From the NCBI GenBank assembly GCA_018261815.1, contig JAGTRL010000009.1, positions 1 through 34,905 on the forward strand: a DNA stretch of 34,905 bases, written 5' to 3'. The DNA is from Pseudomonadota bacterium (GTDB lineage: Bacteria; Pseudomonadota; Gammaproteobacteria; Burkholderiales; Burkholderiaceae_C). The translations under genes and the position numbers were made by a program. The notes under the pieces are model-generated. The model was not told the DNA's origin. It saw nothing but the letters and a program-made list of their open reading frames with translations, and ran no database searches. Shown here in pieces: positions 1 to 34,905 of this stretch (position 1 is its first letter; every line of letters starts with the position of its first letter).

Positions 1-396
1 GATGGCCAGACCACCAAGGTGGCCAACCAGATCATCGTCGCGCTGAACATCGCCGCGGTCGGCGAAGCGCTGGTCTTCGCCAGCAAGGCCGGTGCCGACC
101 CGGCCAAGGTGCGCCAGGCGCTGATGGGCGGATTTGCCAGTTCGCGCATCCTGGAAGTGCATGGCGAACGCATGATCAAGAGGACCTTCAACCCCGGCTT
201 TCGCATCGGGCTGCACCAGAAGGACCTGAGCCTGGCGCTGGCCGGCGCACGCGCCCTGGGTGTGGCATTGCCGCAGACGGCAGGTGCCGCACAGCTGATG
301 CAGGCCTGCGCCGCCAACGGCATGCAGGACCTGGACCATTCGGCGCTGGTGCGTGCGCTGGAGCTGATGGCCCACCACGAGGTGGCCAAGGCATGA
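1..396 (+). CDS. glxR: 2-hydroxy-3-oxopropionate (tartronate semialdehyde) reductase, C-terminal part
   Basis: This is the C-terminal half of a beta-hydroxyacid dehydrogenase; the N-terminal NAD(P)-binding Rossmann domain lies before the window. The frame is open from base 1 and begins DGQTTKVANQ, which matches the family's catalytic-lysine segment (G-x-x-x-K-x-x-N), so Lys6 of the visible fragment should be the catalytic residue. The rest is the all-helical C-terminal domain with the segment FNPGFRIGLHQKDLSLAL, typical of GarR/GlxR. The enzyme reduces tartronate semialdehyde to D-glycerate in the cytoplasm. The glycerate kinase gene directly downstream supports this substrate over 3-hydroxyisobutyrate. 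It ends with TGA at 394-396. The family is clear; the exact substrate is inferred from the neighbour. Confidence 0.88.
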   Translation, partial: DGQTTKVANQIIVALNIAAVGEALVFASKAGADPAKVRQALMGGFASSRILEVHGERMIKRTFNPGFRIGLHQKDLSLALAGARALGVALPQTAGAAQLMQACAANGMQDLDHSALVRALELMAHHEVAKA

Positions 397-404
397 TGTG
401 GCCC

Positions 405-500
405 ACCGCCGCCGCGCCTTCGGCGCTCCGCCTTGAGGGGGCGACGCCAGCGGAGCGGCAGAGCCGGTTCCGCGGCGTCCGCTCGATGGCCTGACACGCT
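405..500. repeat. GC-rich imperfect palindromic element between glxR and gckA
   Basis: The 126-base gap between the reductase and the kinase is mostly a GC-rich block with a small stem (gcgccttcggcgc), then a run containing gagggggcg, then a second structured part (agccggttccgcggcgtccg). A similar gccgcg...cggc...gctcc...gagggggcg arrangement appears again inside the kinase gene at about 785-868. Blocks of this kind resemble dispersed intergenic repeats of Burkholderiales genomes as I remember them. Two related copies within 500 bases are seen directly; wider dispersal is inference. Confidence 0.4.
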
Positions 501-522
501 GCGCATTCCTCGGACATCGAGC

Positions 523-1902
523 TTGAGTGCCGCACTCGACCCTCGCACCCAGCCGCGCGAGTTCTTGCGCGTGCTGTACGACGTTGCCGTGGCGCGCGCG
601 CTGCCGGCGCAGAACACCGCGCGCTATCTACCGCCGCCCCCACAGGGCCGCACGCTGGTGCTCGGCGCCGGCAAGGCGGGCGGCGCCATGGCTGCGGCGG
701 TGGACGCGCTGTGGCCTGAGGACGCGCCGCTGTCCGGCCTGGTGGTCACGCGCTACCACCATGTGCCGCCGGCCTACAAGGCATTGATGTCGGCTCCTGG
801 CCGCGATGCGGCTGCTCCCCGAGGGGGCGCCCTGCAGACCGGGGGCGGCCCGGCGCCTGCGGCCGGCCGCATCGAAGTGGTCGAAGCCTCGCACCCGGTG
901 CCCGATGCGGCGGGCGAGCGTGCCGCGCAGCGCATCCTCGATCTGACGCAGGGCCTGACCGTCGACGATCTGGTGCTGTGCCTGGTCAGCGGCGGTGCGT
1001 CGGCGCTGCTGTCGCTTCCGGCTCCGGGCCTGTCGCTGGAGGACAAGCGCGCCATCAACAAGGCGCTGCTGAACAGCGGTGCGGCCATCGACGAGATGAA
1101 CTGCGTGCGCAAGCACCTTTCGGCCATCAAGGGCGGGCGCCTCGCCGCCCGCTGCGCGCCGGCGAAGGTGGTGACGCTGCTGATCAGCGACGTGCCCGGC
1201 GATGCGCCCGAGGTCATCGGCAGCGGCCCCACCGTGCCTGACTCCAGCACCTGTGCCGACGCATTGCGCATCCTGCAGCGCTACGGCATCTCCATCCCGG
1301 CGGCTGCGCGCGCCGGCCTGGACAGTGGCGCCTTCGAAACCCCGAAGCCCGGCGACGCGCGCTTCGCCGGCCATGCAGTGCACATGATCGCCACGCCGCA
1401 GCAAAGCCTGGAAGCCGCCGCCGAGCTGGCGCGCTCGGTCGGCATCGAGGCGCATATCCTCAGCGACGAGCTCGAGGGCGAATCGCGCGAGGTGGGCAAG
1501 GTGCATGCCGCCCTGGCCCGCGCGGTGGCGCGGCGCGGCACACCCTTTGCCAAGCCTTGCGTCATCCTCAGCGGCGGCGAGACCACGGTCACCGTCAAGT
1601 CCAAAGGCGGCCGCGGCGGCCGTGCCGGCGAGTTCCTGCTCGGCTGCGCCATCGCGCTGCAGGGCCAGCCTGGCGTGCACGTGCTGGCCGCCGACACCGA
1701 CGGCATCGACGGCATCGAGGACAACGCCGGCGCGATCGTCACGCCGGATACGCTGGCGCGCGCGCTGGCCGCAGGCATGAAGGCCGGCGAGTACCTGGAC
1801 CGCAACGACGCCTACAGCTTCTTCCACGCGCTGGGCGACCTGGTGGTGCCCGGGCCGACCTTCACCAACGTCAACGACTTCCGCGCGCTGCTGGTGTGCT
1901 GA
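523..1902 (+). CDS. gckA: Glycerate 2-kinase (MOFRL family)
   Basis: This cytoplasmic kinase phosphorylates D-glycerate, giving 2-phosphoglycerate and so feeding glyoxylate-derived carbon into lower glycolysis. The N-terminal DUF4147-type domain carries TLVLGAGKAGGAMAAAVDAL and LCLVSGGASALLSLPAPGLS. The C-terminal MOFRL domain carries ILSGGETTVTVKSKGGRGGR and AADTDGIDGIEDNAGAIV. I chose the TTG at 523 because the protein then begins LSAALDPRTQPREFLR, like relatives; the frame is open upstream to a TTG at 433, but that stretch is the repeat-like spacer. No good ribosome binding site precedes 523. From 523 the protein is 459 residues, somewhat long for the family. The excess is a Gly/Ala/Pro-rich insert of about 27 residues (bases about 785-868) between the VPPAYKAL and RIEVVEASHPVPD segments. 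The two conserved domains flank it intact. Confidence 0.88.
   Translation: MSAALDPRTQPREFLRVLYDVAVARALPAQNTARYLPPPPQGRTLVLGAGKAGGAMAAAVDALWPEDAPLSGLVVTRYHHVPPAYKALMSAPGRDAAAPRGGALQTGGGPAPAAGRIEVVEASHPVPDAAGERAAQRILDLTQGLTVDDLVLCLVSGGASALLSLPAPGLSLEDKRAINKALLNSGAAIDEMNCVRKHLSAIKGGRLAARCAPAKVVTLLISDVPGDAPEVIGSGPTVPDSSTCADALRILQRYGISIPAAARAGLDSGAFETPKPGDARFAGHAVHMIATPQQSLEAAAELARSVGIEAHILSDELEGESREVGKVHAALARAVARRGTPFAKPCVILSGGETTVTVKSKGGRGGRAGEFLLGCAIALQGQPGVHVLAADTDGIDGIEDNAGAIVTPDTLARALAAGMKAGEYLDRNDAYSFFHALGDLVVPGPTFTNVNDFRALLVC
785..868. repeat. Repeat-like insert kept in frame inside gckA
   Basis: These bases encode a low-complexity stretch (SAPGRDAAAPRGG, then ALQTGGGPAPAAG) interrupting the kinase between two conserved blocks. 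The DNA has the same gccgcg / cggc / gctcc / gagggggcg order as the intergenic block at 405-500. The length is a multiple of three, so the frame survives. The similarity is by eye and imperfect. Confidence 0.35.
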
Positions 1903-2375
1903 AGCCGCAGCACGTCGTCTTCGTCTGCACCGGCAACATCTGCCGCAGCCCGACCGCGCACGCCGTGCTGCGCCAGCGCATCGCCGCGCTGGGTCTGGGC
2001 GACCGGCTGAGCGTCGGGTCCGCTGGTCTGGAAGCCTGGCATGCCGGTGATCCGCCCGATGCGCGCAGCCTTCGCCATGCGCGGCAACGTGGTTACGACA
2101 TGAGCGACCTGCGCGCACGGCATTTCAGCCGTGGCGATTTCGATCGTGCCGATTGGGTGCTGGTCATGGACGACGGCCATCTGCTGCGCGCCACCCAGCT
2201 GTGCCCGCCGCCGCAGGCGCACAAGCTGCGCCTGCTGACCGACTTCTGCCGCAGGCACGACGCGATGGCGGTGCCCGACCCGTACCACGGCGAGGCGGCC
2301 GACTTCGAGCATGTGCTCGACCTGATCGAGGACGCCTGCGACGGCCTGCTCGCGCACCTGGGCTTGGAGCCATAG
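1896..2375 (+). CDS. Low-molecular-weight protein tyrosine phosphatase
   Basis: This 159-residue protein has the full LMW-PTP signature. The P-loop VCTGNICRSP gives nucleophile Cys11 and phosphate-binding Arg17, and the general-acid motif VPDPYHG gives Asp128. It dephosphorylates phosphotyrosine proteins or small phosphate esters in the cytoplasm. The start is placed at GTG 1896, overlapping the last 7 bases of gckA, which suggests translational coupling; a CTG at 1899 is a less likely alternative. The body VGSAGLEAWHAGDPPDARS is standard for the family. It sits at the end of the glycerate gene pair and converges with the next gene after 27 bases. Pairing with glycerate kinase gives no obvious hint of substrate. 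Confidence 0.9.
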   Translation: MLKPQHVVFVCTGNICRSPTAHAVLRQRIAALGLGDRLSVGSAGLEAWHAGDPPDARSLRHARQRGYDMSDLRARHFSRGDFDRADWVLVMDDGHLLRATQLCPPPQAHKLRLLTDFCRRHDAMAVPDPYHGEAADFEHVLDLIEDACDGLLAHLGLEP

Positions 2376-2402
2376 CGTCAGCGCCTGCCGCTGCACGGCG
2401 CG

Positions 2403-2825
2403 TCAGCCACCGCGCTTGAGTGCCAGCGTCAGGTGGTTGAAGCCGCCCACGTGGGCGTAGTCGAAGCGCTCCGTCATCTCGGCCACGAGTCGCAACCCCC
2501 AGCCGCCAGGGTGCTCGCGCTCGACATCTTCTTCGCTCGAGGCGGTTTTCAGGTAGTGCAGCGGATCGAAGGGCGGTGCGTCATCCGCGTAGCGCAGATG
2601 CAGGTGCGTCTCGCTGGCCTGCAGGCCGATCAGCACCGGCGCGTCGCAATCGCGTCGGTGACCGTGCATCACCGTGTTGGTGAACAGTTCCTCTAACACC
2701 AACACCAGGCGCAGCGTGTCGCCCGCCGCCACGCCCTGCCGGGCGCAGACGGCCTCGGCCAGGGCCCGCGCGACCTGCAGGTCCTCCATGCGCGCGCGCA
2801 AGCGCTGGGGTGCGTCGGCGTCCAT
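2403..2825 (-). CDS. RsbW/SpoIIAB-like anti-sigma-type ATP-binding kinase
   Basis: This roughly 140-residue GHKL-fold protein has an N-box EELFTNTVMHGH, a G1-like segment DDAPPFDP and a G2-like GGWGLRLVAEM, with no sensor or dimerisation domain. That architecture is the HATPase_c_2 group of serine kinases that bind sigma factors or STAS proteins in partner switching. ATG at 2825 is chosen; a TTG one codon upstream (2828) is possible. It lies divergent from the FecR gene and some 4 kb from the STAS and SpoIIE-phosphatase genes that would be its natural antagonist and activator. No sigma factor gene is adjacent. The partner is inferred from the neighbourhood, not shown. Confidence 0.85.
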   Translation of the reverse strand: MDADAPQRLRARMEDLQVARALAEAVCARQGVAAGDTLRLVLVLEELFTNTVMHGHRRDCDAPVLIGLQASETHLHLRYADDAPPFDPLHYLKTASSEEDVEREHPGGWGLRLVAEMTERFDYAHVGGFNHLTLALKRGG

Positions 2826-2894
2826 CAAGTGCGCAGGTTAAGCTTCGGGCGGCATGCCGGCGGCGGGTGACGTCGTCCAGACCAGGAGAAGACC

Positions 2895-3350
2895 ATGAAC
2901 ACCGTGTTTCCGCGCCTGCGCTTGACCCGCAGCGCCTGGCTGGCGCTGGCGCTGACCGTGGCCCTGCCGGCCGTGGCCGAGATCGGCCAGATCAAGACCC
3001 GCAAGGGCCAGGTGTCGGTGGAGCGCAAGGGCCAGCTGCTGCCGGCCGAGGTCGGCATGCAACTGGAGTTGGCCGACACGCTGAAGACCGGCGCCGACGG
3101 TTCGGTGGGCATCACCATGCGCGACAACTCCCTGCTCTCGGCCGGGCCGAACAGCATCCTGTCGCTGGAGCGCTTCGACTTCGACGCCACCACCAGCCAG
3201 GGCCGCTTCGACGCGCAACTGCAGCGCGGCACGCTGGCCGTGGTGTCCGGGCGCATCGCCAAGCAGTCGCCGCAGGCGATGACGGTACGCACGCCGTCGG
3301 CGCAGCTGGGCGTGCGCGGCACCGACTTCGTGGTCTCGGCGGGTGAATAG
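2895..3350 (+). CDS. Secreted FecR-domain protein
   Basis: This 151-residue protein has an N-terminal signal peptide (basic MNTVFPRLRLTRS, then a hydrophobic stretch ending ALPAVA). A short FecR domain follows, recognisable by IGQIKTRKGQVSVERKG, LKTGADGSVGITMRDNS and the terminal TPSAQLGVRGTDFVV. It is predicted periplasmic. FecR domains in this non-transmembrane form commonly sit beside CHASE2-containing signalling proteins; one lies nearby on the opposite strand. The ribosome binding site AGGAG lies 6-10 bases before ATG 2895. Its stop overlaps the next gene by 8 bases, indicating one transcript. It is shorter than classical FecR sigma regulators and lacks their cytoplasmic anti-sigma part. 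Confidence 0.85.
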   Translation: MNTVFPRLRLTRSAWLALALTVALPAVAEIGQIKTRKGQVSVERKGQLLPAEVGMQLELADTLKTGADGSVGITMRDNSLLSAGPNSILSLERFDFDATTSQGRFDAQLQRGTLAVVSGRIAKQSPQAMTVRTPSAQLGVRGTDFVVSAGE

Positions 3351-3942
3351 CGTCTGCCGCGCCGGCGCGGCGCTGCTGCTGGCGGCATTGCTCGCGGGCT
3401 GTGCCACCAAGCCGCAGGGCAGCGTGGTGCTGCTGCCCGACCCGGACGGCCGCGACACGGCCGTGCTGGTCAAGCAGGACGGCGGCGAACTGCTGCTCGA
3501 CAAGCCCTACGCCGCCGCCGAGCTCACCAGCAAGGGCCCGCTCAAGGCCAGCTCCAGTGCCGAGCAGGTGCGCTCGCAGTTCGGCGATGCGCTGGCGGCG
3601 CGGCCGCTGCCGCCGCAGCAGTTCACGCTGTATTTCATCGAGGGCAAGGACGAGTTCACGGACGAGTCCAAACGTGTCATCGACAGCGTGCTCGCCGAGA
3701 TCGCCAAACGGCCCGTGCCCGACGTACTGGTCATCGGTCACACCGACACCGTGGGCACCGATGCCTTCAACGATCTGCTGTCCAAGCAGCGCGGCGAGGT
3801 GGTGCGCAAGGCGCTGCTGGCGCGTGGCATCCAGATCGAGAACGTGGTCGTCGTCGGCCGCGGCGAGCGCGAGCCGATTGTGCCCACCGCCGACAACGTG
3901 ACCGAGCCGCGCAACCGGCGCGTGGAGATCCTGGTGCGCTAG
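3343..3942 (+). CDS. OmpA-family peptidoglycan-binding lipoprotein
   Basis: This 199-residue protein has a lipoprotein signal peptide with lipobox LLAGC (Cys20, Ala at +2, which favours the outer membrane). Its C-terminal OmpA domain carries the peptidoglycan-binding pattern VLVIGHTDTVGTDAFNDLLS and the closing NVTEPRNRRVEILVR. The middle region contains FTLYFIEGKDEFTDESKRVI. The start is GTG at 3343, inside the last codons of the FecR gene (8-base overlap), so the two are probably translated together. It likely anchors to the outer membrane and cell wall and may form an envelope-side component with the FecR protein. It converges with the CHASE2 phosphatase gene, with only two bases between the stops. 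Confidence 0.88.
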   Translation: MNSVCRAGAALLLAALLAGCATKPQGSVVLLPDPDGRDTAVLVKQDGGELLLDKPYAAAELTSKGPLKASSSAEQVRSQFGDALAARPLPPQQFTLYFIEGKDEFTDESKRVIDSVLAEIAKRPVPDVLVIGHTDTVGTDAFNDLLSKQRGEVVRKALLARGIQIENVVVVGRGEREPIVPTADNVTEPRNRRVEILVR

Positions 3943-3944
3943 CT

Positions 3945-6083
3945 TCACCCTGCCGCTCCTGCCGGGCCATGCCAGCGCAGCGCCAGGATCGTCAGGTCGT
4001 CGGCGGCTTCAGCGCCGGCCGCGAAGGCGCTGACATCCGAGCGCAGCGCTTCGACCAACTCGCGCGCCGTGGCGCCGCGGCGCTGCAGCTCCAGCAACAG
4101 GTGCTGCAGCCGCTGGTTGCCGTAGAGCTGGCCATCGGGCGTCTGCGCCTCGGTCACGCCGTCGGTCATCAGGCACAGCAGCTCGCCCGGCAGCAGCCGG
4201 GTGCGGGCGCCGCGGTAGTCGAAATCCGGCATCGCGCACAGCGGCGGGCCGTCGCCGTCGGCTATGCGCCGCGGCGCGTCGTAGCCGGCATGCAGCCGGT
4301 AAGGGTTGTCGTGGCCGGCATTGCAGTAGTGCAACTCACCGCTTTCCAGGTCCAGGATGGCGGCGAAGCAGGTCACGAACAGATTGCCCGGGTTGTCACG
4401 CGAGACTTCGTGGTTGGCCACGACCATGATCGCACCGATGTCGGCCTCGGGCGTGCGCAGCATCGCGCTCTTGTACAGCGCCTTGCTCACCGCCATGAAG
4501 ATCGATGCCGACAGCCCCTTGCCGGCCACGTCGCCGATCAGCAAGAACAGCCGCCGCTCGTCGAGCATGAAGAAGTCGTACAGGTCGCCGCCGACCTCGC
4601 GCGCCGGCTGCAGCGTGGTGTGCAGCTCGACGCGCGGGTCGCCGTGCAGCGTCTCGGGTCGCGGCAGGTTGGCCGTCTGCACCTGCTGCGCGGCCTGCAG
4701 CTCGCCGGCCAGGCGCGCGCCGTCCTCGCGCTGCGCCTGCACCAGTTGCTGCAGCCTGCGTTCGTGCTGGGTGGATTCGGCCAGCGTCAGCAGCAGCAGC
4801 ACGCCGAAGAACAGCAGCAGGCTCAAGGACGGCGTCAACGCGTCGAACAGCAGCTGGTGCCAGCGGAAGGCGCCGAAGGCCAGCAGGATCGGCAGCGCCA
4901 CGCAGGCCAGCAGCAGCAGTGCGGCAGGGTAGGTGCGCCAGCGCGGCACGGCCCACAGCAGCAGCGCGCCCAGCACCAGCAGCACCGCAGCTTCCAGCTT
5001 GGGTGCCCAGGCGGGGCGCTGCAACATCGAGCCGTCGAGCAGGTTCTCCATCAGCTGCGCCTGGATCTCGCTGCCGGACATGCGTTGGCCGATCGGGGTG
5101 TTCTGGTACTCCTGCAGCGCCACGCCGGTCAGCCCGATCAGCACCAGCTGGCCGCGCAGCTCGGATTCGCGCACCTGGCCGTCGAGCACGTCCACCGCCG
5201 AGACGAAGCGCTGCGCCAGGTGCGGCGAAAAGTGCACGCGCACCGCGCCGTCGGCCTCGGTCGGCACGTGCAGCCTGCCCACCGTGACGCTGCGGACCTC
5301 GCTGCCCGACACCGCCAGGCGCAGCGACGGCGCGCGCTGCGCCACGCGCAGCATCTCCACCGCCAGCGAGGGCAGCAGCGTGCCGTCGATGCTGGCCACT
5401 GTGGGCATGCGGCGGATCACGCCGCGCGAACTCTCGGCCGAGATCAGCCCCCAGCCGCCGGCCCGGCTGTCGAGTTCGTCGATGCTGGTCACGGCGCCAG
5501 GGTATTCGGGCAGTGCCAAGCGCGTTGCGGTGGCGTCGCTGGAGGGCGGTGCCATGCCGTGCACCGTGACCGGCGCGGCGCGCAGCGTCTGGCGCGTCGG
5601 CTCGGCCGTGCCGGCCACCACGAGCACGGCCGGTACCGCCGCGACGGCCTTGGCCAGCTGCGCATCGTGCGTGGGCAGCGCGCGCAGCGCCTCGGCCAGC
5701 ATGCGGTCCTCCACCTGCGCCTGGGCCAGCAGCCGCTCGGGCGACAGCGCATCGGGCTCGGGCATCAGGATGTTGATGCCGATGGCCGCTGGCTCGGCGC
5801 GGTGGATCACGCGCAGCAGCCGCGCCAGCACGTTGCGCGGCCAGGGCCACTGGCCGATCTCGAGCAGGCTCTTCTGGTCGATGGCCACCACCGTCACCGG
5901 CAGCGTCGCCACCTGGCGCGGCCACAACGACTGATGGACGTCGAACCAGGCCGCCTGCAGCCGCTCGACCCACGGCCCCCTGAAAGCCACGAACAGCACC
6001 AGCGCCAGCAGCAGTGCAGCGCCGATCAGGCGCACGCGGTCCGGGCGCTCGCTGGCCGGCTCTTGCGAACCGGCCGTGCTCAC
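3945..6083 (-). CDS. CHASE2-domain membrane sensor with SpoIIE-type PP2C phosphatase
   Basis: This 712-residue protein comprises an N-terminal membrane segment (LIGAALLLALVLFVAF), a periplasmic CHASE2 domain (about residues 40-345, with VTVVAIDQKSLLEIGQWPWP and LVLIGLTGVALQEYQNTPIG), three closely spaced membrane helices, a Gln-rich coiled linker, and a SpoIIE/RsbU phosphatase domain. Phosphatase motifs are REVGGDLYDFF, IGDVAGKGLSASIFMA, LMTDGVTEAQTPDG and DDLTILALRW, with the metal-binding Asp residues present. By family it dephosphorylates a phosphoserine STAS protein in response to an extracytoplasmic cue. The start GTG 6083 overlaps the preceding stop (GTGA), so it is coupled to the metallohydrolase gene. 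The STAS protein two genes upstream is the obvious substrate. Confidence 0.92.
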   Translation of the reverse strand: MSTAGSQEPASERPDRVRLIGAALLLALVLFVAFRGPWVERLQAAWFDVHQSLWPRQVATLPVTVVAIDQKSLLEIGQWPWPRNVLARLLRVIHRAEPAAIGINILMPEPDALSPERLLAQAQVEDRMLAEALRALPTHDAQLAKAVAAVPAVLVVAGTAEPTRQTLRAAPVTVHGMAPPSSDATATRLALPEYPGAVTSIDELDSRAGGWGLISAESSRGVIRRMPTVASIDGTLLPSLAVEMLRVAQRAPSLRLAVSGSEVRSVTVGRLHVPTEADGAVRVHFSPHLAQRFVSAVDVLDGQVRESELRGQLVLIGLTGVALQEYQNTPIGQRMSGSEIQAQLMENLLDGSMLQRPAWAPKLEAAVLLVLGALLLWAVPRWRTYPAALLLLACVALPILLAFGAFRWHQLLFDALTPSLSLLLFFGVLLLLTLAESTQHERRLQQLVQAQREDGARLAGELQAAQQVQTANLPRPETLHGDPRVELHTTLQPAREVGGDLYDFFMLDERRLFLLIGDVAGKGLSASIFMAVSKALYKSAMLRTPEADIGAIMVVANHEVSRDNPGNLFVTCFAAILDLESGELHYCNAGHDNPYRLHAGYDAPRRIADGDGPPLCAMPDFDYRGARTRLLPGELLCLMTDGVTEAQTPDGQLYGNQRLQHLLLELQRRGATARELVEALRSDVSAFAAGAEAADDLTILALRWHGPAGAAG

Positions 6084-7039
6084 AAGGCGATTTCCAGCCC
6101 GTCGTAGGCGGCGCTGACCTGCAGCGGCGCTGCGCTGCGGGTGATTTCCTCGAGCCGCCTGGTTTCGGCCAGCATGGCCTCGATGGCCGCGTCGTCGAAC
6201 ACCGGCTCGTGGTGCGTCATGCACAGGTGGCGCACGCCGGCCAGCTGACACAGCTCGACGCCCACCACATTGCTGGAATGGCCCCAGTCGGCCTTGACCG
6301 AGATGGCATCGGCCAGCGAGTACATGGCGTCGAAGATCACCAGGTCGGCGTCGCGAAAGAAGTGCACGAAGCGTTCGGTGTGCGCCGGGTCGGCCAGCGG
6401 ATGCTCGGAATCGGTGCTGTAGACCAGCACCTTGCCCTGCGCCTCGAAGCGGTAGCCGTACGAATCGCCGGTGTGGCGCTGCAGCATGGTGCTCACGCGC
6501 AGGCCGGCCACGTCGTGCGTCACGCCGGGCTCGAGGTGGCGGAACTCGATGCGGCCTTCGAAGATGGTGTCGAAGCCCACCGGGAAGGACGGCGGCTCCT
6601 GCTGGCGGCGCAGCGCCATCTCCAGTTCGCGGTGGCTGCCGTAGACGATGACCCGGTTGCCCGGGATGAAGGCCGGCACGAAGAACGGCAGGCCCATGAT
6701 GTGGTCCCAGTGCAGGTGCGACATGAAGATGTGGAAAGTCTGCGCCTTGCCACCACGCTGCGCCATCGCCGCCTGGCCGAAGGGCCGCAGGCCGCTGCCC
6801 ATGTCGCAGACCACGAAGTCGGGGCCGCCGGTGTCGATCTGCACGCAGGCGCTGTGGCCGCCGTAGGTGCCGGCCAACGCGAAGGGCAGGCCGGCCAGCA
6901 GCCGCTCGATGTCGGCGTCGGTGGCGATGGCCTGGCCGCGCGCCGCGCGCAGCAACTCGCGCAGCTTGCGGCCCAGGCCGGCCGAAGTCAGCGCCACCGG
7001 CAGCGAGCCGCGCGTGCCCCAGAACCGCACCCCCTTCAT
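6080..7039 (-). CDS. Metallo-beta-lactamase-fold hydrolase (cAMP-phosphodiesterase/RNase Z-like class)
   Basis: This 319-residue protein begins MKGVRFWGTRGSLPV, typical of a family annotated as MBL-fold metallo-hydrolases near sensory genes. The metal motif is SHLHWDHIMGLPFF (HxHxDH). Later ligand segments are YSTDSEH, VIFDAMYSLADA, WGHSSN and CMTHHEP. There is no signal peptide, so it should be cytoplasmic. The ATG at 7039 overlaps the stop of the STAS gene (ATGA) and its own stop overlaps the start of the CHASE2 phosphatase, making a tightly coupled trio. The substrate is unknown; a nucleotide or cyclic nucleotide is possible. Its position between the STAS and phosphatase genes suggests a role in the same circuit. 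Confidence 0.85.
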   Translation of the reverse strand: MKGVRFWGTRGSLPVALTSAGLGRKLRELLRAARGQAIATDADIERLLAGLPFALAGTYGGHSACVQIDTGGPDFVVCDMGSGLRPFGQAAMAQRGGKAQTFHIFMSHLHWDHIMGLPFFVPAFIPGNRVIVYGSHRELEMALRRQQEPPSFPVGFDTIFEGRIEFRHLEPGVTHDVAGLRVSTMLQRHTGDSYGYRFEAQGKVLVYSTDSEHPLADPAHTERFVHFFRDADLVIFDAMYSLADAISVKADWGHSSNVVGVELCQLAGVRHLCMTHHEPVFDDAAIEAMLAETRRLEEITRSAAPLQVSAAYDGLEIAL

Positions 7040-7428
7040 GTCGGCTGCACCCCGCCGGCGGCACGGTAGGCGGCCAGCGCCGCGTCGGAGGACTGGGCCA
7101 GCGCGGCTTCCAGCGTGGGGCTGACGGCCAGCACCTTGTCGAAGCGGCTGATGGTGAAGATCTCGGCCACCACGCTCTGCAGCGCGGCCACGCCCAGGCG
7201 CGCCTGCGCTGCGCGCATCTGCCGGGCGGCGATCATCAGCACGCGCAGGCCCACGCTGCTGATGTACTCCACCGCCGCGAAGTCCAGCACCAGCGGGCCC
7301 TGGCGAGCGGCGGCCTCGGCCAGCAGCGGCGTCAAGGCCGCTTCCAGCTCGGCGGCGCTGCGGTGGTCGATGCGGCCCGCTGGGGCGACCACGATCGTGT
7401 CGGCAAACTGCTGCGTGCTGAGGTGCAT
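7036..7428 (-). CDS. STAS-domain anti-sigma factor antagonist
   Basis: This 130-residue SpoIIAA/RsbV-like protein has the fold pattern TIVVAPAGRIDHRSAAELEA, LVLDFAAVEYISSVGLRVL, then a C-terminal helix region. The ISSVGL segment matches the DSSGL loop that carries the regulatory serine; Ser57 or Ser58 is the candidate phosphosite. By family, the phosphorylated form is inactive and the dephosphorylated form binds the RsbW-like kinase. The likely kinase is encoded at 2403-2825 and the likely phosphatase at 3945-6083. ATG 7428 has a GGAG-type ribosome binding site (CTCC at 7438-7441 on the plus strand). It is the first gene of the minus-strand trio, with a good -10 candidate upstream. Confidence 0.9.
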   Translation of the reverse strand: MHLSTQQFADTIVVAPAGRIDHRSAAELEAALTPLLAEAAARQGPLVLDFAAVEYISSVGLRVLMIAARQMRAAQARLGVAALQSVVAEIFTISRFDKVLAVSPTLEAALAQSSDAALAAYRAAGGVQPT

Positions 7429-7473
7429 GGTGCAAGCTCCGGAGGCTGGCCTGGGCCCGGGCTGGGTGAATTC

Positions 7474-7479
7474 AGTATA
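7474..7479 (-). promoter_or_regulatory. Candidate -10 box for the STAS operon
   Basis: Read on the minus strand this is TATACT, a near-consensus -10 hexamer, about 45 bases upstream of the STAS start codon at 7428. It sits in the only AT-containing patch of the divergent gap. No convincing -35 lies 16-18 bases further upstream (CCCCCT or CCCCTT), so the promoter would be weak, activated, or read by another sigma factor. Confidence 0.4.
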
Positions 7480-7563
7480 GGAGATGCCGTCCGCGAAGGG
7501 GGGCTCACGACGCCCGCTACGATGTCGAACGCGACCCCGCGGCCGCAGGAGAGCGAACCCGTC

Positions 7564-9417
7564 GTGTCCAACGCCCCCGTTGCCCCGCCGCCGAGCGGCG
7601 TGAATCCGCAGCCACCTTCGCCGAACGCAGAGCTGCAGGCCTTCGAGCGACTGCTCGCCGAACTGTCGGCCGGCTTCATCGGCCTGGCTGCCGAACGCAT
7701 CGATGCGGCGATCGAGGACGCGCTGCGCCGCATCGTGCTCGCGCTGGACATCGACCGTTGTTCGTTGATCGCGGTGTCGCCGGTCACCGGGCGCATCGAG
7801 ACCACACATTCCTGGGCGCTGGAAGGCGTCGAGCGAACGCCATGGCTGAACGTCGGGCAGAGCAATCCCTGGGCCTTGAGCATGGCGCAGGCGGGCCGGC
7901 CCGTGGTCTTTGCGCGGCTCGACGAGGTACCGACCGAGGCGGCGGTGGACAAGGCCACGTGGCGGCGCGTCGGCCTGAAGTCGCATGTCGGCATGCCACT
8001 GCTCGTGGCCGGGAACTTGCGCGGAGGGCTCACCTTCGGGGCGCTGCGCCGCGAGCGCGAATGGCCGGGCGAGCTGCTGGGCCGCATGCGGATGCTGGCC
8101 GATGTCTTTGCCGGTGTGTTGGCGCGCCAGCATGCCGAAGCGCAGCGTGAGCGCGCTCTCGACTTCGAACGCTTGGCCTCGCGCACGTTGAGCGCGCTGC
8201 TGATTGCCGAGCCGCAGGATGAAGCGCGCATCATCGAAACGGGTCTGCGCGATATCGCGCGTTTCCTCGGCGCGGACCGGGCGACGCTGTGGGAAATCGG
8301 CGACGATCAGCGCTACCGCCGCGCGCACCACTGGTTCGCCGACGGTGCGCCCGCGGCCGAGCCCTGGTCGCAGGAAGAACTGCCGTGGATCGGCCTGCGC
8401 CTGAGCGAAGAGTCGCTGGTGCGCTTCGCGCGACTGGACGAGTTGCCGGCCGATGCCGGCGCCGACCGGCGCGCGATGCAGGAGCTGGGCGTGCGCTCGC
8501 TGCTGGCGGTGCCGGTGACGATCGCCGGCCAACGAGTGGGGGTGTTCTCGGTGGCCGCGGTACACGCGGAATGCGACTGGCCCGACGAACTGCTGCCCGG
8601 CGTGCGCCTGCTGGCCGAGGTCTTTGCCACGCTGCACGTGCGGCGCCATTCCGAGCAGCGCGAGCGCGCCGCCGAAGCCGAAGCCGCGCTGTGGCGCGAA
8701 CAGTTCGCGCATGTGGTGCGGGTGCACACCGTCGGCGAGATGTCGGCGGCGCTGGCGCACGAGATCACCCAGCCGCTGGGTGCGATCGAGAACTACGCAC
8801 TCGCCGCACGGCGCCGCGCGTCCGGGCCCGCGCCCGATCTGCCGAAGGTGGTCGACCTGCTGGACCGCATCGTCGCGCAGTCGGCGCGCGCCGGCGACGT
8901 GGTGACGCGCCTGCGCGGCATGGTCAAGCGCCACGAGCTGCAGCTCAGCGAAATCGACCTGGAGCGCATCGCCGCGGCCTGCATCGACCTGCTGCGCGGT
9001 GAATGCGAGCAGCACGATCTGTGTATCGAGCTGCAGCGGCCGGGCGTGCTGCCGCGCCTGGTGGCCGACGAGGTGCACGTGCAGCAGGTGCTGCTGAACC
9101 TGCTGCGCAATGCCATCGAGGCCATGCAGGCGGCACCGCCCGGGGCGCCGCGCCGGATCGAGGTGAGCATCGCACGCGTCGCGCCGGAATGGATGTCGGT
9201 GCAGGTGGCCGACCATGGTCCGGGCATTGCCGAAGCCGAACTGGAACAGGTGTTCGAGGCCTTCCACTCGACCAAGCCGCTGGGCCTGGGCGTGGGCCTG
9301 GCGATCTGCCGGCGGCTTATCGAGGCGCATGGCGGCACGCTGCGCGCGGCGCAGAATCCGGCCGGCGGCGCCTTGTTCGAGTTCACGCTGCCCCTTGCCC
9401 CACCGGAGAGCGGATGA
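7564..9417 (+). CDS. Tandem-GAF sensor histidine kinase
   Basis: This soluble 617-residue kinase has a Pro-rich N-terminus, GAF-1 (about residues 30-190), GAF-2 (about 200-360), then a HisKA/HATPase core. The phosphoacceptor is His399 in LAHEITQPLGAIENY. The N-box LLNLLRNAIEAM gives Asn516, the G1 box DHGPGIAE gives Asp550, and FHSTKPLGLGVGLAICRRL covers the F and G2 boxes. No membrane segment is seen, so it senses a cytoplasmic signal. GTG 7564 is preferred because AGGAG lies at 7547-7551, although 12 bases is a long spacing; ATG 7522 is in frame but has no ribosome binding site. TACGAT at 7518-7523 may be a -10 box. The response regulator gene overlaps its stop by 4 bases, and the fatty alcohol cluster downstream is the likely target. 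Confidence 0.9.
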   Translation: MSNAPVAPPPSGVNPQPPSPNAELQAFERLLAELSAGFIGLAAERIDAAIEDALRRIVLALDIDRCSLIAVSPVTGRIETTHSWALEGVERTPWLNVGQSNPWALSMAQAGRPVVFARLDEVPTEAAVDKATWRRVGLKSHVGMPLLVAGNLRGGLTFGALRREREWPGELLGRMRMLADVFAGVLARQHAEAQRERALDFERLASRTLSALLIAEPQDEARIIETGLRDIARFLGADRATLWEIGDDQRYRRAHHWFADGAPAAEPWSQEELPWIGLRLSEESLVRFARLDELPADAGADRRAMQELGVRSLLAVPVTIAGQRVGVFSVAAVHAECDWPDELLPGVRLLAEVFATLHVRRHSEQRERAAEAEAALWREQFAHVVRVHTVGEMSAALAHEITQPLGAIENYALAARRRASGPAPDLPKVVDLLDRIVAQSARAGDVVTRLRGMVKRHELQLSEIDLERIAAACIDLLRGECEQHDLCIELQRPGVLPRLVADEVHVQQVLLNLLRNAIEAMQAAPPGAPRRIEVSIARVAPEWMSVQVADHGPGIAEAELEQVFEAFHSTKPLGLGVGLAICRRLIEAHGGTLRAAQNPAGGALFEFTLPLAPPESG

Positions 9418-10052
9418 CCGAAGCCACCGTCTTCATCGTCGACGACGACGAGGCCTATCGCGACTCGCTGGTCGAGCTGGTCGCCTCGGTCGGCCTGCGC
9501 AACGAGTGTTTTGCCTCGGCGCTGGATTTCCTGGCCGCCTTCGACCCGGAGCGCGCCGGCTGCCTGGTGCTCGACGTGCGCATGGCGCGTTTGAGTGGCC
9601 TCGCGCTGCAGGCGCAGCTGAAGGCCATGGGCGCCACGCTGCCCATCGTCTTCATCAGCGGCCATGGCGACCTCGAGATGGCGGTCAAGGCCATCAAGGA
9701 CGGCGCCGTCGACTTCGTGCAGAAGCCCTATCGCGAGCAGCAGCTGCTCGATGCCATCAACGAGGCCCTGCAGCGTGATGCGCAGCGGCGCCGCACGCCA
9801 CCGCCGGCCGAAGCTGCGGCCGCCACCGGCTTGTCGCTGGCGCTGCTCAGCGCACGCGAGCGCGAGGTCATGCAGCTGGCGCTGCAGGGCCTGCCGAGTA
9901 AGTTGATCGCCAAGCAGCTCTCGCTCAGCCATCGCACCGTCGAGCACCACCGCAGCCGGCTGCTGGAAAAACTGGGCGTGGCCTCGATGGCCGAGCTGAT
10001 GCGGCTGAACTACCAGCAGGCGCTGGACGGCAGCGCAGCGCCACCTAAGTAG
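9414..10052 (+). CDS. FixJ/NarL-type response regulator with LuxR HTH
   Basis: This 212-residue protein has a receiver domain with acidic pocket Asp10-Asp12, phosphoacceptor Asp54 (LVLDVRM) and conserved Lys104 (FVQKPY). A Pro/Ala linker leads to a C-terminal LuxR-type HTH (LSAREREVMQLALQGLPSKL and LSHRTVEHHRSRLLEKLGV). ATG 9414 overlaps the kinase stop in an ATGA arrangement, and a GGAGAG ribosome binding site lies just upstream, so the pair is co-translated. By family it is a DNA-binding activator phosphorylated by the preceding kinase. Its direct position upstream of the aldehyde dehydrogenase gene makes the long plus-strand cluster its most likely regulon; that target is inference. Confidence 0.94.
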   Translation: MTEATVFIVDDDEAYRDSLVELVASVGLRNECFASALDFLAAFDPERAGCLVLDVRMARLSGLALQAQLKAMGATLPIVFISGHGDLEMAVKAIKDGAVDFVQKPYREQQLLDAINEALQRDAQRRRTPPPAEAAAATGLSLALLSAREREVMQLALQGLPSKLIAKQLSLSHRTVEHHRSRLLEKLGVASMAELMRLNYQQALDGSAAPPK

Positions 10053-10061
10053 GCTTGCGGT

Positions 10062-10082
10062 GGGCGCACGGATGGTGCGCCC
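10062..10082 (+). promoter_or_regulatory. Perfect 8-bp hairpin between response regulator and pseudo-receiver
   Basis: Arms GGGCGCAC (10062-10069) and GTGCGCCC (10075-10082) flank a 5-base loop. There is no following T-run, so it is not a canonical intrinsic terminator. It could dampen read-through, stabilise the upstream mRNA, or be a dyad bound by a regulator in the 70-base gap before the next gene. Confidence 0.35.
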
Positions 10083-10122
10083 GGTCCCGACGCAGCACCA
10101 TGGCGATGCTGCGAGGGAGGCG

Positions 10123-10506
10123 ATGTTCAACACGGTGTATGTGCTCGAACGCGATCCGGCCGAATGCCGCTGGATCGAGTCCGCGCTGGCAGGCCGCGTG
10201 CGCACGATCGTCTTCCTGACGGACGGCGCCACGCTGCCCGACTGGCTGGCGGCGCAGGGGGGTGATTGCCTGCTCTGCAGCGTCGAACCCGATGCGAAGG
10301 CCGCGTTGGAGCTGGTGCGCGGCCTGCGCCGGCGCGGCGAAATGCTGCCGGTGGTGATGCTCGGCCCGCACAGTGCCTTCCGCACCGCGGTGGACGTGGC
10401 GCGGCTGAGCGCCACCGACTTCCTGGAGCGCCCGGTCAGCGCGCAGCGGCTGCGCGCCGCGCTGCACAGGGTGACGGCGGTGGTCGAAGAAAGCGCCAAG
10501 CGCTGA
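10123..10506 (+). CDS. Stand-alone degenerate receiver (pseudo-receiver) protein
   Basis: This 127-residue protein aligns along its length with the receiver domain of the preceding regulator (VYVLERDPAECRWIESAL, then GDCLLCSVEPD, then DFLERPVSAQRLRAAL). The phosphoacceptor Asp is replaced by Ser53, the conserved Lys by Arg103, and only one of the N-terminal acidic residues remains (Asp11). It has no output domain. ATG 10123 is chosen because GAGGGAGG lies just upstream; the frame is open upstream, but that part looks non-coding. It is probably not phosphorylated in the usual way and may act as a protein-binding modulator of the kinase or regulator. The fold assignment rests on this alignment; the role is inferred. 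Confidence 0.75.
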   Translation: MFNTVYVLERDPAECRWIESALAGRVRTIVFLTDGATLPDWLAAQGGDCLLCSVEPDAKAALELVRGLRRRGEMLPVVMLGPHSAFRTAVDVARLSATDFLERPVSAQRLRAALHRVTAVVEESAKR

Positions 10507-10521
10507 ACGAGGAGGACGACG

Positions 10522-12000
10522 GTGAACGAACACACACGTGAATCGCAACCGGCGCTGGCCGCGGTCGAGCGCGTGCAGCGGCTGTACGGCGCGCAGCGCG
10601 CGGCCTGCCTGACCCAGCCTTACCCGAGCGGCGACGAGCGCGTGGCGCGGCTGAAGGCGCTGAAGCGCCAGACCCAGCGCTACCAGGACCTGCTGGCCGA
10701 GGCGATGAGCGCCGACTTCGGCTTCCGCCCGGCGGCCGAGTCGAAGATGCTCGACCTGCTCGGTTCCGTGCTCGAAGCCAACCACGCCATCTCGCACCTC
10801 AAGCGCTGGATGAAGTCGAGCCCGCGCTCGACCGAGCTGCTGTTCCTCGGCAACCGCATCAAGGTCACCTACCAGCCCAAGGGCGTGGTCGGCGTGATCG
10901 TGCCGTGGAACTTCCCGATCTACCTGGCGATGGGCCCGCTGGTCACCGCGCTGGCGGCGGGCAACCGCGTGATGATCAAGATGAGCGAGATCACGCCGGC
11001 CACCAACGCGGTCTTCAAGCGCCTGCTGGCCGAGGTCTACCCCGAGGACCTGGTGGCGGTGGTCGGCGAGGAACTGGTCGACCCCAACGTCTTCACCTCG
11101 CTGCCCTTCGACCACATCGTCTTCACCGGCTCGCCGGCGGTCGGCAAGATCGTCATGCGCACCGCGGCGCAGAACCTGACGCCGGTGACGCTGGAGCTCG
11201 GCGGCAAGTCGCCGGCCGTGGTCTCGCGCCACTACCCGCTGGCCGATGCGGCGCGGCGCATCACGCACGGCAAGTCGGTCAACTGCGGCCAGATCTGCAT
11301 CGCGCCCGACTATGCGTTGGTGCCGCGCGAGAGCCAGGGCGAGTTCGTGGCCGCGGTCAAGGCCAGCTTCGAAGCCATGTACGGCGCGCGCACCGAAGGC
11401 AACCCCAACTTCACCAGCGTGGTCAGTGAGCGCCAGTTCCAGCGCCTGCAGGCCGCGCTCGACGACGCGCGCGCCAAGGGCGCCACCGTCACCGCCTGCG
11501 CGCCGCTACCCTCGGGCGCCGGCAACCGCCAGCTGCCGCTGCACATCGTCACCGGCGCGACGCCGCAGATGACGGTGCTGCAGGACGAGCTGTTCGGCCC
11601 GGTGCTGCCGGTGGTGCCCTACGACCAGCTGGACGACGCCATCGCCTTCATCCATGCCCGCCCGCGCCCGCTGGCACTGTACTGCTTCAGCGGCGACGCG
11701 GCCGAGCGCGACGAGCTGCTGCGGCGCACGCACTCCGGCGGCGTCACGCTCAACGACTGGGGCTGGCACGCCATCAACCACGACGCGCCTTTCGGCGGCA
11801 TCGGCAACTCCGGCATCGGCAACTACCACGGCGAAGAGGGCTTCCGTGAGCTGTCGCATGCGCGCACCGTGTTCGAGCGCCGGCGCTGGTTCCCGACGCA
11901 GCTGTTCCACCCGCCCTACGGCAGCTTCGTGCAGCGCTTGTCGATGAAGTACTTTCTTGGCGAAGCCGATCCCTCGCTGGGCGGCAAGCCGGGGCACTGA
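10522..12000 (+). CDS. Aldehyde dehydrogenase, coniferyl aldehyde dehydrogenase / LaoC-like
   Basis: This 492-residue NAD(P)-dependent aldehyde dehydrogenase has the cofactor loop GVVGVIVPWNFPIYLAMGPL, general base Glu225 (TLELGGKSPAVV) and catalytic Cys259 (NCGQICIAPDY). The C-terminal NDWGWHAINHDAPFGGIGNS is typical of the coniferyl aldehyde dehydrogenase branch. In Pseudomonas aeruginosa a protein of this branch (LaoC, PA0366) sits with LaoA and LaoB and oxidises long-chain aldehydes; homologues of both partners occur further along this cluster. It would turn fatty aldehyde into fatty acid. GTG 10522 follows a GAGGAG ribosome binding site and lies 15 bases after the pseudo-receiver gene. 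The chain-length preference is inferred from context. Confidence 0.88.
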   Translation: MNEHTRESQPALAAVERVQRLYGAQRAACLTQPYPSGDERVARLKALKRQTQRYQDLLAEAMSADFGFRPAAESKMLDLLGSVLEANHAISHLKRWMKSSPRSTELLFLGNRIKVTYQPKGVVGVIVPWNFPIYLAMGPLVTALAAGNRVMIKMSEITPATNAVFKRLLAEVYPEDLVAVVGEELVDPNVFTSLPFDHIVFTGSPAVGKIVMRTAAQNLTPVTLELGGKSPAVVSRHYPLADAARRITHGKSVNCGQICIAPDYALVPRESQGEFVAAVKASFEAMYGARTEGNPNFTSVVSERQFQRLQAALDDARAKGATVTACAPLPSGAGNRQLPLHIVTGATPQMTVLQDELFGPVLPVVPYDQLDDAIAFIHARPRPLALYCFSGDAAERDELLRRTHSGGVTLNDWGWHAINHDAPFGGIGNSGIGNYHGEEGFRELSHARTVFERRRWFPTQLFHPPYGSFVQRLSMKYFLGEADPSLGGKPGH

Positions 12001-12033
12001 GAGCCCACCACAACCACAACGAAGGAGGAGACG

Positions 12034-13587
12034 ATGCCCACGCTGTCGGCGATGGACCTGGCGATGTTCATGCTCGAATCGCCCGAGCGCCCGTTCAACA
12101 TCGGCCCGCTGGTGCTGCTGCGCCCGCCCGCCACGGTGCAGCCCGGTGCCTTTGCCGACAAACTGCGCAACAAGATGCTGAAGCGCCCGCCCGGGCCGCC
12201 ATTCAATTACCAGCTGAAGATGTCGCTGCTCAAAGCCCCGGCGGTCGAGCCGATGGCCGATCCCGAGCTGAAGCGCCACGTCCACCGGCTGACGCTCGAC
12301 CAGGCGCCGATGCAGCAGCTGATGGAACAGGTGTGCGTGTTGCACGAGCCGCTGCTCGATCGCTCGGGGCTGCTGTGGCAGTTCTGGATCATCGACGGCC
12401 TTGCCGACGGACGCATCGCGTTGTACGGCAAGGTGCACCACGGCATCATCGACGGGCGCACCTTCGTCAAGGCGATCACGCAGTGGCTCAGCCCCGATGC
12501 GAAGGACAAGGAGGTGCGCGCCTTGTGGGACGGCGTCGCCCGCAGCGGCGCCGCCGAACGCGAACGCGCCGGCCTGGTGCAGCGGCTGCTGAAGGGCGGC
12601 GCCGTGGCCACCGGGCTGCTGCGCACCACCGCCGGGGTGGCCGGCATGATGGCCGAACAGGGGCTGCGCTCGGCCGGCCTGGGCATGGGCCGGGGACTGC
12701 CGCTACCGTTTCTGAAGGTGCCCGGCGTGTTCGAGGGCCGGCTGTCGGCCAAACGCTCCTTCGCCTGGTCCACGCTGCCGCTGGCGGAGATGAAGGCGTT
12801 GGGCAAGGCCCATGGCGCCACCATCAATGACATGCTGCTGACGGTGCTCGACATCGCGATGCACCGCTACCTGGCCGAGCGCGGCCAGAAGATCGCCGGC
12901 TCACTGGTGGCCGACATGCCGGTGGCACTGGCCGGCGCGAAGGGCGGCAACCAGATCGCGGTGCTGCAGTTTCCGCTTGGCGTGGGCAACGCGTCGGTGC
13001 TGCAGCGGCTGGACAAGATCCGCGCCGAGACGGGCCGTCTCAAGGCCTCGCTCGGCCAGCGCGGCAGCGAGGCGGTGATGCTCTACACCACACTGGTGCA
13101 TGCGCTGCCGGTGCTGGTGGAGCGGGTCGCGGCGAAGGCCGCGCCGATGCACTCGAACCTGATGGTGTCGAACCCGTTCGGCGTCGAAGGCGAGCGCTGG
13201 CTGATGGGTGCGGCAGTCGAGCTGGCGCTGCCGGTGTCGGTCATCGCGGCCGGGCACAAGCTCAACATCACCGCGGTGACGCTGGGCACACGCCTGCAGC
13301 TCGGGCTTCTGGCCATGCCCGACGCCGTGCCGCAGCTCGAACGGCTGGCGCAACTGACTGGGGAGGCCTTCGCCGAACTGAGCGCGGCGCTGGCGCCCAC
13401 GCCCCCCGCACCGCCGTCCGAACCACTCCCCGCACCACCCCCCGCACGGCGCCGCAGCAAGCCGGCGGCCACGCCGCACCGCGCCGGCGCGAGCGCAAGC
13501 AAAGCACCGGCGAGCGGCGGCCGCACCGCCCGCGCCAAAACAACGACCCATCCACGAAAACCCAAAGCAGGAGCCAACCAAAAATGA
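12034..13587 (+). CDS. WS/DGAT-family wax ester synthase / diacylglycerol acyltransferase-like protein
   Basis: This 517-residue acyltransferase belongs to the bacterial WS/DGAT family. The active-site motif HHGIIDG starts at His135-His136, with Asp140 and Gly141 conserved. Other landmarks are PFNIGPLVLL near the N-terminus, ATINDMLLTVLDIAM, and SNLMVSNPFG. Such enzymes esterify acyl-CoA with a fatty alcohol (wax ester) or diacylglycerol (triacylglycerol). Both an alcohol pathway and an acyl-CoA synthetase are encoded alongside. The last 70 or so residues are unusual: a Pro-rich linker, then a Lys/Arg/Ala/Thr-rich basic tail (ARRRSKPAATPHRAG; ARAKTTTHPRKPKAG) reminiscent of histone H1-like or PhaF-type tails. 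The start has an AAGGAGGAG ribosome binding site; the stop overlaps the next start by 3 bases. Confidence 0.85.
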   Translation: MPTLSAMDLAMFMLESPERPFNIGPLVLLRPPATVQPGAFADKLRNKMLKRPPGPPFNYQLKMSLLKAPAVEPMADPELKRHVHRLTLDQAPMQQLMEQVCVLHEPLLDRSGLLWQFWIIDGLADGRIALYGKVHHGIIDGRTFVKAITQWLSPDAKDKEVRALWDGVARSGAAERERAGLVQRLLKGGAVATGLLRTTAGVAGMMAEQGLRSAGLGMGRGLPLPFLKVPGVFEGRLSAKRSFAWSTLPLAEMKALGKAHGATINDMLLTVLDIAMHRYLAERGQKIAGSLVADMPVALAGAKGGNQIAVLQFPLGVGNASVLQRLDKIRAETGRLKASLGQRGSEAVMLYTTLVHALPVLVERVAAKAAPMHSNLMVSNPFGVEGERWLMGAAVELALPVSVIAAGHKLNITAVTLGTRLQLGLLAMPDAVPQLERLAQLTGEAFAELSAALAPTPPAPPSEPLPAPPPARRRSKPAATPHRAGASASKAPASGGRTARAKTTTHPRKPKAGANQK

Positions 13588-15569
13588 AGACCCCTCCCTA
13601 CCCCTTGGCCGCGCTGATCGGCGCGGCGCTGCTGCTCGGCGGCTGCGCGTCCGCGCCGACCGCGCCGACCGCCTCCAACATGACGGCGAAGCCGGCAACG
13701 TCGACCACCGAACGCGCCAACGCCTCCGTGCGCCAGGCCGTGGCGGCCTTCGACAAACGCGACTTCGACGACGCGACACGTGGCAAGCTGGCCGCGCTGA
13801 ACGACCCGCTGGTCAAGGCGGCGGATGGCCGCACCGTCTGGGATACGCGCAGCTTTGACTTCCTCAAGGGCGACGCGCCGGCCAGTGCCAACCCCAGCTT
13901 GTGGCGCATGCAGCAGCTGAACCACGCGCAGGGCCTGTTCAAGGTGGCCGATGGCATTTACCAGATCCGCGGCTACGACCTGGCGAACATGACGCTGGTC
14001 GAGGGCAACACCGGCTGGATCGTCATCGACACGCTGCTCACGCCGGAGATGGCGCGTGTCGGCCTGAAACTGGCGATGGACACGCTGAAGAGCAGCAAGC
14101 CGGTGGTCGCGGTGATCTACACCCACAGCCACGTCGACCACTTCGGCGGCGTGCGCGGCGTGGTCGACGAGGCCGACGTGCGCTCGGGCAAGGTCAAGCT
14201 GATCGCGCCCGACGCCTTCATGGAATACGCCATCGCCGAGAACGTGCTCGCTGGCAATGCGATGTCGCGGCGCGCTCAATTCATGTATGGCGTGGGCCTG
14301 CCGGCCAGCGACAAGGGCACGCTCGGCACCGGCCTGGGGCTGGGCTTGAGCAGCAGCGTGCCGGGGCTGATCCCGCCGAGCCAGTACATCAAGAAGACCG
14401 GCGAAGAGATGACCATCGACGGCGTGCGCATCCAGTTCCAGATGGCCAAGGGCTCGGAGGCGCCGTCGGAGTTCATGTTCTATTTCCCGGACAAAAAGGC
14501 GCTGTGCCTGTCGGAAGTGGCGACCAAGCTGATGCACAACATCTACACCATCCGCGGTGCGCAGGTGCGCGACGCGCTGGGCTGGAGCAAGTACATCAAC
14601 GAGACGATGGACCTGTTCCCGGATGCCGAGGTGGCTTTTGCCAGCCACCACTGGCCCACCTGGGGCAAGGACAACATCCGCGGCTTCCTGGCCAACCAGC
14701 GCGACACCTACCGCTTCCTGCACGACCGCGCGCTGCACCTGGCCAACCAGGGGCTGGTGATGGACGAGCTGGGCAGCGACACCTTCGTCCCCAAGGCGCT
14801 GGCCACCGACGCCGCCTCACGCGGCTACTACGGCACGCTCAGCCACAACCTGCGTGCGGTCTACAACTTCTACCTCGGCTACTACGACGGCAACCCGGCC
14901 ACGCTGCACCGGCTGCCGCCGGCGGACGCTGCCCGCCGCTACGTCGCCGCGATGGGCGGCGAGGCGGCGGTGCTGGCCACCGGCCGCAAGGCCTTCGCCG
15001 ACGGCGACTACCGGTGGGTGGCCGAGATGGTCAACCACGTGGTCTTCGCCAACCCGGCCAATGCTGAGGCGCGCGCGCTGCAGGCCGACGCGCTGGAGCA
15101 ACTGGGCTACCAGGCCGAATCGGCGCCGTGGCGCAACGCCTACCTGTTGGGTGCGCAGGAGCTGCGCGTTGGCCCGAAGCCCTCGGTACTCAGCTCCAGC
15201 GGCCCGGACACCGTGCGCGGCATGACCAACGAGCTGCTCTTCGACTTCATCGCGCTGCGCCTGGACCACACCAAGACCGACGGGCTGAAGGCGGCCGTGC
15301 AGATGCGCTTCACCGACGTCAACGAGACCTGGGCGCTGGAGTTGTCGAACTCGGTGCTCAACAACACCAAGGGCCGCATGTTGAAGAACCCCGACGTCAC
15401 CATCACGCTGACGCGCCCGGCCTTCCTGGCCATGCTGCTGCAGGGCAAGAAGCTGCCCGAGCTAGTGCAAGCCGGTATGGTCAAGGTCGAGGGCAACCCA
15501 CAGGCCTTCGGCGCGCTGGTGGCCAACATCGTCGTCTTCGATCCGTCCTTCAACATCGTTACGCCTTGA
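13584..15569 (+). CDS. SdsA1-type alkyl sulfatase, lipoprotein
   Basis: This 661-residue enzyme has a lipoprotein signal peptide (lipobox LGGC, Cys21, Ala at +2), an MBL-fold catalytic domain, a dimerisation/helical region and a C-terminal SCP2-like domain (about residues 530-661). Predicted metal ligands are His181, His183, Asp185, His186 (THSHVDHFGG), Glu292, Glu311 and His356. As I recall the seven ligands of P. aeruginosa SdsA1, every one is present at a constant offset of 12. It would cleave alkyl sulfates such as dodecyl sulfate to alcohol and sulfate at the cell envelope. ATG 13584 overlaps the WS/DGAT stop. Neighbouring LaoA/B/C-like genes would process the released alcohol. A secondary alkyl sulfate or another sulfate ester as true substrate cannot be excluded. 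Confidence 0.9.
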   Translation: MKTPPYPLAALIGAALLLGGCASAPTAPTASNMTAKPATSTTERANASVRQAVAAFDKRDFDDATRGKLAALNDPLVKAADGRTVWDTRSFDFLKGDAPASANPSLWRMQQLNHAQGLFKVADGIYQIRGYDLANMTLVEGNTGWIVIDTLLTPEMARVGLKLAMDTLKSSKPVVAVIYTHSHVDHFGGVRGVVDEADVRSGKVKLIAPDAFMEYAIAENVLAGNAMSRRAQFMYGVGLPASDKGTLGTGLGLGLSSSVPGLIPPSQYIKKTGEEMTIDGVRIQFQMAKGSEAPSEFMFYFPDKKALCLSEVATKLMHNIYTIRGAQVRDALGWSKYINETMDLFPDAEVAFASHHWPTWGKDNIRGFLANQRDTYRFLHDRALHLANQGLVMDELGSDTFVPKALATDAASRGYYGTLSHNLRAVYNFYLGYYDGNPATLHRLPPADAARRYVAAMGGEAAVLATGRKAFADGDYRWVAEMVNHVVFANPANAEARALQADALEQLGYQAESAPWRNAYLLGAQELRVGPKPSVLSSSGPDTVRGMTNELLFDFIALRLDHTKTDGLKAAVQMRFTDVNETWALELSNSVLNNTKGRMLKNPDVTITLTRPAFLAMLLQGKKLPELVQAGMVKVEGNPQAFGALVANIVVFDPSFNIVTP

Positions 15570-15584
15570 GGCGAGGAGAAAACC

Positions 15585-17207
15585 ATGATTCAACCCGGAC
15601 TGATGATGGACCAGCCGCTGCTGCTGTCCGACGTGATTGAACACGCCGCCGCGCAGTACGGCGACGTCGAGGTCGTCTCGCGCGAAACGCACGGAGCGCT
15701 GTTCCGCTACACCTATGCCGACTGCGCCAAACGCGCGCGCAAGCTGGCGCATGCGCTCGGCCAGTTGGGCCTGTCCGCCGGCAGCGCGGTCGGCTCGATC
15801 GCCTGGAACAACCACCGCCACCTCGAGGCCTACTACGCGGTTTCGGGCAGCGGCATGGTGATGCACACGGTCAACCCGCGGCTGCACCCGCAGCAGTTGA
15901 TCTACGTGGTCAACCACGCCGAAGACCAGGTGATGCTGTTCGACGCGACTTTCGCGCCGCTGATCAAGGGCATCGCCGCGCATTGCCCCAAGGTCAAGGC
16001 CTGGGTCTGCCTGGCCGACGCCGCCCACACGCCGGCCATCGAAGGCGTGGCCAACGTGCTCAGCTACGAGGACCTGATCGCGCCGCACAGCGAACACTTC
16101 GAGTGGCCGCAATTCGACGAGCACAGCGGCGCCGCGCTGTGCTACACGTCCGGCACCACCGGCAACCCGAAGGGCGCGCTGTACTCGCACCGCGCCATCG
16201 TGCTCAACGCGCTGGTTGGCTGTACGCCGGGCGTGCTGTCGCTGTCGGCGCGCGAGACCATCCTGCCGGTGGTGCCGATGTTCCACATCAATGCCTGGTG
16301 CATCCCCTATGCCGCGCCGATGGTCGGCGCCAAGCTGGTGTTGCCCGGGCCGAAGCTCGACGGCGCCAGCCTGCACGAGCTGATGGAAAGCGAGCGCGTG
16401 ACGGTCAGCGCCGGCGTGCCGACGATCTGGCTGGCGCTGCTGCAGCACGTGGAATCCCACAAGCTGCGCTTCACGACCATGCGCCGCACGGCGGTCGGCG
16501 GCTCGGCGATGCCGCAGTCGCTGATCGCGAAGTTCGCGGACGAGTACGGCGTCGAGGTGCGCCACGGCTGGGGCATGACCGAGACCACCGCGGTGGCGAC
16601 GATGAGCGCGCTGACCAGCAAGCACGACGCGCTAAAGCCCGCCGACCAACATGCGGTCATCGCCAAGCAGGGCAAGGCGGTGTTCGGTGTACGCATCAAG
16701 GTGATCGACGAGAACGGCGCCGACTTGCCGCGCGACGGCCAGGCGCAGGGCGAGCTGATGGTGCGCGGGCAGTGGATCGTCTCGGGCTACTTCAAGGGCG
16801 CCGAGTCGCCGCTGCGCGACGGCTGGTTCCCCACCGGCGACGTGGCGACGATCGACGCCGACGGCGTGATGCAGATCCGCGACCGCGCCAAGGACGTGAT
16901 CAAGACCGGCGGCGAGTGGATCAGCTCGATCGACCTGGAAAACGCCGCGATGGCGCACCCCGCGGTGGCGATGGCGGCGGTGATCGGCGTCAAACATCCC
17001 AAGTGGGACGAGCGTCCGCTGCTGTTCATCGTGCGCAAGCCGGGGCAGGCGCTGGAGAAGGAACAGATCCTCGCGTTCCTGACCGAGCGTGTCGCCAAGT
17101 GGTGGGTGCCCGACGACGTGGTCTTCCTCGAGTCGCTGCCGGTGGGCGGCACGGGCAAGGTGCAGAAGGCCGACCTGCGCAAGCAGTACGGTGGTGTGTT
17201 CAGTTGA
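15585..17207 (+). CDS. AlkK-like medium/long-chain acyl-CoA synthetase
   Basis: This 540-residue AMP-forming ligase is of the adenylate-forming superfamily. The P-loop is YTSGTTGNPKGALYSH; further motifs are PMFHINAWCIPYAAPM, GWGMTETTAVATMS, GWFPTGDVATID, the hinge segment IRDRAKDVIKTGGEWISS and the C-terminal catalytic lysine region VGGTGKVQKADLR. It activates a fatty acid with ATP and CoA. The length and the FHxNAWC and GGEWISS segments fit the AlkK branch active on medium-chain acids. AGGAG precedes ATG 15585, 15 bases after the sulfatase gene. In context it converts the acid made by the aldehyde dehydrogenase into acyl-CoA for beta-oxidation or for the WS/DGAT enzyme. It is cytoplasmic, with no signal. 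Confidence 0.9.
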   Translation: MIQPGLMMDQPLLLSDVIEHAAAQYGDVEVVSRETHGALFRYTYADCAKRARKLAHALGQLGLSAGSAVGSIAWNNHRHLEAYYAVSGSGMVMHTVNPRLHPQQLIYVVNHAEDQVMLFDATFAPLIKGIAAHCPKVKAWVCLADAAHTPAIEGVANVLSYEDLIAPHSEHFEWPQFDEHSGAALCYTSGTTGNPKGALYSHRAIVLNALVGCTPGVLSLSARETILPVVPMFHINAWCIPYAAPMVGAKLVLPGPKLDGASLHELMESERVTVSAGVPTIWLALLQHVESHKLRFTTMRRTAVGGSAMPQSLIAKFADEYGVEVRHGWGMTETTAVATMSALTSKHDALKPADQHAVIAKQGKAVFGVRIKVIDENGADLPRDGQAQGELMVRGQWIVSGYFKGAESPLRDGWFPTGDVATIDADGVMQIRDRAKDVIKTGGEWISSIDLENAAMAHPAVAMAAVIGVKHPKWDERPLLFIVRKPGQALEKEQILAFLTERVAKWWVPDDVVFLESLPVGGTGKVQKADLRKQYGGVFS

Positions 17208-17219
17208 CGGGAGACGCGC

Positions 17220-17783
17220 ATGCATTTCGACCCTGCTGACGACCGCAGCCTGGCGCGGCGCGATTTCCTCAAGGTCGGCGTCGGCTTCTCGCTGGCGCTG
17301 ACGCTGGCCGGCACGGTCGGCTGCAGCGGTGACACCAAGACGCCGGTGGCCGGCTACGCCTTCCTGCAGCCGGGCGACGTCGAGCTGTTCAGCGCGCTGG
17401 CACCGGCGGTGGTGACCGAACTCGGCGCCTTCGACGCGGCCCAGCGCAAGACCCTGCTCGAGGCCGTGCTGCGCAACGTCGACGGCACCCTCGCGGCCAT
17501 GGGCCAGGGTGCGCGGCAGGAAGTGCGCAAGCTGCTCGACCTGCTGGCCATCGGCCCGCTGCGCTACGTGCTCACCGGTGTGGGCGCCTGGAACGAAGCC
17601 GGCATCGACAAGATGCAGGCCTTCCTGGCCCGCTGGCGCGGCAGCCGCTTCGCCACGCTGAATGCCGGCGGCAACGTGCTGGTCAAGCTGACCTCGTCCA
17701 GCTTCTACGTCCTGCCCGAGAGCTGGCCTGCCACCGGCTACCCCGGGCCGCTGGACTACGTGTTCAAGGCCGTCAATTCCTAA
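17220..17783 (+). CDS. Tat-signal small partner protein, LaoB-like
   Basis: This 187-residue protein has a twin-arginine signal (ARRDFLKVGVGFSLALTLAG) followed by a Cys (VGCSGD) that may make it a Tat lipoprotein, although the lipobox is weak. The mature part is helical and has no metal or cofactor motif I recognise. It ends SFYVLPESWPATGYPGPLDY. Position and size match LaoB (PA0365) of P. aeruginosa, encoded beside the GMC alcohol dehydrogenase LaoA, and also resemble the small third subunit of gluconate dehydrogenases. It is 9 bases ahead of the GMC gene. It probably binds and stabilises, and may export, the dehydrogenase. The start ATG 17220 has GGGAG upstream. Confidence 0.78.
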   Translation: MHFDPADDRSLARRDFLKVGVGFSLALTLAGTVGCSGDTKTPVAGYAFLQPGDVELFSALAPAVVTELGAFDAAQRKTLLEAVLRNVDGTLAAMGQGARQEVRKLLDLLAIGPLRYVLTGVGAWNEAGIDKMQAFLARWRGSRFATLNAGGNVLVKLTSSSFYVLPESWPATGYPGPLDYVFKAVNS

Positions 17784-17792
17784 GGAAGAACC

Positions 17793-19385
17793 ATGGCTGT
17801 ACCCGACATCTACACCGAGGGCATCGCCTCGGGCTGGAAGGTCATCGATGCCTCCCGCTTGAGCGCGCCGCAGACGATGGACGCCGACGTGGCCATCATC
17901 GGCAGCGGTGCCGGCGGCGGCGTGGCCGCCGAGATCCTGGCTCTTGCCGGGCTGAAGGTGCTGCTGCTGGAAGAGGGCGCGCTGCGCACCTCGGACAGCT
18001 TCCGCGACATGGACGAGGGCCGCGCCATGCGCGAGCTGTACCAGGAAGGCGCCGCGCGTGCCACCTCGGACGGTGCCATCGCGGTGTTGCAGGGGCGCTC
18101 GGTGGGCGGCTCCACCACCGTCAACTGGACTTCGAGCTTCCGCACGCCGGCGCCGACGCTGAAGCACTGGGCCGCCGAACATGAGGTGGTGGGCCATGGC
18201 GTGGATGACATGAAGCCCTGGTTCGAGCAGATGGAAAAGCGCCTGGACGTCGCGCTGTGGGAGGCGCAGAACGCCAACAACAGCGTGCTGATGCGCGGCT
18301 GCCAGAAGCTCGGCTGGGAGGCGCACGCGATTCCGCGCAACGTGCGCGGCTGCTGGAATTCGGGCTACTGCGGCATGGGCTGCCCGGTCAATGCCAAGCA
18401 GTCGATGCTGGTGTCCACCATCCCCGAGGCGCTGCGCCACGGCGCGACGCTGGTGCACCGGCTGCGCGTGCGCCAGCTGCAGCATGCCGACGGCAAGATC
18501 ACGGGAGCCGTCGGCGAGGCACTGCGCGACGATGGCCGCACGCCCAGCGGCACCTTGGTGACGATCAAGGCGAGGCACTTCATCGCCGCCGGCGGCGCCA
18601 TCAACACCCCGGCGCTGCTGCTGCGATCGCAGCTGCCCGACCCGCACAAGCGGCTGGGCACGCACACGCTGATCCATCCGGTGGTGCTGACGCTGGCGCA
18701 GATGCCCGAGCGCATCGACCCCTTCTACGGCGCGCCGCAGAGCACCGCCTCCGACCACTTCCAGTGGAAGGACGGTGCCACCGGTCCGATGGGCTACAAG
18801 CTCGAGGTGGCGCCGATCTTCCCCGGCATCGGTGCGGGCGTGCTCAATGCCTTTGGCGACGAGTTGCGCAAGGAGATGGCGGCGCTGGTGCACACCAACG
18901 CGGTGCTGGCGCTGCTGCGCGACGGCTTCGTCGAGCAGAGCCCCGGCGGCAGCGTGCGCCTGGCCGACGACGGCAGTCCGATGCTCGACTACGAGCTGAG
19001 CGACTATGTGTGGGAGGGCGCGCGCCGCGCTTATCTGAGCATGGCCGAGCTGCAGTTCGCGGCCGGTGCCAAGCAGGTGCGGGCGGCGCACCTCGACGCG
19101 CGCTACGTGGGCAGCTGGAACGAGGCGAAGAAGGCCATCGCCGAACTGCCGCTGCAGAAGTTCCGCGCCACGCTGTTCACCGCGCACCTGATGGGCGGCT
19201 GCGCGATGAGCGAGAACCCGAAGCGCGGCGTGGTCAACAGCCGCGGCCGGCATCACCAGGTGGCCAACCTGTCGGTGATGGACGGCTCGGTGTTCCCCAC
19301 CAGCATCGGCGCCAATCCGCAGCTGTCGATCTATGGGTTGGTGGCGCAGAACGCCACCGCGCTGGTCAAGGACCTGCGCGCCTGA
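17793..19385 (+). CDS. GMC-family FAD alcohol dehydrogenase, LaoA-like
   Basis: This 530-residue GMC oxidoreductase has the FAD-binding Rossmann motif VAIIGSGAGGGVAAEILALA, the substrate-side GRSVGGSTTVNWTSSF, a Cys cluster (GCWNSGYCGMGCPVNAKQS), AAGGAINTPALLLRSQ, and the C-terminal catalytic region HLMGGCAMSENPKRG with SVMDGSVFPTSIGANPQLS. Relatives include LaoA (PA0364), which oxidises long-chain primary alcohols to aldehydes. There is no signal peptide of its own, while the preceding gene carries a Tat signal. It would act on the alcohol released by the sulfatase, passing electrons to the respiratory chain rather than to NAD. GGAAG precedes ATG 17793. The class is certain; the long-chain alcohol substrate rests on context and resemblance. 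Confidence 0.87.
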   Translation: MAVPDIYTEGIASGWKVIDASRLSAPQTMDADVAIIGSGAGGGVAAEILALAGLKVLLLEEGALRTSDSFRDMDEGRAMRELYQEGAARATSDGAIAVLQGRSVGGSTTVNWTSSFRTPAPTLKHWAAEHEVVGHGVDDMKPWFEQMEKRLDVALWEAQNANNSVLMRGCQKLGWEAHAIPRNVRGCWNSGYCGMGCPVNAKQSMLVSTIPEALRHGATLVHRLRVRQLQHADGKITGAVGEALRDDGRTPSGTLVTIKARHFIAAGGAINTPALLLRSQLPDPHKRLGTHTLIHPVVLTLAQMPERIDPFYGAPQSTASDHFQWKDGATGPMGYKLEVAPIFPGIGAGVLNAFGDELRKEMAALVHTNAVLALLRDGFVEQSPGGSVRLADDGSPMLDYELSDYVWEGARRAYLSMAELQFAAGAKQVRAAHLDARYVGSWNEAKKAIAELPLQKFRATLFTAHLMGGCAMSENPKRGVVNSRGRHHQVANLSVMDGSVFPTSIGANPQLSIYGLVAQNATALVKDLRA

Positions 19386-19420
19386 AGGACCTGTTGCCAC
19401 CGAAGAAGAGGAGACCCGCG

Positions 19421-20101
19421 ATGCCCACGCCCGCCAAGACCCGCCGCAGTGCGAAGCCCGCCAAAGCGGTCAAACCGGCCCTGCCGACGCCGGCCTGGCC
19501 GTCGCTGGAAGCCGCTGCGCCGCTGCTCAATGTCGCCAAGGAGCTGCGCCGCTGGACCGACAACCTGCTCGGAGTGGCCGGCAGCGCCGGCGAGCTGTCG
19601 CTGAACCTGGCCAAGGCACGGGCCGGCGAGCCGCGCGAGCGCGAGCGCATCGACCAGGCGGCGACGATGCTGCGCCAGGCGCGCGAAACCGCCGGCATGA
19701 GCACGCGCGAGCTGAGCCAGGCGATCGGGCTGGACGACCCGAAGCTGCTCCAGCAGGCGGAAGGCGGCACGGTGGCGCTGCCTTTCGAGGTGGTGCTGCG
19801 CCTGGCCGGGGTGCTGGGCCGGCACGACCCGTCGACCTTCGCGATGAAGCTGGCGCGCAGCTACAACCCTACGCTGTGGAAGGCCCTCGACGACCTGGGC
19901 ATCGGCAAGCTGGTGGCGCTGGCCGGGCGCGAGCGCGAGCTGGCCAACCTGTACCGCGGCAACGACGACGCGCGGCGTCTGTCCGACGAGGGCTTTGCCG
20001 AGGTGCTGGCCTTCACCAAGACGGCCTTCGACATGGCGGTGCGCTTCCGCGTCGCGCCCGGCGGCAAGGCCGCGCGGCGGGGCGACGCTGCGGCAGCCTG
20101 A
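19421..20101 (+). CDS. Helix-turn-helix (XRE-type) protein with basic N-terminal tail
   Basis: This 226-residue protein begins with a Lys/Ala/Pro-rich tail (PAKTRRSAKPAKAVKPALP). An amphipathic region follows, then an XRE/Cro-type HTH at about residues 85-135 (LRQARETAGMSTRELSQAIG and GGTVALPFEVVLRLAGVLG), then a helical C-terminal part. It may regulate the cluster, or bind DNA as part of a lipid-inclusion complex, given the phasin-like neighbour. GAGGAG precedes ATG 19421. It lies inside the plus-strand series between the GMC dehydrogenase and the phasin-like gene. The HTH is confidently seen; the target is unknown. Confidence 0.75.
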   Translation: MPTPAKTRRSAKPAKAVKPALPTPAWPSLEAAAPLLNVAKELRRWTDNLLGVAGSAGELSLNLAKARAGEPRERERIDQAATMLRQARETAGMSTRELSQAIGLDDPKLLQQAEGGTVALPFEVVLRLAGVLGRHDPSTFAMKLARSYNPTLWKALDDLGIGKLVALAGRERELANLYRGNDDARRLSDEGFAEVLAFTKTAFDMAVRFRVAPGGKAARRGDAAAA

Positions 20102-20132
20102 TCCACGACAGCGCAAGCAGCAGGAGCAGCGC

Positions 20133-20657
20133 ATGCCGATACCGAAGATGGCCAGCAAGAAAGCCGCAGCAAAAGCTGCGACTCGAAAGGCACCGGTGCG
20201 CAAGACCGGGGCACGCCGCGCTGTGCCCCCCGTGTCGGCGGCGCCGCCCGACGAGCGCTCGCTGCAGGAGCTGCTCGGGCGGCTGGGCCGGCTCGAACTG
20301 GCGGGCCTGGCCGGGCGCCTGGTCGAGGGCTGGCGCAAGGACCTGCAGGCGCTGATGGCGGCCAGCCAGCGCTCGTACGCCGGGTTGCAGGAAGTGGTGG
20401 CGCGGCAGACCGCGCAGATCAAGGACGCCGCGGGCGAGCTGCGCAGCGTCGGCATGGCGATGGGCGTGGCCGGCGCGAGCGAGAGCGTGCGTCGGCTCGA
20501 TGACCTGGCCGTGGGCGCTCTGCAATTGGCGCTGAACGACATCCGCGAGCTGTCGGACATGGCGGCGAAGTCGCAGCGCGAGGCCTACGAGCTGGTGCAG
20601 CGTCGTGTGGCCGAGAACCTCGACGAGGTGCAGAGCGCGTTGCGCAAGGACGGATGA
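20133..20657 (+). CDS. Phasin-like protein with Lys/Ala-rich N-terminus
   Basis: This 174-residue protein is almost wholly helical. A basic head (KMASKKAAAKAATRKAPVRK) is followed by a Leu-rich coiled region with the phasin-like look of DLQALMAASQRSYAGLQEVV and SQREAYELVQRRVAENLDEV. Phasins coat polyhydroxyalkanoate or other lipid inclusions. No PHA synthase is in the window, but a WS/DGAT acyltransferase is in the same series, so neutral-lipid droplets are a possible alternative cargo. AGGAG lies before ATG 20133. Its stop overlaps the next start (ATGA). The assignment rests on composition and pattern, so moderate confidence only. Confidence 0.62.
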   Translation: MPIPKMASKKAAAKAATRKAPVRKTGARRAVPPVSAAPPDERSLQELLGRLGRLELAGLAGRLVEGWRKDLQALMAASQRSYAGLQEVVARQTAQIKDAAGELRSVGMAMGVAGASESVRRLDDLAVGALQLALNDIRELSDMAAKSQREAYELVQRRVAENLDEVQSALRKDG

Positions 20658-21292
20658 AGCCCCCGGCCGCGCCACCGCAGGTGCCGCGCGCCGCGGCGGC
20701 GGCGGGCGTGGCCTTTGCGCTGCTGTTCGGCAGCGCGCTGCTGCTGGTGCGGTTGTCGATCCCGGGCTCGATCGCCGAGCGCGGCGGCTGGCTGGCCGAT
20801 CCGGCCGGCACGCTGCGCCTGGCCACGCACCTGCTGGCCTGGGGCGGCATCGCCTTCCTTTGGTTCATCGGCGTGGTGCGCACGCACATCGGCGCGCGCG
20901 AGGACCGCTTCCTGGCGTCGGTGTACTTCGGCAGCGGCGTGCTGTTCCTGGGCATGTGCTTCGTCGCCGCCGCGGCCACGCAGGCCCTGCTGGCGGCGCA
21001 TGCGCAGTACGGCGAGCGCTTCTTCGACAGCGGCACCTTCGCGTTCGGCGGCCGGTTGGCCTACGAGCTGACCAACACCTATGCGCTGCGCATGGCCGGT
21101 GTGTTCATGTTCTCGCTGGCCACGCTGTGCTTTCGCACCGGCGCCATGCCGAGGCCCTTGGTCTGGGTCACCTGGGGCCTGGCGACGCTGCTGGTGCTGG
21201 GGCTGACGCAGACGCTGTGGGCGGCGCTGCTGTTCCCGGCGTGGGTGCTGGGTTTCAGCCTGTACCTGCTGTGGGCGCCACGCAAGGGTTGA
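20654..21292 (+). CDS. Polytopic membrane protein of unknown function
   Basis: This 212-residue protein has about five or six hydrophobic segments, including AAAGVAFALLFGSALLLVRL, LLAWGGIAFLWFIGVV, FGSGVLFLGMCFVAAAAT, VWVTWGLATLLVLGLTQTLW and LLFPAWVLGFSLYLLW. I recognise no catalytic motif. ATG 20654 overlaps the stop of the phasin-like gene, so it is translationally coupled and looks like the last gene of the long plus-strand cluster. A role in lipid or alcohol handling at the inner membrane would be a guess from position only. Confidence 0.75.
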   Translation: MKPPAAPPQVPRAAAAAGVAFALLFGSALLLVRLSIPGSIAERGGWLADPAGTLRLATHLLAWGGIAFLWFIGVVRTHIGAREDRFLASVYFGSGVLFLGMCFVAAAATQALLAAHAQYGERFFDSGTFAFGGRLAYELTNTYALRMAGVFMFSLATLCFRTGAMPRPLVWVTWGLATLLVLGLTQTLWAALLFPAWVLGFSLYLLWAPRKG

Positions 21293-21645
21293 TGCAAGCG
21301 TGGGTTCGAAGCCGGGTCGACGCACGGCAGTGCAGCTTGCAGCGCGTTGCTGACATTGCCGAAGCCGTCGGGTTGGCGCAGGCCGGCGTGCCGAGTCGGC
21401 TGCGGTAGCGCAATGGCGTCACCCGCGTTGTCCGGCCCACGCTCGCGGGCGAGCGATTGCTGTTCGCCGCCGTGACCTCTTCACCACCGACCAGGTTGTT
21501 CAGCCGCCAGCGTGCCGCGAATGGGGCCTGCGCCCGCGGGTGGCCACCATCGCACTACAACGCTCGCTCACTGAGCGCAGGCTCGAATTCGAAAGACAGC
21601 CGAGCGCCGGGTGCTGCCTTCCTCTGCTTCGGGTTCAGAGCGTAG
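21292..21645 (+). pseudogene. Possible decayed LysR-type regulator fragment
   Basis: The 373-base gap between the membrane protein and xdhB has no intact gene. One plus-strand frame from ATG 21292 (overlapping the preceding stop) is open to 21645 except for a single TAG at 21406-21408. Before the stop it reads VADIAEAVGLAQAGVPSRLR, which resembles a LysR HTH (LGLAQPxVSRRLR). After it comes VVRPTLAGERLLFAAV, which resembles the RPTxAGERLL that follows a LysR HTH, but with too short a distance between the two. The remaining frame is unremarkable. This may be a remnant or chance similarity in GC-rich DNA. Confidence 0.25.
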
Positions 21646-21665
21646 CCCGGTATGCGTCCATCGAT

Positions 21666-24008
21666 TCAGGCCACCGAATTCAGCGCGCGCAGGATCGCCT
21701 CCGGCGTGGCCGGCGCCGACAGCACCGGGTCGTCCTTGTCGCCACCCGCCGCAGCCACCGCGTCGCGGATGGCGAAGAACACGCTGAAGGGCAGCAGCAG
21801 CGGCGGCTCACCCACCGCCTTGCTGCGGTGGATGCTGTCCTCGACGTTGCCATTGTCGAACAGCTTGGTGTTGAAGATGCGCGGCGCGTCGTTGGCGGTG
21901 GGGATCTTGTAGGTGCTGGGCGCGTGCGTCAGCAGCGCGCCGGTCTTCGGGTGCCAGACCAGCTCTTCGCTGGTGAGCCAGCCCATGCCCTGGATGAAGG
22001 CGCCTTCGACCTGGCCGATGTCGATGGCCGGGTTGAGCGACTTGCCGGCATCGTGCAGCAGGTCGGCACGCAGCAGCTTCCATTCGCCGCTGAGCGTGTC
22101 GATGATGACCTCGCTGACCGCCGCACCGTAGGCAAAATAGTAGAAGGGCCGGCCGGTCAGCGTGGCACGGTCCCAGTGCAGCCCTGGCGTGGCATAGAAG
22201 CCGTCGCTCCACAGCTGCACGCGCGCCACGTAGGCCCGGCCCACCAGTTCGACGAAGTCGAGATCCACGCCGGCAGCGCGCACGCGGCCGCCTTCGAAAC
22301 AAACCGTGGCCGCATCGATGCCATGCTCCTTGGCCACCAGCGCCGCCAGCCGCTCGCGGATCTGCCGCGCCGCGTCCTGCGCCGCCTTGCCGTTGAGGTC
22401 GCTGCCGGTGCTGGCCGCCGTGGCCGAGGTATTGGCGACCTTGCTGGTGTCGGTGGCGCTGCAGCGCACGCGCTCCAGTTCCAGGCCCAGTTCGTGCGCC
22501 ACCACCTGCGCCACCTTGGTGTTCAGGCCCTGGCCCATTTCGGTGCCGCCGTGGTTCACCAGCACCGAGCCATCGGTGTACACGTGCACCAGCGCGCCGG
22601 CCTGGTTGTAGTGGTTGACGTTGAAGGAGATGCCGAACTTCACCGGCGTCAGCGCCAGCCCGCGCTTGAGCACCGGGCTGCTGGCGTTGAAGGCGGCGAC
22701 GGCATGGCGTCGCGCGGCATAGTCGGAACTGGCCGCCAGCTCGTCGACCAGTTCGTGGATGACGTTGTCGGTGACCGTCTGCCGATAGGGCGTGATGTTG
22801 TTGCCGCTCTTTCCGTAGAAGTTGGCGCGCCGCACCTCCAGCGCATCGCGTCCCAGCCGGTGCGCAATGCGTTCCAGGATCAGCTCGACGATCAGCGCGC
22901 CCTGTGGCCCGCCGAAGCCGCGAAAGGCGGTGTTGCTCTGCGTGTTGGTCTTGGCGCAGTAGCCGTGGATGGCGACTTCGGGCAGCCAGTAGGCGTTGTC
23001 GAAGTGGCAGATGGCGCGCGTCATCACCGGCGGGCTCAGGTCGGCGCTGTAGCCGGCGTTGCAGATCATCGTCACCTCGGCGCCGAGGATGCGGCCGTTG
23101 TCATCGAAGCCGATGTCGTAGTCGAACTCGAAGCCGTGGCGCCGGCCGGTGATCATGAAGTCGTCGTCGCGGTCGGGGCGCAGCTTCACCGGCCGGCCGA
23201 GCCGCCGTGCCGCCACCGCGGCGATGCAGGCAAACAGCGCCGACTGCGATTCCTTGCCGCCGAAGCCGCCGCCCATGCGCCGACATTCCACCAGCACCGC
23301 ATGCGCCGCCGTTCCCAGCGCGTGCGTGACGACGTGCTGCATCTCGCTGGGATGCTGGGTCGAGCAGTGCACGCGCATGCCGTCGCCTTCCAGCGGCACG
23401 GCATAGCTGATCTGGCCTTCCAGGTAGAACTGTTCCTGCCCGCCTTGCACGAAGCTGCCCTGCAGCCGCTGCGGCGCCGCGGCGATGGCGCGCTGGCAGG
23501 CGCCGGGCGCCGATTCCCGCGCCAGGTGCATTGGCGGCACCACGTAGGACTTCGCCGCATGCGCCTCGCGCACCGCCAGCACGGCGGGCAGCGGCTCGAT
23601 GTCCAGAAACTCCTTGGCCCGTGCCGCGGCGCGCCTTGCCGCATCGCGCGTGTGCGCGATCACCGCAAACACCGGCTGGCCCAGGTACTGCACCGTGCCC
23701 TCGGCGAGGATCGGGTCGTCGTGCACGATCGGGCCGCACTGGTTCTCACCCGGAATATGCTCGGCCGCGATCACGTCGACCACGCCGGGCAGGGCGCGCA
23801 GCGCGTCGAGCTTGATGCCCTTGAGCCGACCGTGCGCCAGCGGCGACAGACCCAGCGCCGCATGCAGCGTGCCAGCCAGTTCGGGCAGGTCGTCGATGTA
23901 GGTCGCCGTACCGGCCACGTGCAGGTGCGCCGACTCGTGCGCATGGTCGCGGCCGATCACGCCTGTGGAGGAGACCGTGGCGAATGGGGCGTCGGTGATC
24001 TGGTTCAT
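21666..24008 (-). CDS. xdhB: Xanthine dehydrogenase, molybdopterin-binding subunit
   Basis: This 780-residue large subunit hydroxylates hypoxanthine to xanthine and xanthine to urate. Molybdenum cofactor and substrate motifs are RRMGGGFGGKESQ, NTAFRGFGGPQGAL, GTEMGQGLNTKVAQ and the catalytic-base segment SKAVGEPPLLL. It begins with the usual GRDHAHESAHLHVAGTATYI. Length and order match two-subunit bacterial XDH (XdhAB). ATG 24008 lies 17 bases after the xdhA stop, with GGGAGG in the gap. The gene for XdhC, which inserts the sulfurated cofactor, is not downstream: the 373 bases beyond hold no intact gene, and the next gene is on the other strand. No frame damage is seen, so it should be active if XdhC is supplied elsewhere. 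Confidence 0.95.
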   Translation of the reverse strand: MNQITDAPFATVSSTGVIGRDHAHESAHLHVAGTATYIDDLPELAGTLHAALGLSPLAHGRLKGIKLDALRALPGVVDVIAAEHIPGENQCGPIVHDDPILAEGTVQYLGQPVFAVIAHTRDAARRAAARAKEFLDIEPLPAVLAVREAHAAKSYVVPPMHLARESAPGACQRAIAAAPQRLQGSFVQGGQEQFYLEGQISYAVPLEGDGMRVHCSTQHPSEMQHVVTHALGTAAHAVLVECRRMGGGFGGKESQSALFACIAAVAARRLGRPVKLRPDRDDDFMITGRRHGFEFDYDIGFDDNGRILGAEVTMICNAGYSADLSPPVMTRAICHFDNAYWLPEVAIHGYCAKTNTQSNTAFRGFGGPQGALIVELILERIAHRLGRDALEVRRANFYGKSGNNITPYRQTVTDNVIHELVDELAASSDYAARRHAVAAFNASSPVLKRGLALTPVKFGISFNVNHYNQAGALVHVYTDGSVLVNHGGTEMGQGLNTKVAQVVAHELGLELERVRCSATDTSKVANTSATAASTGSDLNGKAAQDAARQIRERLAALVAKEHGIDAATVCFEGGRVRAAGVDLDFVELVGRAYVARVQLWSDGFYATPGLHWDRATLTGRPFYYFAYGAAVSEVIIDTLSGEWKLLRADLLHDAGKSLNPAIDIGQVEGAFIQGMGWLTSEELVWHPKTGALLTHAPSTYKIPTANDAPRIFNTKLFDNGNVEDSIHRSKAVGEPPLLLPFSVFFAIRDAVAAAGGDKDDPVLSAPATPEAILRALNSVA

Positions 24009-24025
24009 GGCTCGAGCCTCCCTTC

Positions 24026-25585
24026 TCAGGCGCTGGCCGCGTCAGCCTGCGCCCACACGCTGGCCTGCGCCAGCGGTGAACTCCTTCGCGTCTCCAGCCA
24101 CAGACGCTTCAGCAAGCCGCGTGCCACCTGGCGCCGGTAGTCGGCGCTGGCGCGCAGGTCGGACAGCGGCGTGAATTCGCTGTCCAGCGCCAGCATCGCC
24201 GCCTGCACCGTGGCCTCGGTCCAGGGCTGGCCGGAGACGGCGGCCTCGGCCCCTCGGGCGCGCTTGACGATCGCCGCCATGCCGCCGAAGGCGAAGCGCG
24301 CGCTGCGCACCACATCGCCGTCGAGTTCGATGGCCAGGCCGGCGAACAGCGCCGAGATGTCGCAATCGTAGCGCTTGCTGATCTTGTAGGCGCGCAGCTG
24401 CTGCGTCGGCGTCGGCAGTGGCACGCTGATGCCGGCGACGAACTCGCCCGGTACGAGCTGGTTCTTCATGTAGTCGAGGTAGAAGTCCTCGAGCATCATC
24501 TCGCGCGTGGCCGGGCCATGACGCAGCACGATGCTCGCACCCAGCGCGATCAGCACCGGCGCGCTGTCGCCGATGGGTGAGCCGTTGGCCACGTTGCCCC
24601 CCATCGTGCCGGCGTGGCGCACCGGCGGGCCGGCAAAGCGCAACCAGGCTTCGTTGACGCTGGGCCAGCGCGCGGCCAGCGCCGACCAGGCGTCTTCCAG
24701 CGCGGCGCCGGCGCCGATATGCAGCGCGCCGTCGGCCTCGCCGATGCGCTTCAGCTCGTCGACCTCGCCGACATAGACGATGTCGCCCAGGTCGCGGAAC
24801 ATCTTGTTGACCCACAGGCCGATGTCGGTGCAGCCGGCCAGCAGTCGCGCCTGCGGGCGCTCGGCACGAAGGGTGGCCAGCTGGTCCAGCGTGCGCGGTG
24901 CGAAGAAATGGTCCTGGCGCGGCTGGCCCGCTTCCACCACCGCCGGGTTCGGCGCCACGTAGTGCAGCGGCGAGTCGGCGCGCAGTTGCTGCAGCAGCGC
25001 CACCAGCGGCGCAGTGTCCAGACGGCGTGCCGGCAGCTCGAACATGCGCTGCCCGGCATCGAGGATCGGCCGGTAGCCGGTGCAGCGGCACAGGTTGCCC
25101 GACAGCTCGTCGGCCAGCTGCTGGCGGCTGGGCACGGTGCCTGCTTCGTTGTGGTGTTCGTAGGAGGCCGCCAACGTCATCACGAAGCCGGGCGTGCAGA
25201 AGCCGCATTGCGAGCCGTGGCACTCGACCATCGCCTGCTGCACCGGGTGCAGCTCGCCGTGGCTCGGCGCGGCCAGGTCCTCGACGCTGAGCAGCGCCTT
25301 GCCGTCCAACGTGGGCAGGAAGCGGATGCAGGCATTCACAGGGCGCATCGACAGGCCGCCGACCAACGTCGCCTTTGCTGCCTGCGTACCGGAGGCGCCG
25401 CCGCTGTCGGCCAGCTCGGCGACGATCACCGTGCAGGCCCCGCAATCGCCCTCGGCGCAACCCTCCTTCGTGCCAGTGCAGCGGGCGTCCTCGCGCAGCC
25501 ATTCGAGCACGCTGCGCGTCGGCGCGGCACCGTCGACGCTGACGATGCGGCCGCGGTGCACGAAGCGGATCGGTCGGGTTTCCAT
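24026..25585 (-). CDS. xdhA: Xanthine dehydrogenase, Fe-S and FAD subunit
   Basis: This 519-residue small subunit has an N-terminal plant-ferredoxin-like 2Fe-2S domain (GCAEGDCGAC), a second all-helical 2Fe-2S domain (SQCGFCTPGFVM and NLCRCTGYRPI), an FAD-binding domain (LLAGCTDIGLWVNK, HAGTMGGNVANGSPIGDSAP) and a C-terminal CO-dehydrogenase-flavoprotein-like domain (SKRYDCDISALFAGLAIEL). It passes electrons from the molybdenum site in XdhB to NAD. ATG 25585 has a GAGGG ribosome binding site. It is divergent from the LysR regulator gene across an 81-base region that holds a likely operator, so purine-responsive control by that regulator is likely. Confidence 0.95.
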   Translation of the reverse strand: METRPIRFVHRGRIVSVDGAAPTRSVLEWLREDARCTGTKEGCAEGDCGACTVIVAELADSGGASGTQAAKATLVGGLSMRPVNACIRFLPTLDGKALLSVEDLAAPSHGELHPVQQAMVECHGSQCGFCTPGFVMTLAASYEHHNEAGTVPSRQQLADELSGNLCRCTGYRPILDAGQRMFELPARRLDTAPLVALLQQLRADSPLHYVAPNPAVVEAGQPRQDHFFAPRTLDQLATLRAERPQARLLAGCTDIGLWVNKMFRDLGDIVYVGEVDELKRIGEADGALHIGAGAALEDAWSALAARWPSVNEAWLRFAGPPVRHAGTMGGNVANGSPIGDSAPVLIALGASIVLRHGPATREMMLEDFYLDYMKNQLVPGEFVAGISVPLPTPTQQLRAYKISKRYDCDISALFAGLAIELDGDVVRSARFAFGGMAAIVKRARGAEAAVSGQPWTEATVQAAMLALDSEFTPLSDLRASADYRRQVARGLLKRLWLETRRSSPLAQASVWAQADAASA

Positions 25586-25636
25586 GCTTGCCCTCGCTGC
25601 TGAGACAGGGCCAACACTAACGCCTGACGGCGCCGC

Positions 25637-25666
25637 TTGATATACGCATTCGTAACTATTAAATAT
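25637..25666. promoter_or_regulatory. AT-rich divergent promoter/operator between xdhA and the LysR gene
   Basis: This roughly 30-base stretch is markedly AT-rich against its surroundings. It contains the dyad TACG-catt-CGTA (25643-25654) inside a T-N11-A type context typical of LysR sites. On the plus strand TTGATA (25637-25642) and TAAATA (25660-25665), 17 bases apart, make a plausible -35/-10 pair, whose start point would lie at or next to the ATG codons at 25667-25679. For xdhA a TATATC -10 candidate reads on the minus strand at 25639-25644, within the same dyad region. The binding protein is inferred to be the adjacent LysR product. Confidence 0.5.
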
Positions 25667-26638
25667 ATGATGGCTCGTATGGCGCAGCGCCCGATCATCG
25701 CCACCATTGACCTCCATCTCGTGAAGGTCTTGTTCACCGTGATCAGCGAACGCAGTGTCTCCCGTGCCGCGATGCGCCTGCAAAGCACGCAGCCGATGGT
25801 TAGCGCCCAGCTGAAGCGGCTGCGCGCGCTGACGGGCGATCCGTTGCTGGTGCGCTCGGGGCAGGGCCTGGCGCCCACCGATGCGGCGCTGGCCATGCTG
25901 GAGCCGGCGTCCCGGCTGCTGCGCGAGGCCGAGCTGCTGTTCGCGCCGCAGCAGCGCAGCGGCCCCTTCGAGCCTGCCAGCGCTGCGCTGACCTTCCGCA
26001 TCGCCGCCAGCGACTACCTGGACCCGCTGTTCCTGCCGCGCATCGTCGAGCTGCTCAAGCGCGAGGCGCCGCTGGCCCAGGTGGAGCTGCACCCGCTGTC
26101 GGCCGAGATCGACTACCGGCGCAAGCTCGCCTCGGGCGAGGTCGACCTGGTCATCGGCAACTGGCTGCAGCCGCCCGAAGAGCTGCACCTGGGCCGGCTG
26201 ATGAGCGACGAGGTCGTCTGCCTGGTGGCGCCCGACCACCCCGCCGCGCGCGGCGGCCGCAGCTGGACGGTGGAGCGCTATCTGCAGAGCGAGCATGTGG
26301 CGCCGATGGCCTTCCATTCCGGTGCGCCGGGCGTCATCGACGAGCATTTGGCGGCGCAGGGCCTGCAGCGCAACCTGGTGGTGCGCAGCGCGCACTTCAG
26401 CCTGATCCCGCTGATGGTGGCGCGCAGCTGGCTGGTGCTGACCACCGGGCGGCTCTTCTGCAGCCGCTATGTCGACGCGCTGGACCTGCGCATCGTGCGC
26501 TGCCCGGTGCAGTTCCCGCCGCTCACCTATTACCAGCTGTGGCATGACCGCACCCATGCGGCGCCGCCGCTGCGCTGGCTGCGCGAGCGCGTGCGCGACG
26601 TCGCAAGGCAGCTGGCCTTGCCGGAGAAGGCGACATGA
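25667..26638 (+). CDS. LysR-family transcriptional regulator of the purine locus
   Basis: This roughly 323-residue LysR regulator has an N-terminal winged HTH (VLFTVISERSVSRAAMRLQS, TQPMVSAQLKRLRALTG, DPLLVRSGQGLAPTDAA) and a periplasmic-binding-protein-like effector domain (FRIAASDYLDPLFLPRIVEL onward). Start choice is uncertain: ATG codons at 25667, 25670 and 25679 are all in frame, none with a clear ribosome binding site, and the predicted promoter abuts them, so a leaderless or nearly leaderless mRNA is possible. It is divergent from xdhA and its stop overlaps guaD (ATGA). By this position it most likely senses a purine or pathway intermediate and controls both directions. Confidence 0.92.
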   Translation: MMARMAQRPIIATIDLHLVKVLFTVISERSVSRAAMRLQSTQPMVSAQLKRLRALTGDPLLVRSGQGLAPTDAALAMLEPASRLLREAELLFAPQQRSGPFEPASAALTFRIAASDYLDPLFLPRIVELLKREAPLAQVELHPLSAEIDYRRKLASGEVDLVIGNWLQPPEELHLGRLMSDEVVCLVAPDHPAARGGRSWTVERYLQSEHVAPMAFHSGAPGVIDEHLAAQGLQRNLVVRSAHFSLIPLMVARSWLVLTTGRLFCSRYVDALDLRIVRCPVQFPPLTYYQLWHDRTHAAPPLRWLRERVRDVARQLALPEKAT

Positions 26639-27948
26639 GCGCGGCGCGCATTGCACTGCGCGGCGACCTGCTGGACTTCGTGGCCGCGCCGGCGCGCGCC
26701 GACCGCGACAGCCCGGCAGTGCGTTTCCGCCCTGGCCATTGGCTGCTGATCGAAGGCAACACCATCGTCGGCGCGCAGCTGGCGGGGCCGGACGTCACCT
26801 GGCGGCGCATCGACCATGCCGGCAAGCTGGTGCTGCCCGGCTTCATCGACACCCACGTGCACAGCGCGCAGCTCGACGTCATCGGCTCCTGGGGCGCGCA
26901 ACTGCTCGACTGGCTGGAGACCTACACCTTCCCGGCGGAGCACCGCATGGTCGATCCGGTGCTGGCGCAGCAGGGCTCCAGGCTATTCCTCGACGCCTTG
27001 CTGGCCCACGGCAGCACCAGCGCGGTGGTCTTCCCCACGGTGCACAAGGCGTCGGTCGATGCGCTGTTCGAAGGCGCGTTGGAGCGCGGCATGCGGCTGA
27101 TCGCCGGCAAGGTGCTGATGGACCGCCATGCGCCCAAGACCCTGTGCGACGACATCGACGATGTCGACGGCGCCGAACGCGACTGCCATGAGCTGATCGA
27201 GCGCTGGCATGGCCGCGGCCGGCTGGCCTATGCGGTGACACCGCGCTTCGCGCCGACCAGCAGCGACGCGCAGCTGGCCATGGCCGGGCGGCTGCTGGCC
27301 AGCCGCGACGGCCTGTACATGCAGACCCACGTGGCCGAGAACCCGGACGAGGTGCGCTGGGTGGCCGAGTTGTTCCCCAAGGCGCGCAGCTACCTGGACG
27401 TGTACGAGCGCCACGGTCTGCTCAATCAACGCTCGGTGCTGGCCCACGGCATCTGGCTCGACGCGGCCGACCGCGCCCGTCTGCACACGCTGGGGGCACA
27501 GATCGCCTTCTGCCCCAGCTCCAACCTGTTCCTGGGCAGCGGCCTGTTCGGCTGGGCCGCGACCGAGGACGCTGGCGTCGGCATCAGCCTGGCCAGTGAC
27601 GTGGGCGGTGGCACCAGCTTGTCGATGCAGCGCACGCTGGCCGACGGCTACAAGGTGCAGGCGCTGGCCGGCACCAAGCTCAGCGCCTGGGCGCTGCTGC
27701 ATGCCGCCACGCGCGGCGCGGCGCAGGCGCTGGGCCTGAGCCACGAGATCGGCTCGCTCGAGGGCGGCACTGTCGCCGACCTGTGCGTGTGGGACTGGGC
27801 CGGCAGTGCAGTGGCGCGGCGCCGCCAGCAGGTGGCGCGCGACTTGCATGAGAAGGTGTTTGCCTGGATCACGCTCGGCGACGAGCGCGACCTGGTCGAA
27901 ACCTGGGTCGCTGGCGTGCGCCGGCACCGGCGTGACGGCGTCCGCTGA
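26635..27948 (+). CDS. guaD: Guanine deaminase
   Basis: This 437-residue amidohydrolase deaminates guanine to xanthine, the substrate of the divergently encoded XdhAB. Zinc ligands are His74 and His76 (DTHVHSAQLDVIGSWG), then QTHVAENPDEV, AHGIWLDAADRA and SDVGGGTSLSM carrying the remaining His and Asp. The TFPAEHRM and FCPSSNLFLGSGLF segments are characteristic of GuaD. ATG 26635 overlaps the LysR stop in an ATGA arrangement, giving translational coupling to its presumed regulator. The length fits the family. It is cytoplasmic. A 71-base gap with an AGGAGA site leads to the transporter genes, so one transcript is likely. Confidence 0.95.
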   Translation: MSAARIALRGDLLDFVAAPARADRDSPAVRFRPGHWLLIEGNTIVGAQLAGPDVTWRRIDHAGKLVLPGFIDTHVHSAQLDVIGSWGAQLLDWLETYTFPAEHRMVDPVLAQQGSRLFLDALLAHGSTSAVVFPTVHKASVDALFEGALERGMRLIAGKVLMDRHAPKTLCDDIDDVDGAERDCHELIERWHGRGRLAYAVTPRFAPTSSDAQLAMAGRLLASRDGLYMQTHVAENPDEVRWVAELFPKARSYLDVYERHGLLNQRSVLAHGIWLDAADRARLHTLGAQIAFCPSSNLFLGSGLFGWAATEDAGVGISLASDVGGGTSLSMQRTLADGYKVQALAGTKLSAWALLHAATRGAAQALGLSHEIGSLEGGTVADLCVWDWAGSAVARRRQQVARDLHEKVFAWITLGDERDLVETWVAGVRRHRRDGVR

Positions 27949-28019
27949 CCCGGCCCATCCGCACCCGAAGAAGCGACACGCCCGCCACGCACACCAAGCA
28001 CCTGCCAGGAGACAACACC

Positions 28020-29576
28020 ATGCTGCGACTCGAACTGATCGGCATCAGCAAGCAGTACCCGTCGGTGCGCGCCAACGACAACGTCAATCTCAAGGTGCTG
28101 CCCGGCGAGATCCATGCCGTGCTCGGCGAGAACGGCGCGGGAAAAAGCACGATGATGAAGATGATCTACGGCGCGGTGCGGCCCGACGAAGGCGAGATCC
28201 GCTGGAACGGCGAAAAGGTCGAGATCAAGAACCCGCAGCAGGCGCGGGCGCTGGGCATCAGCATGGTGTTCCAGCACTTCAGCCTGTTCGACACGCTGAC
28301 CGCGGCCGAGAACGTCTGGCTGGGCCTGGACAAGAGCATGAAGCTGCCCGAGATCACGCAGCGCATCACCCAGGTCAGCAAGGAATACGGCCTGGATGTC
28401 GAGCCGCTGCGCCCGGTGCATTCGCTGTCGGTGGGCGAGCGCCAGCGGGTGGAGATCGTGCGCTCGCTGCTGACCAGCCCGAAGCTGCTGATCCTGGACG
28501 AACCGACCTCGGTGCTGACGCCGCAGGCGGTGCAGAAGCTGTTCGTCACGCTGCGCAAGCTGGCGGCCGACGGCTGCTCGATCCTGTACATCAGCCACAA
28601 GCTCGACGAGATCCGCGCGCTGTGCCACAACTGCACCGTGCTGCGCGGCGGCAAGGTCACCGGCATGGTCGACCCGCGCACCGAGACCAACGCCGGCCTG
28701 TCGCGGCTGATGATCGGTGCCGAGCCGCCGCAGCTGCAGCACAAGCAGGTGAAGGCCGGCGCGGTGGTGATGGCGGTGCAGGGCCTGTCGGTGCCCAAGC
28801 TGGACCAGTTCGGCACCACGCTGTCGGACATCGGCTTCGAGGTGCGCGCCGGCGAGATCGTCGGCGTCGCCGGCGTCTCCGGCAACGGTCAGCAGGAGCT
28901 GATGGCCGCGCTGTCCGGCGAAGACCCGCGCGGACCGGCCGGCTCGATCAAGCTCTTCGGCAAGGACATCGCCAGTCACTCGCCACGAAGGCGACGCAGG
29001 GAAGGTTTGTATTTCGTGCCCGAAGAACGCCTCGGCCGTGGCGCAGTGCCGGTGATGAGCCTGGCGCAGAACACGCTGCTGACGCGCACCGAAGCCATCG
29101 GCAGCTCGGGCTGGATCAACACCACCAAGGTCGATCTGCTGGCCGCCAACCTGATCAGCCGCTTCAACGTCAAGGCCGGCGGCACCGGCGCGGCGGCGAA
29201 GAGCCTGTCGGGCGGAAATTTGCAGAAGTTCATCGTCGGCCGCGAGATCGACGCCAACCCCAAGCTGCTGATCGTGTCGCAGCCCACCTGGGGTGTCGAC
29301 GTGGGTGCGGCGGCGCTGATCCGCGGCGAGCTGCTCAAGCTGCGCGACGCCGGCTGCGCGCTGCTGATCGTCAGCGAGGAGCTGGACGAACTGTTCGAGA
29401 TCGCCGACCGGCTGATCGTCATCGCCCAGGGGCGGATGTCGCCGTCGATCCCCACCGCCGACGCGACCATCGAACGCATCGGCGAATGGATGTCCGGGCT
29501 GTGGCCCAAGTCTGGCGAGGCGGCTGCGCCGGTGCCGCAACCGATTGCCGCAGGAGTGCGCCATGCTCAAGCTTGA
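28020..29576 (+). CDS. ABC transporter ATP-binding protein (BMP/nucleoside type, duplicated ATPase)
   Basis: This 518-residue protein has two fused ATPase halves. The first is complete: Walker A GENGAGKST, signature LSVGERQRVEIV, Walker B LLILDEPTSVL. The second has a degenerate Walker A (GVSGNGQQEL), signature LSGGNLQKFIVGREI and LLIVSQPTWGVDVGAA, where the usual Walker B Asp-Glu is altered. This asymmetric design is normal for sugar and nucleoside importers of the RbsA/YufO type. It powers the importer formed with the next two permeases and the lipoprotein receptor. CAGGAGA precedes ATG 28020. Its end overlaps the first permease gene by 14 bases. Confidence 0.93.
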   Translation: MLRLELIGISKQYPSVRANDNVNLKVLPGEIHAVLGENGAGKSTMMKMIYGAVRPDEGEIRWNGEKVEIKNPQQARALGISMVFQHFSLFDTLTAAENVWLGLDKSMKLPEITQRITQVSKEYGLDVEPLRPVHSLSVGERQRVEIVRSLLTSPKLLILDEPTSVLTPQAVQKLFVTLRKLAADGCSILYISHKLDEIRALCHNCTVLRGGKVTGMVDPRTETNAGLSRLMIGAEPPQLQHKQVKAGAVVMAVQGLSVPKLDQFGTTLSDIGFEVRAGEIVGVAGVSGNGQQELMAALSGEDPRGPAGSIKLFGKDIASHSPRRRRREGLYFVPEERLGRGAVPVMSLAQNTLLTRTEAIGSSGWINTTKVDLLAANLISRFNVKAGGTGAAAKSLSGGNLQKFIVGREIDANPKLLIVSQPTWGVDVGAAALIRGELLKLRDAGCALLIVSEELDELFEIADRLIVIAQGRMSPSIPTADATIERIGEWMSGLWPKSGEAAAPVPQPIAAGVRHAQA

Positions 29577-30648
29577 AGCCCGCGCGCAGCCATCGAAGCT
29601 GATGTCGCTGCTGTCGCCGCTGCTGGCGCTGGCGCTCACCGCGCTCATCGCCGCGCTGCTGTTCCTGGCACTCGGCAAGGACCCGCTGCGCGGCCTGAGC
29701 ATGTTCTTCGTCGAGCCCTTCTCCAGCATGCGCCAGATCAGCGAGGTGGTGCTGAAGGCCACGCCGCTGATCGTCATCGCGCTCGGTCTGGCGGTGTGTT
29801 ACCGCTCCAACGTCTGGAACATCGGTGCCGAAGGCCAGTTCCTGCTGGGGGTGCTCAGCGGCGGCGGCGTCGCGCTGTGGCTCACCACCAGCGGCATCGT
29901 GCTGCCCAAGATCGTCGCCGTGCCGCTGGTGCTGGCTTGCAGCGTGCTCGGCGGCATGGCCTGGGCGGGCCTCACCGCGCTGCTGCGCGACAAGTTCAAT
30001 GCCAGCGAGATCCTGGTCAGCCTGATGCTGGTCTACGTCGCGCAGCAGTTGGTCAACTACATGGTCTTCGGCCCGTGGAAGGACCCGGCCGGCTTCAACT
30101 TCCCGCAGACCAAGAACTTCGACGCCTCCACCTGGCTGCCCAACCTGGTGAGCGGGACGCGGCTGCACATTGGCTTTCTCATCGCGCTGGCGCTGGTGGT
30201 GGTGACCTGGGTGTTCATGTTCCGCCTGTTCCGGGGCTACCAATTGCAGGTGGGCGGGCTGGCACCGGCCGCGGCGCGCTATGCGGGCTTTTCGGCCAGC
30301 ACCTCGCTGTGGACGGCGCTGCTGATCTCCGGCGGGCTGGCCGGGCTGGCCGGCGGCATCGAGGCGGCGGCCACCTTCAAGCAGATCACGCCGCATGTCT
30401 CGACCGGGTTGGGCTTCACCGCCATCATCGTCTGCTTCGTCGGCCGGCTGCATCCTGTCGGCATCATCTTCGCGGGGCTGCTGTTGTCGACCATGATCAT
30501 CGGCGGTGAGCTGGGCCAGTCGCGCCTGGGCTTGCCGAACGCGCTGACCGGCGTGTTCCAGGGACTGCTGCTGCTGGTGCTGCTGGCCTGCGACACCCTG
30601 ATCCACTACCGCATCCGCGTGCGCTCGGCCCTGGCCGGCGCCCATTGA
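29563..30648 (+). CDS. ABC transporter permease 1 (YufP-like)
   Basis: This 361-residue inner-membrane permease of the branched-chain/ribose/nucleoside class has about 8-10 hydrophobic segments. It carries the family segments VCYRSNVWNIGAEGQFLLG and SGGLAGLAGGIEAAATFKQI followed by GLGFTAIIVCFVGRLHPVG. ATG 29563 is chosen because AGGAG lies 7 bases upstream; it starts inside the ATPase gene's last codons. It pairs with the next gene's permease to form the translocation channel. The purine-locus setting suggests a nucleobase or nucleoside substrate; that is inference. Confidence 0.93.
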   Translation: MLKLEARAQPSKLMSLLSPLLALALTALIAALLFLALGKDPLRGLSMFFVEPFSSMRQISEVVLKATPLIVIALGLAVCYRSNVWNIGAEGQFLLGVLSGGGVALWLTTSGIVLPKIVAVPLVLACSVLGGMAWAGLTALLRDKFNASEILVSLMLVYVAQQLVNYMVFGPWKDPAGFNFPQTKNFDASTWLPNLVSGTRLHIGFLIALALVVVTWVFMFRLFRGYQLQVGGLAPAAARYAGFSASTSLWTALLISGGLAGLAGGIEAAATFKQITPHVSTGLGFTAIIVCFVGRLHPVGIIFAGLLLSTMIIGGELGQSRLGLPNALTGVFQGLLLLVLLACDTLIHYRIRVRSALAGAH

Positions 30649-30663
30649 GAGAGGGACACCGAA

Positions 30664-31584
30664 ATGGACCAAACCGCACTGCTGATCGCGGCCACGCTGG
30701 CCTCGGGCACGCCGCTGGCCCTGGCCGGCCTGGGCCTGCTCATCAACGAGAAGGCCGGGGTGCTGAACCTCGGCGCCGAGGGCATGATGCTCGTGGCCGC
30801 CATCGCCGGCTTCGCCGCCGCCTTCACCACCGGCAGCGACACGCTGGCCTTCGTCGCCGGCGCGGCCGCCGGCGGCCTGCTCGCCGCCGCCTTCGGCGCG
30901 CTGGTCATCTGGCTCAACACCAACCAGTACGCCACCGGGCTGGCGGTCAGCCTGTTCGGCTACGGCTTCTCGGCCTTCGTCGGCGTCGGCTACGTCGGCC
31001 AGAAGCTGTCGGAGCGCACGCCCTTCGAAGTGCCGGTGCTGGGGCAGATTCCCTTCATCGGGCCGGCGCTGTTCCGCCATCACCCGATGGTCTACATCGC
31101 CATGTTGTTGATCGCCGCGACCGTGTGGTTTCTCTATCGCAGCCGCGCCGGGCTGGTGCTGCGCGCGGTGGGCGAGTCGCCCGAATCGGCGCACGCCCTG
31201 GGCTACAAGGTGCGCTGGATCCGGCTGCTGGCGGTGGTGGCCGGCGGCGCGCTGTGCGGCGTCGCGGGCGCCTTCCTGTCGGTGGTCTATGCGCCGCTGT
31301 GGGTGGAAGGGCTGGTGGCGGGGCGTGGCTGGATCGCGCTGGCGCTGACCACCTTCGCCACCTGGCGGCCGGTGCGCGTGCTGCTCGGTGCCTACCTGTT
31401 CGGCGGCGTCACGATGGCGCAGTTTGCGCTGCAGGGCGCCGGCGTCAACTTCTCCAGCCAGCTGCTGGCGATGCTGCCGTACATCGCCACCATCGTGGTG
31501 CTGGCCCTGATCAGCCGCAACCCGACATGGATCCGCATCAACATGCCGGCGTCGCTGGGGAAGCCTTTCCACCCCGGCACATAA
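30664..31584 (+). CDS. ABC transporter permease 2 (YufQ-like)
   Basis: This 306-residue permease has the characteristic N-terminal order TPLALAGLGLLINEKAGVLN then LGAEGMMLVAAIAGFAAAF, about eight hydrophobic segments, and VGESPESAHALGYKVRWIRL as the cytoplasmic coupling loop for the ATPase. It is the second half of the heterodimeric channel. GAGAGAGGG precedes ATG 30664, 15 bases after permease 1. An 89-base gap, in which I see no terminator, leads to the binding-protein gene. Confidence 0.93.
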   Translation: MDQTALLIAATLASGTPLALAGLGLLINEKAGVLNLGAEGMMLVAAIAGFAAAFTTGSDTLAFVAGAAAGGLLAAAFGALVIWLNTNQYATGLAVSLFGYGFSAFVGVGYVGQKLSERTPFEVPVLGQIPFIGPALFRHHPMVYIAMLLIAATVWFLYRSRAGLVLRAVGESPESAHALGYKVRWIRLLAVVAGGALCGVAGAFLSVVYAPLWVEGLVAGRGWIALALTTFATWRPVRVLLGAYLFGGVTMAQFALQGAGVNFSSQLLAMLPYIATIVVLALISRNPTWIRINMPASLGKPFHPGT

Positions 31585-31673
31585 TTCGCTTCTTCGTTGC
31601 AGCGGACCGCGAGGGCGGCCGTTGAACTCGTCGGTCAGATGGCTCAACCACCCACAAACAGGAGTTCTCCCCC

Positions 31674-32828
31674 ATGAGCACATTCTCCAAGCGCACCCTG
31701 CTGGGCCTGACGGCCGCGGCAGCGATGGCCGCGCTGCTCGGCTGCGGCAAGAAGGAAGAGGCTGCGCCTGCCGCGGCGGCGCCTGCCTCCGCACCGGCGG
31801 CCGCCGCCGCGCCCGCGGCCGAGCCGCTGAAGGCCGCCTGGGTGTACATCGGCCCGGTCGGCGATGCCGGCTGGACCTTCGCCCACGACCAGGGCCGCAA
31901 GGCGGTGGAAGCCGAATTCGGCGACAAGGTCAAGACCACCTTCGTCGAGAAGGTGCCCGAAAGCGCCGATGCCGAGCGCGTGATCCGCGACCTGGCGGCC
32001 CAGGGCAACAAGATCATCTTCACCACCAGCTTCGGCTACATGGAGCCGACGCTGAAGGTGGCGGCCGAATTCCCGGACGTGAAGTTCGAACATGCCACCG
32101 GCTACAAGCTGGCGCCGAACATGGGCGTATACGACACGCGCTTCTACCAGGACGCCTACCTGTCGGGCATCATCGCCGGCGCGATGACCAAGACCAACAC
32201 GCTGGGCTTCGTCGGGTCGTTCCCCATTCCTGAAGTGCTGCGCAACATCAATGCCTTCACGCTGGGCGCGCAGAGCGTCAATCCGAAGATCAAGACCAAG
32301 GTGGTGTGGGTCAGCACCTGGTTCGACCCGCCCAAGGAGGCCGAGGCCGCGCAGAGCCTGATCAACGCCGGCGCCGACGTGCTGTTGCAGAACACCGACT
32401 CGTCGGCCGTGCTGCAGACCGCCGAGAAGAACGGCAAGTACGCGTTCGGGTGGGACGCCGACATGAGTGCGGTGGCACCGAAGGCGCACCTGGCTTCGAA
32501 CATGGTGTTCTGGGGTCCGTACTACAAGAAGGCCGTCAAGTCGGTGATGGACGGCACCTGGAAATCCGAGCGCACCATCTGGGGCTACAAGGAAGACGCC
32601 AACGGCGTGATCAAGATCGCCGACGTGGTGCCCGAGGAGATCAAGAAGAAGGTCGCCGACGTCAAGGAAGGCTACAAGGCCGGCACGATGGACCCGTTCA
32701 AGGGCCCGATCGTCGACAACGAAGGCAAGGAACGCCTGCCTGCGGACGCGATGCCCGACCAGGCCTGGAAGGACAAGGTCGACTTCTACGTCAAGGGCGT
32801 GGACGGCAAGATCCCGGCCGGCAAGTAA
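31674..32828 (+). CDS. BMP-family substrate-binding lipoprotein
   Basis: This 384-residue receptor has a lipoprotein signal (lipobox LLGC, Cys24), an Ala/Pro-rich tether of about 25 residues, then a BMP/PnrA-like two-lobe domain ([79 protein letters not shown]). PnrA-type proteins bind purine nucleosides, and xanthine dehydrogenase, guanine deaminase and adenine deaminase genes all adjoin, so purine uptake is the most economical reading. AGGAG precedes ATG 31674. A strong intrinsic terminator follows the stop, which marks the end of the importer transcript. Confidence 0.93.
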
Positions 32829-32848
32829 CGCCGCTTCGCTTCGATCTC

Positions 32849-32886
32849 ACGCCGCCGCGCGCCCCCGTCGGGCCCGGCGGCGTTTT
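32849..32886 (+). terminator. Intrinsic terminator after the ABC importer
   Basis: Arms ACGCCGCC (32849-32856) and GGCGGCGT (32876-32883) form a GC-rich stem around a GC-rich loop and are followed by a T-run (32883-32886). It lies 21 bases past the stop of the binding-protein gene and 22 bases before the next gene. It should separate the importer transcript, at least partly, from adenine deaminase. Confidence 0.7.
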
Positions 32887-32907
32887 CCATTCCGAAAGGA
32901 TCCGACC

Positions 32908-33963
32908 ATGGCTATCGAGTTCGACCGTATCCCGCGAAAGAGCCTGAGCGCGCTCCTGCGCACCATGCCCAAGGCCGAACTGCATGTCCACATCGAAGGC
33001 TCGCTGGAGCCGGAGCTGATCTTCGCGCTGGCGCAGCGCAACGGCGTGGCCTTGCCCTATGCCGACGTCGAGACGCTGCGCGCAGCCTATGCCTTCACCG
33101 ACCTGCAGAGCTTCCTCGACCTGTACTACGCCGGCGCGGCGGTGCTGCGCAAGGAAGAAGACTTCTTCGACCTGGCCTGGGCCTACTTCGAGCGCGCCGC
33201 GGCCGACAACGTGGTGCATGCGGAAATCTTCTTCGACCCACAGACCCACACCGCGCGCGGCGTGCCCATCGAAGCGGTGATCGTCGGCCTCGAGCATGCC
33301 TGCCGGCGCGCGCATGCCGAGTTCGGCCTCAGCGCGAAGCTGATCCTGTGCTTCCTGCGTCACCTCAGCGAAGAATCGGCCTTCGGCACGCTGCAGCAGG
33401 CTCTGCCCTACCGCCATCATTTCATCGGCGTCGGACTGGACAGCGGCGAACGCGGCAACCCGCCGGAGAAGTTCGCGCGCGTGTTTGCCAAGTGCCGCGA
33501 GCTGGGCCTGCATGTCGTGGCCCATGCCGGCGAAGAAGGCCCGCCGGCCTACATCGAAAGCGCGCTCGACGTGCTGAAGGTCGAGCGCATCGACCACGGC
33601 GTGCGCTGCGTCGAGAGCCCGGCCCTGGTGCAGCGGCTGGCGGCACTGCGCATGCCGCTGACGGTATGCCCGCTGTCCAACGTCAAGCTGTGCGTGTTCA
33701 AGTCGCTGGCCGAGCACAACCTGGCCACGCTGCTGGATGCCGGCCTGTGCGCCACCGTCAACAGCGACGACCCGGCCTACTTTGGCGGCTACATCAACGA
33801 GAACTTCGTGCAGACCTTCGACGCGCTGCCCGCGCTGCATGCACGCCATGCCTGGCAGCTGGCAGCCAACAGCTTCGAGGCCAGCTTTGCCGACGCGGCG
33901 CACAAGACGCAGTGGCTGCAGCAGCTGGACGCAGCCTTTGCCAAGGCGGCTGCTCAGGGTTGA
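32908..33963 (+). CDS. Adenine deaminase (adenosine deaminase fold)
   Basis: This 351-residue zinc deaminase has metal ligands His26 and His28 ([14 protein letters not shown]), then [24 protein letters not shown] and [16 protein letters not shown]. The HIEGxLEPE start and DDPAYFGGY form match the adenine-specific branch (PA0148 type, and fungal Aah1) rather than classical adenosine deaminases, so I call adenine to hypoxanthine. Hypoxanthine then enters XdhAB. GAAAGGA precedes ATG 32908. It begins just after the importer terminator and may have its own promoter, though none is obvious in the 22 bases between. Its last 10 bases overlap the convergent thioesterase gene. Confidence 0.88.
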
Positions 33964-34493
33964 GGCCAGGGAGCTGTTGCTGCCTTGCCGCTGATCGACC
34001 TGAAGCGCTGTGCCAGTTCCTGGCGCAGCTGCTTGCGCAGCACCGCCTCCTGAAAGCGCCGGGTCTCGTCGCCCGGCGCCGGCTGCAGTGCTGGCACGGC
34101 CACCGGCCGGCGCTCGTCGTCCACCGCCACCATGGTAAAGAAGCAGCTGTTGACATGGCGCTTGCCCTGGCTGCGGATGTTCTCGGCGACGACCTTGATG
34201 CCCACTTCCATCGACGAGGTGCCGGTGTGGTTGACCGCGGCGAGAAAGGTGACCAGTTCGCCGACGTGGATCGGCTGCAGGAACATCACCTGGTCGACGC
34301 TGAGCGTCACCACGTAGCGGCCGGCATAGCGGCTGGCGCAGGCATAGGCCACCTGGTCGAGGAACTTGAGCACGGTGCCGCCGTGCACGTTGCCGGCGAA
34401 GTTCGCCATGTCCGGGGTCATCAGCACCGTCATCGTGAGCTGGTGGGCAGGCATGTGCATGGCGGTGGATTGTCCCTGTTCAGACCAGGCCAT
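33954..34493 (-). CDS. Hotdog-fold acyl-CoA thioesterase (YciA-like)
   Basis: This 179-residue single-hotdog thioesterase has the signature [20 protein letters not shown] (catalytic Asp in LDQ), then [20 protein letters not shown] and [16 protein letters not shown]. It hydrolyses acyl-CoA to free acid and CoA in the cytoplasm. Start ATG 34493 overlaps the previous gene's stop by 14 bases and has only a weak site upstream; ATG 34460, which gives [14 protein letters not shown], has AGGGA upstream and is an equal candidate. The extended C-terminal helix runs into the convergent adenine deaminase end (10-base overlap). There is no clear functional tie to the purine genes. Confidence 0.9.
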
Positions 34494-34905
34494 GCTCGGC
34501 GGCCAGCGCCATCAAGCGCTGCACCTCGCGGTCGTGCACGCCGCGCTCGCGCAAGGCATGGGCGGTGGCCACCAGGTACTGCAGCGTACTGCCATAGCGC
34601 CCGCTGGCGTGGCGCAGGATGTGCAGCATCTGCTCGTCGCCCAGGCGGCCCATGAAGGCCTCGCTGCGCCGGCTGAGGGTGAAGGCCAGTGCCTTGACCT
34701 CGCCCCGCGGCGTGCGCGCCGGCAGCCAGCGCGGGTCATACACGCCGGTGGGCATCTCGCGCTCCCACAGCCGCTGCAGTTCCTCGTCGGCGCTCTCGCG
34801 CCGCAGCCTGAAGACCACGCCGCGGCAGGCGCCGCCGGGCAGCAGCGCGAACACCAGCCCGGGTTGCTGCGGCGTGCCGCGGTTGACGCGCGAGCGCATG
34901 CGCAG
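34480..34905 (-). CDS. ChaC-family gamma-glutamylcyclotransferase, 5'-truncated by window end
   Basis: This is the C-terminal part of a ChaC-like protein. The frame is open to the window edge and reads SRVNRGTPQQPGLVFALLPG, GGACRGVVFRL, REMPTGVYDPRWLPA and ILRHASGRYGSTLQYLV, all typical of the family. The N-terminal YGSLIW-type substrate loop lies beyond base 34905. The enzyme degrades glutathione to 5-oxoproline and Cys-Gly. The stop overlaps the thioesterase start region, so the two may be co-transcribed. Confidence 0.88.
   Translation of the reverse strand: MRMRSRVNRGTPQQPGLVFALLPGGACRGVVFRLRRESADEELQRLWEREMPTGVYDPRWLPARTPRGEVKALAFTLSRRSEAFMGRLGDEQMLHILRHASGRYGSTLQYLVATAHALRERGVHDREVQRLMALAAEHGLV

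Follow-up and report, generated by a model that had tools for sequence, protein, structure and literature searches.

A putative accessory operon for alkyl-sulfate and fatty-alcohol use with a sulfatase-linked WS/DGAT acyltransferase in a Burkholderiales bacterium

The window, the whole 34,905-nucleotide stretch analysed from contig JAGTRL010000009.1 of a Pseudomonadota bacterium, contains a compact block of lipid-related genes, which raises the question of whether a single unit could take alkyl sulfates to acyl-CoA and pass part of the alcohol into neutral lipid. We read the block as an accessory operon for the use of alkyl sulfates and fatty alcohols in which part of the alcohol would be esterified for storage or detoxification, and assign this reading a probability of roughly 0.66. 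The reading is based on gene content, motifs, synteny and phylogeny.

The ten co-directional open reading frames of the original prediction (10123-21292) were recovered, and their predicted domains agreed with the Pfam/NCBIfam scan (Table 1). The gaps between them, said to be at most 34 bases, measured -4 to 35 bases. The ten genes held as part of the unit, but its proposed start did not, since a kinase gene and a LuxR-type regulator gene precede them in the same direction, giving a co-directional block of 12 genes at about 7522-21292. These two reading frames overlapped by 4 bases, ended 70 bases upstream of the first of the ten, and were also kept in the syntenic relatives. The kinase start near 7522 was inferred from the alignment start of the relatives, the longest open reading frame beginning at 7363. 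The stand-alone receiver-like protein lacked the usual phospho-acceptor Asp and Lys, and Ser and Arg stand in their place when it is aligned with the LuxR-type regulator; the relatives L052 and L053 have Gly where the Asp would be. None of the genes in the unit was recognised as serving uptake. At E 0.001, neither the LaoB-like nor the last protein had a Pfam or NCBIfam match. Between 7000 and 22000, no sigma-70-type promoter was found (shuffle mean 0.6); terminator-like sites numbered 4 there, below the shuffle mean of 6.3, so that the site at 21440 was not taken as evidence. The window contained no tRNA and no Rfam match at gathering scores.

Table 1. Genes of the co-directional block, with positions in the window.
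Feature	Coordinates	Strand	Evidence
Sensor histidine kinase, GAF domains and HATPase	7522..9417	+	Pfam GAF (2 stretches), HATPase_c; 82% identical homologue at the equivalent position of L052 and L053
LuxR-type response regulator	9414..10052	+	Response_reg and GerE; 90-92% identical in syntenic loci
Stand-alone receiver-like protein (pseudo-receiver)	10123..10506	+	Response_reg 32.7 bits (cut-off 30.2)
Aldehyde dehydrogenase, LaoC/SlfC-like	10522..12000	+	PF00171 273 bits; 39% identical to SlfC
WS/DGAT acyltransferase	12034..13587	+	PF03007 and PF06974 (WS_DGAT_cat and WS_DGAT_C); HHGIIDG at residue 135; basic Lys/Arg/Ala/Pro C-terminal tail
Type III alkyl sulfatase	13584..15569	+	PF14863, PF14864, PF00753 (Alkyl_sulf_dimr, Alkyl_sulf_C, Lactamase_B); zinc ligands; Tyr235/Gly252
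Acyl-CoA ligase, SlfL type	15585..17207	+	AMP-binding; PRK07008 823.5 bits (cut-off 822); 49% identical to SlfL
LaoB-like protein, twin-arginine motif RRDFLK	17220..17783	+	Arg13-Arg14 invariant in 23/23 aligned homologues
LaoA-like GMC dehydrogenase	17793..19385	+	GMC_oxred_N/C; by eye without signal peptide
HTH protein, basic N-terminal stretch	19421..20101	+	HTH_31 26.8 bits, just under cut-off 27; missing in syntenic relatives
Phasin, basic N-terminal stretch	20133..20657	+	TIGR01841 32.5 bits (cut-off 30.2); Phasin_2 (PF09361) 27.8 bits (cut-off 24.9)
Hydrophobic, probably integral membrane protein (by eye)	20654..21292	+	90-91% identical in L051, L052, L053; directly 3' of the GMC gene in relatives

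The block might consist of independent lipid genes that lie side by side by chance, the genome being GC-rich. The gene order, however, passed the proposed synteny check in near relatives. L052 and L053 keep the order response regulator, receiver, aldehyde dehydrogenase, WS/DGAT, sulfatase, ligase, LaoB, GMC and membrane protein, and L051 keeps it as far as its contig reaches. The conservation of these nine genes in order, at 69-92% protein identity, argues that the cluster is more than chance, as does the recurrence of sulfatase, GMC and aldehyde dehydrogenase genes, with GMC types that differ, in Variovorax, Oxalobacteraceae, the Holophagae contig L060 and Psychrobacter. What favours chance is that the syntenic relatives lack the HTH and phasin genes, so that these two either joined the unit recently or have disappeared from the relatives. 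The predicted phasin stood as a domain, scoring over its cut-offs, but neither it nor the HTH gene is a core member of the unit. Chance is disfavoured on this evidence and seems very improbable. Smaller sets were also found: L049 and L050 have sulfatase, LaoB and GMC genes only. In 10 of the 12 loci from the sulfatase scan the GMC gene was adjacent or one or two genes off; the 12 also include L054, in whose surroundings no alcohol or aldehyde gene was recognised and which has a 27% sulfatase relative upstream, and L059, with just an aldehyde dehydrogenase-family gene about 3.6 kb upstream. As a rule, alkyl sulfatases can do without a cluster of this kind: among plasmids, 135 records matched, and of the six regions opened (four of them gene-annotated) only the SLF region of Psychrobacter showed pathway neighbours.

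The sulfatase contains the metallo-beta-lactamase, dimerisation and C-terminal SCP2-like domains (PF00753, PF14863, PF14864 and PF02036), and its PDB relatives were 4nur, 4pdx (YjcS) and 2cfu (SdsA1). All seven zinc ligands were kept. Six of them (H181, H183, D185, H186, E292 and E311) lie at the predicted constant offset of 12 residues from SdsA1, but SdsA1 H344 corresponds to H355, an offset of 11. The SdsA1 positions used for this mapping agree, at a constant shift of 23, with the zinc ligands given for SdsAP (PMC5426288). SdsA1 Y223 and G240 aligned with Y235 and G252 of the window's sulfatase. According to the available text on SdsAP, this Tyr/Gly pair is required for SDS, and the substrate site holds Tyr/Gly in the primary type and Ser/Phe in the secondary-type Pisa1 (PMC5426288). 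The zinc ligands together with the Tyr/Gly pair supported the assignment as an SdsA1-type, primary alkyl sulfatase, and a secondary, Pisa1-like enzyme was disfavoured by Tyr235/Gly252. The sulfatase is an apparent lipoprotein, with LGGC near residue 21 as read by eye. Its orthologue is rare: counting the genome of the window, it occurs in 5 of 81 genomes of the genus.

The GMC gene adjoins the gene for a twin-arginine LaoB-type partner, and the two were assigned, as predicted, to a putative LaoAB-type pair. Each of the LaoB-like homologues in the alignment of 23 (3 further homologues left out, start codons fixed for part of the rows) likewise adjoins a GMC match. At Pfam E up to 1, these members matched TAT_signal (8/23), DUF4129 (3/23) and Gluconate_2-dh3 (3/23); the LaoB profile had no convincing relative in the PDB (best E 0.045), and a structure model from a five-sequence alignment was unusable (mean pLDDT 40). 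The LaoA-like protein had no plasmid match at E 1e-120. The ligase, predicted to be AlkK-like, passed the cut-off of PRK07008, the NCBIfam model for 3-(methylthio)propionyl-CoA ligase, and its nearest PDB relative was 6ihk, named AMP-binding domain protein.

Instead of detergents, the natural substrates could be sulfate esters of another kind or simply fatty alcohols, and the sulfatase might provide sulfur or act on a natural sulfolipid. The host genome encodes further alkyl sulfatases, and Phe takes the place of the substrate-site Tyr in L057, L058, L060 and L040, four rows that are paralogous or more distant. The GMC partners also vary, being cholesterol-oxidase-like in Variovorax L055 (610 bits), beside an orthologous sulfatase, in Holophagae L058 (615 bits), beside a 57% sulfatase relative, and in SlfH of the SLF operon (544.9 bits), and choline-dehydrogenase-like in Oxalobacteraceae, so that other alcohols are possible; the cut-off of the cholesterol-oxidase model NF058674 is 850, and the window's GMC scored 78.6 bits. 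Against this, Tyr235/Gly252 fit the primary type, the linked aldehyde dehydrogenase and CoA ligase point to use of the carbon chain, and SlfH itself belongs to an SDS-degrading operon according to the available text of PMC10779009. We regard such other substrates as rather unlikely.

The storage branch of the original prediction depends on the WS/DGAT, whose gene lies directly upstream of the sulfatase gene. Its WS_DGAT_cat and WS_DGAT_C domains are present and the HHxxxDG motif is intact; its score was under the NCBIfam TIGR02946 cut-off (280.2 against 309.95 bits). In a tree of 22 rows, which included 15 of the 29 readable control WS/DGATs (from 30 loci), the six sulfatase-linked WS/DGATs formed one clade with support 100/100. 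The pair of WS/DGAT and sulfatase was found in three lineages only, namely the window, L051-L053 and Variovorax. Its recurrence in Variovorax with another ligase and GMC and an added esterase argues for functional coupling. The WS/DGAT is thus tied by phylogeny to the sulfatase, and its role in storage is predicted. A basic tail was present in 6/6 sulfatase-linked WS/DGATs (K+R 12-14 and A+P 20-23, counted over the 50 C-terminal residues). It was rejected as a mark of sulfatase linkage since other WS/DGATs have such tails: 6/29 at K+R of at least 9 and A+P of at least 20, and 3/29 at K+R of at least 9 and D+E of at most 3.

Alternatively, the same catabolic operon might carry a WS/DGAT that has no storage role, being a hitch-hiker or using another acceptor such as a sterol, a hopanoid or another alcohol, while all carbon goes to beta-oxidation. 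This is consistent with the score under the TIGR02946 cut-off, with the SLF operon, which functions without a WS/DGAT in the available text of PMC10779009, and with L049, which has the sulfatase-LaoB-GMC set but no WS/DGAT match in its 13.4 kb; the gene is also missing at L057 and L058, and at L060, whose contig is cut. The intact HHxxxDG motif, the Abhydrolase_3 esterase in the Variovorax unit and the separate clade, whose members remain next to the sulfatase even where the ligase and GMC have been replaced, speak for storage, and we consider a WS/DGAT of this kind unlikely. The pairing, kept despite the exchange of partners, suggests a possible role of the WS/DGAT in handling the membrane-active fatty alcohol. 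Judged by titles, the opening lines of abstracts and counts of terms, none of the literature matches listed dealt with an alkyl sulfatase unit that includes a WS/DGAT, and nothing related was listed for alkyl sulfatase paired with wax ester. The novelty lies in the predicted storage arm; most of the route is known already.

In the preferred reading of an operon with a storage arm, the type III sulfatase would be exported and lipid-anchored and would hydrolyse a primary alkyl sulfate outside the cytoplasm. By analogy with the published LaoAB system, a LaoA-LaoB complex exported via the Tat signal of LaoB would oxidise the alcohol to the aldehyde, which the aldehyde dehydrogenase and CoA ligase would convert to acyl-CoA for beta-oxidation. 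The WS/DGAT would join part of the alcohol, or diacylglycerol, to that acyl-CoA, storing carbon and removing membrane-active alcohol from circulation. The GAF kinase and LuxR-type regulator probably turn the operon on. If this is right, detergent sulfate would become stored neutral lipid through one small accessory operon, with a bearing on surfactant biodegradation and waste-to-lipid strains.

A bolder version, which we think doubtful, joins these features into a "surfactant to wax" module that is complete in itself. For every two alcohols that the sulfatase frees, one may become acyl-CoA and the other its acceptor, so that a single substrate would yield a wax ester and no further lipid would have to be supplied. 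Basic Lys/Ala/Pro tails on the WS/DGAT, HTH protein and phasin, which we take to be PhaF-like in character, may tether the droplets to the nucleoid, with the HTH protein as a possible sensor of how full they are. Another genome of the genus has a locus (L112) with the order WS/DGAT, HTH, phasin and ligase, with basic tails on the WS/DGAT and phasin and hardly any on the HTH protein; within this version, it suggests that the granule set exists alone and was joined to the sulfatase operon in the window.

LaoABCR of Pseudomonas aeruginosa, in which sdsA1 is separate, combines a LaoA-type GMC dehydrogenase, a Tat-bearing LaoB and an aldehyde dehydrogenase, as does the window. The window differs in having WS/DGAT, sulfatase and ligase genes between those for the aldehyde dehydrogenase and LaoB-LaoA, whereas alkyl sulfatase genes of Pseudomonas tend to sit elsewhere in the genome (PMC10779009). 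The presence of the full route in one unit had been put forward as novel; this was dropped because of the SLF module of Psychrobacter, a published and experimentally tested operon from alkyl sulfate to acyl-CoA which, when cloned, lets E. coli decompose SDS, according to the available text (PMC10779009). In that module (slfRCHSL, plasmid pP62BP1 of Psychrobacter sp. DAB_AL62B), the order is aldehyde dehydrogenase, GMC, sulfatase and CoA ligase, and all four types are also in the window, with identities of 45% for the sulfatase, 49% for the ligase and 39% for the aldehyde dehydrogenase. SlfH is a cholesterol-oxidase-like GMC with 22% identity over 531 residues to that of the window. The annotated SLF region is without LaoB, WS/DGAT and phasin, and its regulator SlfR is AraC-type, whereas the window has a Tat-linked LaoAB-type GMC step, a kinase with a LuxR-type regulator, and a distinct WS/DGAT clade before the sulfatase. 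The loci of Variovorax J22R24 and J22P240 (L055 and L056) resemble the window in that a WS/DGAT from its clade (64-67%) immediately precedes an orthologous sulfatase (78-79%), and in having ligase, GMC and aldehyde dehydrogenase (56-58%) genes in one direction. They differ from it in the ligase type (27-28%), the cholesterol-oxidase-like GMC, the lack of a LaoB match and the added esterase (192.5 bits to Abhydrolase_3, scanned in L055 only), their order being WS/DGAT, sulfatase, ligase, GMC, esterase and aldehyde dehydrogenase. By its predicted gene functions, the unit in the window is a variant of the known SLF-type operon.

Every gene from the kinase to the membrane protein of the operon lies on one strand, in a contig of a 4.35-Mb assembly with 460 contigs and 85% completeness. 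The LuxR-type regulator is separated from the receiver-like gene by 70 bases, after which the intergenic gaps range from -4 to 35 bases. The kinase, which was 82% identical in relatives, and the LuxR-type regulator were members of the conserved block, and the pseudo-receiver kept its position beside this pair. Because its phospho-acceptor Asp and Lys were missing, as in the syntenic relatives L052 and L053, the receiver-like protein is likely a non-phosphorylated partner. On the two sides, the genes at 2406-7064 are perhaps a partner-switching signalling set adjoining the operon, and those at 21666-34000 likely form a purine-use cluster.

Coordinates of the operon, its neighbours and a second sulfatase gene (window positions unless a contig is named)
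Feature	Position	Strand	Content
Upstream genes	2406-7064	-	CHASE2-SpoIIE phosphatase and HATPase_c_2 gene; OmpA-domain ORF on the opposite strand
Operon	~7522-21292	+	kinase to membrane protein
Tightly spaced part	10123-21292	+	receiver-like gene to membrane protein
Receiver-like gene	10123-10506	+	
Downstream genes	21666-34000		molybdopterin dehydrogenase subunits (xanthine-dehydrogenase-like), amidohydrolase, LysR regulator; ABC importer with Bmp-type binding protein, adenosine deaminase
Further intact alkyl sulfatase of the same genome (L038)	G000:C241:2758-4743		43% identical

The best PDB relatives of the sulfatase were PSdsA (4nur), 7tl5, YjcS (4pdx) and SdsA1 (2cfu), and all seven zinc ligands were kept. 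The constant offset of 12 from SdsA1 in the original prediction held for six of these ligands and failed for the seventh (H344 to H355, offset 11). According to excerpts of PMC5426288, SDS hydrolysis by SdsAP requires Tyr246 and Gly263, equivalent to Tyr223 and Gly240 of SdsA1, and Pisa1, a secondary sulfatase, has Ser and Phe at these two positions. The window sulfatase carries Tyr235 and Gly252; Gly was found in 15 of 15 aligned rows and Tyr in 11, with Phe in L057 (Oxalobacteraceae), L058 and L060 (Holophagae) and the own-genome fragment L040. The N-terminus contained a lipobox-like LGGC, as judged by eye. The same genome also holds two alkyl sulfatase fragments at contig ends (L039 on C157 and L040 on C269), which may be one split gene; the C157 fragment is followed by one gene and then by a CoA ligase paralogue (47% identical).

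Of the 81 genomes of the genus, 5 had a sulfatase orthologue (E <= 1e-215), that of the window among them. At this threshold the window's own genome alone passed in a sample of 399 genomes across the order, and 369 genomes across the class gave just two other sulfatases at E 1e-190 (47% and 49% identical), absences that are not firm since at most three candidates were scored per genome. Scanning named genomes yielded 12 loci, with GMC in ten and WS/DGAT in five. The full window-type order was present in L052 and L053 and, as far as the contig end, in L051; these near-identical loci were counted as one lineage. L049 and L050, whose contig begins at the sulfatase, had sulfatase-LaoB-GMC only, and the Variovorax loci L055 and L056 had WS/DGAT-sulfatase-ligase-GMC-esterase-ALDH. 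The order was GMC-sulfatase-ALDH in L057, GMC-sulfatase in L058 and GMC-ALDH-sulfatase in L060, a cut locus. L054 held nothing but a 27% sulfatase relative upstream of the sulfatase, and L059 nothing but a member of the ALDH family some 3.6 kb upstream.

The LaoB-like protein (187 residues) contained the twin-arginine stretch RRDFLK. All 23 homologues in the alignment kept its Arg-Arg, and each was adjoined by a GMC match; three further homologues, at loci L030, L035 and L037 (genomes G035, G027 and G030), were left out of the alignment. ALDH stood directly upstream of LaoB-LaoA in 2 of 16 relatives' loci (L023, L028) in one locus set and in 4 of 7 (L063, L064, L065, L067) in a second; in the window, the WS/DGAT-sulfatase-ligase block separates them. 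In L061 and L062, LaoAB-like genes (GMC identity 70-71%) were divergent from flavin monooxygenase-like and short-chain dehydrogenase-like genes, with an additional alpha/beta hydrolase-like gene in L061 (names by eye).

The WS/DGATs linked to a sulfatase, six in all (window, L051, L052, L053, L055 and L056), formed one clade with a long stem and 100/100 support in a tree of 22 rows, which also held 15 controls and the protein of L112, a locus in a congeneric genome (G448, contig C16). All six had a basic C-terminal tail, also found in 6 of 29 readable controls, one of them (L073) from the window's own genome. No HTH or phasin homologue lay between GMC and membrane protein in L051, L052 or L053 (taken to be the same record as L022). 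Counting that of the window, 12 of the 81 genomes of the genus had an HTH homologue, and 12 other HTH loci were read, with L121, L122 and L126 left out. L112 had WS/DGAT-HTH-phasin-ligase in one direction, with Phasin_2 and WS_DGAT matches, basic tails on WS/DGAT and phasin, and HTH and phasin 68% and 61% identical to the window's; its ligase was 75% identical over 306 residues to that of the Variovorax sulfatase locus. It is possibly a neutral-lipid granule module. L114 and L115, in two congeneric genomes, had a weaker phasin match (40%), and the remaining HTH loci read had none. By eye, the L114/L115 HTH genes adjoin ETF subunit-like and pyrophosphatase-like genes, and those of L118, L123 and L125 adjoin ClpS/ClpA-like genes, with a hemerythrin-like gene in L123 and L125. 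Because L112 has this gene set and the relatives' operons are without HTH and phasin, gene order supports a putative separate lipid-granule set, which either became attached to the sulfatase operon in the lineage of the window or disappeared from it in the relatives.

Among plasmids, 135 records matched and six alkyl sulfatase regions were opened; of the four with gene annotation, the SLF region (slfRCHSL of Psychrobacter pP62BP1) alone had pathway neighbours, which argues against clustering as a general rule for alkyl sulfatases. On the Acinetobacter lwoffii conjugative plasmid pH7-48, a lone alkyl sulfatase gene is flanked by two IS30-family transposases, a sign that such sulfatases move independently.

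We infer the functions of all operon genes, storage arm included. The SLF operon lets E. coli decompose SDS, according to excerpts of PMC10779009, whose main text lacks the words "wax" and "storage"; "sulfatase" is absent from the main text of PMC10351704, on WS/DGAT gene contexts, and no sulfatase-WS/DGAT unit was described in excerpts of PMC6107682. The aspects of interest are the putative storage arm and the way in which parts have been exchanged. In Variovorax L055, the sulfatase (78-79%) and WS/DGAT (67%) resembled the window's, whereas the ligase was only 27% identical. Against NF058674 (cut-off 850), the GMCs of L055, Holophagae L058 and the SLF module (SlfH) were cholesterol-oxidase-like with 610, 615 and 545 bits, compared with 79 for the window GMC, while the GMC of L057, with 589 bits against PRK02106 (cut-off 605), was choline-dehydrogenase-like. 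SlfH was 40-43% identical to the Variovorax and Holophagae GMCs and 22% to the window's. The window ligase was of the SlfL type (49% identical to SlfL). Given these differing GMC and ligase types, similar functional sets have been assembled out of different enzymes.
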